Below are positions 1 to 64,000 of a stretch of DNA of 64,000 nt, piece by piece. Within the stretch, counting starts at the first letter, position 1; every line of letters begins with the position of its first letter. The stretch is from Tribonema minus (Eukaryota > Sar > Xanthophyceae > Tribonematales > Tribonemataceae): assembly GCA_017506865.1 (NCBI GenBank), contig JAFCMP010000091.1, positions 1-64,000 of the forward strand. The letters run 5' to 3'. A program made the position numbers and the translations under genes. Below the pieces are notes generated by a model. The model was not told the DNA's origin and searched no databases. It saw only the letters and a program-made list of their open reading frames with translations.

Positions 1-154
1 TTAATCATGGGCAAAGTGTCTTGGCAATCATGTCAAACATGCTGTATCCGAGGGGCGAGAGCCTGCCTGACGTACGCATGCACGGGACATGTTGTCATTG
101 CTATGCCATGCAGAGCGACCTGCAACAAGCGTAACGGAGTACATAAGGAGAATC

Positions 155-3100
155 ATGGCGGATAGCGTATCAAGATCGGCGACGGACAGCTCCGGGGAGG
201 CTGGAACGACCCCGGGAGGCGAAGGGAACGGTGGCGGTGTGCAGCAGCAAGCGCTCGTGCCCCCCGAGCAGCAGCCGGCGACGCAACCCTTCACGTCGTC
301 GGCCGGTCTAACCTCATCAGCGACGTCGAGCGCCGCCCCCTCGACCGTCGCAGTGACGGCGACCACCACCGCCCCCGCAACCGGAGCCGCCCCGGTGTCG
401 CTCCCTGCTTCCACGGACCCCTCCGGCGCGGGTCTTGGCGTCCCGCCTACGACCTCCGCTCCTCAACCCGACTTCAACGAGATACTGCAAGGGCTGCGTC
501 GCGCCCTGCCGCTGATGCCAGAGGGCGCCCTGGCTCAGCTCGCGGGACGCGCCGTCAAGGAGGCGGCCGAGATGACGTCCCCCGTCTCATTTGTCGGCAC
601 TCGTCCGCCGGCCTCATCAGCGCGCCCTTCCTTCACGCCAGGCTTCGCGCCCTTCTACCACGCACCAGACCCTTTCGCCACGCGCACGACTCTGCCTCCT
701 TCCCTCACTGCGGTGCCCACCGCGGCAGAGCTGGAAGCGACGGTCCAGGAGCTTGAGCGCGCGCTGGATCAACGCATCAACACCACCCTCGAGAGCAGCC
801 ACGTGGCCGAGCGCGAGCTCAAGGACGCCGAGCAGCGCGCCGCCGCCGTCGAGCGCGACCGTCGTAACAGCCGCCCCAGCCCTGTGGCGAACCCCTCGCA
901 GCTACAGCTCTCGCTGCTGCAGGGGCAGGAGGCTGAGTACGCTCACCGCCTGGAGGTCGTGCGACGGCAGCAGGCGATCCTGTCGCGTAACCACCACCTG
1001 CTCGTCGAGCGCCTGCACCGCTACACGCGCATCAAGGAGTACCTGCTGGAGGCCAAGCGCGCCGGGCCCCCAGCGCTGCACCAGTTCGTGCAGGAGACTG
1101 CCCCGCGCCTGCTGGCCGATGCGGCGCAGTGGGACGCGCGCGACCTTCGAGAGGACCCCAGCGTCGGCCTCACCGGCGCGGGCCTTCCCTTCGCGCCCCC
1201 ACAGACCACTACTCCGTTCGGCATGGGAGCGCGCGCCAGCGGGAGTCCCTACGGCGTCGCGAACGGCAACGCGCCCCCCCTGCTCAGCGCCACCGTTGGC
1301 ACGTCACCCGCCACGAGCGGCAGCGCGCCCCCCGACGCTCAGCGCGAAGACACTAGCTGGCAGCGCTACTTCAGCCCTACGGCGATCCCAATCACCCTGG
1401 ACGTCGGCGCCACCACGACCTCTCGCCGGCAGTTTGAACAAGCTGCCGAGTACAACCGCGTGCCGACGCGCCATTGGGTCTACGCGCTGCGCAAGTGCCT
1501 GACGGCGGAGCAGCAGGGCTCGATCATCAACGTGCGCAAGGACCCCGTCACTGGAGAGGAGAAGGTGCACACCTGCGGGGAGATGTCCTACAACGAGATA
1601 TGGGACGCCATACAGGAGCTTTACGACAACCCCAGCGGCCGCGCAGACGCGATGATGGAGCTCGCAAACATGCCCTGGGAGCCGCAGCAGACCCCCCGCG
1701 AGTTCGCCACCAAGCTTCTCAAGGCGTCGCAGCGCACCTCGAACATGTCCTCCGCTGACGCCAGCCTGCTCAAGTCCTACTACTTCGCGGCGATGGCGCA
1801 GCCTCTCAAGCAGCTCTTCCACCAAATGCAGCTGATGCGCGAGGACTGGAACCGCATGGTGGACCGCACCCAAGACCTGTACGCGTCCCTCAACGTCACG
1901 CAGAAGGACACGTTCTGCGCCAACCTGACCGCGATCAAGAGCCTTCACTCAGCCACGGCAGCAGCAGTCGAGTTCGGCGCCACCGCCGGCAAGCGGGCGC
2001 GAGCTCACAACCTACGCACGGACGACGGCGACATGGACCTCAGCGACGACGAGACGCCGTCTAGCCTCGCCGCCATCACCCCAACCCCGACCAAGAGCAC
2101 GCCAGCTGCCGCTAAGCCAAAGGGCACTCCCAAGAAGGAGCTCGACCCTTCCGTGAAAATGGCGTGCTGGGGGTGTAGCAAGGAGGTGGCACGCGGAGAG
2201 CTGACGGCCCACAAGAGCGTCTGCGTGCCCTGGCTCAAGAAGCGGCTGGAGAAGCTCAAGAAGGAAGGGAAGCCGCATGATCAGCTTCAGGCCAGGCTGG
2301 AGAAGCTGAGGGGCAACAAGAAGCAGAAAAGTGAGTCCTATGACACTAAGTCTTCTGCAAACTTCATGAGTGGCATGCTTGAGCATGAGCCTGCGCGTGT
2401 GCAATCCAAGGCGGGTCCCGATGCTCACTGCCACAAACTTCAAGTTCAAGTTGCATGCGCATCCCCAAAGGCTAGCAAAGTGGCCGGTGATGCAACTGCT
2501 CAGGTGAACCCAGAGGCTGATCCCGCAGCCTGCGAAGTCACTGGCACGCGTAACCATTTGCTAAGCCGTGAGGTCGGTACTCGCATGCTAGCAGCTATCA
2601 TGTGCGCCTGTTGCGTGGCTAGGTGCAATGACCATGACACCGACGCCAGAGCTGACGCAAAGCGCAAACGCAGCGTGCCGTGCGCGGCGTCTACAGCGGT
2701 AAGTGGGAATGCCGATCTCACTGACCTTGCTTCCGATCTGTGCGCCACCCCCCGTGACACTTTCGTGCACTTGCAGACTAGGAAGGGGGATGCGTGCGCT
2801 CACGACGGAGAACCCGACGTGACGGCCAGACCACTGCGAGTGGCAGAGCTTTGTTGCGGGGTGGGGGGTGTACATAGGGGGTTAGAGGACTTTGCCAGAC
2901 ACACAGGTGTCAAGGCTGAAGTGGTCCTTGCTGTAGATAGGGCCGAATACACATGCGAGGCGTACAAGCACCAGTTCCCTGGCACAGAAGTTCTATGTGC
3001 AGACATCGCCAGTCCAGCAGTGCTCAAGCGCCTCAAGCAGCTGGAACCCGATGCATTCTGGGTCACTGCCCCATGTGTTGACTTCTCGCCCTCGGGCAAG

Positions 3101-6100
3101 GGCGTTGAAGGCGAAGCGGCCAGCGTGTTGCCCTCCGTTGCACAGCTTGCTGTAAATGTACGGCCAAAATTGGTCTTTCACGAGAATGTGCCTCGAATGC
3201 TGTTGTCTGGGGCATGGGGCTGCGCCGACGGCCACATGCGTCAGGCGGGGTATTCGACCTTTGAGGTGCAATTTCGTGGCACTGATGTTGATGGTGGAAG
3301 TTCACGCGAGCGCATCTATACTGTGTCTGCGTGCAACACCCAGGCCACCCCTGCACGTTTTGCCCGCCTGAATGCCCTGTTGAATGAGCGCTTTCGCAGC
3401 AGTACCCCAAAGACTGTGCGCGATTGCACTGGTTGCATGGAGGACACATTTTACTGGGATCCTCGTCAACCGCACCGTGCTGGCGTGCTTTCTACTGACA
3501 TGCCACTGCCTAGCCCTGTGACTCGCCAACCTGGCAAGGGTCCCACAAGGTACGTACAGAGAGCCAAGGATGCCGGTCCTGCAAAGGACGCATTGATACT
3601 CTCGCCTGAACAGGTGATGGAGTGCCTGGGCTACCATGAGCCCTACCCTGAAGGCACACTCACCCAGAGACGCAAGTGGGCCGCTGACCTAGTACAGCCC
3701 GCGGCTGTAAGCGCCCTGATGCAGTGTGTTCATGCCGTTGCCTCTCTGCCCAATTGTTGGGAGAGACCTGCCCCCGCTGGCCCTGACGTAACTCCTGGAG
3801 AGGTAACAGTGCATGATCACACGGCGCCGCCGCCGGAGTGGGTCGTGGACGCATCGCAGCCAGCACTACTGAGGATCGCCGGGACCTGCTCAAGCGCGCT
3901 AGGGAGTGCTGCGAACTGGTGTTGGGAGAAAGGGAGAGCGTTTCTTGCTTCGCTGCGCCAAGGTGAGCCAGTGCAATTAAATGAAGTACAGTGGCAACGC
4001 GGTGACGACGAGTCTGACTCTGATTCTGACTCACCAAGAGTAACCGTTGAGCCAGCAGTGCCTCAGTCGACTGCAACACCCAAGACGCCGATGGTAGAAG
4101 AGAGCGCTAACCCTGACTCTGACTCAGCGACACCACTGCAGACTCGCATGACACTGCACGAGTTGAAACCTAGGTGGGCAGCAAGAGGCAAAGCGCCCAT
4201 GCCACTCCACAGAGTCACCCCGGTAGGGAGGCCACGCAAGAATGGCTTTGTGCACATGACCATGCGCACACAGGTGGGCGATGCCGTGCAAGAGTTTGGT
4301 CTGGATACACTGGTGGATTGCGGCGCGGAGGCTGAGTTCATCAACAAAGATTCAGCGCACAAGCTGCCGCCGGGCACCATCTGCCCTCTGGCTGATGGGG
4401 ACTTCACTACGGTGGAGCTCGCTGACGCCAAGAAGTCGGTACCTGTAGAAGGGGTGGTGCACGCTCAGGTGCGCTTCAAAGACCACCTGCTGACGCACCG
4501 ATTCTACGTCGTGGACCTGCCTTACCAGGCAATCTTAGGGTCAAACTTCTTTGGCAAGTACGGCTCCGTGATCTCCTACGAGCACGGGATGAAATTCTAT
4601 CCCGCTGGCTCGTCAGGCCCCGCTGTGCCCATGCGTGAACGTGCGCGCGTTGGAGCCTTGGAGCCCCCCGAAGCAAACTCCATCAAGATAGGCTCAGCAA
4701 GGGTACACACCAAGGACAAGCCTGTACTGCCAGAACGCAAATATCTTCTCAGAGCAGCCTCAAACCAGGTCATTGACGCTGACACCGCGCACACGCTGGA
4801 AGTGGTGTCTCACCCGCCACTGCAGTGCACAGGTCCTGTAGAGGTGCTGCTAACCCCAGACGTCCCAGAAGCGGTGACGGCCGTGAACAAGTTGGCCGAG
4901 CAAGGCGTTGTGTTGCTGGACTCAGTAGATACTGCCATGCCGAACAAACCACTCAGGCTAATGGCTGAAAACACTTCCACAATGCCAGTGCTCATCCGTA
5001 AGGGAGCAATACTAGGCGCTGTTGAAGCACCGGAGATGGTGTGCGGTCTAGACGTTGACCAAGAGACGCTCACAGCTAACCTCACGCGCATAGCGCTCAG
5101 CCGACTTTCTAGCGACCCCCCAACCGTAAATCAGGTGAAGCCTAGCTCAAATCCCACAGCAACCACACAGGCTGAGGCGGAACGCACCGCTCACAGGCGT
5201 AAGGTAGCTGAAGAGCACAATGCCACCTTAGAGCTCTGCACGGACGAGGAGCTGGCAGACGTGCTGAAGCGGGATGGTAAGGTGATACCTATGTTGGAAG
5301 AGCGCGACAAAGACGGTGTTAAGTACTACGATCGGGTCATGGAAGTGCTACGCCGCAGACGTGCTGCCTTTGCAAAAGACCCCAAAAACCCTAGGGTCAC
5401 GGATCGCTTTGACGTGGACATTGATACCGGAGACGCGGCCCCCATAGCCGACAAGGCGCGGCGTTGGGCCGAGCGCGAGGCCAAAATCATTTTTCAAGCG
5501 ATTCAGGACGAAAGGAAGCGTGGGCAAATCAGACCTGCTAGTGGGCCATGGGCCAGCAACCCTGTGCTGGTGGCTCAAAAGGGCAAGATACGCTTCTGTG
5601 TTGACTACAGACCGCTTAATAAGGTCACAAGACGTGACGAATACGGCTTAGGCAACATGGAGGACTTGATTCAAAAGGTGGCAAGTTCAAGAATTTTCTC
5701 AGCTCTGGACTTTGCCTCAGGCTATAGGCAAATTCCCATGACCAAAGAGTCCTCTTGCAAGACGGCTTTCCGAGGGCCCGATGGCTCCCTATGGGAGTAC
5801 AAGGTCGCGCCGTTTGGACTAGTATGTCTGCCCAGCATTTTCACGCGCTGCATGCACGAGCTGTTAGGCGCTGCCAGACAGACTCATGCGTGCGTGTATG
5901 TGGATGATGTGCTGGTTCACAGCAAAGGGCTTGAAGATCACATAGCTCACTTGGACGATGTGCTGCGTCGCGTGGAGGAGTATGGCATGAGTGTGTCAAG
6001 GCACAAGTGTCAACTCTTCGCCGAGGAAGTGACATACCTAGGTCACAAAGTCGGCCGGTCGGCATTAGGCCGTGTGAAGACAAGGTCAAGGCCATGGTGG

Positions 6101-6106
6101 ACATGA
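155..6106 (+). CDS. Gag-methyltransferase-protease-RT polyprotein, first part of the gypsy element
   Basis: The frame is open from 89, but ATG 155 (context AATCATGGCG) is the likelier start. A Pro/Ser/Ala-rich N-terminus leads to a coiled-coil stretch (about 720-1060) and a capsid-like gag core (about 1420-1950). A C-x2-C-x11-H-x3-C zinc finger lies at 2164-2223. A methyltransferase domain occupies about 2826-3745. The protease motif is LVDCGAE, with its Asp codon at 4316-4318; DCG replaces the usual DTG/DSG. RT begins near 5520, with palm motif SALDFASGYRQI and the catalytic YVDD at 5897-5908. The frame ends at 6106 inside the RT/connection region, right after YLGHKVG, so this is not a natural C-terminus. 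The rest of pol continues in the next frame (see 6007-9663). Confidence 0.85.
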   Translation: MADSVSRSATDSSGEAGTTPGGEGNGGGVQQQALVPPEQQPATQPFTSSAGLTSSATSSAAPSTVAVTATTTAPATGAAPVSLPASTDPSGAGLGVPPTTSAPQPDFNEILQGLRRALPLMPEGALAQLAGRAVKEAAEMTSPVSFVGTRPPASSARPSFTPGFAPFYHAPDPFATRTTLPPSLTAVPTAAELEATVQELERALDQRINTTLESSHVAERELKDAEQRAAAVERDRRNSRPSPVANPSQLQLSLLQGQEAEYAHRLEVVRRQQAILSRNHHLLVERLHRYTRIKEYLLEAKRAGPPALHQFVQETAPRLLADAAQWDARDLREDPSVGLTGAGLPFAPPQTTTPFGMGARASGSPYGVANGNAPPLLSATVGTSPATSGSAPPDAQREDTSWQRYFSPTAIPITLDVGATTTSRRQFEQAAEYNRVPTRHWVYALRKCLTAEQQGSIINVRKDPVTGEEKVHTCGEMSYNEIWDAIQELYDNPSGRADAMMELANMPWEPQQTPREFATKLLKASQRTSNMSSADASLLKSYYFAAMAQPLKQLFHQMQLMREDWNRMVDRTQDLYASLNVTQKDTFCANLTAIKSLHSATAAAVEFGATAGKRARAHNLRTDDGDMDLSDDETPSSLAAITPTPTKSTPAAAKPKGTPKKELDPSVKMACWGCSKEVARGELTAHKSVCVPWLKKRLEKLKKEGKPHDQLQARLEKLRGNKKQKSESYDTKSSANFMSGMLEHEPARVQSKAGPDAHCHKLQVQVACASPKASKVAGDATAQVNPEADPAACEVTGTRNHLLSREVGTRMLAAIMCACCVARCNDHDTDARADAKRKRSVPCAASTAVSGNADLTDLASDLCATPRDTFVHLQTRKGDACAHDGEPDVTARPLRVAELCCGVGGVHRGLEDFARHTGVKAEVVLAVDRAEYTCEAYKHQFPGTEVLCADIASPAVLKRLKQLEPDAFWVTAPCVDFSPSGKGVEGEAASVLPSVAQLAVNVRPKLVFHENVPRMLLSGAWGCADGHMRQAGYSTFEVQFRGTDVDGGSSRERIYTVSACNTQATPARFARLNALLNERFRSSTPKTVRDCTGCMEDTFYWDPRQPHRAGVLSTDMPLPSPVTRQPGKGPTRYVQRAKDAGPAKDALILSPEQVMECLGYHEPYPEGTLTQRRKWAADLVQPAAVSALMQCVHAVASLPNCWERPAPAGPDVTPGEVTVHDHTAPPPEWVVDASQPALLRIAGTCSSALGSAANWCWEKGRAFLASLRQGEPVQLNEVQWQRGDDESDSDSDSPRVTVEPAVPQSTATPKTPMVEESANPDSDSATPLQTRMTLHELKPRWAARGKAPMPLHRVTPVGRPRKNGFVHMTMRTQVGDAVQEFGLDTLVDCGAEAEFINKDSAHKLPPGTICPLADGDFTTVELADAKKSVPVEGVVHAQVRFKDHLLTHRFYVVDLPYQAILGSNFFGKYGSVISYEHGMKFYPAGSSGPAVPMRERARVGALEPPEANSIKIGSARVHTKDKPVLPERKYLLRAASNQVIDADTAHTLEVVSHPPLQCTGPVEVLLTPDVPEAVTAVNKLAEQGVVLLDSVDTAMPNKPLRLMAENTSTMPVLIRKGAILGAVEAPEMVCGLDVDQETLTANLTRIALSRLSSDPPTVNQVKPSSNPTATTQAEAERTAHRRKVAEEHNATLELCTDEELADVLKRDGKVIPMLEERDKDGVKYYDRVMEVLRRRRAAFAKDPKNPRVTDRFDVDIDTGDAAPIADKARRWAEREAKIIFQAIQDERKRGQIRPASGPWASNPVLVAQKGKIRFCVDYRPLNKVTRRDEYGLGNMEDLIQKVASSRIFSALDFASGYRQIPMTKESSCKTAFRGPDGSLWEYKVAPFGLVCLPSIFTRCMHELLGAARQTHACVYVDDVLVHSKGLEDHIAHLDDVLRRVEEYGMSVSRHKCQLFAEEVTYLGHKVGRSALGRVKTRSRPWWT
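2826..3745 (+). other. Cytosine-C5 DNA methyltransferase domain inside the gypsy polyprotein
   Basis: The ordered motifs of the Dnmt/M.HhaI family are visible. Motif I is AELCCGVGGVHRGLE (SAM binding, about 2846-2890). Motif IV is APCVDFSPSGKG with the catalytic Cys codon at 3074-3076. Motif VI is ENV starting at 3182. A motif VIII-like SRERIY lies at 3302-3319. The C-terminal helix with LSPEQVMECLGY and a QRRKWAADLVQPAAV segment fits motifs IX-X. The length (about 300 residues) fits a compact catalytic domain with no regulatory modules. The family transfers methyl groups from SAM to C5 of cytosine. The domain is in frame with gag upstream and protease downstream, and no break is visible within it. 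Activity and target sequence cannot be read from this. Confidence 0.85.
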
Positions 6107-9100
6107 TGCCCCCGCTCGGTAAGGATGGCAAGGTTGACAAACGTCTCATGCAAGTCTTGATGGGATGTTTCAACTACTACAGGCGCTACATTCACCGATT
6201 TGCGTCCATCGCGGCGCCATTGATGGAGTGTACCAGGGACGGTGCTGACATGACATGGAATAAACGCCGTCGAGATGCACTCGCAGAGCTCAAACGCGCG
6301 ATGTCGAGCGCACCCGTTATCATGCACCCAGATTTTGACCTGCCATTCATAGTACACACAGATGCTAGCAAGTTGGCAGTCGCTGGAGTGCTATCCCAGT
6401 TTGTGCCACTTGAGAAGCTTCGAGAGCGGCACAAAGGTTTTCCATGGGCTCACACCCGCCGTGCCAAGACGGTGGATGGTAAGCCAGCCAGAGAGGTAGT
6501 TGTAGCATTTTACAGCAAAGTCAATTCAGTGCAAGACGCAAAGCTAGGTGCCACCGCGCTGGAATGCCTTGCTGTAGTGCTGGCCCTGAACAACTTCCGC
6601 TCATACGTGTGGGGTAGGCCAGTAACCGTCATTACAGATGCGTCGGCACTGCGCTGGTTGCTAAAACTGAATAACCATAATAGCAAACTCCTGCACTGGG
6701 CCATGCGCCTCCAGGAATATGACGTCATGGTCGTACACCGCCCTGGTAAGGACAATGGCAATGCAGACTGCCCCTCACGAATGCCTCAAATGACGGAAAT
6801 CCTGGGCCCCAGAGAGTATGACCACGCTGATGAGCAGTGGCCAGACTGTACGGATGCAGGACCTGCTCCGCCTACTGGGGTACGCTTTGAGAGCGAAGAA
6901 GTCGTGGATTCCCCCGCGAATATAGGCAGGATTGGGGCTTATGCCTCATACCCAGATGGCCCCGGCATGCGCTTTAACAAAGTCGCACAGGTATCCCCAG
7001 ACCTGAGCGAGGCCATGCTCAGACTTAACCCCGCACAAGTGCAAGATGCTTTGTTTGACACCTCGCTTGAAAGCAGCAGTGGGGACGCCGTGCTTTTCAA
7101 AGAAGAGGGAGGTGAGCAGCCGGAGCAGTCGGAGCCGGAGCTGCAGGAGCTGGCGCTGGCGTCAATGCTTTGCAATCTGCGCACCGGAGTGTACCCAGAT
7201 GGCGTGTGGGATAGCTGCGCATCACTCTTGGCACAGCAAACGGGTGAGCGTACCGAAACCGAGAACTGTGAAAGCAGCAGCGAGCAGGAACCTCAACTTC
7301 AAGTAGACATGATGTCAGTTGATAGCCCTGTTCAACCCCCCGCGCCAGCAACCTCGGAACACCCTGGGGACCTTGCAGGAGGAAGCTCAGGTCAGCCCGC
7401 AGTGCTTGAGCGCGATAAATTTGTGCAATGGCAAGGGCGTGACTCTTTCTGCATGGCTGTGAGGAATTACCTAGAGGACCGCAATGAACCTTCTGATGCC
7501 AAGTTGGCAAAGTTCATACCCCAGAACCAAGAATTCTTCACGCTAGAGCCTGATGGCCTGTTGGTGCACTTCGCAGCCAGTCGCCCCAAGAGGGGAGCCC
7601 TGATCACACAGTGGGTCACCCCTGAGGCACTGAAGCCCCTGGTGCTACGCATGTGTCACGATGATGGCAGCGCTCAGCACCCATCGACCGCCGCCACGCA
7701 CACCAAGGTGTTTGAGAACTTCTACTGGCGCGGCATGGGAGCTGACATTCGCGACTACGTGCGCAGTTGCATAGCGTGCCAACAGACCAAACCTCAGACG
7801 ACAGCTCAGTACAAGCAAGTGCTCATGCCCCCTCAGCGCATGTGGCAGCGTCTTCACGTAGACTTCACTGAGCCAGGAGTCATATCTCTTGAGGGGCACC
7901 GCTACCTACTCGTGATAGTGGAAGCCAGGTCTGGCTATTGCTGGATTTTCCCCACTAAAAAAAGATCCGCTGCTGAGGTAGCTCCCCTGCTTGCGAAGGT
8001 GCTGCTTGAATGTGGCACACTGGTGGAGGAGTTGTGCTCGGACGGAGCCAAGGAATTTGTGGGTGCGTTGGTGACTAGCCTCTGCCGGGCCTTTGCTGTT
8101 CAGAAGGTAGAGACTAGCGCGTACCACCCCCAGTCTAACGGTGTCGCTGAGAACTTGAACGGTCGTGTCAAGAGGGCCCTGGCCAGAGTGTGCTCGCACT
8201 ACCAGAACCGTTGGCACGAACAAGTTGACATCGTACAGTTTGCACTGAGGAACACTCCCAGGGAAGAGACAGGCCTTACGCCTTTCTTCTGTGTCTTCGG
8301 TCGCGAGGCCAGATTCCCCCTAGATGCCCTCATCTCTAAGCCAGAGTGCACGACAGATCTGCACATAGAGGTGAAGCGGTTACAAGAGAATCTGAAGCTG
8401 GCAGAGTCTGTCATAGGCGAGGCGTTAAGCTCCAGGGCTGAGCGCATCCAAGCTCGTAACGACAAGATTCAACGCACCCTGCATGTAAGTGTAGGCGACT
8501 ATGTATGGGTCAAAAAGCCGCCCTCTGAAGGACGCGCGAGTGGCCTGGAGGAGCGCTTCACCGGACCCTGGAGGCTGATAGCACCCTACGGTGACTCAGG
8601 GCTGTCATTTCAATGTCAACTCAATGGCGCGCGTGTGCGGCTCACTGATGCACACGTGGAAAACATGAAGCCGTGTCACCCTAGGCCTGCTAGACTGGTC
8701 AGCGACGGAGTACACGCCGCCGTAGACCCAGAGCAGCTGAAAGAACTGGACCTTGATCAGCGGTTACAGAGAATTCTAGACCGCAGGGCTAATGAGGACG
8801 GTAGCTGGTCATACAAGTGGCTGGCACGCGACGGTACCTCGTCTGAGTGGATTCATGAGAAGGAGTTTGCAGAGAGTTTCATAGTGCCGTCCTGGGTGCT
8901 AGACACTTTTCATGCCCTCTATGAGATCCAACACGAAGGTCACATGCCGTCGTACGCAGAACGCCCTAGCCCACGTGAGGACCGCTCACTACCCAAAGAC
9001 GAAGCGTTGAAGCGCTACCCTTGTGGCACTCAGGTGGTAAGGCAAATTTCAGGTGCCGATCCCGAGACCACTGAGTACATTTGGGGCCAAGTGCGCGACT

Positions 9101-9663
9101 TCGTACGATTTAAGTGGCGAGTGCGTTACACGGATGGAATTTGGGAGGACCTGACATCGGCACAGGTACGCTCGGGGAAGTTGCTAGCAGAAGGTGTGCG
9201 AGACAGGCTACGCAGGCTGGCGCGTGAGCGAGGCAAGCCTGACCCTGCTGAGCATGCTGCAGATGTTACAGCTGACCCGCCCCCAGGCGTGCGAGTCACG
9301 GTGTGCCCCCACGTTCCCACCAACTTTGGGCCACTGTACGTCGGGCAAGTACTGCGCTACAGGTTCCCAACGGGCTGGAGCCGTGGCAAACTGCTAAGGC
9401 ACATCTCATCGAACCGTGAGCGCGGGGAGCACGTATTTGATGTAGAGTTCCCCAATACGCGCGGAAACAGGCCGATGGAGAGGCGCCTGAAGCTCCGCCA
9501 AGAGTACTACCGCGACGATCGCAACGCTGAACCTTCCTCGTGGAACCTGCTATTGGCACAGGAAGTCATAGAGCAGCCTGAAACCCCCCACACTCCCATA
9601 GAACCTCAGGTTGCGTTGGGCCAGAATGACCTAGGACCGCGCAAACGCCCGCGTCGCCGTTGA
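6007..9663 (+). CDS. RNase H-integrase-chromodomain part of the gypsy polyprotein
   Basis: This is the continuation of pol in the frame one base back. The first ATG (6007) overlaps the previous frame and is probably not used; true homology starts near GIRPCEDKVKAM at about 6070. RNase H shows HTDASKLAVAG (about 6355) and an ECLAVVLAL segment. The integrase has a zinc-binding H-x-H plus CIAC region (about 7655-7790), then catalytic D (HVDF, about 7855), D (CSDGAKEF, about 8037) and E (GVAENLNG, about 8145). A GPY/F-like segment (RFTGPWRLIAPY) lies near 8560. A chromodomain-like stretch (QRILDRRANEDG, SYKWLARDGTSSEWIHEKEF) lies at about 8762-8870. In chromoviruses such a domain reads histone marks and steers insertion. 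A basic C-terminus ends with KRPRRR before TGA at 9661. Confidence 0.88.
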   Translation: MSTLRRGSDIPRSQSRPVGIRPCEDKVKAMVDMMPPLGKDGKVDKRLMQVLMGCFNYYRRYIHRFASIAAPLMECTRDGADMTWNKRRRDALAELKRAMSSAPVIMHPDFDLPFIVHTDASKLAVAGVLSQFVPLEKLRERHKGFPWAHTRRAKTVDGKPAREVVVAFYSKVNSVQDAKLGATALECLAVVLALNNFRSYVWGRPVTVITDASALRWLLKLNNHNSKLLHWAMRLQEYDVMVVHRPGKDNGNADCPSRMPQMTEILGPREYDHADEQWPDCTDAGPAPPTGVRFESEEVVDSPANIGRIGAYASYPDGPGMRFNKVAQVSPDLSEAMLRLNPAQVQDALFDTSLESSSGDAVLFKEEGGEQPEQSEPELQELALASMLCNLRTGVYPDGVWDSCASLLAQQTGERTETENCESSSEQEPQLQVDMMSVDSPVQPPAPATSEHPGDLAGGSSGQPAVLERDKFVQWQGRDSFCMAVRNYLEDRNEPSDAKLAKFIPQNQEFFTLEPDGLLVHFAASRPKRGALITQWVTPEALKPLVLRMCHDDGSAQHPSTAATHTKVFENFYWRGMGADIRDYVRSCIACQQTKPQTTAQYKQVLMPPQRMWQRLHVDFTEPGVISLEGHRYLLVIVEARSGYCWIFPTKKRSAAEVAPLLAKVLLECGTLVEELCSDGAKEFVGALVTSLCRAFAVQKVETSAYHPQSNGVAENLNGRVKRALARVCSHYQNRWHEQVDIVQFALRNTPREETGLTPFFCVFGREARFPLDALISKPECTTDLHIEVKRLQENLKLAESVIGEALSSRAERIQARNDKIQRTLHVSVGDYVWVKKPPSEGRASGLEERFTGPWRLIAPYGDSGLSFQCQLNGARVRLTDAHVENMKPCHPRPARLVSDGVHAAVDPEQLKELDLDQRLQRILDRRANEDGSWSYKWLARDGTSSEWIHEKEFAESFIVPSWVLDTFHALYEIQHEGHMPSYAERPSPREDRSLPKDEALKRYPCGTQVVRQISGADPETTEYIWGQVRDFVRFKWRVRYTDGIWEDLTSAQVRSGKLLAEGVRDRLRRLARERGKPDPAEHAADVTADPPPGVRVTVCPHVPTNFGPLYVGQVLRYRFPTGWSRGKLLRHISSNRERGEHVFDVEFPNTRGNRPMERRLKLRQEYYRDDRNAEPSSWNLLLAQEVIEQPETPHTPIEPQVALGQNDLGPRKRPRRR

Positions 9664-10332
9664 AGCTGTGCTGACCCTGTGCGTTAGCACTGGAGAGCTG
9701 TGTCATCGTCACGCACCCGGTGCACGCCAGACCGCCTAGGGTTTGACACGCGCCGCGTAGCCGGCCAATGAGGGACTTGAGAGCGTGTACCGTGGTGGTG
9801 ATGATGCGACAATGAACACCGATGCTGTCTTCTGCGTTTAACAAGTATCATAAAACGCCGTGCGTCTCATGGGCGCGCCGTGGACGGCGGCCCTTTCAAA
9901 GAAGAGGGATGATACAAAGTCCATGTCACAGTGCAGTTCAAGTGCTGTGTACACCTTTGACTGTACTGTACAAGTGTACTTCAGGCCAGTTCACCTGAGG
10001 ACCATTCCTAGGAATTTGCTTGGACTGTTCCAGGAACTACTTGCACAGAACAATCTGGGGCAGCATCTCTGTGGCTTGCTTGGGTACTAACTCTTGCTAG
10101 CCAGCTGCTGGACAGCAGGGACTCATTGGAGCTGAGCCATCACCGATACACCAGGTGTGTGGTCTTTTCTCCATGCAAGTGGTTAGCCTACATCCTGAGA
10201 GTGAGCTCCTGTTTCCCAGAAGGGCTTGGCCTGCTCATGGAGCATCCCCAGAGGCCTTTCCTTTCGGATCATATGCCAATTCATGCATGTGTGAGGCACC
10301 ATAATGGCGCGCATGCAACTGATCAGAACACA
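9664..10332. other. Non-coding 3' flank of the gypsy element
   Basis: No convincing coding frame is visible. The first 245 bases are probably element 3' UTR. A purine tract at 9898-9909 is the only candidate polypurine tract, and LTR sequence would begin just after it. No terminal repeat can be confirmed because the partner LTR lies outside the window. Confidence 0.4.
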
Positions 10333-10662
10333 AACTGGTCACTCTGTAACTGAAAACTGTAACTGCTCTGCTGGTACACAGGCTGGCAGTAGAAGCCCCA
10401 CAACATACAGCGTTTCGACCTCTCTCACGCCGGCGTGCGACTAATTAGTGGTGGTCATAGATGTTTTGGCGCCGCCATCTGCTCCTCTGCGCACCCATGT
10501 GTGAGGAGTGTGCAATTGTTGAGCATGTGCTACAGCTTCCTCACAATAAGGGGTAAAAGTCCTGTTAGCAACAGGATGCATGGTGGTGCTCTTGTGGGGC
10601 TTCTACTGCCAGCGTGGGTACCAGCAGAGCAGTTACAGTTTTCAGTTACAGATTGACCAGTT
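10333..10662. repeat. 330-bp inverted-repeat element (MITE-like)
   Basis: The arms at 10333-10403 and 10592-10662 are reverse complements over 71 bases with few mismatches. The left arm starts AACTGGTCACTCTGTAACTG and the right arm ends CAGTTACAGATTGACCAGTT. About 188 bases separate them, with no credible ORF. The layout fits a short non-autonomous inverted-repeat transposon or foldback element. No clear target-site duplication flanks it, so the boundaries are those of the arms only. Confidence 0.75.
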
Positions 10663-11190
10663 GGCCTGGGGGTACTGGGTATCTGTGGGTTCGATTCAGG
10701 GCGAGGGGGCCTGAATCCTTAGGGTTTTTCCACCAGGGCTTTGCGCAAGCTGCATGGGCAGTCTAGCTACCTGGTGACCAGGAGCTAATAGTACTAGGGT
10801 TCTAACATATTTACATTGGAGTGTGTCTCTTTATCTCTCTGCTGTTTGGCTGTCCTTGCAAGGCAGTTAGCTTCCCCCTCCCCACAGCAGCAGCTGTGCT
10901 CTGGATTGATCACCCAGAGCCAGGTGCTGTCTGTCTGAGGGGAGCTGCCACAGATAGGTGATCCTCACACTCCACAGTGGAGGGTTCGATTAGCCTGATT
11001 GGGCGCGTGCTGCTCCACCGGCCAGGAGCTGCAGTAGCGCGAGAGACTGGAGCGTAGCTTGAGCCACCGAGGAAATTTCAGCGGAGCACAGCATCTCCGC
11101 GACTGGTAGCAAGGCGTGGAACGCCTTGTTTTCGGTGCTTGTTGCCGGATCCCGGGACTCAAGGGACCTGCTCACGCTCGACGGGGCGAC
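10663..11190. other. Non-coding stretch with a small hairpin
   Basis: No protein-like frame is visible. A perfect 7-bp hairpin, CAAGGCG-TGGAA-CGCCTTG, lies at about 11111-11129 just before a possible ORF at 11191. Two GGTTCGAT-type tRNA B-box-like motifs occur (about 10688 and 10983), but neither sits in a foldable tRNA. Confidence 0.4.
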
Positions 11191-11688
11191 ATGGCATCAA
11201 GCGCTTTCACACGGGGCCTCGAGCGGGACAAAGTGGTCACTCGATCATCTAGCCGCTCGCGAGGAGCTACGGAAGCCAGGGGGAGCTTGGCCACCGAGGG
11301 CGCAGCAGTTGCTGTGTCTGTCGCCGCAGGGGATGCGGCTGAGGTTGGGGCAGAGGGAGCCCGTTCTTCCACTCTCATGAATGCGGACGCGCCAAAGGCT
11401 GCCTCCATCATGGGGGGGGGAACAATGGTACCCCAGGGGGGTGTACCATCGCTGCAGCAGCCAGATGCTGTTGTAGCGGCTCGCGTAGACGCCAGCACAC
11501 AGTCAATCGGGCAGCGTGGTGCTGCCCAGGCAGCTGAGCAGCAGCAGCAGGGGTATGCACGCGTTGTGAAACGGCAGGCATGGACCCTAGCTCGCATCCC
11601 CAGTAGCAGTAAACAGCAACCGGTAGTCACATGTTATAATCGCGCTTGTGTTGAACACCATGCAAGCACGCGCCTCGTTCTTCACTAA
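11191..11688 (+). CDS. Hypothetical Ala/Ser-rich ORF, possible element gag start
   Basis: ATG 11191 opens a 165-residue frame beginning MASSAFTRGLERDKVV. It is rich in Ala, Ser, Arg and Gln with a poly-Gln patch near its end, and no family is recognised. The leader with a hairpin and the low-complexity N-terminus resemble the start of gag ORFs in algal elements, but no RT, protease or nucleocapsid motif follows. It may be an abandoned fragment or a chance frame in CAG-rich DNA. Confidence 0.25.
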   Translation: MASSAFTRGLERDKVVTRSSSRSRGATEARGSLATEGAAVAVSVAAGDAAEVGAEGARSSTLMNADAPKAASIMGGGTMVPQGGVPSLQQPDAVVAARVDASTQSIGQRGAAQAAEQQQQGYARVVKRQAWTLARIPSSSKQQPVVTCYNRACVEHHASTRLVLH

Positions 11689-12954
11689 AAGAAACCCGAC
11701 AAGCGCAGTCCAAACAACAAATATAAACTCAGGCGTGCTACTGCTGCTGCTGCGTCTCTCAATCTGCTGCTGTACTCGCCTGCTTTGACGCCAGCTGCAC
11801 TCGACGAGGATGCGCTTGGAAGGCAGGTTGCCCGTGTGTCTTGCGGGGTTTGCGTCTCCTTGGTGAGGCGGTCCAGCTCTTTCTGCCGCCTTGCAGCAGC
11901 AGCCCAAAATACCTCGTCGGCATCAGTCACTATCGACCCCGACACTGCCACTCCACTAGCTGCGGGACAGCAGCAGCGGCAGCAGTGGTGCTGGGGAGCA
12001 GAGGTGCCGCAGCAGCAGCAGCAGAGGCGGCATCTGTGGCTGTCAGCGTCACGGGCACGAACGCGGGTCGACCAGAATCGTTGCTTGCTACAGCTGCTGC
12101 TTTTTTGCCTCAGTAAAGTCATCGCTGTCATCGTCCATCGAGTACACGAGCAGCCAACTGTCATGCTGATGGCAGTTGCAATGCACTTTTGTGACTGCCT
12201 AAAAACCGACCACTTTGGGTGTTGCGAGGGCCTGTCGTGAGGACCTGAAGACCACTCTGCAGAAATACCGCCTTTCGCATGCTGCCACTGACACGCTAAA
12301 TTGTATACCCCAGTGAACCTCGACCACCAGGCGCAACTACTGTAGCAGTTTTTTACTTCTTGATACCACCACCGTGACGGCCACAGCATATATACTGCTT
12401 GGCGTGGAGTCGACATTTGGCGAATGAGGGCAATAGGTGAAGTGATAGCAGGGGTCAGCTAGCTCTCGGGTGCCTTGAGTAACAAAAAAGGTGAGGTGAG
12501 GTAATTCAAGCTTGGGGATACGTACTCAGGAACAAGGGGGTTGGCTGCTTCAAATCATTGAGTCGTGACATCCCTGCAATACGCATCTTATGAGCATCGA
12601 CGGCCAGTCAATGACACTGCTGAACTCAACTGCTTGTTTGTGCAGAGCTGGCTAAGGCATGCATATGAACGCGTAAACTCAGCAACAACAGGCAATATAT
12701 TGTGTTGTCTGGAAAGGTAGAGGGAACCAACTCAAGGCAGTTTTTCTCTTACAAAGCAAATCAAAGGCATTGGCACCGGCGACCAGGCACAATAACAGCA
12801 CTTGAGGATGCATTGTATGAATTTCAATTCAATCGCATGTGTACAATGGGTTTGCTGATGTACGGACGCTTTGCGCCTCTTCACACGAGGCTGCGCATCA
12901 ATTTATGGCAGAGCCACAGGGTGAAGAGCGTCGGTGTGCGCCACAGAATACGCA
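11689..12954. other. CAG/CTG-rich low-complexity stretch, no supported gene
   Basis: Imperfect CAG/CTG/GCA triplet runs occupy roughly 11740-12110 and produce Cys-, Gln- or Ala-rich frames on both strands that look like composition artefacts. The rest has no protein-like frame. TTACA at about 12750 gives TGTAA on the minus strand, the green-algal polyadenylation signal, about 200 bases after the stop of the minus-strand gene ending at 12955. It may serve that gene. Confidence 0.4.
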
Positions 12955-15900
12955 TCACCAATGGTATGGGACTCCATCAGGATAGGGCTTGCCTCCAAAA
13001 ATGTCTAGGTCCTGCAGACACGCCACATCATCCTCATTTGCACGGTCGGTCGAAATCTGCTTCCAAAACAGCTGCTCGCGTGTGAGCATAGCATCTGCTG
13101 CACTTGGTCGGCCGTCCAATCTGGGCTTTACGCGACGAGGTTGCTCCAGCTGCTGTGGCAAGCTACTGCCTGGAGCATCCACACGCAGGACTGAGGTAAG
13201 CGCAGCTACATCTAGCCCACGAACAAGACCTCCCATGAACCCCCACACATCCTTCATGGATGGAAGAACCGTGTACATGATGCGCAGGCCAGAGCCATGG
13301 CCGGGCAACGCAAAGAATGCCACTCCACCAGCGTTGAGGTCTGTCACCATTTGGCAGAATGGGTAGTTGGACTCGGCTTGCCACACAATAAACTCTGTTT
13401 CCGCCTGGCGTAGGCCCTGTGCACAGCAACCAAATCACGCACGAACAAGTATGAACATGGTGTAATGATAGCACTGATAAAACGGGCTGTCTTACCGAAA
13501 ATATAGACTGCTTCATGGCGTTTCAATAACGCGTTCGGTTAACAGCTCATAGTATACAGCATAGACTGGATGCCACGAGTGCAATGTAACGTGTGTCTCT
13601 GTTCCAGTATCTGTGAACGCAGCCTTCCGCGCTTCTTGTTGCAACTCAGCATGGGCAGCGCCGTGCAGTGTAAGTGATAGCAAACAACAAGGCTGAGACA
13701 GGCAGGCAAGATGAGTACAAACCACATCAAATAAAAGCGCTGCTTCTGCTGCTGCGGCATGTCTCCCAATTTGCGACGTGACTGGCTGTTCAGTGTCATG
13801 TTCATGAGTCGTCTGCCATGACGCATGGAAAGCGCACAACTGCTTGCGGTAACTCAGGATGTCATGCCACCTGCAATAGCTGCAGGCATCATAATACTTT
13901 GTTTTAATGGGGGTTGAAAGCGTCGACAAACGATGGCCACCACGGTCTCCACATGGCAAGCCACGTTTAGTTAGTGGCCACACGTAATGGCCGTCAGGCT
14001 TCCACGTGATCTGCAGCGGACGCAGCAAGCCGCAAGCGTCGCCAGGTGGGTCAATGGCACTACGAGGTGGGACATACGTTGACAGCAACAAGTTCTGCGG
14101 CAGGTGAGTTGATGAAACCAAAGACCGTGGCAGATAACTGTGCTGCTTGCTGAGAAGCTCAGGAGCCGTAAGTGGAAAGCCTTTATCGCCCACGGGCACG
14201 GCTTGCCAGCATCAACACATGCAACACGTTATTTACAAAGTCTGTAAAGACCACCTTGAGTGTTTGTTCCTGTTGTATGCTTACCTGCTTTAAGGTAACT
14301 AAGCAATGCAACCATGAGCACAATTATCAGAGCTACATCCACACCAGTGTACTACTGCCATCGAGATATGGGAATAACGGCAAGCTTGGTTCATTTCCAA
14401 TGGTTGATGCAACAGCTGAGAGGGGGTACCTGCCATGTAAGCCGCTTTTTCAGCTCCACGCCCAAGATGGCTCCGTTTTGTGGAGTGCCGTAGAAGTCCC
14501 TCACAATCAGCAGCTCGTCATTTCTGCTGCTTACAGGGAAAAGAACGCCATTGACGTGCTTCCTCAGAGTGATGTTGCGCGCATCAATCCACAACAGATC
14601 TCGCGGAAATTGATGCTGCCCTAGCTCGCGCCGAAGTCCGTTCTTGATCTCCTCTGAGTATTGAGGACGTAGTGCCGGCTCTACTCCCCCATCCCTGTAC
14701 ATCATTGTATGCAGACATCGTATGCAAACAGCAATTGTTAGCATGTAGAAATCTCCAAATATTGCCAACATAGTGAGGAGGTGAGAGCGTTAAGGTGTGA
14801 TGCGGGGCAGTAGTGGTAGCAAGGGAATCGCTGCTGCTGTAACGCGCTGTTAGAGTCCCCAAATGTACAACCCTGACCTTTCAGATGTTCATGTTGATGT
14901 CTGATGTTCACATGTGATTTATTGAAGTTGGCGTTGGTCCATAACTGCCTGTACCATCTGTGTTTACCATATCATCAGGACATGTACTTCGCATTTTAAG
15001 TGGCATGTTCATGCTGAAATCTGTGCAACATGTACTCGTGATCTGAAACACGTGGTATATGGCCATGTTTACATCTGGCGCTACAAGTTAGACCCTTTCA
15101 TCGACACTATTGAATAAGCGAATGCAAGACTGGCTTTCCCGACCTTTGCCTCCCAGTACTTGTGCTTGAGCTACTCCCCTTCAACTGCCGCTGACTTCCA
15201 CCGTTGACACTCAAGTTTGATCCGCCATTTTGATCCCTCACATGTTTTTGGCGTTGAACAGTTGTTGGCATTGTATAGAACGCGCATTGTGTTTGTATCA
15301 ATATGAGCTTCGCTTTGACACCTTGTTTGCAAACACGGCATCATGTCGGCGCTCACCTCTTATCAACGGCCCTTTACACAACAAATTGCAGGGCACACTC
15401 ATGCTGTGGGCGCTGACTGCAAGAGTGAAAACAGAAAACAAATCACTATTTTGACCTGAACGCCTTGTACAATTACAAAAGTATATGCCATTGCTTCCAA
15501 CTACTGCAGAATCTCCAGAAAATGGCAACTCGGTGTACACCTGAACTTACACCACAAAGTTTGTGTGCAGTGTGTTTGAAACTTTTGAGTGCTGCTCACC
15601 AGTCAAAAGATTCGTCTGTCTCTGGTGGCGGTGGACCCAGCAGCTCGATGAGGAGCTCGCCTGTTCCGAAGACAGGGGTCAATTGGCCGTTGACAGCAGC
15701 GCGCAACTCACTCAGCTTGGCTGCAGGCATCTTGGATGCCGGCACGGTCGCGGTGAGATGCTCATTGACTGCTTGCGCTATAGGCTTCAAGAGCTCTGTA
15801 ACTGCCCGCACAAAAGGCTCAACTGTCAAAAGCAGGCAGAGAAGAGGTGTCGGGTGGAGGGAGTGTCAGTACAGCTAACTAAAAGCACCACAGCACATAA

Positions 15901-17427
15901 CCAAGAGTTCTTTCAACAATTACAGGTGTTCCTGACTAGAGCAAGGCACAGGCCTGCACAATGCATATGCTGTAGAGCACCATAGTTGACGTCGTGACTT
16001 GAACCTCCCTGATGCAAAATCGCGCAATTTACATGTAGTCTATGGTGTTTTCCTTGGATGCGGTCACACCGGCTTCAGTAGATTGCTTGTAACAACCACA
16101 TGATCAATGCCGTCACAAAATCTACAACTCGCATTGACATTTACAGTAAATATTCACCGAAGAATGATGGTGGATGTTTCCGAAATAATATGGCTGTTAC
16201 AAAAGTCGGCAAAGGACTTCCGCATTCGTACCATCGCGCAGCAGATAATCTTGCCCAACGCTTTTGTTATTGGCATCATCAAAATAATCCATGGTCACTC
16301 TGCACTGGGACTTCTGCAAGCAAGTGTACAGACAAGGTGCACTTTTGCAAAGTGAAGTTGAAGTTGGTCTCAGGTGCTGCTGCTGCTGCAAGAGGCAACT
16401 AAGTGTGCAAGACCGCCTTCGCAGCATGCAGCCTGTGCTTGCAATCAGCCAATAACCCTCAAGCACAATTGCGCCACTGAAATTATTTATCCGCTGATCA
16501 TCAGCTGCACCCTTGGAATGACTTATTGCTGGTGCAAAAACCTGCCCATCAGGGTGCAAATAATGTGTCACCAGCACAGGATGCCACATATTTTGCAGAT
16601 GTACACAATCCGGAGGTGATGATCCAGCATTGAGTACAGGTTGAGTGATCATATGAATGCGATCGCATACATGGTGTTGGTCTTGCATCACCGGTTTGCC
16701 CTTATCGACAAGCCAACTACATTGACCTTCAGGCTGATGCAGTCATCAAGATCTTCTGAAAACATTCGTCTACAGCTGATCTCCCCTTTGCATTCTTCTA
16801 GGGGTTGTGTTCAGTTTACTTGAAATTGCTTGATCCAGTGTCAAAAAAACGAAGCCAGGCTATCACAAAGGGCATCCGACACATGTATGCGCAAACGCTG
16901 ACAAGGTTATGATTCCTTTAAGTAGCAGGTGAGGTCAAATAGTTGCATAACTGCGGCGCGTCGTAGTGGCGTTCATGCCTACCGTTCACTCAACCCTTAT
17001 AGCATTATTCAACACCGCGCGGCCAACTTTCAATGGCATGAACGCAGCAGTCATTGCTCATGACACCTGGCACATCAGGAGACGGCATGGCCTGCCTATC
17101 CATCAGCTTGGCCTTCTCCTCACGCAGCTGCTCCTCCTTCTTACGCAGCTGCTCCTCCTTTTTCCTGAGAGCTTTGAGGTGCTCCTTGAGCTCCTGCACA
17201 TTCATGCTAAGGTACACCGGCTGCTCCGGGTTCTGTTTCCCTTCCTCCTGCAGCACCTTCTCCACATCATTCACTTTGATCTCCACAGCATCAATTTGGC
17301 CCTCCACCTTGGTAATGGCCTGCGCGACTTTGCTCAGCTCTGCCTCGACGCCATCGCAGCTGCTGCCTGCTGGTGTTGCTGGTGCTGCTGCTGGTGGTGC
17401 GGTCGGAGTTTGGGACTTGGGCGGCAT
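12955..17427 (-). CDS. Five-exon coiled-coil protein with possible PD-(D/E)xK nuclease domain (Crinkler-like architecture)
   Basis: Minus-strand exons proposed from splice signals and phase are 17427-17067, 15822-15600, 14694-14430, 14149-14078 and 13416-12955. Donors are GTGTCA, GTGAGC, GTACCC and GTATGT; every acceptor is a CAG. The phases match at each junction and the exons total 1383 nt (460 residues plus TGA). The protein starts MPPKSQTPTAPP. A long coiled coil follows, ending in LRKKEEQLRKKEEQLREEK, then an FVRAVTELLKPIAQAVNEHL segment. The third exon carries DELLIVRDFYGTPQNGAILG then VELKK, a D...ExK pattern like PD-(D/E)xK enzymes. The last exon has FCQMVTDLNAGGVAFF. Coiled-coil plus nuclease-like proteins of this kind are expanded in several protists and partly annotated as Crinkler-like. 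That assignment is an inference, and exon 1 and its 1.2-kb intron are the least certain parts. Confidence 0.6.
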
Positions 17428-18500
17428 GCTGCAGGCTGTTGATGTCGAGCACCCAGGACTCAAACCCTGTCTCAGCAGGAGTGGACAGGCAAGCAGGACA
17501 GTGTAAGAATCCGACGACAACATCAGTGTGGCTACAAGTAGGCATGAGCACTCAGAAGACCATCGTAGAGCTGCCTGTCAGCTTATCTCCGGGCCAATCC
17601 TAAACCATTTGCACTGCCTGTTTCCTCTGTTCGCCTGTGGCTCCCACGCTCGCGGTGCCTGCAAGTGGTTTTCAAAATTCACAGAGCACCTGCATGACAC
17701 TGCTGCAATACTGAATCATCAGACTGATTCCCTACATGGTCATCACAAGATCTTATGGTCAACCCCTGAACGTGCTCGTACCAACTGTTGTGGTAGTCAT
17801 TCGCTTGGCTCAGCTGCAATTACTGATTTGCGTTCGCGGCAGAATCCTCTTGCCTGCAGCAGGCTCACTGGACAGAGCAGAATGTGCCCATTGTTACAGC
17901 GCACAACGTATCTGTCCTGCATTGGCGTTCAAGGCAGTGCGTAACGTGAGTGTCGGCGTGCAGAGGTTCCAGCTGTAGTAAGCGACACTCCCACTTGCCG
18001 GATGTGCACCTGTTTGGGATGTGAGAGGGCCCTCAGGGGGAGATCTTAACTGCTCCATAAGGTGTCAAAGTCACGAAGAAAAGTCAGCCTGAACTTAATC
18101 ATTTGCGATTCGGTCAGCAGGGCCTTAAACGTACTTCTGTGCAAGGTGAAATATTTCTACACGACCGCTGAGGGGAGGAAATGTCGAACTATAAAGTAGT
18201 GCACAAAAAAGCGTTCGCACATCTGACTGTGCTTCCCGCCACTGCACTTTGTGCACAAAGCTACGTTCGCTTGTATGCAAGCACGCAAGAGTAAAGGACC
18301 AGCAAGACGGACAACTGCTATGACTTTGCCTGGCTTTTTTGCCATGTGACCTCAAGGGTATTCCTCCTTCAGCCATTTAATCGCAGAGTCACACCTGCGC
18401 ATGGACAAGCCGTCTCCGCCTGCAAGTTCGTAAGGCATGGTCAGGCAGGCAGCAGCTTACAGTGTGGTACTGCCTGCTGCCCCGTCCTGCTTACTGCTGC
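17428..18500. other. Upstream region of the coiled-coil gene, nothing else recognised
   Basis: No protein-like frame with splice support is visible. The promoter of the minus-strand gene starting at 17427 must lie here, but no clear TATA box or motif can be assigned. Confidence 0.3.
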
Positions 18501-18810
18501 GTAGCGTGCGCTGAATGTGTGTATCTGTGCTCCTGAAGGCTTTGTTTGCTACTGCTGCTACTGGAGCTCCATGTTCGCTATGGTTTGCTTTGTGCTGTGC
18601 TATTGCTTACCTTTGTGCTACTGCGGCTGCTGTTACACCCCGCTGCCCGCTGGCTGCTGCTGCTGCTGCTGTGCCAGCTGCTCCGCTGCCTGCTGTATCA
18701 TATGCTGTGCGGCTGCTGTGCGGCTGCTGTGCTTTAGTGCTGCTGGTGGTGGGCTCTGTGCTGCTGCTGCTGGTGGCACTCTGTGCTATTCCTACTGCGC
18801 GCTATTGCTG
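18500..18810. repeat. TGC/CTG-rich low-complexity tract
   Basis: Imperfect TGC/CTG triplets, with a pure run near 18655-18672, give Cys-rich and Leu-rich frames that are composition artefacts. No gene is supported. Confidence 0.7.
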
Positions 18811-19272
18811 CCGCTGTTGCAAGGTTAGGACTCGTTGGCACGAGTCCATGTCCTGGGTACGTGCTTTGTGCTCGGGGAGACGCTGATTTGCATGAGACGA
18901 CGGTTGCAGGAGCGCTATTGTTTAGACGAGCAGCGTGCACTGCAGCGCGGCAGTTCATGACAGCGCATGACGTGAAAACATCGGTTGTACTACGCGGGCA
19001 CCATGCCAGTTCACCAGAGAACACCATGGATACATCAACAGAAGCTACAGTGCCGTACATGTAGTGCCACCATACACACACAAGCGCCACGTCAGCAGCC
19101 CACATGAGTACAACGACGCATGTATCATGTTCAGACATGAACACTTTGAGAATACTAGCACTATTATTTTCTACAAGTATACCACAAAATGTACGTATGG
19201 ACTTGTATTTATAAAGGCCCAAGGGAGGCCGGGTTGCCTATGCAATCGAAAAGCTTGCGTCAACGCAGCAGC
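18811..19272. other. 3' flank of the non-LTR element
   Basis: This lies downstream of the minus-strand RT frame, which stops with TAG at 19273-19275. It should hold the element 3' UTR. No clean A-tail or target-site duplication was found, so the 3' boundary is not defined. Confidence 0.35.
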
Positions 19273-22200
19273 CTAGTCTGCGCTGCGCCCTAGGAGTTTG
19301 GATACCGGCGCCGCAACACAGCCCAGCATTCGCGCTCCACGTGTGTATGCCATGACGCGCTCCGCCAACTCCCGCGCCAGCGATATGCTCAGCTCAATGT
19401 GGATCTGACGCTTAGCTAACCCGGCCTTGCGTAACACATCTGCCTCTCCCCCCCCTGAGCACAGTGCTGAGTGCATTGCCAACTCCTTAACAAAAAGGCT
19501 TGTCTGCTTGCCCAGCCGTCCGTACGACTCCTGCACGAATGGCACAAAAGCCCAAGATGACGTCAAGGTGCCGGTGTGGTGCTTGACCTTCGCGTCCTCC
19601 CCCACCCCAGCAGCATAGCCGTCCGTGTTCGAGGCATTTGTTTTGCCTGTCAGGTACGAGCTCGCTGTGGGCGCGCGCACACTTGTGTCTAGCACTATTC
19701 CCTTGTTACGGTATGCACTGCTAAAGTGCAGGCACCCTGGGTCAATGACTGTGTCCGCCCGATACCCCGTTACCTTGAAGACGCTAGCATCCTCATTGCG
19801 GACAATAGAGACATGGTGCTGTCTCAAGATACGCTGTAGGCACCGCTTTTGGGCAGTGTGTGTCGCGTTGTGCCCCCGTATGTGCTGGCTGGGGCAGCTG
19901 ATCGCATGCGTGGAGGTGGGGCTCACGTCACTGCACCGCCATGGGCACACCTCGCCCTGTATGCCCCACCCGTCTATAAAGATCGCAACCAAAATCATCG
20001 TGGCTGCTGCCATACTGGACATGGGCGCGGCACCCGGGCGGTCATTGGCAGCGGGCGGCACGCTCATCCACGCCATTGCCGCGGACGCACGCTGGCTGCG
20101 CAGCTGCGCCAGGACCCGCGCGCTAGCCTGTTGGCGGCGGCGGCTGGTGTCACGCGAGTCACCAATAAGTGTAGCCTGCGTCGGCTTGCCCACAGCACCA
20201 GCCGAGGCAGCCTCTAGGTCCTCCACCAGGCAGTCCTCGTATTGACGTCGAAGAACATTTGAAAGGCCGGCTTGTAGTCCGTGCGTGAAGTGACCGCGCC
20301 GGCGGCGGGGCACTACCTTCCTGCAGATCTCGTCAGCATAGGCCTCCCAGTCGTCGTCGTCAGCCTCCTGCCCGCCGCTGCAGCTGCTTTCTTCCGCGCT
20401 AGTTTGTGTTTTAGCGGGCGTGGAAGAGGCAGCCGCGGCAGCGGCTTGAGGGCCAGGTACGGTCGCCGCCGCAGCGGCCGCCTCGGCGCCAGGCACAATG
20501 CCGTGGGTGTGTGGGGCTGGCTCAGTGGTCCCCGTCTCCGTGACGGCAGTTGCGGCGTAGATCGCTTGCACCGCAGTGGGGAGCGTCGACGCTGCGGCCG
20601 TCGTATCTGCTGCCCACCGTAGCAACGATGCTGGGAGCTGCTCGGCCACAGCTGTGCGTGATTTTTCGCCGCCATCAGCTGTCAGCGCTCGCGTAGAGCG
20701 TCGCACGGCCTCGATGATTGGCGGCAGTCCCTGGTCCTCGCGTATTGCGCATGAGTGCTGCGCGAACCAGGTGACTGCGCCGTGTTCGTCAGTGCCGAGC
20801 CTCAGGGCCCCTGCTGCCACAGTGGCATGAATTATTGCAGGCCGCAGTGTTGTGCATGCCTGGGCCGTGTATGCGGCTGGTGCCAGTAGCCCCAAAAGCG
20901 GCATGCCCAGACCGCCTCGTCGCTCCGGCAACCGTGACGCCCGCAGTGGCACTGCGATGTCCGTGAGTTCTGGCGGGCCCAAGCGCGGCAATACCAGCAC
21001 GCTGCCACTGCTGGCTTCCTCATTGTCACCAGCAGTGCAGGCGGCCAGCAGGTGTGACTTCATGACTGCCGCGGTAGCGCAGCCGTGCAGGTGCAGCATG
21101 CGTTCAAGCGTCCATGCACAGAACCCGTCAAATGCGTGCAGCCATGTCTCACTCAAAGCCGTGTCAACGACCCGAGCTAAGAAGCCCATGCGCTTCGTCA
21201 GTGACCTGCGCAGAATGAACTGTGCTGCCTGTAGGTGATGCCGCGCCATTCCAGCTAGCTGCCACGACAATCGCCATGTCCCTGCGTCAACAAGATGCTT
21301 GCTCATGGCAGCATGCACATAGGCTGGGTGCCCTACCGGTACCCCGACCGACGTAAAGCCCTGACTGGATTCTGGCATGGTGGCGTCCACAAACGGTATG
21401 TCAAGGGCGCGCAGGCGTGCTCTGGCCGCTTCATCAAACACTGTGCCGCGCATGGCGATGGCCAGCGACTTGTCTGGTCGAACGCGTAGGCCCCCTGCCG
21501 CAAGCCGACGGATCACCTCTGCCACCCCAGCGGCCGCTGCATCGTCGAAGTAGGCAGCTTGCAGCACGTTGAGGTCATCCAGGAAAGCGCAGTGCGGGGC
21601 TGGCGGTTCCGCTGTGCTGTGGCCGTAGGCCGGCATACTGCCGGGCGTCGCATTCACTCCATCAGGGTAGAAGAGTAGGAAGGCCGCTGCCACTGCAAAG
21701 TACAGCGGCCCTAGAGGGTCCCCTTGCTGGCACCCTAGGTGGGAGCAGATAATGCGAGCTTCACCGTTCACCTCCACTCGCATCTCTGGGGCAGTGTCAC
21801 CACAGTATACGGACTCAAAGTGCGGGAGCAGCTCCGGACAGAAGAGCATAAGTCCCCGCACAATGGCGGCGCGATCCACACTGTTAAATGCGTTCTCACA
21901 GTCCAGCTGGATTGTGGTGCCATACAGCTCGTGCCACACGCGCGCGCGCGCTGCCACATGCTCGACGCCAGACCGGTATCCTACGCCAAACTGCGACATG
22001 GAGGCCAGTAGCCCCGATATTTTGCCCTTGACACTCCGTGCCGCTGTGGACCCGAGGAGTCTGCGCCAGACACTGGAGCAGGCGATCGGACGCCGCTTCT
22101 GTCCTATGCCTGAGAGGGCCGCGGCGCGGAGAAGCCGTTGCGATTGCTCCGGCAGCAGTTCGGGCTCAACAAGCAGCGTCGTGAACACCTTGGCCAGGTG

Positions 22201-24507
22201 ATGGGCGAATGCCGGTTCCATCACATCCGATTCTGAATCACCAGCTAGTCCTGGCGAGGCACTGCCCACGGGGCGGGTGGCTGCTTTCACTGGTGCACCA
22301 GGCCCAGCGGCCATCAAGAGGTGTTCATAGCGTAGGTCGTCCAGCCCTCCTGCCTTCCCCGCCCCTGCTGCGGACAAGGTCGACAGTATGTCTGTCGCCT
22401 CCACCTCGAGGCGCCGTCCGGCTGCGCTGGCAGCATCCTCAGGCCTATCGCTGCGATCATGCGCCTGACCCGATTCGAAGACGGGACTGCCGCTGCCAGC
22501 GGGCCCGGCGGTCGTTGCCACCCCTGCGCCGTGCAAGCAGTGCCGCCGGGCGTCGCGTACCAGGCCGCGCACATGCTCCATTGGCGTATCGACTACCCCG
22601 GGCCGGGTGCCAGTTTCAGGGTGCTTTGCTGCCAGCACCTGTGCCGTGACCTCGTCTGCTGGGGCGCATGCTTCACGCGCCTCTAGTCGTGCGGCAGCCA
22701 GGCCTACCCCCCGTCGCTTGCCTGAGAGGGCAGCGCATGCTGATTGCTGCCTGGAGTCAGCCTCCGTCCAGTCGGCATCGAAGTTCGTTTGTGCCGACGC
22801 CGTAGCTGCGTTGTTTGGTTTGGGGACCCGCAGCGCCGCTGCTGCTGACAGCGTCTTTCTCAGTAGCTCCGCAAAGTCGCCAGACAGCAACGCTGCCAGC
22901 CGGGCCGCAGGTGGCATACCGGTTCCCTCCGGTTGCCTACCAAAGGCCATTGCTGCTAGCAGGTGCAGCAGCCTGTAGCCGCGCTGCACTAGAGTCTGAG
23001 AAACCTGATGAGCAAACGCCCCGGCACCATGGTGGAGGCGCACCCGTGCCGCCTCACGTGCAGTGTCTGTGGCGTCCGCCAGTAGTCGTGTGGCGTGCTC
23101 CACTAGCCGTGCCCACTGGGTGCACTGCAGCTGAGTGCGGAAGGGGTTGGCAGTCGTGGTGAACCGTAGCAGCAGTAGATCCGCCTCATTGGTCTGGTCA
23201 AGTGCGTGGACGACCGAGGGCGTCGAGAGGTCCCAAGCCAGGGATGCTCGTGCCTGGGGCTTTGAGGGCCTGCCACTGGTGGTGGTGGTCGGGGGGGGCG
23301 GTGACGCGGCATCGTCCGGCGGGTCCAAGTCCATGTCCGCCCATCCCACGGCCGTCCCGTGGGGGGGGCTGCTGTCCTGCAGCCTTAGGCTGTTAGACGG
23401 AGTGCGGCTGCCGGCGCTGCCAGGCGGTGCCGCAGCTGCAGCTGCCGTTCGGCGCCGGCGTTGCGCGCCGGTTGCCGTGGCCGCCGGGCGTTTCTTGCTG
23501 GACTTTGAGTTGGCAGCGCCACTAGCCGGCACCGCCGGTGGCTTTGGAGGTGTCGCTGCGGCAGCCCCCGCCGCCGCGGCCGCGCCGTCGCTACCCGCAC
23601 CCCCGCCCTCGGACTGGCCCGGGGGTACTGCCGGGCGTGCGCGCGTGGGGGCGCTTCCATTCCGTCGACACGTGTGGCATGGCGAGGTCAGCGCGCATTG
23701 CCTCTGCCTCGCGCTGGCTGACATATGGACCAGACCGCAGGCACCTGTGCATGCACTCAGCTTCCTTACCGCCCGTAGGAAGTCTTCTGCCGTGCAACCA
23801 TACATGGTGCTCATCTCCTGCACACGCTTGGCATGGTGTGCCCCAGTGTTGCAGGTACTGCTGCCTGAAGGGGCACGGTCACCGGATGGGTCGTGATCAA
23901 CCTGCTGCCGGATGCCCTTGGCGTATGCTGCCGCCGGATTTTGCTGACAGTGTGATGTGCTCGCCTCAGGGTTCAGCATCGACCTCGTGCAGCTACCACC
24001 GTTGAAGTGGGCCACTACCGGTGCCATGCGGCTCGCAGCTGACAGTTTGCCTCGCTGTTTGCTGTCCTCTTTCTGACCAAGCTGCCAAAGTGCCAGTGTG
24101 CATAGTGGACACCTCAGTGGCTCAGGCTGCTGTGGCAACTGCAGCGCAGTACGGGGCTGTGTCCGACTCGGAGCCGTGATGTGGGTGCTGTCAGCTTGAG
24201 TGGTCGCCGACGCTGTCACAGTGGTTGGCAAGGGCGGAGCTGCCGCAGGGGCGACAAGCAGTTCAAAGTGTCCCACATTTGTATATAGCCCAGGCGGCGT
24301 CCACAGCACATCCAGATGGCAGTCAGGCTGAGCTGGAGTTGCCGGTGCGAATACCGCTGGCAGCCCCATCAGTTGTGCCAGCACCAGCCCTGTTGATTTT
24401 TGCGTGCTGCCAGTGGCCTGAGGCTCGGCCTGCCACACCGTCACCGAGACCGCGTAGACCGCTGCAACAATGGCCCACACAGACAAACCGAGGGGCCGTC
24501 CCCACAC
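19273..24507 (-). CDS. OTU C-terminal half, reverse transcriptase and restriction-like endonuclease of the non-LTR element
   Basis: The frame opens just after a TGA at 24565-24567; 24507 is only a GTG codon, so no natural start exists and the frame continues from the OTU ORF. The first residues complete the OTU fold: a WGRPLGLSVWAI segment, then VGHFELLV with the likely catalytic His (about 24250). RT motifs follow: RPIACSSVWRRL, LDCENAFNSVDR (about 21870-21900), GCQQGDPLGPLYFAVA (about 21695-21740) and FLDDLN (about 21575). The C-terminus has a C-x3-C...H-x4-C zinc cluster (CPWRCSDV...HAISCPSQH, about 19890-19950), then GYRADTVIDPG and GIVLDTSVRAP, a PD-(D/E)xK-like nuclease signature. It would nick target DNA for target-primed reverse transcription. 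Confidence 0.85.
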   Translation of the reverse strand: MWGRPLGLSVWAIVAAVYAVSVTVWQAEPQATGSTQKSTGLVLAQLMGLPAVFAPATPAQPDCHLDVLWTPPGLYTNVGHFELLVAPAAAPPLPTTVTASATTQADSTHITAPSRTQPRTALQLPQQPEPLRCPLCTLALWQLGQKEDSKQRGKLSAASRMAPVVAHFNGGSCTRSMLNPEASTSHCQQNPAAAYAKGIRQQVDHDPSGDRAPSGSSTCNTGAHHAKRVQEMSTMYGCTAEDFLRAVRKLSACTGACGLVHMSASARQRQCALTSPCHTCRRNGSAPTRARPAVPPGQSEGGGAGSDGAAAAAGAAAATPPKPPAVPASGAANSKSSKKRPAATATGAQRRRRTAAAAAAPPGSAGSRTPSNSLRLQDSSPPHGTAVGWADMDLDPPDDAASPPPPTTTTSGRPSKPQARASLAWDLSTPSVVHALDQTNEADLLLLRFTTTANPFRTQLQCTQWARLVEHATRLLADATDTAREAARVRLHHGAGAFAHQVSQTLVQRGYRLLHLLAAMAFGRQPEGTGMPPAARLAALLSGDFAELLRKTLSAAAALRVPKPNNAATASAQTNFDADWTEADSRQQSACAALSGKRRGVGLAAARLEAREACAPADEVTAQVLAAKHPETGTRPGVVDTPMEHVRGLVRDARRHCLHGAGVATTAGPAGSGSPVFESGQAHDRSDRPEDAASAAGRRLEVEATDILSTLSAAGAGKAGGLDDLRYEHLLMAAGPGAPVKAATRPVGSASPGLAGDSESDVMEPAFAHHLAKVFTTLLVEPELLPEQSQRLLRAAALSGIGQKRRPIACSSVWRRLLGSTAARSVKGKISGLLASMSQFGVGYRSGVEHVAARARVWHELYGTTIQLDCENAFNSVDRAAIVRGLMLFCPELLPHFESVYCGDTAPEMRVEVNGEARIICSHLGCQQGDPLGPLYFAVAAAFLLFYPDGVNATPGSMPAYGHSTAEPPAPHCAFLDDLNVLQAAYFDDAAAAGVAEVIRRLAAGGLRVRPDKSLAIAMRGTVFDEAARARLRALDIPFVDATMPESSQGFTSVGVPVGHPAYVHAAMSKHLVDAGTWRLSWQLAGMARHHLQAAQFILRRSLTKRMGFLARVVDTALSETWLHAFDGFCAWTLERMLHLHGCATAAVMKSHLLAACTAGDNEEASSGSVLVLPRLGPPELTDIAVPLRASRLPERRGGLGMPLLGLLAPAAYTAQACTTLRPAIIHATVAAGALRLGTDEHGAVTWFAQHSCAIREDQGLPPIIEAVRRSTRALTADGGEKSRTAVAEQLPASLLRWAADTTAAASTLPTAVQAIYAATAVTETGTTEPAPHTHGIVPGAEAAAAAATVPGPQAAAAAASSTPAKTQTSAEESSCSGGQEADDDDWEAYADEICRKVVPRRRRGHFTHGLQAGLSNVLRRQYEDCLVEDLEAASAGAVGKPTQATLIGDSRDTSRRRQQASARVLAQLRSQRASAAMAWMSVPPAANDRPGAAPMSSMAAATMILVAIFIDGWGIQGEVCPWRCSDVSPTSTHAISCPSQHIRGHNATHTAQKRCLQRILRQHHVSIVRNEDASVFKVTGYRADTVIDPGCLHFSSAYRNKGIVLDTSVRAPTASSYLTGKTNASNTDGYAAGVGEDAKVKHHTGTLTSSWAFVPFVQESYGRLGKQTSLFVKELAMHSALCSGGGEADVLRKAGLAKRQIHIELSISLARELAERVMAYTRGARMLGCVAAPVSKLLGRSAD

Positions 24508-25172
24508 GCCCTCTTCCTGTAGGCGTTGCAGCAGGAGCGTGCGCCCCTGTCCGCGCTGTCCGTTTCATTTGTGCCGTACTCGATTGCGAGGCAGCGAGCG
24601 CGTGTCCCGTACGTGTCGAATTGTTCACGTGTGCACGCAGGTTGGGCTGCTGCATGCGCGGTCAATTGACGCATCGATGACATGCTGGCCCCTTGTTTGC
24701 CCGCCCCCTGCGTGACGAATGCCACCATCCCGTCCAGCAGTGCCTCTCGCATGGCAATCACCAGCGCTGGGGCCGGCAGTCCGTGCTCAACTGCGACGCT
24801 GCCTATGCCGTGTAGAGCTGTATGAATCAGGCAGTTGCCGTTGCCCACGTTGCTCACGGGGCGAAGCTCCCCACCACGTGCTAGCGTCGCTGTGTTTTCC
24901 CCAAGCGCCTGTTTGTGGAGTGCCTGCAGGCCCGTGTGCCAAGTGGAAAACCCATAGTTGGTGGCTTTTGCCAGCGCGTCTTGCTGCTCCTCCACGGTGA
25001 CTGTATGGCACACGGTTGAGGGTATCCGGGTCGCCACCGTCACGGTGGTGACCTTCGCCGGCCCGGATATTGGTGCTGAGGGGGCAGAGGCACCGCCCCT
25101 CGGCGGTGTGGTGGCTGGTGCCAGGGGTGCACGAGAATTGTCGCACCGGGCCTGTCGCTCCTGCGTCCGCCG
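24441..25172 (-). CDS. OTU-type cysteine protease, N-terminal half (non-LTR element)
   Basis: The frame is open from 25172, immediately after the TGA that ends the upstream ORF and in the same frame, to 24441. The first methionine-like codon is at 25043. The segment VGNGNCLIHTALHGIG (about 24820-24865) matches the OTU signature G-D/N-G-N-C-L, with the Cys as nucleophile. A helix with IAMREALLDGMVAFVTQG follows. The His half of the domain is in the other frame (24507-19273). The switch lies at a GGGG run near 24550, where one extra G would join CLAIEYGTNETDSADRG to LLLQRLQEEGVWG. OTU proteases cleave ubiquitin-like linkages or polyproteins. Residues after about 24545 in this frame are probably out of frame. 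Confidence 0.75.
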   Translation of the reverse strand, partial: RRTQERQARCDNSRAPLAPATTPPRGGASAPSAPISGPAKVTTVTVATRIPSTVCHTVTVEEQQDALAKATNYGFSTWHTGLQALHKQALGENTATLARGGELRPVSNVGNGNCLIHTALHGIGSVAVEHGLPAPALVIAMREALLDGMVAFVTQGAGKQGASMSSMRQLTAHAAAQPACTREQFDTYGTRARCLAIEYGTNETDSADRGARSCCNAYRKRACGDGPSVCLCGPLLQRSTRSR

Positions 25173-27431
25173 TCAGTGTTTACCTCTGCGTCGACTGCGC
25201 TTTCCACTGGCAACCATAGCCGTGACAGGTGCTGTCTCGGTCATTGTTGCGTGGGTGCTGTTATCACCAGCCTGCGTTACGTCTGACTCACCACGTTTCC
25301 CGGCTGGCTGGCGAGGCGACCTGGCAACGACCGGTTCCCTAAGGGAGAGTTGGTCAAACACCGTTGCCAGGTCATTACCCTCTTCTCGGAGGGAGAGCAA
25401 GCTGAACGTGACCGTCAGGTCATGCATCTGACTCACCAGCGGTGCGCAGGGAGTCCGGCCCAGCAGGGTCTGTGTTGCTGGCGCGTCGCTGGCCGCCGGC
25501 CGCATATGCAGTCGGCGTGACGTGCGGCAGGGTCCAAGCTTGGTACCCGTCGGCCAAGCGCAAAGCACCGTGACGCGCGCCCGATTGGGGGCAAGGGCCA
25601 GTGCACGTACCCTGCGCGCGAGTGCGCCAGCCGCCCCCAGCAAGCCGTGCCAGTGTGATCCCGTCGGGTCCCTGGGGCATTCGCTAGACTGAGCGCCCGC
25701 TGCGACAGCAGCCGCGGCACTGCCAGGTGTGCTGGGCACACGATCGTTGCTTGACATCGTTGCGCCGCTATCGCTAGCACGACTTTCGCCAGGCAGCACA
25801 CCCATTGTGCTGCTCCGGGTCAGTCTCGGCAGCGGCGCAACTGCCACACCGTCCAACGTAGATGCATGGGCTTGCCTGGGGTCTACCCCCAGGTGCTCGC
25901 ATCCGAGAATTTTGCGTATGGGACCACATTTGCTAGCGGCGGCGAGCAGCGCGGCTGTTGGCTTCAGGCTATTCCCCCCACCAACAGCTGCACCACCCGC
26001 TGCCGCCGCGCATGTCGTTGGTCGGGTGTGTATGTCAGCAATGTGATCATGGCCTGATGCACGGTCACAGCCTGACAGTGTGCATGCTGTCGCGGCGACC
26101 GGGCCTGCGAGGCAGTCGGCGCAGCGCCACACGTCGCACTGGTCCAGGGCCCCTAGATCACCAGATGGTGTCGTGGCGCTTGCTGCTGTGCGTCTGATGA
26201 AGAGGTTGCCGCACCCATCGCAGACCTGCTCCAGGCCGCCGCATATTGGTCGGTGGTCTAGGAAAAGCTGAACATGCAGTTCTGTAAATTGCTTCCCTTT
26301 CCCTGTGTGGCGCGTGCGCTGGTGTGCACATGCGTGTGCCGCTGGGCAATTCTTTCCCGGGGCCCGAGGATTTGCTCGCACTATGAACTTGTCGCACATG
26401 CGGCAGTCCAGCCCCGGGATATTGACCTTCCGGTTAGCAGCGGGTGTCTTGGCGGGCGCCAAAACTGTCATAGCGGTGATGCCGGATATTGGGTGCCCGT
26501 TGCGACTGTTACCGTCAGAGGTGACGCTGCCGCCTGACAGAGAGGCGCCGCTGCCAGCTGGCTGCAAAGCCCGGGATGTGATTCGTCTCTGGTGACCCGC
26601 CGACCCAGGTTCGCCAACTTCCATCGGTACAGGCATGGTCACGGTGACCGGCTTTGCCAGCGCACCGCCAGACTGTGGCTCTGGACGGGTGACGCTGCCA
26701 GTGCTTTGGGCGCTGGCGCGGCGCCGACCCCGCCGGGGTGCAGCCGCCCCACGTTCGCCGCCTGGTGCAGCAACCGCTGCGGCCGCTGGTGCTGTTGTCA
26801 CCATGTCTGCAGTACATGGGGTTTCCGCTGCGGTGACCTCCATCGGCTGAGGACCGGGATGCCACTGGGGAGAGGCGCCGCTGCTAGCTGGCTGCGAAGG
26901 CCGCGACGTGACCCGTCTCTGGTGACCAGCTGGCCCACTGGTAGGTTCGCCAACTTCCATCGGTACGGGCACGGTCATGGTGACCGCCTTTGCCAGCGCA
27001 CTCAGTTTGCCAGACGGCAACTCTGGGCGGTTGATGCTGCCAATGCTTCCGAGGCGTCCCAGGGGCGGCCCGGCGCTGGCGCCGCGACGCCGACCCCGCC
27101 GGGACGCAGCTGCCCCGCGTTGGCCATCTGATGGGGCAGCGGCTGCCGGCGGTTTTGGCACCATGTCTGCCGCACGTGGCGTTGCCGCCGCCGTTAAGTC
27201 GGAGGTAACCTTGCAATTGCATGCAGCGGCGGCTGTGACAGTCATCCGTGGCTGTGCAACCACCGGGTTGGCCGGTGCGGGCCCCGCCGCTGGTGCGGCA
27301 GTGGCAGCCGTCACTAAAGGCGTTTTCCGCCGCGAACGTCGTTTTGGCATTGGCGTTGTCGCTACTGGTGAATCCGGCGCCAGTGTCGCCCGACGGCGTA
27401 TACTTGCCGCTGGTGGCGGTAGTACCACCAA
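25173..27431 (-). CDS. ORF1-like region with Cys/His zinc fingers (non-LTR element)
   Basis: Low-complexity Pro/Ala/Arg sequence makes up the first half, with a tandem internal duplication (see 26500-27200). A Cys/His-rich region follows at about 26020-26420: CRMCDKFIV, CPAAHACAHQRTRH, CGGLEQVCDGCGNLF, CDVWRCADCLAG and further Cys/His, which should bind several zinc ions and probably nucleic acid. The frame ends at TGA 25173-25175, but the same frame continues open into the OTU half. ORF1 and ORF2 may therefore be one polyprotein in an intact copy. The first Met at 27431 is not certain, because promoter and 5' UTR lie toward 27.6 kb. Confidence 0.7.
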   Translation of the reverse strand: MVVLPPPAASIRRRATLAPDSPVATTPMPKRRSRRKTPLVTAATAAPAAGPAPANPVVAQPRMTVTAAAACNCKVTSDLTAAATPRAADMVPKPPAAAAPSDGQRGAAASRRGRRRGASAGPPLGRLGSIGSINRPELPSGKLSALAKAVTMTVPVPMEVGEPTSGPAGHQRRVTSRPSQPASSGASPQWHPGPQPMEVTAAETPCTADMVTTAPAAAAVAAPGGERGAAAPRRGRRRASAQSTGSVTRPEPQSGGALAKPVTVTMPVPMEVGEPGSAGHQRRITSRALQPAGSGASLSGGSVTSDGNSRNGHPISGITAMTVLAPAKTPAANRKVNIPGLDCRMCDKFIVRANPRAPGKNCPAAHACAHQRTRHTGKGKQFTELHVQLFLDHRPICGGLEQVCDGCGNLFIRRTAASATTPSGDLGALDQCDVWRCADCLAGPVAATACTLSGCDRASGHDHIADIHTRPTTCAAAAGGAAVGGGNSLKPTAALLAAASKCGPIRKILGCEHLGVDPRQAHASTLDGVAVAPLPRLTRSSTMGVLPGESRASDSGATMSSNDRVPSTPGSAAAAVAAGAQSSECPRDPTGSHWHGLLGAAGALARRVRALALAPNRARVTVLCAWPTGTKLGPCRTSRRLHMRPAASDAPATQTLLGRTPCAPLVSQMHDLTVTFSLLSLREEGNDLATVFDQLSLREPVVARSPRQPAGKRGESDVTQAGDNSTHATMTETAPVTAMVASGKRSRRRGKH
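26500..27200 (-). repeat. Tandem internal duplication (about 350 bp) in the zinc-finger ORF
   Basis: Two adjacent segments share TADMV/AADMV, RGAAA-RRGRRR, the motif VPMEVGEP, GHQRR-TSR and QPA-SGAS in the same order, about 116 residues apart. Both keep the frame open. They form the disordered, Arg/Pro-rich N-terminal part of the ORF. Confidence 0.75.
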
Positions 27432-28114
27432 GCTCAGTACAATTATCGCTGCTGGCGGCAGTGCCTCCCGTAAACTCGCCGCTTGAGACTCCGAGTCACT
27501 GGCAGGCTGATGCCGCGGACGCTTCGTCTGTGAGCATCCCCTGTCACAGTGATTAGTGGCACCTGGGCTGGTCAGATGGCGGCGGCGCTTCTACATTTTT
27601 TTTTTTCTTGTGCACACATGCCAGCAACACATGGCATGGTATCAAAATCAACACATGTGCGCTCGAACATCGCAGCACAGCATGATTCCGTCCGCAAAAA
27701 AAGGCAAAAGGCGCTTCGGCGAATACGTACGTAGTTCTACGTAGATGAGTGGCAGCAGGCAACACGAGGCGGCGTCGAAGCTGGCAATGCGCGAGAACAG
27801 GCAAAAGGGACACGGAAAGACGGTAGAACGGTTTGTTACAACGGCGTGAGGTATTAGACATGCGCCGATGGTTTGTCGATGGAACCCTTGCAATGAATTC
27901 GAAGGGGGGCCGCATACGGCATCGCCACAGTGAGAACCTCAGCGTACGCGACAGCTGGCATGGACATAGCTGTAAGAGAACGTGTCGCGCTGCACGTGCG
28001 CAGCAGCGCATGCCCGGTAGGTCAGCATGTTACGTGGAACTGCAAAAGGCAGGGGCGCGCGGCAGCATATGTACATGTGGGACAACCTACTAGCACAACT
28101 GTAACCGTAGTCAC
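27432..28114. other. 5' flank of the non-LTR element, no supported gene
   Basis: An 11-base T run lies near 27596-27606. The short palindrome TACGTACGTA and a nearby TCTACGTAGA occur around 27724-27746. No protein-like frame is visible. The 5' UTR and promoter of the minus-strand element should lie here. Confidence 0.35.
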
Positions 28115-28300
28115 CAGCGCCTCTGAGTCACAGCAGAAAAGGTGCGCCATGATGCCAACGCTAAGCAAATACTCATCATCATCGAGATCCGAAGCCTTGC
28201 ACTTCGAGGCACGCGGTTTGCCCGCGCCCAGCTTAGCCGCAGCGTCCACCAAGGACTCCCTGAGCTTGCTGGTAAGGTAGTCGCGCCTCTTGCGCGCGCT
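28115..28300 (-). CDS. Possible internal exon, unknown protein
   Basis: Between an acceptor (CTAG, 28301-28304) and a donor (GTGACT, 28109-28114) lies a 186-nt phase-0 frame. It starts SARKRRDYLTSKLRESLVDA and continues with Lys/Ala-rich then acidic residues (SDLDDDEYLLSVG). The composition looks protein-like, but no neighbouring exon could be linked and no family is recognised. Confidence 0.3.
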
Positions 28301-31174
28301 CTAGGTGCATGGCAAAGCCGGTCGGGCGGTCATGCAAGTGGCCGGGCGGCCCTTGAGGCCTGCCTCCAGCGCCATGCTTGAAGCATATTTTCACACTTCG
28401 TTGTGAGCAACAATTGTCACTTACAGTAGTGATCACACATGGTCTGCCACCCTTGTAAATTTTTGTTGACAACTGATGACCGGCAAGTATTGTTGCTGTG
28501 TCGTGCATGTTGCATTTCAAGTCAGACAGCTACAAATGATCATCTGATGAGTATTATGCATTGGCTCATTGTTCCCGTTGCATGTGTTTGACAATATACG
28601 TGTTCCTTCCACTCACTTTCATAGATGTTCCATGAGCGAAGAGATCTCCATGTAGACTTAATTCTAAACGCGGTTTATGGCTTCTAGTGTGGTTCTCAAA
28701 CAAAAATTTGCAACGCCGCTGTACGGCCCCGCCCACAGCCCGCGGGCGCGCTTGCTCCTTCCGCGCATCAGGCCACCATATGCACGCCAAGGATCGCCTT
28801 GACGCCGGATGAGGACGAGTTCCCTGCCTAACATCACTTACCACGGCCTGCATAAGTTCCTAGTGCAACCAGCAGCAGCTGCCGGAGCAGTGCGTTATCT
28901 ACACCCAGATCGATTAGCAGAGCATTTCCCTATGGTCATCCATTATTGCCTGTATGGCATCGCCTCCATTAAGCCGACAAGCTGCGGTTTGGAATTTGTC
29001 ATCCCAAGTATGCAACACAGACCTTCCCATCCACCCAGAGGTGGGCTGGTCTGCCAGTCGTTCAATAATAAGGAGCGCTGTGCGGAAAGTGTTACAAGTC
29101 GTCAACAAGCGCTATTATGTCCACGCATGTGCTTGGCAGCGATGCTGCGCTATGTCATGAACTCGGCGGCGGTCACATGGCAACGTGCAACAACCGAGGG
29201 TCCCGTCCTAGCAGCTTTGGTTCACGCACCTTATAAGGGGAACAAGCCGACATGTAATGGCCTAACGTCGTTCATGAGCACAATGAAGCACATGAGCAGA
29301 CAGGTTGTATGGCAAGCACTTCAAGCGTCACTGCTCTTCGCTGCCACCGGGTTTCTTACCTTGCCAAATGACGACCTCGCTGATGTGTACGCCAATTGAT
29401 GGCCTTTGGTGACAGTGTAGGCATGCTCGCGCTGCGACCTGCAGCGTCCAATTTTCCGTGCAATGAGGGATTTAATCAGAATCAACGCGGCGGTGCCGGG
29501 CGCTCCACAACGGCAGCCACACAATACATGGCGCATGCGGTCAGGCATGGCAGCGAACCAGAGGCGCGTGACCTCGTCATCACGCTAGGATACGGAGTTT
29601 TGCAACAGGTGCTGGAGACAGGCAGAACATTTGTGCAAAGCACCGCTTGGTCATGTCAGAAAAAGTGCTGGGCAGATTTGCGCGTGAAGCAGCATGAAGA
29701 TTCGGAGAGCATGAGTGTCAATGTCATGCTGCACAGGGCAAGGCGGGTGTGCTGCAGGCTGAGCATGAATGCTGGCTCACAAGGCGAAGGAGGTGAGCGA
29801 ACGCATGCTCAGGAGAGTCGCGAGCTTATGGGACAGGAGGAGCTGCCACAGAAGCAGGAGGTGAAGCACTCTGAATGGCAAGCAACGCCTCTGTGGACCA
29901 GAGATGTGAGCAGTAGGCCGAATTGACAGTGCAGTGCACGGCGCCATACCTTCCGCGGCATGTGCAACTTGGAGCGCAATATGTCACCAGGCTGAGCACA
30001 GTGATTGGCTGCACGGTCATATACAGCAGCTACTAAACGCACAGTACATGGAAGGCACCCTTACAAACTCACCAAACAGTTTTGCACACCGAGAGACTTC
30101 TGCATTGCCCGTTGAGGCTCATTCGATTATGAGAACATGCTGCAAACAGCAGTACACACGTACACCTGCCGCATTGCACGCTTGTTGTATGGACTGCGAC
30201 ATGGGAGCGCATCTCGCGGCACCGTGACGTACGCTATTGGACGCAAAGGGTGGGTCACAGTGATAACAGCAATTTGAAAGCCCCCCATGCCAGACCCTTT
30301 GTGCCTACATCATGCAAAGAATGCATTTTTGTGCAAGTAACTCAAGTCTAAAAGTCTGCAGCACCCAGGCAGCGATGGAGGCCACGCTGCACTTTGTATG
30401 GCATGAGGGACAAGCTTGGCGCACCTGAAGGACTTTTTGCAGTATGCACTATAGAGCTTGTACACGCAACAACCACGTCAACACTGAGAATGGCCGCAGC
30501 AAGGCTAGTTACCACCATGTCATGCTCATCGCGGCGTTGCATGACCCTGATGAGATCATGTGCGTGGAGCACAATCGCCATGCACTTTGCCTGCCTACAC
30601 TTTGCCGGCACGGCGTTGCTATGTCAATAAGCTCTTGACTGTACACTGTACTGCATATGTGTGGAGTTTTGCATAGCTAATCCTGTACTCTGCCATGGAC
30701 TGAAGGTGCTCTGCTCTTGATGCCACCGGGCCCTGCTGCCACTCTGAAGTAGTGCAGAGTATGCTGATGCCGCGAAGCACGTGCTTGTCCCATCGCGGTC
30801 AAGGTCCTATCTCCAGGATACCAGGGTAATGCAGTAATGGATGGAATCAGGGTGCGTGTCATCTATCTGCCATGCAGTATCTTTGTTCCGTCTGCGGTGA
30901 TTGTTCGCTGGCCTACTATTTGATGGCTGCTGTTGGGAAGCAGCGAGTGAGTTGAGCTCTAAAAGTGCCAAGTCCAGTGCCTTGCTGCATCTGCTCACAA
31001 TACATGTGCCAGATATCCAAACTGTTCCTCCGAATCATTGCGCACAATATATATGTCACGAATCTCATGCTACTATGTCAATTTCTGAAAAAATTGGGGG
31101 TGCCAAGTGGGCATGCTCACTCTCTGTCCCACGCACACTAACACAGCACCAGTTAAGCACAGCACCAGTTCAAC
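28301..31174. other. Long stretch without a supported gene
   Basis: Frames of 60-196 codons occur (for example 28809-29399 and 29396-29926, plus strand), but their composition is irregular and I found no motif, splice support or repeat. I see nothing definite here. Confidence 0.3.
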
Positions 31175-31747
31175 ATGAACGCCATAGAGGAGAAGGTTAA
31201 AACTGCACTGAACATCATGGAGTACCACATTGCTCACAGCGAAATCCATGGTTCCTCCCCCGCCATCGAGTTCATGTTTAGCAGAAAGGATGTCACCGCA
31301 TATTATCAAGTAACATTCAACTCTGCCGAAGGAGCTGACATGGATGAGCAAGGTGACGTCCTTTTTGAGTATAAGGTCAGCAGAACATGGCTGCGGCCAA
31401 ATGACAACCAGCAGCACAACAGGTCCAGAGTGTTGTGTTGGCAAGCAGGGGGATACACAGAGCCCCTCCCATGGCTGATCACGGGCTTGTGCAAGTTTGA
31501 TGGTTCGCGGTTTCCCATCACAATAAGGTGGCTCACGCCAGCGGAATTCATGCGGCATGGCCTACGTGACTTGCTGGCATGCGGCGCGCACGGTTGGAAG
31601 CTGGAGGCGATAGTATTCATAGACAATCACTGCTGGGTGCAACCGTGGGCCACGCATATCATACACCAGTGTGATGGCTTCATACAGCCTGCGGTGCACA
31701 AGCGTCATCTGAGCGCGCCCATCCTGTACAGAGCACAACACCTATAG
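31175..31747 (+). CDS. Hypothetical protein, 190 residues
   Basis: The frame begins ATGAACGCC with A at -3 and starts MNAIEEKVKTALNIMEYHIA. It is acidic to neutral with even composition, several aromatic clusters (WLRPNDNQQHNR, WLTPAEFMRHGLRDLL) and no low-complexity bias, unlike the surrounding DNA. No membrane segment, signal peptide or known motif is visible. Two copies of CAGCACCAGTT sit just upstream. It may be a single-exon gene or one exon of a larger one. No function is proposed. Confidence 0.45.
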   Translation: MNAIEEKVKTALNIMEYHIAHSEIHGSSPAIEFMFSRKDVTAYYQVTFNSAEGADMDEQGDVLFEYKVSRTWLRPNDNQQHNRSRVLCWQAGGYTEPLPWLITGLCKFDGSRFPITIRWLTPAEFMRHGLRDLLACGAHGWKLEAIVFIDNHCWVQPWATHIIHQCDGFIQPAVHKRHLSAPILYRAQHL

Positions 31748-34700
31748 CAAAGCATACTGCCCTCGCCTGCATGTCTTGTTGCAACTTGTTGCTTCGACGA
31801 AATTTGTGCACACAGACCATGGATGACTTACGTCGTAAGTGCGCTACAAGCACAAGATAAGCACCACTAATACAGCTGGCGACTTTGGAATGAAACTGCA
31901 TTACATGACAGCTGCAAACGACAAATGAGCAGAAAGTTGCATGCTCGCCAATCTGCCTGCCACCACTGCGTGTGCATAGAATGCCTTGCAGTTGCAAAAG
32001 TGCTGCCATCTGCCTCTGATGACAAGCGGACCACTGCCACACTCATTATTGGCAGTTGAACCGCAATAGAAGTATGAGTGTACCTAGCCTTCTCATCATG
32101 CACCATGTATATGCAGCCATGGCAGGCTAAGGCTCAGGCTGCACTTCTTGAATTTCAAGTCTAGCTATGTTAGAACGGGCAGGGCATGGGGCCACGTAAG
32201 GCATTGACCCGTGCGAACAGCTACGCGCTCCACTGCACGCAGCAGCAGAGCAGCCTTCAGTGTGTTGACTAACTAGGAGTGGGCAGCTGTGTTAACATGG
32301 AGAATAGGAGAACAAAAGGCCAGCAAAAGCCGCACCTGTGTCACACGGTGCCGCTCGCTCGCCCTCGCCAATGCCATCCCTTCAGCGCTTCAGTCATACT
32401 ACAGACGGCAGGCGGCAGGCATTAATTAACCCACTTGGTGAGGTTGCGAAGCTTCCACCCGTGCTGGCGTCGACGCACCGCTGCTGCTGCTGTCACCTGG
32501 CGGTGGCTGGCTGCATGTGTGCTCGACTCTGCTACGCTTTGAATTCAAGATAGGTAGCGACGTTTTGTCAATGTAGTTATATTGCTATTGCTGGAGTAGC
32601 ACAGACATGTGTACCTACCTGTACACGTTACAGCCAGTGCTTGGTCCTACAGAGGAGGTCTTGAGGCTGTAGCGGTGGCGCTATTGTCCTGATTTGTCAC
32701 ATAGCGATGGCACCACATGAATGGATGGGACGCAAAAACAGCACGCCGCATCGTTCAGGCTTGCGACCATGATACCGCATGCATGCCACAGGCACCAGGC
32801 AGCATCGCTGCTGCTTTTGGCTTCCTGAATGTGGAACAGCGCTCGATCCTCCAACCCGCATTGATAAGGAGCAACACATTTGCACTCACCAGCAAATGGC
32901 CAGACACCAGCCAGCAGGATCCATAGATTGCGGCGTCACTGAGGCCTTTGTACCAGTTGAGGGCCTGTGTGAGCATGCATGACCCTTGCCATTCATATGG
33001 CCTGTGTACATGATGAGAGGGCACGAGAGGCAGTGGCCTGTCACACATGCTGCAGTAGGTGTGCCTGTCTGTTTCAGTCTGTTGCCAGGCAGGGATCAGA
33101 CAGGATAGCAACAACATGTCTGCAGTAGAGGGGGTAAACGGGCCACGCAGAAGCACGTGCACTGGGGTGTGAGGATATGACCTGACGTTATTGTGCCTTT
33201 GGTGCATATGGAACCGGCACTGCAGTTTGTGACCGCTTGCGCATGCTGCAAGGCAATGAATCATGTCCGCAACAGGGTGGGGAGTAAGCGCATTTGATGA
33301 GCAGGCAACTTAGTGAACTTCAGGTACAGTTGGCTGGTACGTAATGACGTGAGATGCAATGACGATGGCCGTAGGCAATGCTTGCATGTTGTTGACGCAT
33401 GTTCCCCTGTGACGAATTTGATACATTTTCAATCCACGCGTATACACGATACTGCAACCTCAAAAGAGGTAATCCCCTTTCTTCATGCTGCTCAAGCGCA
33501 AAAGCAGGCTTGAACGTCAGATGAGTGAAATGTATGGATCCTGAACCACTTCCAGGACGATACATGGTCTTTCATGCCCACACGCATGCAGGAGACAGAC
33601 CATTATCTCCGCACAGCGACTTTGTTTCTCCCTCTTAAGACCTACTTTGGGAGAGCCTATGACTATCACAAGATTGCGAGCCTACACAGACGCAGTGCTT
33701 AGGTCTGCGCCGCAGCGTGGCATGCATGGCTACGGAGCTACCAGGAAGTGACGTCGTGTCAGCTTGATGACATTTTATCATCTTCGACTCGAACAGTAAC
33801 ACTTCGTATCACAACAATGTACTACCTGCAGGAGGTGAGTCTGTGCGGCACACATGCTTGTGACATGCTATTGCAGTTGCAGTTGCAATTGAGCGCTCAC
33901 GTTCTGATAAGCAACCATGCACAGAGGCCAGTGTTTGACTTCTAGTGATTGCAACACTGGCGATGTCGCCGCACCCGGGTACATGGTCGGCACCTTCAGT
34001 GCAGCTGCTGGCAGAGTCTCACGCAACCGCACCATGCAACTCGCGCTGCAATGGAGACTTCCAAATGCTTTGCAACATGCTGCCAACACTGGGAGAACGG
34101 CTCTGTTGCCAATACTAGCGCAATGCTGTGCAGAGCAAGAGGTACTACAGCTTTCGTCTTACTGGTGGCTCTGCAACAGTTGCAGTGTTTCCAGCGCTGC
34201 CACACCACACGTACTGCTTGTGGCCTGACAACTGTACTTGTTAAGTTTCGCGACTTACCTTTGGAGACATGCATGATATGCTCAGCAGCACAGATGTGCA
34301 TAGCAGCGTTCTTGCAGCGCTCCTGCCACAGGTGCTTGGAGATCTGCCAGTGCGGCTGCAACGGTATGAGAAAGAGAGATAAGGCCAGGCACCATTACTA
34401 GATGTTGTCATTTGACATTGGGTCAGCACAAGCTGACGAATGGTCCCACACCACAAGTCTCGTAGCAGGAGCAACCGAATTTAAGTTGAACAGACAGCAG
34501 CAGCAAGAAGCGCGTGTGCATGCATTCATAAAACGGCATGCGTTGTTATCAACAAAACTTACAGGGCACGCACACATAAAAGCTGTCAGCCACTCCACAA
34601 ATCATGCTGCACATGAACTCTTCATGAATGACGAGCATAACAATCGGTTGTTGTGGCAAACTTGCTTCATGCACAATTTGCCTGCATGCAGGCGACAAGG

Positions 34701-34811
34701 ATCCACAGCTATCACGGATTGCAAGAGTGCATGCAGGCGAAAGGTAAGGATCAACATGCCACTTCAACAAGACTTATATTGTTGCAAGACCGATGCATGT
34801 CTTCAATTCAG
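31748..34811. other. Stretch without a supported gene
   Basis: Only short frames occur. 32717-32926 (plus) has somewhat protein-like sequence (RSILQPALIRSNTFALTSKW) but no splice or homology support. Nothing else is recognised. Confidence 0.3.
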
Positions 34812-35131
34812 ATGTCTGTGAATTTCGGGGATGAGTGGTATGCGTTTAAAACATTGATGGCTGAGCAACCTCTCGCCCGAAGAAGCTCATTGAAGAGTAC
34901 AACACAGAGCGCAACTGCCTGCGCTTCATATTCTGTAGGCCAGAGCGTAACGGAGGGAGAGTACAAGTCGAACTCATCTGCACATCAACACGCGACGCTG
35001 TGCAGGCGCGCCTTGCCTTGCTTTCAGTGCAGCTGAGCTTTGCTGTCAATCGTTTGTTGCTGATGAGTTGTCTAGCAGGCAACAACCGGGCGCAGCTCGG
35101 CTGGAGACATCATGGGCTTATGAGCGAGTGA
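34812..35131 (+). pseudogene. Protein-coding island with one frameshift, unknown family
   Basis: After an acceptor-like TTCAATTCAG, the frame at 34812 reads MSVNFGDEWYAFKTLMAEQPLA. From about 34870 the protein-like sequence continues one frame back: KKLIEEYNTERNCLRFIFC, then a basic patch and VQARLALLSVQLSFAVNRLL, to TGA at 35129. One missing C in the CCC run near 34875 would join the two. The second half has no ATG of its own and is easy to miss. It looks like the C-terminal exon of a gene that is either decayed or carries a sequence error. Confidence 0.4.
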
Positions 35132-35806
35132 CAGTTGAACGGAAGCATAGCCTTCAATATACTGCTGCTCAGGGCAGTTTGATGGGCACGTGTGAGGCCC
35201 CGTCCTATCCGATACCACTATGTGCGCAATGCCCAGAGGGTTACGCAGCAGGTACACCGAGTATGAATTCACATACTGTCTCATCATGAGCAATGGCGTG
35301 GGTGTATTTTTGAATATATCATGTGCAGGGCGAATATAGACACTAAGGGAAAGCGATGCATGCACGGCATAAGCGTTTTTCTAATAAAGCACAAGCATGG
35401 CTTCATCTGGCAGGTGGCCAATAGAGGGCGGCAGCATTGTGAAAGAAACCGTTCCTGATGTCTTTTGACCACGGTTGGCGAGCCGTGCTGCCGCTGGTGT
35501 TTGTGGTGAAGACACGTCCAAAAGGTACTACTATGAGGGTGGATTGATATGCAGTGCTCTGCTGTGGCGCTGACCTGCAAACCTTATCTTCAGAACGCAT
35601 CGTGGCAATATGGGGAGTGAACTCGTATTCGAAATCGTGTTCCCGACCGCTGTAGGCTGGGGTGGCATGCACATCTGTCTTTAGACGCTCTATTGGCCTT
35701 CGCACCGCTCACCCCTGCATGACAAGCTCCAACATCACCGGCTTTCTGCGGTTCAAAGCACAGCAAATCGGTGACACATGGGGGCTGTGTGGTGCTAACC
35801 TGCAAG
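35132..35806. other. Short stretch with weak exon-like signal
   Basis: On the minus strand around 35610-35690 the frame reads AYSGREHDFEYEFTPHIATM, ending at an AAG|GTTTGC donor-like site. It could be an exon related to the minus-strand ORF at 35807-36307, but phase and order do not prove it. Nothing else is seen. Confidence 0.25.
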
Positions 35807-36307
35807 TCAATCAGCATATGCATTGTCGCTGTTGAACTTCGCTATTGCCTTTTGCACGGCGACATCTCTGTCAGCCTTCGCCTCCGCCACTGCCGCCTGT
35901 TCGCCATGAGCCAGCACATCTATGAATGCATCACGGAACCCGGCATCCAAAAACACATTCTGCAACGAGTTGTGCTCTGATGTAGGCTGACCCTCATTGC
36001 TGTTGCTGGCCTGCACATTGTGAAATACGTTGTACACGGCAGTGCCATGGTACTTCTCATCCCTCGTCCATTCTCGGCTGCGCAACCACTCGCAGTACCT
36101 CTTGACTGCAACCAGCGCAGACAGGGGCTGTCCTTTATACTTGTCTACAGGCACCACGGTCTCCGTAGCATCCATCGCAACTTCGGTGGGGCACGCGCTT
36201 GCACGCTGGTCGCGGTTGTGTTGCTCACCAAACACAAAAAAATATGCGTCTGCAGACCGCATGAATGCCATCAGCTTGCCAAGTAGCACATCTTGTTTTT
36301 TCAACAT
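35807..36307 (-). CDS. Hypothetical protein, 166 residues
   Basis: The minus-strand frame starts MLKKQDVLLGKLMAFMRSAD, preceded directly by CCAG, so the Met may instead lie inside an exon whose acceptor is at about 36309. The composition is even and protein-like: CEWLRSREWTRDEKYHGTAV, then an Ala/Lys/Asp-rich helical C-terminus (HGEQAAVAEAKADRDVAVQK) ending at TGA 35807-35809. No known motif or membrane segment is visible. Its 5' side abuts a cluster of the 129-bp satellite, so any upstream exon would have to lie beyond the repeat. Confidence 0.45.
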   Translation of the reverse strand: MLKKQDVLLGKLMAFMRSADAYFFVFGEQHNRDQRASACPTEVAMDATETVVPVDKYKGQPLSALVAVKRYCEWLRSREWTRDEKYHGTAVYNVFHNVQASNSNEGQPTSEHNSLQNVFLDAGFRDAFIDVLAHGEQAAVAEAKADRDVAVQKAIAKFNSDNAYAD

Positions 36308-36870
36308 CCTGGAGATTTGGGAATGGCGTCTTACTAACATTAATGTTGAGGTTAAAATATTTCTGGCAATTGCAGAAATCAGGAGAGCGTCGTACCCTGC
36401 ACTTTTTTGTTTTTGCCCTATAGAAACTGTTTGGGACCAGAGATCCTTTAGTGGCTGTCACATGAAATTAAATGTTGAGGTTGAATATTGCTGGCAAACT
36501 GCAGAAATCAGGAGAGCGTCGTACCCTGCGCTTTTTGATTTTTCTCTGAAGAAAGTATTTAGGACTTAAGATTCGGGAGTGGCTGTCACATGAACTTCAA
36601 TGTTGAGGTTGGATAATTCTGGCAGTTTGCAGAATTCAGGAGAGTGTCGTACCCGGCGCTTTTGATTTTGCTCTACAGAAACTATCTAGGACTAAAGATT
36701 TGAGAGTGGCTGTCACATGAACTTCAATGTTGAAGTTGTATATGTGGCACTTGCAGAAATCCGGAGAGCGTCGTACCTTCAGTTCTTGCTGTTGCTCTAA
36801 AGAAACTATCTGGGACTGAAGGTTTGGGAATGGGCATCACAAAAACTTCAAATGTGATGTTGTACTAGTA
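36308..36870. repeat. Diverged cluster of the 129-bp satellite (about 4-5 units)
   Basis: Units share GAAATCAGGAGAGCGTCGTACC, an upstream AACTTCAATGTTGAGGTT-like stretch and a downstream GAAACTATCTGGGACT-like stretch. They occur at about 36370, 36500, 36635 and 36755. They are more diverged than the array at 40.6-41.4 kb, so this cluster is probably older. Confidence 0.85.
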
Positions 36871-36895
36871 ACTGTGCACGCATCTCTCTCTGTCA

Positions 36896-37045
36896 GCGGT
36901 CTGCACAAGGGCACAAGAACGGCGTAAGAATGGAACAGAGAAACCCACATGCCTTGTTGACAAGTGCGAAGGGTGCAGGCTGACGAGTCTTACTGCAAGG
37001 GTCGTCGTACTGAGTACATGCGCAGCAGGCGTCCCTAACTGCGCA
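36896..37045 (+). pseudogene. Small basic Cys-rich peptide gene, copy 1 (broken)
   Basis: This aligns with the peptide frames at 41716-41937 and 47567-47830. The first third is missing, and one base is lost between AAGTGC and GAGTAC (44 versus 45 nt in copy 2), which shifts the frame across the Cys cluster. The missing part ends exactly at a shared CAAGGGCACA (see findings). Confidence 0.7.
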
Positions 37046-37189
37046 GCCTAGTCCTGTCAAAACTGAAGTGGCGATGGCGCTACAAGCCTTGCTGTCCGCA
37101 CAACACACTAAGTCACAAATGAAGGCCTAAGGTGATGTGGTCAGTGCAGCACATGAAATCACTGACCTGCTTCAGTAGAAACACGACAA

Positions 37190-37700
37190 ATTGTAATTGG
37201 TTGCACGATCCTCCTGCAAGGATCTCCTTCAAGGAGTGCGACACACTGGCATGAGCTCCGTTCTGACCGCCCCAGCTCCTCCAGCTGCTACGAGTCCTGT
37301 GCAGCGCCTACACGAAGTTATTGCAGATTGCAAGGAGCGTTGGCGTTGCTGTGCTGGCGATGCAGCCATGCCTCGTTGACAGGCTGTAGGCATCACAGAT
37401 GTCTGCAGCAGTGGCGCAGAAGCAAGTGGTGCTGGTCAATGCGCAATGTGAAGTTGTCTGATGAGGTGGCACAACAGCTCTTGCTGCTGAGCAATCGCTT
37501 GACCATGGCTGAGCTGCAACACACTGGCATCCTTAGCGCCAGCATGCCGCAGCAGAAACGATGCTACAGACGCTTCATAAGGCGACGTATCAAAGTCAAA
37601 GCAGTTCACGCGTCTGTACGCAAAACCATGTCAGGGCGCAATCACAGCTCACAAGCAACAGGCACCATGCTGTTGAAGCATATGCAGCACACAACTGTGT
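37190..37700. repeat. Repeat block shared with 42090-42540
   Basis: It shares GATCCTCCTGCAAG, CACTGGCATGAGCTCCGTT, CCTCCAGCTGCTAC, ATTGCAGATTGCAAGGAGCG and ACCATGGCTGAGCTGCA in the same order with the second block. It always follows the Cys-rich peptide copy, so peptide and block belong to one dispersed repeat unit. Short frames inside are not conserved between the copies. Confidence 0.75.
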
Positions 37701-38439
37701 AATCACACATTTATTGCATTCCAGCGCGTTTACGGACTGACCTCACATGACATAGCTGTTCAGTATATGCTCAATGGGTCACCGTAAATGGCATGCTGCA
37801 CTTTGCCACCCCGGGTCCCGTGTTGCCACAGGCGTGTAAATCGCTGTTGCTACCGATCTGCAAACTCCTGACATGTCATCTCTGTCAAGGTCGTGCTGAA
37901 AGCCGTCTTTCATCTCAGACAGATCAAGGCTAGACAGGGCACGTAGCACGTCTGCGTCAGATGAGGTGCGTAGAGGCATTCTCCCATTACCTCAAAACGC
38001 CAGTCTACGACAAACCCAGACCGTATTGCCCCCTGCAACAAACCCAGACCGTATTGCCCCCTGTAAAGCTGCTGTATGCCGCTGTGAGTGCTATACCCAT
38101 GCCCGCAAACAGTAGGACAGCTCGCACATTGCAGATCACAGTGCGTAGCAGAACCTCCCCCACGCCGTGCAGGCCAGTAAGAGCAAGTAAAATTCGCGTT
38201 GTGAGCAATAGATTCCACCATGTGCTAGATTTGAGTTGCTGCACAGTCTCGGGCGGAAGTCTTCCATCGTCCATGTGCCGCTGATGCTCTCGCTTGCCAC
38301 AAAGACTGGAACCACATACCTGTAGATCATCTGCAGATCAGTCATTCAAGGATGCGAGAGATGGCGCTTCATACGTATTTGAAAGTCACATAGATGAGCG
38401 CAATATAGTAATGTGCGGTAAGACGTGGGGCGCTACGAT
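37701..38439. other. Stretch without a supported gene
   Basis: A short direct repeat, CAAACCCAGACCGTATTGCCCCCTG, occurs twice at about 38010-38065. No protein-like frame is seen. Confidence 0.35.
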
Positions 38440-39535
38440 CGTTTGAGTTTTGCTTCAGGGCTTCTCGAAGGTTTTGGCCCCGCTGAAGACTTTTAAGTTA
38501 AGCATCAGAACGAAGGTTTGTGGCTTGCTTGGTCAAACTGGACGTCATATGACTTCTGTAGAAATAATCTTGAGAAAGAGTAATGCTTGTTACTCTTGCC
38601 CTATGGAAACTGCTAGTGCTTATGTCTTGAAACATACAATTCAAGACTGGATGCCTCACGAACTCCAATGATGTTGAGTGACCTGAAGCAAATCGACAGC
38701 TCATGCATGCACTTCGCTCTTCTGCTAATCCAGCCCCAGAGCCGCCATGCCAGTTTGCCGAGCGCAGCCGCTCCTGACCCGCATAGCTTCCCGCCTCTCC
38801 TCGCCTAATGACCCGGTGTATGCAATGCTGGCAGCTGTGCGGATCACAAATGGCGTCTGCAGACCAGCAACAAGGCAGTGGCGCATGCGCACACATGAAA
38901 TGCTATGAGTCAACACCGAGCAAACGGCGTACCTAGCACATGCTGGAATGTTGTGACTCTTACGTAGAGTTTCAAATGAAGCAGCAGGACACGTGGTTCG
39001 TGGGCATGGTTGGAACTTCAATGTTGAGGTTTAATATTTCTGGCAAATTGCAGAAATCAGGAGAGCGTCGTACCCTGGCCTTTTTGCTTTTGCTCTATGG
39101 AAACTATTTTGGGACAAAAGATTCGTGGATGGGCACGACACGAACTCAATGTTGACGTTGAATATTTCTGGCAAATTGCAGAAATCAGGAGAGCCTCGTA
39201 CCCTGCCCTTTTTGCTTTTGCTCTAGGGAAACTATCATGGGACAAAAGATTCGTGGATGGGCACGGCACGAACTGTAAATGTGATGTTATGCTGGTAGCT
39301 GTGCACGCACCTCTCTGTCAGCAGTCTGCACAAGGGCACAGAGTGCTGTGCATGGGACGGCGCACCCGTCGCCTGGTGGCCTAGGTTAGCAGTCTTATAA
39401 GGAAGGATGGCCGCGTCACGTCTGCAGCTGAGCGTGCACAGGGGGGGAGGTGAGGCGCCGCTAACACCACCGTTGCATGGGGTTGTACGTGCAGCTGGCG
39501 AGGTTTGTCAGCATTGTTGATGTGCTGGCAGTTAA
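38440..39535. repeat. Segmental duplication, copy A (two satellite units)
   Basis: It is collinear with 39995-41705. From 38443 to about 39000 the copies are near identical (for example CGCCTAATGACCCGGTGTAT and AACACCGAGCAAACGGCGTA). The 129-bp satellite follows (39010-39290, two units), then a shared tail with CAGTCTTATAAGGAAGGATG and AACACCACCGTTGCATGGGG. A shorter fragment of its start, with GCTTCTCGAAGGTTTTGGCC, recurs at about 39715-39800. Confidence 0.85.
39010..39290. repeat. 129-bp satellite, two units
   Basis: Two units contain GCAAATTGCAGAAATCAGGA, GAGAGCGTCGTACCCTGG or its CCTCG variant, and GGGACAAAAGATTCGTGGAT. They are flanked by the unique parts of the segmental duplication. 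Confidence 0.9.
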
Positions 39536-39994
39536 TTTTTGCTGCAGCGCTGCGCCAGCATATACTGCTGCGCCGCTGCATGTTTGCATACATTAGTTGC
39601 ACGTAGGAGGTTGGGAGCCACTCTCACAGCAATTCATGACGAATTGAGACAGCGCTACATACATGAGGAGCGCAAAGTAGTAATGTGCAGTAAGACCTGG
39701 GGTGCAACAATCGGTTGAGTTTTGCTTCAGGGCTTCTCGAAGGTTTTGGCCCCACTGAAGACTTCGAGTTAAGCATCAGGACGAAGGTTTCTGGCTCGCT
39801 TAGCTTGCTTAGCCGAGGCAATTTCCACAGCTTTGCTGCAGCGCTGCGCCAGTATAAACTGCTGCATGTTTGCACACCATTACTAGCACTTAGGAGAATG
39901 GGAGCTACTCTCACAATAACTCAGGACAAATTGAGACAGCGGTACATACGTCATGTAGCAAAATAGTAATTGCGGTGAGACCTGGGGTGCCACA
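39536..39994. other. Spacer between the two segmental copies
   Basis: It holds a partial third copy of the duplication start (about 39660-39800) and two copies of a GCTGCAGCGCTGCGCCAG sequence (about 39540 and 39834). No gene is recognised. Confidence 0.45.
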
Positions 39995-41705
39995 ACCGCT
40001 TGAGTCTCTGCTGAAGACTCAAATTCAACCATCAGGACGAAGGTTTGTGGCTTGCTTGGCCAAATTTGACGTCGTATGACATCTGTAGCAATAATCTTGA
40101 GAAACAGTAACGCTTGTTACTCTTGCCCTGCGGAAACTGCTAGTGCTCATATCTTGAAACATGAGATTCACGACTGGATGCCTCACGAACTCCAATGATG
40201 TTGAGTGAGCTGATGCAAATCGACAGTGCATGCATGCACTTGCCTCTTCTGCTAATCCAGCCCCAGAGCCGCCATGTCAGTTTGCCGAGCGCAGCCGCTC
40301 TGACCCGCATAGCTTCCCGCCTCTCCTCGCCTAATGACCCGGTGTATGCAATGCTGGCAGCTGTGCGAATCACAAATGGCGTCTGCAGACCAGCAACAAG
40401 GCAGTGGCGCATGCGCACACATGAAATGCTATGAGTCAACACCGAGCAAACGGCGTACCTAGCACATGCTGGAATGTTGTGACTCTTACATAGAGTTTCA
40501 AAATGAAGCAGCAGGACACATGGTTCGTGGGCACGGTTGGAACTTCGATGTTAAGGTTTAATATTTCTGGCAAATTGCAGAAATCAGGAGAGCGTCGTAC
40601 CCTGGCCTTGTTGCTGTTGTTTTATGGAAACTATTTTGGCACAAAAGATTCGTGGATGGGCACAGCACAAACTTCAAATATGAAGTTGAATATTTCTGGC
40701 AAATTGCAGAAATCAGGAGAGCGTCGTACCCTGCCCTTTTTGCTTTTGCTCTATGGAAACTATTTTGGGACAAAAGGTTCGTGGATGGGCACAGCACAAA
40801 CTTCAAATATGAAGTTGAATATTTCTGGCATATTGCAGAAATCAGGAGAGCGTCGTACCCTGCCCTTTTGCTTTTGCTCTATGGAAACTATTTTGGGACA
40901 AAAGGTTCGTGGATGGGCACAGCACAAACTTCAAATATGAAGTTGAATATTTCTGGCATATTGCAGAAATCAGGAGAGCGTCGTACCCTGCCCTTTTTGC
41001 TTTTGCTCTAGGGAAACTATTTTGGGACAAAAGATTCGTGGGTGGGCACAGCACAAACGTCAAATATGAAGTTGAATATTTCTGGCAAATTGCAGAAATC
41101 AGGAGAGCGTCGTACCCTGCCCTTTTTGCTTTTGCTCTAGGGAAACTATTTTGGGACAAAAGATTCGTGGATGGGCACAGCACAAACTTCAAATATGAAG
41201 TTGAATATTTCTGGCAAATTGCAGAAAACAGGAGAGCGTTGTACCCTGCCCTTTTTGCTTTTGCTCTATGGAAACTATTTTGGGACAAAAGATTCGTGGA
41301 TGGGCACAGCACAAACTTCAAATATGAAGTTGAATATTTCTGGCAAATTGCAGAAATCAGGAGAGCGTCGTACCCTGCCCTTTTTGCTATTGCTCTATGG
41401 AAACTATTTTGGGACAAAAGATTCGTGGATGGGCACGGCACGAACTGTAAAAGTGATGTTGTGCTGGTAGCTGTGCACGCACCTCTCTGCCAGCAGTCTG
41501 CACAAGGGCACAGAGTGCTGTGCACGGGAAGGCGCATCTGTCGGCTGGTAGCCTAAGTTAGCAGTCTTATAAGGAAGGATGGCGTGTCACGTCAGCAGCG
41601 GAGCGTGCACAGGGGGGGAGGTGAGGCACCGCTAACACCACCGTTGCATGGGGTTGTACGTGCAGCTAGCGAGGTTTGTCAGCATTGTTGATGTGCTGGC
41701 ATCTG
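39995..41705. repeat. Segmental duplication, copy B (expanded satellite)
   Basis: It repeats copy A in order but is longer, because the satellite inside has about seven units instead of two. The unique flanks on both sides (about 40030-40500 and 41460-41700) match copy A with few differences. Confidence 0.85.
40540..41460. repeat. 129-bp satellite array, about seven units
   Basis: Unit starts (AACTTCAAATATGAAGTTGA or variant) lie at 40670, 40799, 40927, 41056, 41185 and 41314, that is 129 nt apart with one 128-nt unit. A more diverged first unit begins near 40541. Because 129 is 43 codons, uninterrupted frames run along both strands (for example 40909-41556 plus and 40842-41537 minus). They are a by-product of unit length and not evidence for genes. 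Confidence 0.95.
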
Positions 41706-41725
41706 AGTTCAGGGTTGTACCGGCA

Positions 41726-41937
41726 TGGATGATACTACATTCTAGGCCTGCATGGCAGCACGCAGAGAATCACTGAACGCTGCGAGTAGAGCAAGGGCGA
41801 AGGCAAGGGCACAAGAAAGGCTTGAGAACAGGACAGAAAGACCCAAATGCCTTGTTTACAAGTGCAGCAGGGTGAGGTTTGATGAGCCTGTTTGCAACGG
41901 TCGTCATACCGAGTACATGCGCTGCAGACGTCCCTGA
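41726..41937 (+). pseudogene. Small basic Cys-rich peptide gene, copy 2 (early stop)
   Basis: The start equivalent to copy 3 (ATG 47567) is followed after six codons by TAG where copy 3 has CAG. An internal ATG at 41752 gives 61 residues: MAARRESLNAASRARAKARA, then KCLVYKCSRVR, VCNGRHTEYMRCRRP and a stop. The pattern C-x4-C-x9-C-x3 suggests a small metal-binding or disulfide module behind a basic helix. Confidence 0.6.
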
Positions 41938-42089
41938 CTACCCAGCTTAGGTCTGTTGAATCTGAAGTGGCGATGGCGCAACAACCCTTGCTGCCCGCAC
42001 AACACACTCAGTCATAAATGAAGACCTAAGGTGATGTGGTCAGTGCAGCACATGAAACCACTGACCTGCTTCAGTAGAAACACGACAAA

Positions 42090-42540
42090 TTGTGATTGGT
42101 TACACGATCCTCCTGCAAGAATCTCCTGCAATGAGTGCGACGCACTGGCATGAGCTCCGTTGTGACCGCCCTAGCGCCTCCAGCTGCTACCAAGTCCTGT
42201 GCAGTGCCTACATGGAGTTATTGCAGATTGCAAGGAGCGTTGGCGCTGGTGTGCTGGCAATGCAGCCATGCCTCGGTACATGAAACGTTGACAGGCGCTA
42301 GGCATCACAGATGTGTGCAGCAGCAGCAAAGAAGCAAGTGATGCTGGTCAATAGGATCCACATCAGCGGGTAATGTGAAATTGTCAGTTGAGGCGGCACA
42401 AAGCTTTTGCTGCGGAACAATTGCTTAACCATGGCTGAGCTGCAGCATTTACTGGCATCCTTAGCGCCAGCGTGGCACAGCAGAAAAGATGCTACATAAG
42501 CTTCATGTGGGGACGTATCAAAGTCAATCAACAGTCAACA
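42090..42540. repeat. Repeat block shared with 37190-37700
   Basis: This is the second copy of the block following the Cys-rich peptide. Its end (GGACGTATCAAAGTCAATCA) leads directly into the tandem repeat at 42540-43230, which is built on the same sequence. Confidence 0.75.
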
Positions 42541-43230
42541 CATGTAGGTGACTTCACTGGTGGCCTGCAGCAGCGTGCTGCGCCTCCTTACTGCCAGCGT
42601 CTCTGTTGAGTAGCTTGTGTGTTACTCATGTAGGTGACTTCACTGGTGACCTGCAGCAGCATGCTGCGCCTCCTTGTCACCAGCGTCTCTGTTGAGTAGC
42701 ATGCCGCAGCGACAATGTCGCATGAGCTTCTCGAGGCGACGTATGAAAGTCAATCAACGAAGCAAACAACAAGAGTAGGTGGCTTACGGCTGAGCTGCAG
42801 CCTTTTGCACCTCCTTAACGCCAGCAGCGTCTCTGTTGAGTAGCATGCCGAAGCAGGAATTGTTACATAACCCCACGTGGCGACGTACCAAAGTCAGTCA
42901 ACAAAGCAGAGAAAAAGTTTAGGGGCTTTTGGCTGAGCTGCAGCCTTATGTACCTCCTTACCGCCAGCAGCATCTCCGTTGAGCATGCCGCAGCAGCAAC
43001 AATGTAACCTGAGCTTCTTGAAGCGACGTATCAAGTCAATCCACAAAAGCAATTAACAAGTGCAGGTGGCTTATAGCTGAGCTGCAGCCTTATGCACGTC
43101 TTTACCGCCAGCAGCGTCTCCGTTGAGTAGCATATTGAAATCAATCAGCAAAGCAACCAGTCAGTGAAGTGTAGGTGGCTCATGGCTGAGCTGCAGTAAT
43201 CACCTCCTTACCACCAGCTGGCGGCGGATT
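42540..43230. repeat. Tandem repeat of about 140 bp, five or so units
   Basis: Units contain CAGCGTCTCTGTTGAGTAGC (about 42597, 42682, 42827, then CATCTCCGTTGAG about 42968 and 43115), GGCTGAGCTGCAGCC and a CGACGTATCAAAGTCAATCA-like part. Two shortened 85-bp units with GTAGGTGACTTCACTGGTG begin the array. The units are imperfect and carry no conserved frame. Confidence 0.85.
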
Positions 43231-43744
43231 GTTGTCACGGTCAATGCATTTCGTCCTGGTGAGTGACAGCGAGGTTTGTTGGTCGTGTGTTTTGCTTTCA
43301 ACAAAGATGTGCAGCATGGCCATGTAATGCTCCAGGAGCTGAGTAGGTGACTAGCAGAACCGTTTGCTTATCAGTGGCGAAGAGTGCGTAAGAGCATTGT
43401 TCATTGAGACACAAGAATAGCTGAATGACATCTCTGCATCTGTTGCCAGCCCGCGCCCTGCTGCGTTCTGCTGCGCCCGCTGCGTGTGCGCACACCATGC
43501 AAAGTTCACCTTGCATTTGATACCGCCGCGCCGCTCAGCACGCCACATGGCGACTTCACGTTGAAACAAAGTACTGGCAGTACAAGAGTATTCCAGCAAA
43601 TGCCAGCCTGCACTCGCAGGTGACCTGTATCAAATGGCGTTGTATGCTTTTGGGTTTTGCGGTTGACAAACTACAAGTGCTGCTAAGCAGAAGGCAGCAC
43701 ACTGACGCGAGGTCTCGGTGCTGCTGTTTCACTGGCTGACACGG
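43231..43744. other. Stretch without a supported gene
   Basis: No protein-like frame, repeat or RNA gene is recognised. Confidence 0.35.
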
Positions 43745-44420
43745 AGCATTTACCTCCCGCCCGCCCGGGTTTTCTTCAGTGCGCATTTGCAGGCTGTGCT
43801 GCTCCCTTTGCCAAACTTGTTCGCAGGCATCCCTCGCAGCACGCACCTCCCGCCCGCCCGGTTTTTTTGTAATGCGTGTTTGCAGGTTGTGCTGCTCCTT
43901 CAGCAAAATGTTGCTCTCGCCAAACATCGCCTGCAGAACGCACCTCCCGCCCGCTTGGTGTTTCTTCAAGGCGTATTTGCAGGCTGTGCTGCTCCCTTAG
44001 CCAAATTGTTCGCAGGCATCCCTCGCAGCTCGCCCGCCCGTCCGGGTTTTTGGGATCCATGTTTGCAGCTTGTGCTGCTCCTTCAGCAAAGAGTTGTTCG
44101 CCAGACATCCCATGCAAATCGCACCTCCCGCCCGCCCGGTTTTCTTCAGTGCGTGTGTGCAGGCTGTGCTGCTCCCTTAGCCAAACTTGTTCGCAGGCAT
44201 CCCTCGCAACACGCGCCTCCCGCCCGCCCGGATTTTCGCAATACTTGTTTGCAGGTTGTGCTGCTCCTTCAGCAAAAAGTTGTTCACAAGACATGCCCTG
44301 CAAAACGCACCTCCCGCCCGCCCCGTTTTTCTTCAGTGCATATTTGCAGGCTGTGCTGCTGCTTCTTCCTTAGCCCAACTTGTTGGGCAAGCATCCCTCG
44401 CAGCACGCAAGTTTCAACGG
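43745..44420. repeat. Tandem repeat of about 93 bp, seven to eight units
   Basis: CCTCCCGCCCGCCCGG-like unit starts lie at 43753, 43846, 43943, about 44030, 44124, 44216 and 44310. Each unit also has TTTGCAGGCTGTGCTGCTCC and GTTCGCAGGCATCCCTCGCA or its CAAGACATCCC variant. Two unit types alternate (GCTCCCTTAGCC and GCTCCTTCAGCA), which points to a 186-bp higher-order unit. Spacing near 31 codons keeps frames open on both strands. Confidence 0.92.
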
Positions 44421-44821
44421 GACCGGACTCCCGGGGGTCCTGCTGCTCGTGCTGCTGCTGCTGCATCGTACCTGAAGTGCTGTCAATTCAACGCTGCTGC
44501 TACTGCTGCTATCCCTCTCTGAGAGCATTGGAGGTAGCATGCAGTTGCTTGTCAGGATTGGCCGCTGAAGCTGAGGTTTCTAGCTCAGGCGATAACGGGA
44601 AGCGGCACACACACACAGGCAACGGAGTGGGAGCGGCAGGCTGCAACCGTCATTAGTGAGAAGCGCAAGCGCTTAAGATTGCACATCGCTCCCGTCAATG
44701 ACGCTGCGCTGGGCCTGGGCGCTGCTCAACAAGTCTGGAACGACGCAAAGCCCGCGTTTCAGAGTGGACCTGGATGGCGCTGGCTCGGTGCTAGGGTGGA
44801 CTGATGCTGTGAGGGCGGCGC

Positions 44822-45521
44822 GGTGGTCAGAATATCTACTTCAAGACGTCCGCGGCAACCCTGCAGAAGCATTTGGGTACGGAGTGGCGGGTGCGGAAAA
44901 TCGCGCAGCGGTATGAGAAGATCGAGCAGCAGGGGATCGTTACCTGGCTGCGGCAGGAGGGAGCGTGCACGGGTCCCGGCAGGCCCAGCAACGACGACAG
45001 CGTAGCTCAGTTCGAGCCTGGAGATGGTTGAGTCAAACGCTGTGCACTTCGCAATGCTGTAGGCGCACGCCAACGGGCTGGAGCACCAGTGCGGCGGCAT
45101 TTGCGCGGAATACAGTTTCCCTGGTGATGACAGGTACATCCGCCCCGCCAGCTCTCCCATTGAAGGTTGCATTCGCATCGGCAGCTGCACGCGCGTTGAT
45201 TGCAATGCAGATCATGATCATTATTGCTGTAGCAACCGCGCAGATGAATCTCTGCTAATGTTCGATCTCGAGCAACAAAGGGAATGGTGGGTAAATCGGT
45301 TTGAGGTCGGCGGTGAGATGTGGTGCGACTTTCTGCGCCGTCAGTATGACCAGCACAACAATGTCCAGTACATCAGGTCATATCGTCAGCCACGCAAGAT
45401 GCTTTCACGCGAGGGACGGTGGGAGGACCCTTTTTTCTTCCATTCTGAGGCAGACATGCCGCCAGTTTGGAGGTATATGCTTGATTTGAGAAGCGTGTGG
45501 TACATGAGGACGAACACATGA
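44822..45521 (+). pseudogene. Decayed coding region, unknown family
   Basis: Three protein-like pieces lie in succession. Frame A (about 44813-45020) includes GGQNIYFKTSAATLQKHLGT and RVRKIAQRYEKIEQQGIVTW. From about 45012 the frame shifts to SLEMVESNAVHFAML, then a TAG at 45060-45062. The same frame then continues open to 45521 with a Cys-rich part (EHQCGGICAEYSFPGDD, CTRVDCNADHDHYCC) and an aromatic-rich end (EMWCDFLRRQYDQHNNVQYI, PPVWRYMLDLRSVW). One shift and one nonsense codon mark it as a relic or a poorly assembled gene. No family is recognised. Confidence 0.45.
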
Positions 45522-46931
45522 TCTCGGTGTCTTGCCTGGCCATAGCGTGCCGTTTTTTGGATTGCCTGGACTGTTGCCCGATTGCGTGCTTGTCATGTCA
45601 TCTGCGGTGAGTATAAGGGATCATACAACTTTCAGTGTTGAAAACGCATGCTGAGTTTAATGTCACAATGCAATACCATGTGCACCCTCTGTACAGCTTG
45701 CAGCATGAAAGGCACCACTAGGGATCTTGAAGGTTTACTTAGAGCAGAGACCAAGTTGTGCTAACCGCACTGCAGCGTGCGTGATGATGGCTACACCATG
45801 GCAATTGCAGTGCAAGCAGTGGTCAACACACTCACCGGGCTTGCGCAAGGACAAACCACTTGTCAGCTCTCATCGCTGTGCCAGTGGTGCGTTCTGGTGC
45901 TAGCATTGTGTTGTGCAACATTGGTTGATTATGCTATTCTCACTGGCCTTGCAGCACGCATGGTGCTTGTTGGCCACGCACAAGCTTGTGGCACTTGTTC
46001 ATGGTACACAATGGTGTGTGCTCAACCCTTGCAATGTTAAACATAATTTCATACTGTGGTGGTCTTTCACAGCCGCGGAGCTGCAGGTGCTGTGGTTACG
46101 TATGAGTAATCAGCAATCTTCTGGTATACGCAATGAACAGACATGCGTAGCGTGCATGCTTGCGATGTGCTCCAGTGCCTAGATCTGTGCCCGCACCCCA
46201 CCTCCATGCACGCACGATCATAGCACTGCAATCGCATGCAGTTGACACACAAGCGGCCAGAGCAATGAAATCCACCACGTGCAATTTCATCCACATGTAT
46301 GCAATCAATTTGTGATCGGCGTGTCAGACAGCTCCTTTGCAACACAAAGCGCAACACATGCACACATGCGAGTGCGCTAGCTAAGTGCCGCACCATGACC
46401 AGGTGCCGATGACTTGCTTCACGGCTGCGCACATCGCAGCCATGCTCATGGCGAGCCGCATCTTGCGCGAGCACGCCCGCCTCTCTGGGCTGTCGCCGTG
46501 ATGTGAGCCATCTGCTCATCATCACCCCTGCACCTGCACAGATGAGCGCCACGCCCACTGCTGCTGCGCCCGCTGCTGCATTTGTGCCGGGGTTTCAAAA
46601 GGCAAACACACATAAATATGGACGCTGGAGGGCGTGTAAGACCACTGTTGTAAATGAAGTGTAGGGGTCATTATGCTACAAGAGCAGGTCCGTAGGGGAC
46701 GAGTACTTTGTTGCAGTTCGCAGAACAGGCATGGGCTCTGCAACATGGCTTCGTTCCTTGGCTGACATACAACATGCAGCCGGACCAGCGACGTACACGG
46801 TGCCTGTGTCTGTACGAGTCAAGTGCAATCATAGACGCGAATCAAAGAACGGACCCTGTACACACAGCTTCTGACCATTTCCAATAGTGATATCAGCAAC
46901 AATCACAATACCTTTTCATCTGCGCGTGCAG
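45522..46931. other. Stretch without a supported gene
   Basis: Only short or compositionally biased frames are present. No repeats or RNA genes are recognised. Confidence 0.3.
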
Positions 46932-47018
46932 TGGCTGAAATTGAGTGTGATGATGAGGACACGTTGACTTGGGCTCTTAGTCTGTTAGATAATGATAATC
47001 CTTTTGGTGACGGCGATG
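46932..47018 (+). CDS. Possible small acidic exon
   Basis: Between acceptor GCGCGTGCAG and donor G|GTATGT lies an 87-nt frame reading VAEIECDDEDTLTWALSLLD and then DNDNPFGDGD. It is well bounded and protein-like. It lies about 550 nt upstream of the intact Cys-rich peptide frame at 47567 on the same strand and could belong to the same gene, but no linking exon was found. Confidence 0.3.
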
Positions 47019-47566
47019 GTATGTGAAACCTACTTCAGCCAACACTTTGAAAGCACGTGGTTACAAGAGCTGGTGGCTTTGTTAACGACACTTGGGTATG
47101 CCATTGTAGCCCCAACGACGTGATGAGGTCTATCAACAGTGAATGCCCCAAGTGCAAGCTTCTCGTGAAGAGTGGCATGGCACCTTCACCTTATGGCGCT
47201 GCCTTATAGACACGTAGACATGAAGATGATGGCACAGCACACGTGTGTTTAACCTTGCGCAAACTCCACAAAAGCGCGTGGTGCACAACCACTTACCATC
47301 ACCAATAGCATCCGTGGGGCTCAGTTCAAGGCTCCTGTCAGCTTGGCAACACCAGTTTGCCAACAGTCGCCAGCCCTCGCCACACCTCTCCCTGCTTGAG
47401 CAATCTGTGTCAACGGGTTGCTATGCCGGCAGCGTGATGGGCGCAGGGGGGAAGGTGATGCAGCGCCCAGACCACCATGGGCTGTAGTTATGCATGCAGC
47501 TGGTGAAATTCGTCAGCATTGAGAAAATGTTGGTGTGCTGAAAACCGAATTGAAGGTTGTACCGAC

Positions 47567-47830
47567 ATGAATGAGATTACAGTTCAGGCCTGCATTGCAG
47601 CACGCAGAAAATATCTGAAAGCTGCGAAGCAAGCAAGGGCGAAGGCAAGGGCCCAAGAACGGCGTAAAAATGGGACAGTGAAACCCAAATGCCTGATTTA
47701 CAGGTGCGGCAGGGTGAGGGTGAACGGGTCTTACTGCTATGGTCATTGTAATGAGTACATACCGGCAGGTTCACCCCCGCTGACAACATGGCGCATGATT
47801 ACATGGGCTGCAGGGAGCCGGACGAGCTGA
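47567..47830 (+). CDS. Small basic Cys-rich peptide, copy 3 (intact frame)
   Basis: ATG 47567 opens an 87-residue frame: MNEITVQACIAARRKYLKAA, a strongly basic helix (KARAQERRKNGTVK), then KCLIYRCGRVRVNGSYCYGH and CNEY. The pattern C-x4-C-x9-C-x3-C fits a small zinc-binding or disulfide module. Copies 1 and 2 share the basic helix and the Cys module but differ after the TEY/NEY position, so residues after about 65 may be intronic or non-conserved. A second open frame at about 47782-47964 (DELKNVSRASDMGCDMTHMV, acidic) follows and may be a further exon. It could be a host gene or the coding part of a mobile repeat. Confidence 0.45.
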   Translation: MNEITVQACIAARRKYLKAAKQARAKARAQERRKNGTVKPKCLIYRCGRVRVNGSYCYGHCNEYIPAGSPPLTTWRMITWAAGSRTS

Positions 47831-47964
47831 AGAACGTGAGCCGTGCAAGCGATATGGGTTGCGACATGACTCACATGGTGTCTGATGAGCCAGCGAGTGC
47901 GTGCGACACCGGTGCGTGGGAGGACTTGGCTGATGTTGAACAGCGAAGCCCGGATGGGCATTGA

Positions 47965-48297
47965 CGTTGAATACGGTCCTGCTGTGATCAGCCTGACGAA
48001 ACCTGAGGCAGCAAAGTATTATGCCTTAGGGTTTTAGCCAGTACAGAGGCGGCGAGAAAGCAGCGTGCAGAGAATGAGCGCGCAGCAAAGCGCGTTGCAG
48101 CAGCGCCCGTCAACACATATACAGTTGTTCAAATCGCGCTGCGGATACAGCAGAGGAGCAGGAGAGCAAGAGGGCACGTGAGCAGCCTAGTGAGGCAGCG
48201 CACGCTGCGGGGTCGCCGATTGTGAACCTGACTGCTGACACACCATAGAGCCATGACGTAGGCTGTATGCATGGTGAAGGTGTTCACGACATGTCAT
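47965..48297. other. Coding-like remnants after the Cys-rich peptide
   Basis: Short protein-like pieces in different frames occur: GIDVEYGPAVISLTKPEAAK before a TAG (about 47955-48040), then EAARKQRAENERAAKRVAAA (about 48050-48110). They look like one gene tail broken by shifts, or separate exons. This is not resolved. Confidence 0.3.
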
Positions 48298-49560
48298 GAA
48301 CTTTGAAGTTAAGCTTTAATATATCTATCAAAATGCAGAAATCAGGAGAGCGTCGTACCCTGGTCTGCTTGCCTTTGCTCTATCGCAACTGGGCCCGAAG
48401 ATTTGTGAATGGGCGCCTAGGCAGGCAGGCAGGCTGTCATGCTGTAAGTGGTTGCTGGACCTTCTTGAGCAGCTTGCCGCCCATGTATGGCTTACACAGC
48501 AAGCGACTTGAGCAGCTGGCCAGTGCCCTGTTTCAGTATTATTGGCCTTATAACAGGCAAGTCACTTCAGCAGCTGCCAAGGCACCTAGGCAGGCAGGCA
48601 AGCTGCCCCTCTGTGCACTTCAAAGCATGTGGTTGCTGAACCTTCCTGAGCAGCTTGCTCGCCTGTGTAAGTCCGTAACAGGAGGGACGCAAGTGGAACA
48701 GCTGCCCAGTCGCCTACTGTCTTGAGGCAAGCAAGCGCAGCAGCTGCCTAGGCGCCTAGCTAGGCAGGCAGGCTCTCTCTGGCCAAAGCGGTATATGGAT
48801 GCTGGAGTGAGGCTTGTGCATTGGGTCCGGTGCGCGTTACTGCTGTTGCAAAGATTCGCTGACCAGGCCCGAAGATTGTGGAAGGACACGTCATGAACTT
48901 CAGAGCTGAGATTGAAATATTCCTTGCAAATTGCAGAAATCAGGAGAGTGTCGTACCTGGCCTTTTCGCTTTTCATCCATGGAGACTATTTTTGCCATAA
49001 AGATTCGTCATGGGCATGTCATAAACTTCAAAGTTGAAGTTTAATATTTCTTGCAAATTGCAGATATCAGGAGAGCGTCGTACCCTGGTCTGCTTGCCTT
49101 TGCTCTATAGCAAGTGGGCTCAAAGATTCGTGGATGGGCGCTTAGGCAGGCAGGCAGGCAGGCAGGCTGTCACGTTGTAAGAGGCTGCTGAATCTTCTTG
49201 AGCAGCTTGCCGCGCATGTATGACCATACTAGACGGCCAGTGAGGTGAGCAGCCGGCTAGTAACCTGTACCAGTATTATCGGCCTTACAAAAGGCAAGTA
49301 ACTGTAAGAGCTGCCTAGGCACATAAGGCAAGCAGGCAGGCAAGCTGCCCCGCTGTGCGCTTCAATGTATGTGGTCGCTGAACCTTCTTGAGCAGCTTGC
49401 TCGCCTGCGTAAATCCGCAGTAGGACGGAAGCAAGTGGAACAGCTGCTCAGTCGCCTAGTGTCTTGAGGCAAGCAAGTGCAGCAGCTGCCTAGCCGCCTA
49501 GGTAGGCAGGCAGGCGCTCTCCAGCATTCAACATCATATTGAAGCTAACACTCCTACATG
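48298..49560. repeat. Composite repeat, two tandem copies (about 720 bp apart)
   Basis: Copy 1 starts about 48298 and copy 2 about 49022. Each begins with a piece of the 129-bp satellite (CAGGAGAGCGTCGTACCCTG), continues with ATGGGCGCCTAGGCAGGCAG-type sequence, CTTCTTGAGCAGCTTGCCGC, CAGTATTATTGGCCTTA-like sequence and a second AGGCAGGCAAGCTGCCC, and ends with GAGGCAAGCAAGCGCAGCAG plus a TAGGCAGGCAGGC box. A lone satellite piece lies between them at about 48890-49010. Confidence 0.85.
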
Positions 49561-49589
49561 CGCTTGAGGGTGTCGCAGTTCTAACTTTT

Positions 49590-50335
49590 ACACAACCTCC
49601 AAAGTTGAAGATGAATAGTATTCATAATCACAAAAATCAGGAAAGCGTCGTATCCTCGCCTTTTTGCTTCTGTTCTGTGGTGACTGGGCCCCTTTAAGAT
49701 TCGTGAATGGGCGCCTAGACAGGCAGGCAGGTTGTCCTGCAATAAGCTGAACAGCTGCAGCCTTTATGACCTTATCTTGGGAGCTGGCAGCTGCCTAGTT
49801 ACCTTGACCGCATTACCAGTCGTATTGGAAGGCAAGCCACGTTGGCACATGCAGGCAGACAAGGTGCCCAGTTTGCTGTCCGGCGTAGATTATTGCTGAA
49901 CCTTCTTGAGCAGCTTGCTGGCCTGTGTAAAATCGTAATGCGAGGCACGCACAAGTAGCAGCTGTATAAATGCCAGTGACAGTATTACGGACCGTATGGG
50001 AGGCAAGCAGTTTCAGCAGCTACCTATAGCCTGCGGTGCAGGCAGGCAAGCTGTCCCAGCTTCCTCTGCGATATATGCGATTGCTGCGCCGCAGCTTCCT
50101 CGCCTGTTTACGACTATGTTGGCCAGCAAGCAAGTGAAGCAATCTCACCGCCCTCCGTTGCCGCCTCGGTGGTGCTGCTGCCGCTGCCTGTGTCAAAGAG
50201 CTCCCAATCAAAACCACAAGCAGCTCAAGCTCCTCCGTCGCTGGCTGCTGTCGTCGCCTCCTTGCACCAGCTGTCCATGTGTGCAAACACTGCTGCGGTA
50301 CATAGACTTGTAGATAACCGCCTGCAGTAGGCTCC
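49590..50335. repeat. Third, partial copy of the composite repeat and flank
   Basis: It opens with a satellite remnant (AAATCAGGAAAGCGTCGTAT), then GGGCGCCTAGACAGGCAGGC and a CTTCTTGAGCAGCTTGCTGG part near 49900. Similarity fades after about 49970. No gene is supported to 50335. Confidence 0.65.
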
Positions 50336-50690
50336 GTTGCCTGCCTGCCTGCCTGCCTGCCTGCCTGCCAGCCTGCCTGCCTAGGCGCCCAGGCATAGGT
50401 AAGCTGTGCCTCTGTGTATGTTGATGCAAGAGTTTGCTGCTTGCATATGTACGGCAATTCACAGGAGAGTACAGCTTGTACGCAACTCGTGCCTGACTGC
50501 CTGCCTGCCTGCCTGCCTGCCTGCCTAGGCAGGCGCCTAGGCAGGCGCCTAGGCACTGGTTTTCGAAATTCTATCCTTGCGACCAGAGAACCTTCTTTGC
50601 GCAGGCCGGTTCGCTCGTCTAAACAATAAATCCGGCCTAACCAGTTTACGACTGCCTAGGCGCCTAGGCAGGCAGGCAGACATACAGTGC
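50336..50690. repeat. CTGC tetranucleotide runs with TAGGCGCCTA palindromes
   Basis: CTGC/GCCT runs lie at about 50340-50390 and 50495-50530, the second followed by CCTAGGCAGGCGCCTAGGCA, and a GGCA run lies at about 50652-50682. Orientation switches across the palindromes, so the two strands can pair into hairpins or cruciforms. The same box recurs at 48.4-49.7, 52.74 and 52.86 kb. Confidence 0.85.
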
Positions 50691-50693
50691 GGA

Positions 50694-52632
50694 CAGTAGG
50701 GTCAGGGGTGCGGCTTACAGGCTGCAGTATGACGCCATTGGCGACCCGGCCGAGCCTCAAAGGCTGGTGCTGCAGGCGTTAAGCATCATCGACACCACAC
50801 TAGCAGCTGTTGCATACGGCACTGGCGTTGTCTCAGTGAAGCTGAAAAATCAGCTGAGCTTTGCGAAGCACGCCCGCGATGTGCAGGGAGCCCTCAGCAC
50901 TACAACCATTACCATCTCGACGCCCACCATGCACAGCAAGCTAGATCCCAGATCCGCCATCTTCGCGAGCCTTCCAGCCGTTTCTGCACCAGCAACTATG
51001 GTGCCCGCTTGTGTGGAACCACTTTCTGCAACCACACTCTCTCGCCACCGCCATCGAGGAGGACTCTTGCTTGAGGCATGTGGAAAGGCACCAGCTCGTA
51101 CAGTGGGAGGGTTACGTCATCAAAATCACCATCTCCCCAACACTCTTGAGGCGATTTGTGGTTGATGGTCCGCAGGGGGCGAAATCTTTCAATGACACGA
51201 CAGGAGAGGTAAGCGCAAGCGGCACTGCGCCTGTTGCTATCGCGATCACCATCATACGCTATGCGTGGTCTGAGCCCTCACTGCCAGTTGGCCATTACCC
51301 CAACCCTCTCCCCAACCCGCATTGGGTGTTGTCCCCTCTCCCAGGTGTTGTACCCAGGCGACTCTGTACCCGAAGCCGTCAAACTTCGCAAAGATGGATG
51401 GTGTCATTTGAGCGACCTCGTGACTTGCTCCACAATCCCCTCTGGCGCGAGTTCAGCAATGAAGTGGGCTTGTGCCAGCGCCTGCGAAGCGCCATTGCGG
51501 TGGCGCTGCCCACTGTCGTCGCTGCGGCGGCGATCATCATGGAGGAGCGCCAGCAGCCACGAGCGCCGCATATCATCCTCTTTGTCAAGACTCGCAACAA
51601 GCCCACCTTCGACACCTTGACTTCGTTCCTCGACACCTCGACAAGATGCTGAGCACTGTGCACGTCCCGTGCTTCGAGTTGCATGTCACACCATCCCTCT
51701 TCGTCAACAAAAACGCCATCCACAACTTCGGCCCATGCGACAATGCGGTGGTGTCATCTGGTGGGCTGCGCACGCTATGGCCTCTAGCCACCGACTTCTT
51801 CGTACCCGCCCACACGTTCAGCCAGGGTATCAGCATCCTCAACAAGAAGCTTGCGACCCCGCTCTCCCAACGGGCAGTAGCGCGGCTTGCGGGAGCGTAC
51901 CAGTCTACAGGTGCCAACGCCGTTATGGAGTGTCTGGTGAACATCGCGCCAGGTGCACCGATTCAAGCATGGCGTGCGCTGCAGCAGTTGCAGCAAGCCG
52001 ACGGGGTTGCAGCAGTCAGCACACATTTGGAGGCGATCACGCATGGCTTGGCTCTGCAGGACACACAGCGACTGCAGCAGCGGGTGGAGCAGCAGCAGCT
52101 CCGCCATCAAAGCTTAGAGGCAGTGTATTTGCAGTACCGTGAGCAGTGTGAGCGCCAGCACGCGGAGTTGCGGAGGATGGTGGCGGAGGTGCAGCAGGCG
52201 ATAGCAGCAGAGAGAAGCGCTTTGAGCGAGCTGCAGCGGGAGAAAGAGGCAGTGGTGACTGTGCGCCGCTCGGTGTCGCAAGAGCTGGTGAGTGCAGAGA
52301 GCGACTGGGTACAGCGATTTGAGTCCTTGTGCAAGGAAATTGAAGCCTTGGAGCGCAGCGTGCAAGAGGAGGTGTGGGGGCTCATGGACCGTGTTAACGC
52401 ACGAGATGAGAGGGTTAAGGCATTGTGGCAATTGCTTAGAGAGATGCAGCAGCTACACTGTGCGTGTCAGAGGCTTGACAGCCAGCAGACAGGTTTTAAA
52501 GGCGCACAGGCGCACCGCCTTATGCTGGTGGCATACGAGAGCAAGCTTGAGGCATCCATTGATGAACTCCTTGTTCAGCTGCAAGCCCACGCGCGTGAGA
52601 TTGGATATAAAGCGGTTCTCAACAGGTTGTAA
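50694..52632 (+). CDS. Coiled-coil protein gene with at least one intron and two apparent frameshifts
   Basis: Coding-like sequence starts near 50694 (YDAIGDPAEPQRLVLQALSI). A frame with HVERHQLVQWEGYVIKITIS reaches a GTAAGC donor at 51209. The intron ends in CCTCTCCCAG at 51344, and the exon resumes VLYPGDSVPEAVKLRKDG. The sense frame then steps back once near 51395 (FERPRDLLHNPLWREFSNEV, IILFVKTRNKPTFDTLTSFL) and again near 51635 (RHLDKMLSTVHVPCFELHVT). Each step fits one missing base. The C-terminal half (about 52030-52560) is a long coiled coil (QQRVEQQQLRHQSLEAVYLQ, ELQREKEAVV), ending at TAA 52630. No enzymatic motif is recognised. Frame 51472-52632 is the longest intact part. Confidence 0.55.
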
Positions 52633-53940
52633 ATGCACAGACAGTTCTGATCGATACTTTGAAGTTTTTCCATACATTATGTGGTGCATGCATGTGTCCT
52701 ATTTGCAAGCATGCATTGCGTGTCTTCTTGCATTTCGGCGCCTTGCCTAGGCAGACAGGCAGGCTGCCCCACTTTGCTCTTGAATGAGGTTGCTGGACCT
52801 TTGAGTACCTTGCTTGCGTGTTCTGTAGTTGGAGACAAGGAAGTTGAGGGCTACCCAGGTGCCTAGGCAGGCAGGCGGGCTGTCGCTCTTTGCTCATCAG
52901 TGCGCAGTTCGTCCGCAGCGGCGTCACACATGCGGGATTGAAACGTGTTACAGAGCCCATCCTCTTGTCATGGCGCAGCATCCCTTGTGCACAGGCAGAA
53001 CACCTAAGGTTCATGTCTTTACTGATGCGCTCCTGACACTTTTACAATAAGTTACGTGTCCAAGAGCCATTGAGGCACCCCCACAACTGGTCATTGTGTT
53101 CCCAGCTTCCAGGTTGCTACAAGTTCTCATTTGCTGATGAGAGCACAACCACAAACATGACACAGTCTCACGGGGCCGTGAGCGTTTTTGTTGCACTGCA
53201 CCATACAAGTGATGAGCATCATGTGCGATCTTTGCACATGCTGCAGAGCAAACAGCGGCAGCTAACTCAATAGCAGGCTCAGATCAGCAATTAACCACAG
53301 CAAGCATCAGTTCACGCAGGAGGATTGTGAGTGCCATCAGCACATGCAGGAGGATTGTGACTGTTGTTTCTGAAAGTTATGGCGCTTGAAGTATTGTCAT
53401 AATCACACATTTGTCACCGACGTATTCACCGCATTTCCTTGAAAGCGTGTTCATGTTGATGAGAACTGCAACTGTGTAAAGTCACTGGCGCACTGCCTTT
53501 CCTGAAGTCGTTGAACTACAGTACACCATGGCCCATCGCGCCAGTGCTGTAGAGGTTCATTTAGGTAATGAGCAGAGGGCATGATTGCGGCCCCTTCCGT
53601 GTATGAGATTTCGGTCACGGTGGTTGTTGTTTACCCCAATAAACTTAGCGCATCTTCAAAGCTGTGTCGTTGCAGTGCTGCATACGCACAAACTCCTGCA
53701 TATGAGCCACAGCCTGTGCACCTTCAGAAAAAGGCACTGCAGCCATGTCATGTCAGGTAACGCTGTGAGAACTCCGGAATCAAGTAATTGTGACTACCTG
53801 CCTTTGTGCTGTATGCGCATACTTTGAGAGGCTCCTTGCCTGCTTTTCTTTGCACACGGGCTTTCACGTGCATGCGACAGGCAGGGGTTCAAGTACCACC
53901 AAACCATCAAATTTCAGTCAAGAAATGACTTCTCTGTGCA
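52633..53940. other. Stretch with two TAGGCAGGCAGG boxes, no supported gene
   Basis: Short copies of the palindrome-plus-GGCA box lie at about 52745-52770 and 52858-52880, each followed by GCTGCCCCACTTTGCTCTT-like or GCTGTCGCTCTTTGCTC sequence. The motif GCAGGAGGATTGTGA is repeated at about 53318 and 53346. No protein-like frame with support is seen. Confidence 0.4.
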
Positions 53941-54465
53941 CTAGCAGAGTAAGCTTGTGCTTTTTGCTATTGTTTTGGCACATGAGAAACGGTGCTGGCA
54001 TACACAAGCACAGAAACGCATCCACGACGCACCACCACTCGCAATCGGCACAGTCTTTGTGATGTCTGCTAGCTCAATATGCTCAGGGTCACCACGTGCC
54101 AACCTGCAGCACGCCTCACAAGCAGATGACGTGCCTGCTCTCCTGAAAGCATGCTGGTCCCGGCGCTGTTGTGCCATTGTCCACTATCGCCTGCCTGTCA
54201 TATTCAGCCATACCCCCAGTCCTGCACTTGCGTACAAGCATGTGCAAACCCTTGCTTTTCAGGCATGCCAGTAGGTGTGGCCTCCACTGCTCCTCCACCA
54301 ATGTGCTAATACAAACCACTTTGGGCACTGGTATGCCGTGACCACTGATCTGACACGCCTCAGCAACCTAGCACCACTCATGCCTAAGGCGTCCTTACTG
54401 CCGAGCACAGCAAGCAGGGGATCGCTCTCGTCCGCATGAATTGCGCCCACATCCTGCTCTCCCAA
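53941..54465 (-). pseudogene. Decayed coding region, weak helicase-like resemblance
   Basis: Minus-strand protein-like pieces occur in order. GEQDVGAIHADESDPLLAVL and ARLLRRVRSVVTAYQ are in one frame. VPKVVCISTLVEEQWRPHLL, ACLKSKGLHMLVRK and MAEYDRQAIVDN follow in a second frame, then CEACCRLARGDPEHIELADI and TKTVPIASGGA in the first frame again. The VVCISTLVEEQW...LHMLVRK part recalls motif Ia of SNF2-type helicases (a strand, a QW helix, then a second strand). That is only a resemblance. Two frame changes without splice signals suggest a relic or indel errors. Confidence 0.3.
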
Positions 54466-54794
54466 GCGGCCTGGGGCAACAGTCTCACATCTGCGCCTGC
54501 AGCTGACTGCGCCACCTGACCTTAAACTAAATCAGGCCTGGACATCCTAAAAGGGACTTCACCGATTGTATGACAAGTCCCTCAGTCCACCTCATGGCTC
54601 TGTATCAGCCTCACCGTCTGAGGCATCACCCGCTACTTCATGTGCTGGTGTCCGACCCACAAGCTCTTCTGTGCCCAGCCCATTCTCATAGTTGCATATG
54701 CTCTGTAATGTTGCCAACGCCTGCGTCAAAACAATTCTTTCCCTTGTTGCTCATCAACACACATATGCACAAGCATATAATGCACAGATGTGAT

Positions 54795-55010
54795 CTACTC
54801 TTGGAGAGGGGCATCTGTATCGATCACGGGATCCATCTCAGTTTTTAGTGCATCAGAATCAGGGGCTGCCGCAGGCAGATCGAAGATGCCAGTGCCAGCC
54901 CCGTCGACTGCCTGGACAAGCAAACACGCGGTGTTTGCATCACCACATTTACTACAGCATGACTGACCTGCTTCTGAGTAATATTCATTGTAAGCAGCTG
55001 TCAATGTCAT
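54795..55010 (-). CDS. Possible C-terminal exon, unknown protein
   Basis: The minus-strand frame reads MTLTAAYNEYYSEAGQSCCS and then an acidic tail (AVDGAGTGIFDLPAAAPDSD, MDPVIDTDAPLQE) to a TAG. GTCAGT and TTGTCCAG inside could bound a short intron, but removing it breaks the acidic frame. It lies just left of the DIRS-like element. Low confidence; it may be a gene cut by the element. Confidence 0.25.
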   Translation of the reverse strand: MTLTAAYNEYYSEAGQSCCSKCGDANTACLLVQAVDGAGTGIFDLPAAAPDSDALKTEMDPVIDTDAPLQE

Positions 55011-55213
55011 GACGAGTGCTTGTGCGCGGGAGACATCACAGTGACTCTGTCAAAAGGGCCCGCATCCTTTGGGCTGGCACTGTGCGCAATGGCTTGTCAG
55101 GGTGCCTACTGGCAGGGCTGGGCATCTGAGCGTCGGTGCTCAAAACGCCTTGCATTCCTCTTCTGCCAGAATGCATGTAAACGGTGTCACCAAGGGCAAG
55201 CACAGCAGCGCGC

Positions 55214-56068
55214 ATGGACCCGAGTAGTTCCCTGTGCATCAACTTCTTTCACAGAGCATCCATTCGCTGCACCACAGCTTGGGCACCGGGGCATACTACT
55301 ACTAGTCACAGGCTGTGGGACGTCTCCAACCTGCAGCCGATCGCCTTTTCATTCCGCGATCCGGCCACTCGCAGCGGCAAGGCGACTGCGAGGTCGTATC
55401 AGGCCCTGTATACGGGTTTTAAGCTGATGCGGGCAGCCCTCAGGCTGGCGGAGCTGATCGGGCTCGGGCTCACGGAGCTTCCGCAGGGCTCGCGGACCTT
55501 CATGTCGGAAATGGAGGTCTGCGAGGTCATGCTCGCAAAGTTTGAGATGCTGGTGGTACACCAGGAAGGGGTCACGATCTCGGACGCAGATCTGGCGGCC
55601 ATCCAGGGGGCCATCCACTCGGACTTGGACGAGTGGACCAGCAACCTGGACGCGCTGTCGACGAGTCTGCTCCAGCACCACCGGTTGGCCCCCCCCTTTG
55701 GGAGCGGCGAGGCACTGGACGTGCCGGACATCCCGACGGTGGCGTGGACCAACGCAGCTCGCGCGCTGGAGGTCAACGGGGACATAGCGGCGCGAGCGGT
55801 GGCGGCGGCGCGCAAGCGCAAGTACGACGGCGCGTTCCGGGGCGGCGGCAGACCCGTCGGCTCGGGGGGCGGCGGCGCGGGTGCAGGTAGGGGCGCTGGC
55901 GCAGCGGCGGGAGCAGGAGGCACGCGCTCACAGCCGCGGGGAGCGCCGGCGAACTGCCCTAAGGCTTATGGTGGTTGCTGGGTGTGGTGGAGGCACGTGA
56001 AGGAGCAGAACCCAGTCCCGTGCAACGTCGTCCCAGGGCCCTGCAAGTACCGCCACTCCGACACCTAG
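55214..56068 (+). CDS. Gag-like ORF of the DIRS-like element
   Basis: The frame is open from 55184; ATG 55214 is the first ATG. A helical region (LMRAALRLAELIGLGLTELP, EVCEVMLAKFEMLVVHQEG) is followed by a Gly/Ala/Arg-rich linker (about 55845-55940). The C-terminus is Cys/His-rich: CPKAYGGCWVWWRHVKEQ then CNVVPGPCKYRH, a C-x6-C...C-x7-C-x3-H arrangement suited to zinc and RNA binding. The stop is TAG at 56066-56068. The RT frame continues in the same phase after it, so an active copy may use readthrough or a separate start at 56105. Confidence 0.7.
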   Translation: MDPSSSLCINFFHRASIRCTTAWAPGHTTTSHRLWDVSNLQPIAFSFRDPATRSGKATARSYQALYTGFKLMRAALRLAELIGLGLTELPQGSRTFMSEMEVCEVMLAKFEMLVVHQEGVTISDADLAAIQGAIHSDLDEWTSNLDALSTSLLQHHRLAPPFGSGEALDVPDIPTVAWTNAARALEVNGDIAARAVAAARKRKYDGAFRGGGRPVGSGGGGAGAGRGAGAAAGAGGTRSQPRGAPANCPKAYGGCWVWWRHVKEQNPVPCNVVPGPCKYRHSDT

Positions 56069-56104
56069 GGGGGCGGGCCCCTGAGCCTGCGGGAGCGGGG
56101 GCCG

Positions 56105-57787
56105 ATGGCGGCAGCGGTGACGAGGGAGGCAGCGGAGGTGTGGGGCCTTACGCGGAGGAGGCCTCAGGAGCTGCGAGGCGTGCGGGTGCAGCCGGGGAGA
56201 GGGAGCGCTGGGCGCTGCGGGCAACCGGAGGAGGCGGGCCAGCCGCACGGGGCTGTCGCGTTGGCGGCAGTGTCCATTGCAGGTGAGCCATCAGGTGGTG
56301 CGGTTGCGAGGGGTACTGTAACACTCAATGCATTAAGCGGCGCTGCAGCCAGGTCAGATCCTGGTGTCTCTGACTCAGGCGCGGATGCAGGCGGTACTAC
56401 TAGTGATGACAAGGGTCACCGTGGTGATGATGTGTGGCATCAAGCTCAATTTCATGTTGGTGGTACGCTGTGTGGCGGGCGTGTTCCACGCAGTCATGGC
56501 TGTGTTGATGGTACTGATGGTGGTTTGGTGAGGGGTGACGCGGTGCGCGACGATGCCTCGCATGGGGCTGGTATCACAAGTGCAGGATGCGCGGTGCGCA
56601 ACTGTGGTGATGATAAGGGTGGTGATGATTCAGAGGTGGTATACGCAGTGCGGTGCGCTGCTTATGGTGATGAAAGTGGCATAGCATTGGTGCATGCCGA
56701 GGTACAAAGGTCACATGCGAGTGGTTCAGAGGCCACGCCGATGGACCTCAGTTGCAACGCGCAAGTTGGCGCGTCTGACGTTGGTGATGGTGATGATGGT
56801 GCCTCATACGCAGTGACACAGGCCCCTCTCGCGCGCGATGCAGCTGGTTGGGGTGGTGAGGACGCCGGTGGGAGTGAACAATGTGATGGTGGTTTGAGTT
56901 GCGCGCAGCTGAGTGTGCGCGCGCAGTCTAACTGTCGTGTTGATGCGAATCAGATGTCGAATGCACTGCCTCATGCAAGTGAATGCTCTGCTTCTTCTAC
57001 TGTGCATAGGGGTCCAGGCCTTACGGCTGAGATGCGCGCCCGGTGGCGCTGCTACCAGGCCATGGCCGGAAAGTCACTGCTGCCGCTGTCGTCTCTGGCA
57101 GACGAAGTCGGCGGGCTGATTGCTGCGCATGATGGCAACATGGTGAAGGTGGTGGAGTCATTGGGGGTAGGCAATGATCACATGGTGCTTGCGGTTATAG
57201 CGTCTTTCTTTGGGCGCGGGGAGGGTTATCCGCGGTTGCAGGAGCTGGTAGATGTGGTGGCGCACGGTGTGCCGGTGTCTGTCAAACGGCAGGCAGATTT
57301 TGAGGCAGAATGGACACGTGGAAATTACCCCCTTGAGCCACGGCATGTGCCGGTGTTTGATTGCAAAGTCTTGAAAGACATTGCTCTGGGTCGGTGCGTT
57401 GTCATGCATGCTGCCATTGCCCGCATGTACTTCAGCACACGGTTGCACATCAACCCCGTGTTTGTGGTCGACGAGGGTGCTGCAAACTTTCGCGTGGTGC
57501 ATGACTTGTCTGCTTTGCTACATGGCGAGAGTGTCAACAATACCACGGTGTTTGAGGAGGCTCCTGTCGTGGAGTGTGGGCATATATTTGAGGCGATGCT
57601 GTACAGGATATGGTCGTTACGGCAGGCATGGCCACGCAAACGCATTTTGATTTCGAAGATGGACGTGAAGTCCGCGTTTCGTCAGTTGGCGCTCGACGTA
57701 AGAGGCCCATTGCTCGGCTACAGGTACAATGATCTGGTGGTTGTGGACCTGCGGTTGCAGTTCGGTTGGCGGTCTTCACCGGGGTGA
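56105..57787 (+). CDS. RT ORF, N-terminal part (DIRS-like element)
   Basis: The first 300 residues are Gly/Ser/Asp-rich without a recognised domain. RT begins near 57300: RHVPVFDCKVLKDIALGRCV, NFRVVHDLSALL, then SKMDVKSAFRQLAL with the first catalytic Asp (about 57660) and FGWRSSPG. TGA at 57785-57787 falls where related RTs have an aromatic residue (TGG to TGA would explain it). The same frame continues RSLAGGAIEWSVQQEA beyond it, so the stop is a nonsense change and not the natural end. Confidence 0.75.
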   Translation: MAAAVTREAAEVWGLTRRRPQELRGVRVQPGRGSAGRCGQPEEAGQPHGAVALAAVSIAGEPSGGAVARGTVTLNALSGAAARSDPGVSDSGADAGGTTSDDKGHRGDDVWHQAQFHVGGTLCGGRVPRSHGCVDGTDGGLVRGDAVRDDASHGAGITSAGCAVRNCGDDKGGDDSEVVYAVRCAAYGDESGIALVHAEVQRSHASGSEATPMDLSCNAQVGASDVGDGDDGASYAVTQAPLARDAAGWGGEDAGGSEQCDGGLSCAQLSVRAQSNCRVDANQMSNALPHASECSASSTVHRGPGLTAEMRARWRCYQAMAGKSLLPLSSLADEVGGLIAAHDGNMVKVVESLGVGNDHMVLAVIASFFGRGEGYPRLQELVDVVAHGVPVSVKRQADFEAEWTRGNYPLEPRHVPVFDCKVLKDIALGRCVVMHAAIARMYFSTRLHINPVFVVDEGAANFRVVHDLSALLHGESVNNTTVFEEAPVVECGHIFEAMLYRIWSLRQAWPRKRILISKMDVKSAFRQLALDVRGPLLGYRYNDLVVVDLRLQFGWRSSPG

Positions 57788-59147
57788 AGGAGCCTGGCCG
57801 GCGGGGCGATAGAGTGGTCGGTTCAACAAGAGGCGCCAGGGCGAAGGACCAATCCCGGGACTCGCGGCCGCTCAATTCGTGTCACACGTAACGGTGGTGC
57901 CAGCGGCGAGCCCGCGGCAGGTGGTACCGGTGCCGTTGGACGACAGAGCCCGACGCCGCGTACAGGGAGGTGGGCCTTCCGACCCAGTATGGGCACGCAT
58001 GTATGTGGACGACTTGATCATGGTCATGGTAGAATGGGACCAGGAAGCGCTGCTTGCAGTGACTCGCAGCGCGGCCCACGCCCATTTTTGGTTGCTTGGC
58101 GAGCCGCAGGAGGGGTTGCCGCCTGCGATATCAAAGAACAAGGTGACAAACTGGGATTCGACGATGACGGTGCTGGGTTGGGAGGTTGATACTGAAGCGA
58201 TGGTGATAAGAATGCCGGCAGACAAACGATCTGCTTTTCAGACGCTGCTGGAATCTTGGCAGCCACACCCGGTCCGGCAGCAGGCTCGGCGGAAAGAGTT
58301 GTGGAGCCTGTTGGGCAAGGTGTCCTGGGCCACATACGGCGTTCGGGCCGGAAAGTTTTTTGTTTGGCGGTTGCGGGGTCTCCTCAAAGGAGGTCAATGC
58401 ACTACAAAATACTCAGGAGGTGCAGCCATAGAGATAGGCGCAGAGGCACTCAAGGACTTGGTGTTTTGGCGGTGGGCAGTGGGGCCCCGGGTAGGGACAG
58501 CCGCACTGAGCATGCCCATAGCGGCCCTCGTGAAACGCAAGGCAGATCGCCAGTGGTGGTCTGAGTCAGACGCGAGCTACACGGCGATTGGAGGGTTTTG
58601 CGAGGTCACTGGAGTATGGTGGCGATATGACCTGACGGTAGAGCAGACAAGTCGTCTCAACAAGGGGACGAAGGTCAAGGTGGGCGACGGTTCGATACAT
58701 ATCAACTTGCTTGAGCTGGTGGGGATGGTGATGACGGCTTGGGTGATGGTGGTGGTGGAAAACCATGCACCCCCTGTCCCAGGGGGGGTAGTGCTGCTGC
58801 GAGGGGACAACACCTCTGCAGTGGGTTGGGTTCAAAAAGGTGGGGGGGCCGCAGACCCTAGGAATGGAGGGTTGTTGCGCTTGTTGGGTGCAGTCGAACT
58901 GATTGGAGGGTGGAGTTTGAATGCGCGCCGCCTTGTGCCAGGCAAACTCAATGTGACTGCTGATGGTATTTCCCGGTGGGATACTGTGCGCGTGCAGGCG
59001 GAGTTACAGGCACGGTTCCCAGACGTAAACTGGCGACGGGCAGGGCTGAGCCAACGCAAGATGCACATTATTACCGCTGCCTTAGCCAGGAGCTGGCCAG
59101 AGACAGCGTGGGAGCAACATCTATGGGCCAGTATAGGACGGCCTTGA
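57788..59147 (+). CDS. RT C-terminal part and RNase H (DIRS-like element)
   Basis: The sense continues from the previous frame to about 57865 and then moves to the frame open at 57879-59147, which reads SHVTVVPAASPRQVVPVPLD and WARMYVDDLIMVMV (catalytic YVDD, residues 42-45 of that frame). LGWEVD and a connection region follow. RNase H shows ESDASYTAIGGF (about 58565), INLLELVGMV (about 58705), LRGDNTSAVGW (about 58800) and NVTADGISRW (about 58955): the D-E-D-D set. It stops at TGA 59145-59147, overlapping the recombinase frame by 25 nt. Confidence 0.82.
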
Positions 59148-60109
59148 CTCAGCGGTTGGAGTTCGGGCGGGCGGCAGGGTTGCCAGATTTTATAGTTGTG
59201 TCGCTCTGCGACGCGGAAAAGGCCGCTCAAGTAGGGGATTTCATGGCACAGCTGTTTTAAAAGCGTGAAAATCAGGCCAACACGATACGGTCGAAGGTGT
59301 CAGCACTCAACTACTTCCACAAGATGTGGGGGGGGGGTGAGTTGCCGGTGAAGCATTTTCATGTGAGAGCAGTGTCGGAGGGCATTGCACGACGGCAGGG
59401 TAGCAGTGGCACAAATGTGCGCCCCTTCCGTCGGGGCCTGACGTGGCACCAGATATGTCAGGGTAGGCAGATGAGTCAGTGCGCACGGTTGTGGGCAACG
59501 GCTCCGGGGGGTAGGTTGGTATGGTATGGCCTAGCGCTTTCATACCTGTGGATGCTGCGAGCCTCTGAAATATGGGGGGAGGATGCCACAGGGGCGGTGC
59601 GGCCGGATTACGGTTTGACCAGGGGTAGCTTAACATTTAGGAAAGGGGGGGCTCCCCTGCCGCGAGAGAGGTACAGGGAAGCCGAAGTGGTGGTGGTACA
59701 CTTCAAAGCATCCAAAGGGGATCAGAAAAGGGTGGGGGCAGATATAGCAAGGTCAGGGGCATGTGCGCAGGTCATGATCGAATTATTGGGCCTTTTTCCT
59801 GGTTTACCAGACACGGCGCCTCTGATGGCCTACGCGCGGGGGGCAGCATCCAGTGTGGTCAGGCGTCGAGACGCAACACGCATTCTGCGACTGTCGCAGA
59901 TGGTGTCAATTGTGGGGGGTGAAGGCCCACCTGCAGAGTATGCTCTCCATTCAGGGCGAGTGGGGGGGGCCACCGCGATGATGATAGCAGGCAGGTCTGA
60001 TACTGAAATCATGAAAGCGGGGAGGTGGAAGTCGGCAGTGTTCAGAACCTACATCAGGCTTTCGCCGGAGATGGAGAATGCCTCCTCCGCACTCGTGCCG
60101 GGTAGTTGA
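59123..60109 (+). CDS. Tyrosine recombinase of the DIRS-like element (one nonsense codon)
   Basis: The likely start is ATG 59123, inside the end of the RT frame. TAA at 59258-59260 interrupts it: the frame is the same on both sides (VGDFMAQLF, stop, KRENQANTIRSKVSALNYFH). The catalytic set is complete downstream: Arg in LWMLRASEIWG (about 59555), H-x2-R in LHSGRVGGATAMM (His 59948-59950, Arg 59957-59959), GRWKSAVFRTYIRL with the Trp and the nucleophilic Tyr at 60050-60052. It would integrate the circular DNA intermediate. It ends at TGA 60107. Confidence 0.82.
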
Positions 60110-60901
60110 CCATAATGGTGGCAGCTTGAAGCCTCAGCGCACTAGACGTGTGCGCGCAGGGTGGCGTGGCAGTGCGCAACGAGATGATGTCTAATCGATT
60201 GTTTACATTGTAACTTTGAAAGTCCAAAGCTTGTCTGGTCAATTGTTGCCAGTGTGCACATGTCATTGCAGTGCCTCTGAGTCACACGACTAAGGTCAAT
60301 TGACGCGCTGGTGTGCGCATCAAACATTCAATTTGGGCCCCGGGGTTGCCTTTGTGATGATGAACGAGATGTGTCACATTGTCAAGTGGTTGCAACAGGT
60401 GGTGGCTGGTGACAGTTCCCCCCCACACCTCCCCCGCCCACCCTGCCATGGGTGGTCGGGCCCCTGCGCAAGGGGGGCGGGTGGGTGCGGGGGGCGGTGG
60501 TGGGGGGGTCCCCTGGGCGTTCGGCCCGTTGGAGGCTTGGGCTGCTGAGCACTGCAGCCCGGGGGTCGATTCTCCACGGGACCCCCCACACACCGGTCAC
60601 ATGGCAATACATCCTGGCAACCAAAAAATGTCACATGTGTGTTTCCTGTTTTTGTTTGTCTCTGCCGGGAAGCAAGAGGAAAAACAAGTTTTTCTTTTTC
60701 GTGGTTTTGAAGTTGCTGTTGAATTTGGCACATCGCTTAGATGGGCACCCGAGCAATCTGCAGTTGGTCTGTATGAAGCGCAAGAGATCAGGCTGCAGCC
60801 CTGCTGCTGGACCTTTTAGCTGATATCCTGACTGATCCGCTCACGCTGCAGTAGCAAAGCTATAGATTCGTGAAGTTGGGCGAGTCCACCAGCGAGCCAC
60901 C
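60110..60901. other. 3' flank of the DIRS-like element with a G/C-rich fold, and upstream region of the next gene
   Basis: C-rich (about 60418-60446) and G-rich (about 60463-60520) blocks can pair with each other or form G-quadruplexes. Frames on both strands here are Gly/Pro artefacts. The promoter of the gene starting at 60902 should lie in the last 300 bases; no motif was assigned. Confidence 0.45.
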
Positions 60902-63329
60902 ATGGTGTTCAAGGACGCCCAGTTGCTGACACTGTTTCCGCTGCACGAGCATGGCTTCAATCACGATGGCTCAATGCAGCCGCGCATTGATGCAGAGGTG
61001 AGTTATCTGCTGTGTTTTAAGATAGTGGTGTGCTTCTGTCATGTTCATGTTCCGATCGAGTCGCATCCTGCCTGGGGAGCTGCTGATATTCACAGATCAA
61101 ACAAGGTACTGTTTAACTTGGTCGATGGCTTGCACTGACCATTCAACGATGTCTTTGCACCCGTACAGCATTGATCCAGACAATGCAGGTTTCAAAGTTG
61201 TTGCAATCCCCTGCTGAGCTTGTGAAGTAGTCCAAGGTCTCACCAGTCCTCAGCTGCAAAAAGTGAACAATATGCGCCTGCGTCCTCAAGTCACTAGCAT
61301 GCAGAAGGTTGTTTTTGACATTACACAAGTGCTGTATACACCCCAACACTTCACGGACTGTCTGAACGCCGCTCATGTGCGCTGCGCCAGTACCCCGAGG
61401 TGGACGTAGGGTGCTCTGCGGAACGAGACGCCATGGTGCTGGGCATGGGAGATGGGCAGCTGTGCTGGGTGGACGCAGCGGCGGGGGGCGCTGCGCACGC
61501 GTGGCCCGCGCGGCATGGCAAAGTGCTGGCGATGACCTACTCGGTGAGCTGTCGCCATTACTGTAACAGTATGTAGATGATGAAGCGCGTCTGTCTCGTT
61601 GGCCATCTGAGGTGCCATGGTTTTTGGTTTTATCTATCAACGCGGTCAGTATTGCGTGGCCTGCGCGGCACGGCAAGGTGCTGGCGATAAGCTACTCGGT
61701 GAGCTGTATCCATTGCGGTGGATGATGAAACGCGTCTGTCTCATTGGCCACTTGAGATATGCCATCTTTGAGCTGATGTTGGCATACTCATAGTCTCATC
61801 ACCTCAATGTTGGGTGTTGCTTCAAATTGCACGCGCCTCAGAAGCGCGCGCGCGTCTGCACCGTGCCTGGCAGAAAGGCGCACTGCTGGCAGACGCTAAT
61901 CTTTTCTTTAACGAATTTTCGAGTTGAACTTGAAATGACACTCATATTCTTATGATTTCATTAACCTCAGTGATGCGCGTTGACCCCACACTGCACGTGC
62001 CTTGGAACACGTGCGCCGCTGCACCCTGCCTAGCCTTGCTGGCAGACACACTGATCTTATTGAATATATACCATACCATATTGAGTTGAACTTGGCCGGT
62101 GCTCATAATGTTTTTGCCTGTATTTATTTATTTGTTAGTGTCATCTTTGAAGTTGAACTTGGCGTACTCATACTTTCATATGTTGTCACCTTGATGTCAT
62201 GTGTTCATCTCAAACTGCGTGCGCCTTGACAGCGCGCGCGCGGCTGCACCGTGACGCTGGAGCGCTCCGCGCTGGAGGCGCGCGGGGGCGGGCAGGTGTT
62301 CCTGTCCAGCTACTTCCACAACCACTGCGCGCATGCTGCGCCGACCGCCACCAAGACCTTCACGCTGCCTCTGGCGGATGACGCGTCGTGCCTAGGTGCG
62401 TTCATTGGCCGCTGCCGTTTCGGGCTGCCTGCGAGCACTAGCAGGGGGTAAATGCTGACTTCCATGTGTGAGATGCCGCAAATGCTGCAGGGACGGCGGT
62501 TCGGGCGCTGCGTGGACAGAAGCATCTGCCGCGCGGCAGATTCGCAACTAGTATTGGTTACGCACTGCTGCTGTGACGCAAGTCGGTTGAATGCGCCAGG
62601 CGTAGCAATTAAGGCAGGAACTACTTGCTACACGAGAGGGCTTCACCGCCGCTGCCACTGTCACGCTGTGCTGCATGCGCTTGTCGTTGGTTGGGTACGC
62701 TTTTGCACTGGGAGAGCTGCAGTTCCTGCTGTGAACACGACCACAGACAGTCTACCGGAATGTGCGCCGATTGCATAAGCTGTGCATCTGATGCCTCACA
62801 ATCTGTGCCTGGTCACGCTGCTCTGGCATCTGATGCCCATACCATCTCTGCCTGGTCATGTTGCTCGGCAACAATGCTCGCATGCAGCGACGTGCGCGGT
62901 GACCGGGCGCGTGGCAGTAGGCGTGGAGGGCGCCATCTTCCTATGGAACGCTGGGCCGCTTAAAGGAGGTGAGGAGTCTGACTCTGATTCTGAGGCATCA
63001 TGCCGCCTTGTCAAAATGCCTTCTTCTGTCAAGGGTGTGCGTTTGGGTGATAGCTGGTAATCACTCTCGCTCCCGTGAGTACGGGACTCAACCTTCACGA
63101 TTGCCATCTCACACAGACAGTGTTGTGTAGCCTACGGCTGTCTGCCATGCACCGCAGTGCCTTTCATTGGCTATGCCTCTGTATTTCCTCCCACAAGCGA
63201 GCTGAACTGCTGCTTCACCGCATGGCATCCTTGCGTGTTCCACACAGGCGCAGGGCCCTTTGAGCACGTTCTGGAGATCAGTCTCAGGAAGGCGCTGGAG
63301 GCGTGCGGGTGCACCAGCGCTGTCATCAG
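60902..63329 (+). CDS. Host gene, first five exons, beta-propeller-like protein (continues past the right edge)
   Basis: Exons are 60902-60997, 61391-61543, 62233-62395, 62888-62968 and 63248-63329. Donors are GTGAGT, GTGAGC, GTGCGT, GTGAGG and GTAGGT, acceptors all CAG, and phases agree at every junction. The start is GCCACCATGGTG. The protein begins MVFKDAQLLTLFPLHEHGFN. Exon 2 has MVLGMGDGQLCWVDAAAGG and GKVLAMTYS, exon 3 QVFLSSYFHNHC, exon 4 GRVAVGVEGAIFLWNAG and exon 5 GPFEHVLEISLRKALEACGC. Hydrophobic strands ending in LCW or FLW with a Gly-Asp turn look like beta-propeller blades, as in large trafficking or scaffold proteins; the identity is open. Further exons may be hidden in the 690-nt second intron, and the 3' end is outside. 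Confidence 0.6.
61544..62232. repeat. Tandemly duplicated intron/exon segments in intron 2
   Basis: 61655-61695 repeats the last 40 bases of exon 2 plus its donor (GGCAAGGTGCTGGCGATAAG, CTACTCGGTGAGCTGT). Downstream, TTTGAAGTTGAACTTGG-like, CTCATA...TTTCAT and CGCGCGCG...CTGCACCGTG parts recur around 61770-61870, 61915-62040 and 62085-62250. The intron grew by repeated duplication, and each unit carries a potential acceptor. Confidence 0.65.
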
Positions 63330-64000
63330 GTAGGTAGGTATACACTGAATGCGTAGTGTTCTGCTCATGTACTCTGTAGTATGTCTCCTGCATCGTGCAC
63401 CGTAATTATTCCTGGCCTTGCGAAATGTACTTTGGTTGCGCTTTTCTATTGACCAGCTTTCAGGTCGCGTGTGTGTCACCATGATGCGCTGCCTTGCATA
63501 TGTACCATCATTGAAGGATCTCAACGCAGCCATGCTCGTTCTTTGATAGGTCTGCAATATGGAATGACATTCATGTGTATGTACAATGATACTGCTGACG
63601 TACATTCATGGCGGAACCAGTATGGCATGACATGCTAGGTGTGTGTGCAAAGAGACATCGCTGAATAAGTCATTCTCACGTGGCAGATTGCACTCGTGTG
63701 TTTGCGAGCATCATATATCTCTACGGCAAAAGGCAGCCCTTGGCACAACAATGGGGACATGTGTGTTTGAACACAAGCAAAGAACCACCATTTCACGCAG
63801 CAGCAGCACAATGACCATGACGCGGGAGCAGTGATGGCGTGAGAGGCACACTCTCAAGAGCAATGGCGCACTACCATCCACGGATCAAGACTCACATTTT
63901 GAGTCCATGAAGTCAATGTCCTCACCAGCTCATGCCTCAACCTGTCCTGCTGTGTCACGCTGCCGCAGCAACATCGCGCTGCACGAGTCCTGCGTAGTGG
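63330..64000. other. Intron or intergenic end of the window
   Basis: The donor GTAGGTAGGT at 63330 opens an intron with no acceptor-bounded exon that I could match in phase (2) before the edge. No other feature is seen. Confidence 0.35.

Follow-up and report, generated by a model that had tools for sequence, protein, structure and literature searches.

Hosts silence transposons by cytosine methylation, so that an element with a methyltransferase of its own presents a puzzle, and to our knowledge few elements that bring one are known. The first 64,000 nucleotides of Tribonema minus contig JAFCMP010000091.1 (hereafter the window) raise the question of what such an enzyme does in a retrotransposon. 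A first-pass annotation had proposed that a complete cytosine-C5 methyltransferase (MTase) was captured here by a gypsy element. We conclude, with very little reservation, that the window contains a copy belonging to a large Ty3/gypsy clade that was recently active and carries a C5-MTase between gag and protease.

Alignment to another copy of the family, C4 (~11.15 kb), delineates a truncated Ty3/gypsy element at positions 1..10271 of the forward strand, on which all features described here lie. Window position 1 corresponds to a site ~513 bp inward from the 5' LTR end of C4, and the 5' LTR is missing from the window copy because the contig begins inside the element. The coding region comprises a 2011-aa ORF (71..6106), spanning the gag region, the MTase, the protease and part of the reverse transcriptase (RT), and a second ORF (5935..9663) encoding the end of RT, RNase H, integrase and a C-terminal tail. 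These ORFs overlap in different frames, revealing a frame disruption within RT in the window copy, and three other family copies (C442, C4 and C513) present a single open frame of 3165-3501 aa.

As the annotation had it, the gag region and the protease flank the MTase (2826..3745) in a single frame, with PF00145, a weak protease match and RVT_1 all identified in ORF 71-6106. The gag region is assigned by position and by a zinc-finger-like stretch at its end (CWGCSKEVARGELTAHKSVC, 2165..2224), read from the translation as C-x2-C ... H-x3-C and without a Pfam match; a Pfam search of ORF 71-6106 returned no gag family. The aspartic protease region (DCGAE; residues 1412-1495, 4304..4555) scores weakly in the window (Pfam E 0.11), and the aligned region scores better in family C (E 0.00025) and in P0002 (E 0.00091). 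It is followed by RT (residues 1837-1994 of the first ORF, 5579..6052; PF00078, E 1.8e-32), RNase H (6256..6720; PF17919 and PF17917) and an integrase (7621..8130) composed of an H2C2 zinc finger (PF17921, E 3.7e-18) and an rve core (PF00665, E 1.6e-7) that, at 31.9 bits, is slightly below its cut-off of 32.6. This PR-RT-RH-IN order is that of Ty3/gypsy LTR retrotransposons. The view that a gypsy element bears the C5-MTase ahead of its protease is supported. Rfam searches yielded no matches at gathering thresholds, and no tRNAs were found within the window.

Two other elements of the annotation fared less well. A chlorophyte host had been presumed and is rejected in favor of T. minus, since P0004, a protein of that species, agrees with the element at 206/208 and 113/113 residues; two light-harvesting proteins gave no diagnostic signal for the host. 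The element had also been termed chromovirus-like, but no Pfam Chromo match at E<=1 was found in ORF 5935-9663, and chromo/Tudor-like fold matches are weak. The C-terminal tail (8425..9660) is modeled with low confidence (mean pLDDT 51) as beta-rich modules, possibly chromo/Tudor-like, and a fold search with this model gave no match at E<=0.001; on both counts, we did not adopt the reading of the tail as a chromo/Tudor reader. In D and P0002, a Tudor family stays under its cut-off, and of the type-2 elements examined E exceeds the Chromo cut-off of 25.1 (29.2) and F falls under it (24.0).

The MTase is identified by a PF00145 match at residues 923-1108 of ORF 71-6106 (E 1.2e-16), with a score above the cut-off. 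Motifs I (ELCCGVGG), II (LAVD), IV (TAPCVDFS), VI (ENV) and VIII (SSRERIY) can be read in the sequence. The annotated motifs I, IV, VI and VIII are thereby upheld, but motif X is only loosely recognizable, because the corresponding region (VQPAAV) differs from the canonical GN-type form. The predicted structure model spans the catalytic fold and suggests a complete C5-MTase fold. Furthermore, the catalytic Cys, the Glu-Asn of ENV and both RxR arginines are present in all 44 type-1 rows compared (which include the window both as WIN and as L009), in families sharing 29-64% identity, so that the loss of key residues envisaged by the annotation was not seen. Of these rows, 42 retain the motif I glycines and 41 the Asp of motif II, and 11 have Ser in place of the proline that precedes the catalytic Cys. 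DNMT2/TRDMT1 gives the best sequence matches in the PDB (E 1.2e-9 for the window by itself, 2e-14 for a profile), and the nearest solved proteins by sequence include both DNMT2, a tRNA MTase, and HhaI. At E<=0.01, profile A1 had matches to 39 distinct PDB sequences, encompassing DNMT2, bacterial, prophage, Entamoeba and DNMT1-named chains, some of the latter being plant ZMET2; none of the 39 was named DNMT3, and our trees contained no Dnmt3.

Is this enzyme a regular component of the element? At least 21 pieces of the genome show 92-100% identity to the window MTase, and at least 190 merged related MTase loci were identified, rising to at least about 202 after further search; these genome-search counts are lower bounds, with only the best candidates scored (in one search, the best 150 of 472). 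An MTase was located upstream of RT in 131 of the 150 RT matches scored, at about 2.4-3.3 kb in 130 of them, and the addition of four MTases raised the paired RT matches to 135, bearing out the common insertion point that the annotation had asked about; no MTase was found upstream of the other 15. The dN/dS values of the MTase (0.139 for D/D3, 0.186 for A/B, and 0.105-0.257 for six pairs within either B or the D group) compare with 0.418 (D/D3) and 0.486 (A/B) for the gag region. Constraint is weaker on the MTase than on RT (0.017 for D/D3), on RNase H (0.037, 0.024) and, for the A/B pair, on the protease (0.072). The MTase is, then, an inherited, selected domain at a fixed position in the clade, under purifying selection. 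As candidate MTase-less sister elements, we considered P0029 and P0030, which fall in the RT clade; both are partial proteins that begin after, or close to, the point at which an MTase would end, and they are therefore uninformative on MTase loss.

The LTRs indicate how recently these elements moved. The 3' LTR of the window copy (362 bp, TG...CA; 9910..10271), adjoined by a polypurine tract (AAAGAAGAGGGA, 9898..9909), was delimited by alignment to the C4 and C513 LTRs, showing one mismatch in 363 against the 5' LTR of each, and it also aligns to the 3' end of C4. Each of the two copies compared, C4 and C513, has 362-bp direct LTRs identical to one another (0 mismatches), as befits Ty3/gypsy elements, with 4-bp target duplications (TCTG and CAAT). 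TGG begins directly after the LTR, where a primer-binding site would lie, and no tRNA was matched to it. In a third copy, C434, the LTR was absent from the stretch examined. The identical LTR pairs show that the element transposed recently.

The MTase groupings mostly match those of RT and integrase: MTase and RT both recover (A,B) and the D group, and MTase and integrase both recover (P0002,P0003) and the D group. By its MTase, however, family C joins D and M (81/87; 99/93 with more families), whereas by RT it joins A (88/93), and this discordant placement makes an MTase swap possible. An AU test (p 0.454) neither established nor rejected a single origin of all element MTases, on a tree without Dnmt1, Dnmt3 or Dnmt5 whose bacterial rows had been retrieved using the element MTases as queries. 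From the earlier set of rows, DNMT2_L004N was removed for its long branch and t_D4 and K_L062 for near-duplication, and P0028 and P0050 were new to this tree. A DNMT2-like frame (L004, named by eye, N-terminal part only) falls outside the element MTases as a long branch that could not be placed. A relative in phages or large viruses was also considered: tblastn against phages gave nine records, all in the under-60% band (the best-covered, 24% over 91% of the query), and no relative is encoded at any of 49 pattern matches on viral contigs; we rejected this possibility. Other Ty3-type elements of this genome carry C5-MTases too, at two further positions. It is conceivable, if doubtful, that at least three Ty3 lineages captured C5-MTases independently (gag-MTase-PR, PR-MTase-RT and RNase H-MTase-IN) and use them for self-methylation of cDNA before integration; cytosine self-methylation would then be a recurrent retroelement strategy in this stramenopile.

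As an overall explanation, we find it somewhat probable that an inherited, selected MTase acts on the element's own cDNA. The detailed mechanism, to which we give slightly less than an even chance, would have the MTase made within a single Gag-MTase-PR-RT-RH-IN polyprotein and freed by the protease inside the particle, where it would methylate cytosines of the element's freshly synthesized cDNA, prior to integration or at that step; each resulting copy would then bear a mark read as 'own' by the host methylation system. Such a system is plausible because T. minus is reported to encode DNMT5 and HELLS (PMC10538959). Methylation of cDNA by a DIRS-borne Dnmt3 has been proposed, and CG methylation by that enzyme demonstrated in yeast (de Mendoza 2018, PMC5890265). 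We infer that the enzyme is catalytically active, uses DNA rather than RNA, acts on cDNA in the particle and benefits the element, possibly through the self-methylation or counter-silencing that the annotation had put forward. CpG decay was considered as a trace of self-methylation and set aside for want of a clear signal: observed/expected CpG is 0.845 in the element versus 0.76 in the remainder of the window, with no depletion, and CpG-type transitions make up 64 of 236 mismatches to 18 A copies, and 36 of 102 against the most distant copy, without clear excess given that ~31% of positions can show them.

Other uses of the enzyme deserve consideration. Action in trans on host chromatin, for instance by extending default methylation or through competition with marks of silencing, would fit the high copy number (at least about 202 loci) and a tail with weakly supported, putatively chromatin-reader-like modules, but we deem this unlikely, as its place within the polyprotein leads us to expect packaging. 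Slightly less likely still is that the MTase targets element RNA or a tRNA primer, not DNA; the best PDB matches to DNMT2/TRDMT1 and the adjoining gag region agree with it, and an RNA substrate was raised for SymbioLINE (de Mendoza 2018, PMC5890265).

A non-catalytic use, in RNA/DNA binding or particle structure, would suit a location between the gag region and the protease, but appears improbable given that Cys, Glu-Asn and RxR persist in 44/44 type-1 rows, and a binding role would not require the Cys. That a single element copy received a host or viral MTase gene by chance might be suspected from the free-standing MTase frames L001 and L002, which group with bacterial MTases, away from those of the elements; with at least about 202 loci and an MTase upstream of RT in 135/150 matches, the copies rule out such a single-copy capture, and we give it practically no weight. 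The preferred reading remains action on the element's own cDNA.

Among known systems, KnitGypsy-Dnmt3 of Klebsormidium nitens likewise has a C5-MTase with conserved key residues in a Ty3/gypsy coding frame under purifying selection (Ka/Ks<0.2 there), but its Dnmt3 lies in the Pol ORF, with a DIRS-like repeat arrangement, in a charophyte host and in fewer copies than the retroelement MTases of Symbiodinium (PMC5890265). Compared by description, the window element instead has a DNMT2/HhaI-like MTase before the protease, ordinary LTRs and at least about 202 loci, in a stramenopile. SymbioDIRS-Dnmt3 and SymbioLINE-Dnmt of Symbiodinium also provide hundreds of retroelement-borne MTases, those of SymbioLINE likewise being, by description, an orphan lineage, although these are DIRS and LINE rather than Ty3 elements, of dinoflagellates (PMC5890265). 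DIRS elements with Dam-like MTases share a retroelement-borne DNA MTase, but one that is adenine-type and structurally unrelated, in tyrosine-recombinase elements (PMC5890265). Gypsy families of Ectocarpus that carry chromo, Tudor or NADAR domains are similar as ochrophyte Ty3 elements with added domains, and a Tudor-carrying homologue is reported in T. minus; the sections of that survey on which we draw describe an N4C/N6A-kind DNA MTase in a Sola1 DNA transposon and no C5-MTase in a Gypsy element (PMC12477816). In agreement with the annotation's view of a little-described case, no xanthophyte report was among the matches listed by full-text literature searches.

This 158-Mb algal genome thus offers at least about 202 loci of one MTase clade, in many families, with full-length open frames, LTR pairs free of mismatches and clear selection. 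Copy number, open frames, selection and the further MTase sites therefore make the enzyme's use to the element testable. The sole public gene model that we found has most of the enzyme spliced out, an example of how such domains escape notice.

The first-pass annotation had placed a C5-cytosine methyltransferase (MTase) domain at positions 2826-3745, a location borne out by ORF calls and a Pfam scan, which reveal two ORFs (71-6106 and 5935-9663) encoding, in order, a gag region, the C5-MTase, protease, reverse transcriptase (RT), RNase H and integrase. The gag region was assigned from its position and a zinc-finger-like stretch, as the scan of the window ORFs matched zero Pfam gag families. 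The two ORFs overlap within the RT, indicating that the frame of the window copy is broken there, and three other copies of this family (family A) present a single open frame (C442, 3165 aa; C4, 3176 aa; C513, 3501 aa). The C4 copy, about 11.15 kb long, and the C513 copy carry 362 bp LTRs (TG...CA) with 0 mismatches within each pair, target duplications (TCTG and CAAT, respectively) and a polypurine tract adjoining the 3' LTR; the stretch fetched for a third copy, C434, contains no LTR. Since the window contig starts about 513 bp inside the element, the window copy has a 3' LTR only (9910-10271).

The 16 bases of the polypurine tract (TTTCAAAGAAGAGGGA, 9894-9909) recur exactly at 7095-7110, in the coding sequence that separates RNase H from integrase. 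This repeat is shared by family B (L070), where it lies within a weakly conserved linker. The repeated tract is a candidate central polypurine tract in both families; no purine-rich shared 13-mer was detected in families C, D, D3, D4, E and F, for which 182-1246 bases past the ORF were covered. Protease active-site triplets, usually D-T/S-G, also differ among these elements (DCG in A, DSG in the database proteins P0002 and P0028, DPG in D and DNG in M), and polyprotein processing may be unusual.

Searches of the 158-Mb assembly indicate that the MTase is a recurrent component of these elements. The PF00145 profile yielded 123 scored matches, while querying with the family A, M and D MTases returned 202 pieces merging into 190 loci, and a family C search added 12 places read by eye (C506, C508, C56, C20, C87, C180, C272, C292, two on C550, C203 and C397), for a total of at least about 202 MTase loci, a lower bound that counts partial loci. 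Among the best 150 of 472 RT candidates, 131 were preceded on their strand, by no more than 9 kb, by a related MTase, at a spacing of about 2.4-3.3 kb in 130 pairs and about 6 kb in one. Four of the 19 initially unpaired matches (C506, C508, C56 and C20) were paired after the family C search, raising the count to 135/150. For the other 15, searches with the A, M, D and C MTases found none within 9 kb upstream; there the domain could be missing, degraded, truncated or simply unscored, and it is among these matches that relatives devoid of it may lie.

Type 1, with the arrangement gag-MTase-protease, encompasses families A, B, C, D, D3 and M, among others. Uninterrupted polyproteins from families B, C, D and M contain PF00145, RT, RNase H and integrase in the same order as A, and D3 (L076) and L077 were assigned from reading and alignment. 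Relative to A, identity in B is 64% for the MTase and 90% for the RT; the corresponding values are 34-37% and 53-61% for C, D, D3 and M, and 45-48% and 73-77% for P0002 and P0003. Gag regions share 24-36% identity with A, often across short stretches. P0002, P0003 and P0028 are encoded on other public contigs (ENA, JGI), and the assembly search with the window MTase returned no full-length matches at 45-48% identity, so the type-1 clade seems, from these sequence comparisons, to extend beyond this assembly.

In the RT tree, type 1 and the database proteins P0028-P0030 form a single clade (support 100/100). In a comparison of trees, (A,B) and the D group appear as groups for MTase and for RT, as do (P0002,P0003) and the D group for MTase and for integrase; (A,B) is unresolved in the integrase tree and (P0002,P0003) in the RT tree of that comparison. 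By its MTase, family C joins D and M (81/87, and 99/93 once more families were added), and by its RT it joins A (88/93), placements at odds with simple common descent.

The catalytic Cys, the Glu-Asn pair and both arginines are present in all 44 type-1 rows, a set in which some copies are near-identical, three proteins come from databases and the window is entered two times; 42 of the rows have the motif I glycines and 41 have the motif II Asp. The Cys, the Glu-Asn pair and the two arginines show no variation across ten diverse families. Estimates of dN/dS, rough because synonymous sites are near saturation, were 0.139 (D/D3) and 0.186 (A/B) for the MTase, compared to 0.418 and 0.486 for gag, 0.124 and 0.072 for protease, 0.037 and 0.024 for RNase H, and 0.017 for RT (D/D3; A/B saturated). 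These values place the MTase under clear constraint, tighter than that on the gag region and looser than that on RT and RNase H. Further MTase pairs gave 0.105-0.138 within B, 0.140-0.257 within the D group, 0.143-0.185 for A/B, and 0.083 (window/L025) and 0.188 (L024/L025) within A; A/C was saturated, and very close pairs are unreadable (window/L022, 0.648 on 3 changes; window/L024, 0 synonymous and 5 non-synonymous).

An AlphaFold2 model of the window MTase, built from an alignment to 23 database proteins, reached a mean pLDDT of 86 and a pTM of 0.85. Foldseek placed DNMT2 and HhaI on top for this model, with VIA-align scores of 28.4 for HaeIII, up to 27.9 for HhaI, up to 26.7 for DNMT1 and 23.4-25.6 for DNMT2. 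Sequence matches comprised DNMT2, HhaI-type and, weakly, DNMT1 enzymes, as well as phage MTase families, and no DNMT3-named chain appeared among the 39 matches of a PDB profile search. On these matches to single proteins, the predicted enzyme is DNMT2/HhaI-like and not visibly Dnmt3.

In the open copies the MTase lies within one polyprotein together with the gag region and pol, and would hence be expected in the particle, where the protease could cut it free close to the reverse-transcribed cDNA. Our preferred reading, held tentatively, is that it would methylate this cDNA and so mark it as "own" DNA, as proposed for DIRS elements in the portion consulted of de Mendoza 2018 (PMC5890265). Element CpG content and mismatches among copies show no visible compositional trace of methylation. 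Action of the enzyme on host chromatin appears unlikely, and methylation of RNA somewhat more so. Retention of the domain for a non-catalytic role is the most improbable of these, the catalytic residues being kept in all 44 type-1 rows.

MTase-bearing retroelements are already known as a kind: the sections consulted describe LINE and DIRS elements from Symbiodinium plus one Gypsy element from Klebsormidium (PMC5890265), and, for streptophytes and dinoflagellates, retrotransposon-borne DNMT3, along with orphan DNMTs (PMC12344493, whose main text has 0 occurrences of either "tribonema" or "stramenopile"). The portion consulted of PMC12477816 reports no C5-MTase in Gypsy elements. The nearest prior claim found may cover adenine MTases only. 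Among the results listed by a literature search with most subscription papers outside its scope there was no report of this element, which thus represents a variant without an earlier report in the literature searched. For T. minus, a xanthophyte within the Stramenopiles, the part consulted of a 2023 survey (PMC10538959) names DNMT5 and a DNMT4-like protein and no element MTase. Four proteins matched the window frame over its MTase region, the only named one being the T. minus gene model P0004 (JKP88DRAFT_354395), a mosaic of element pieces joined to an EGF-like protein. This model agrees with the window frame in 206/208 and 113/113 residues, matches parts of ORF2 as well, and omits most of the MTase, keeping a 37-residue stretch (33/37 identical) near its C-terminal end.

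Other elements carry the domain elsewhere. Type 2 (families E and F; RT 31-32% identical to A) is ordered protease-MTase-RT-RNase H-integrase-chromodomain, with the protease and upstream part of E assigned by reading and the Chromo profile passing its cut-off in E and falling short in F, and an F MTase search matched 121 pieces of the assembly. Type 3 (J, read at one locus, L078) has the order RT-RNase H-MTase, a stop codon, then integrase; its RT is 21-25% identical to other families and forms a very long branch. P0050, a 3030 aa Ty3-type polyprotein from a 14.7 kb ENA contig, has a PHD finger between C5-MTase and integrase (RT-RNase H-MTase-PHD-integrase). Constraining the element MTases of the types compared in trees to one clade yielded an AU p of 0.454, a value compatible with one shared origin as well as with several.

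Free-standing C5-MTase frames were also observed (L001, G000:C223:936374-939871; L002; L003). L001 and L002 cluster with bacterial MTases, and L001 adjoins a frame resembling, by eye, a dNMP kinase, an arrangement as in large DNA viruses. At L079 (3-3314, G000:C312; MTase nearly copied at L062), the C5-MTase lies inside a 1104-aa frame, one part of the 4.5 kb locus, and within this frame Pfam finds neither RT nor integrase. Elsewhere in the window, plus-strand frames at 55181-60109 resemble a tyrosine-recombinase retroelement by eye (an RT-like part, then a recombinase-like HSGRVGGATAM...GRWKS), three of them (56069-60106) having no Pfam match at E<=0.01, and a 1763-aa minus-strand frame at 19273-24564 contains an RT (PF00078, E 5e-7) that is LINE-like by eye.
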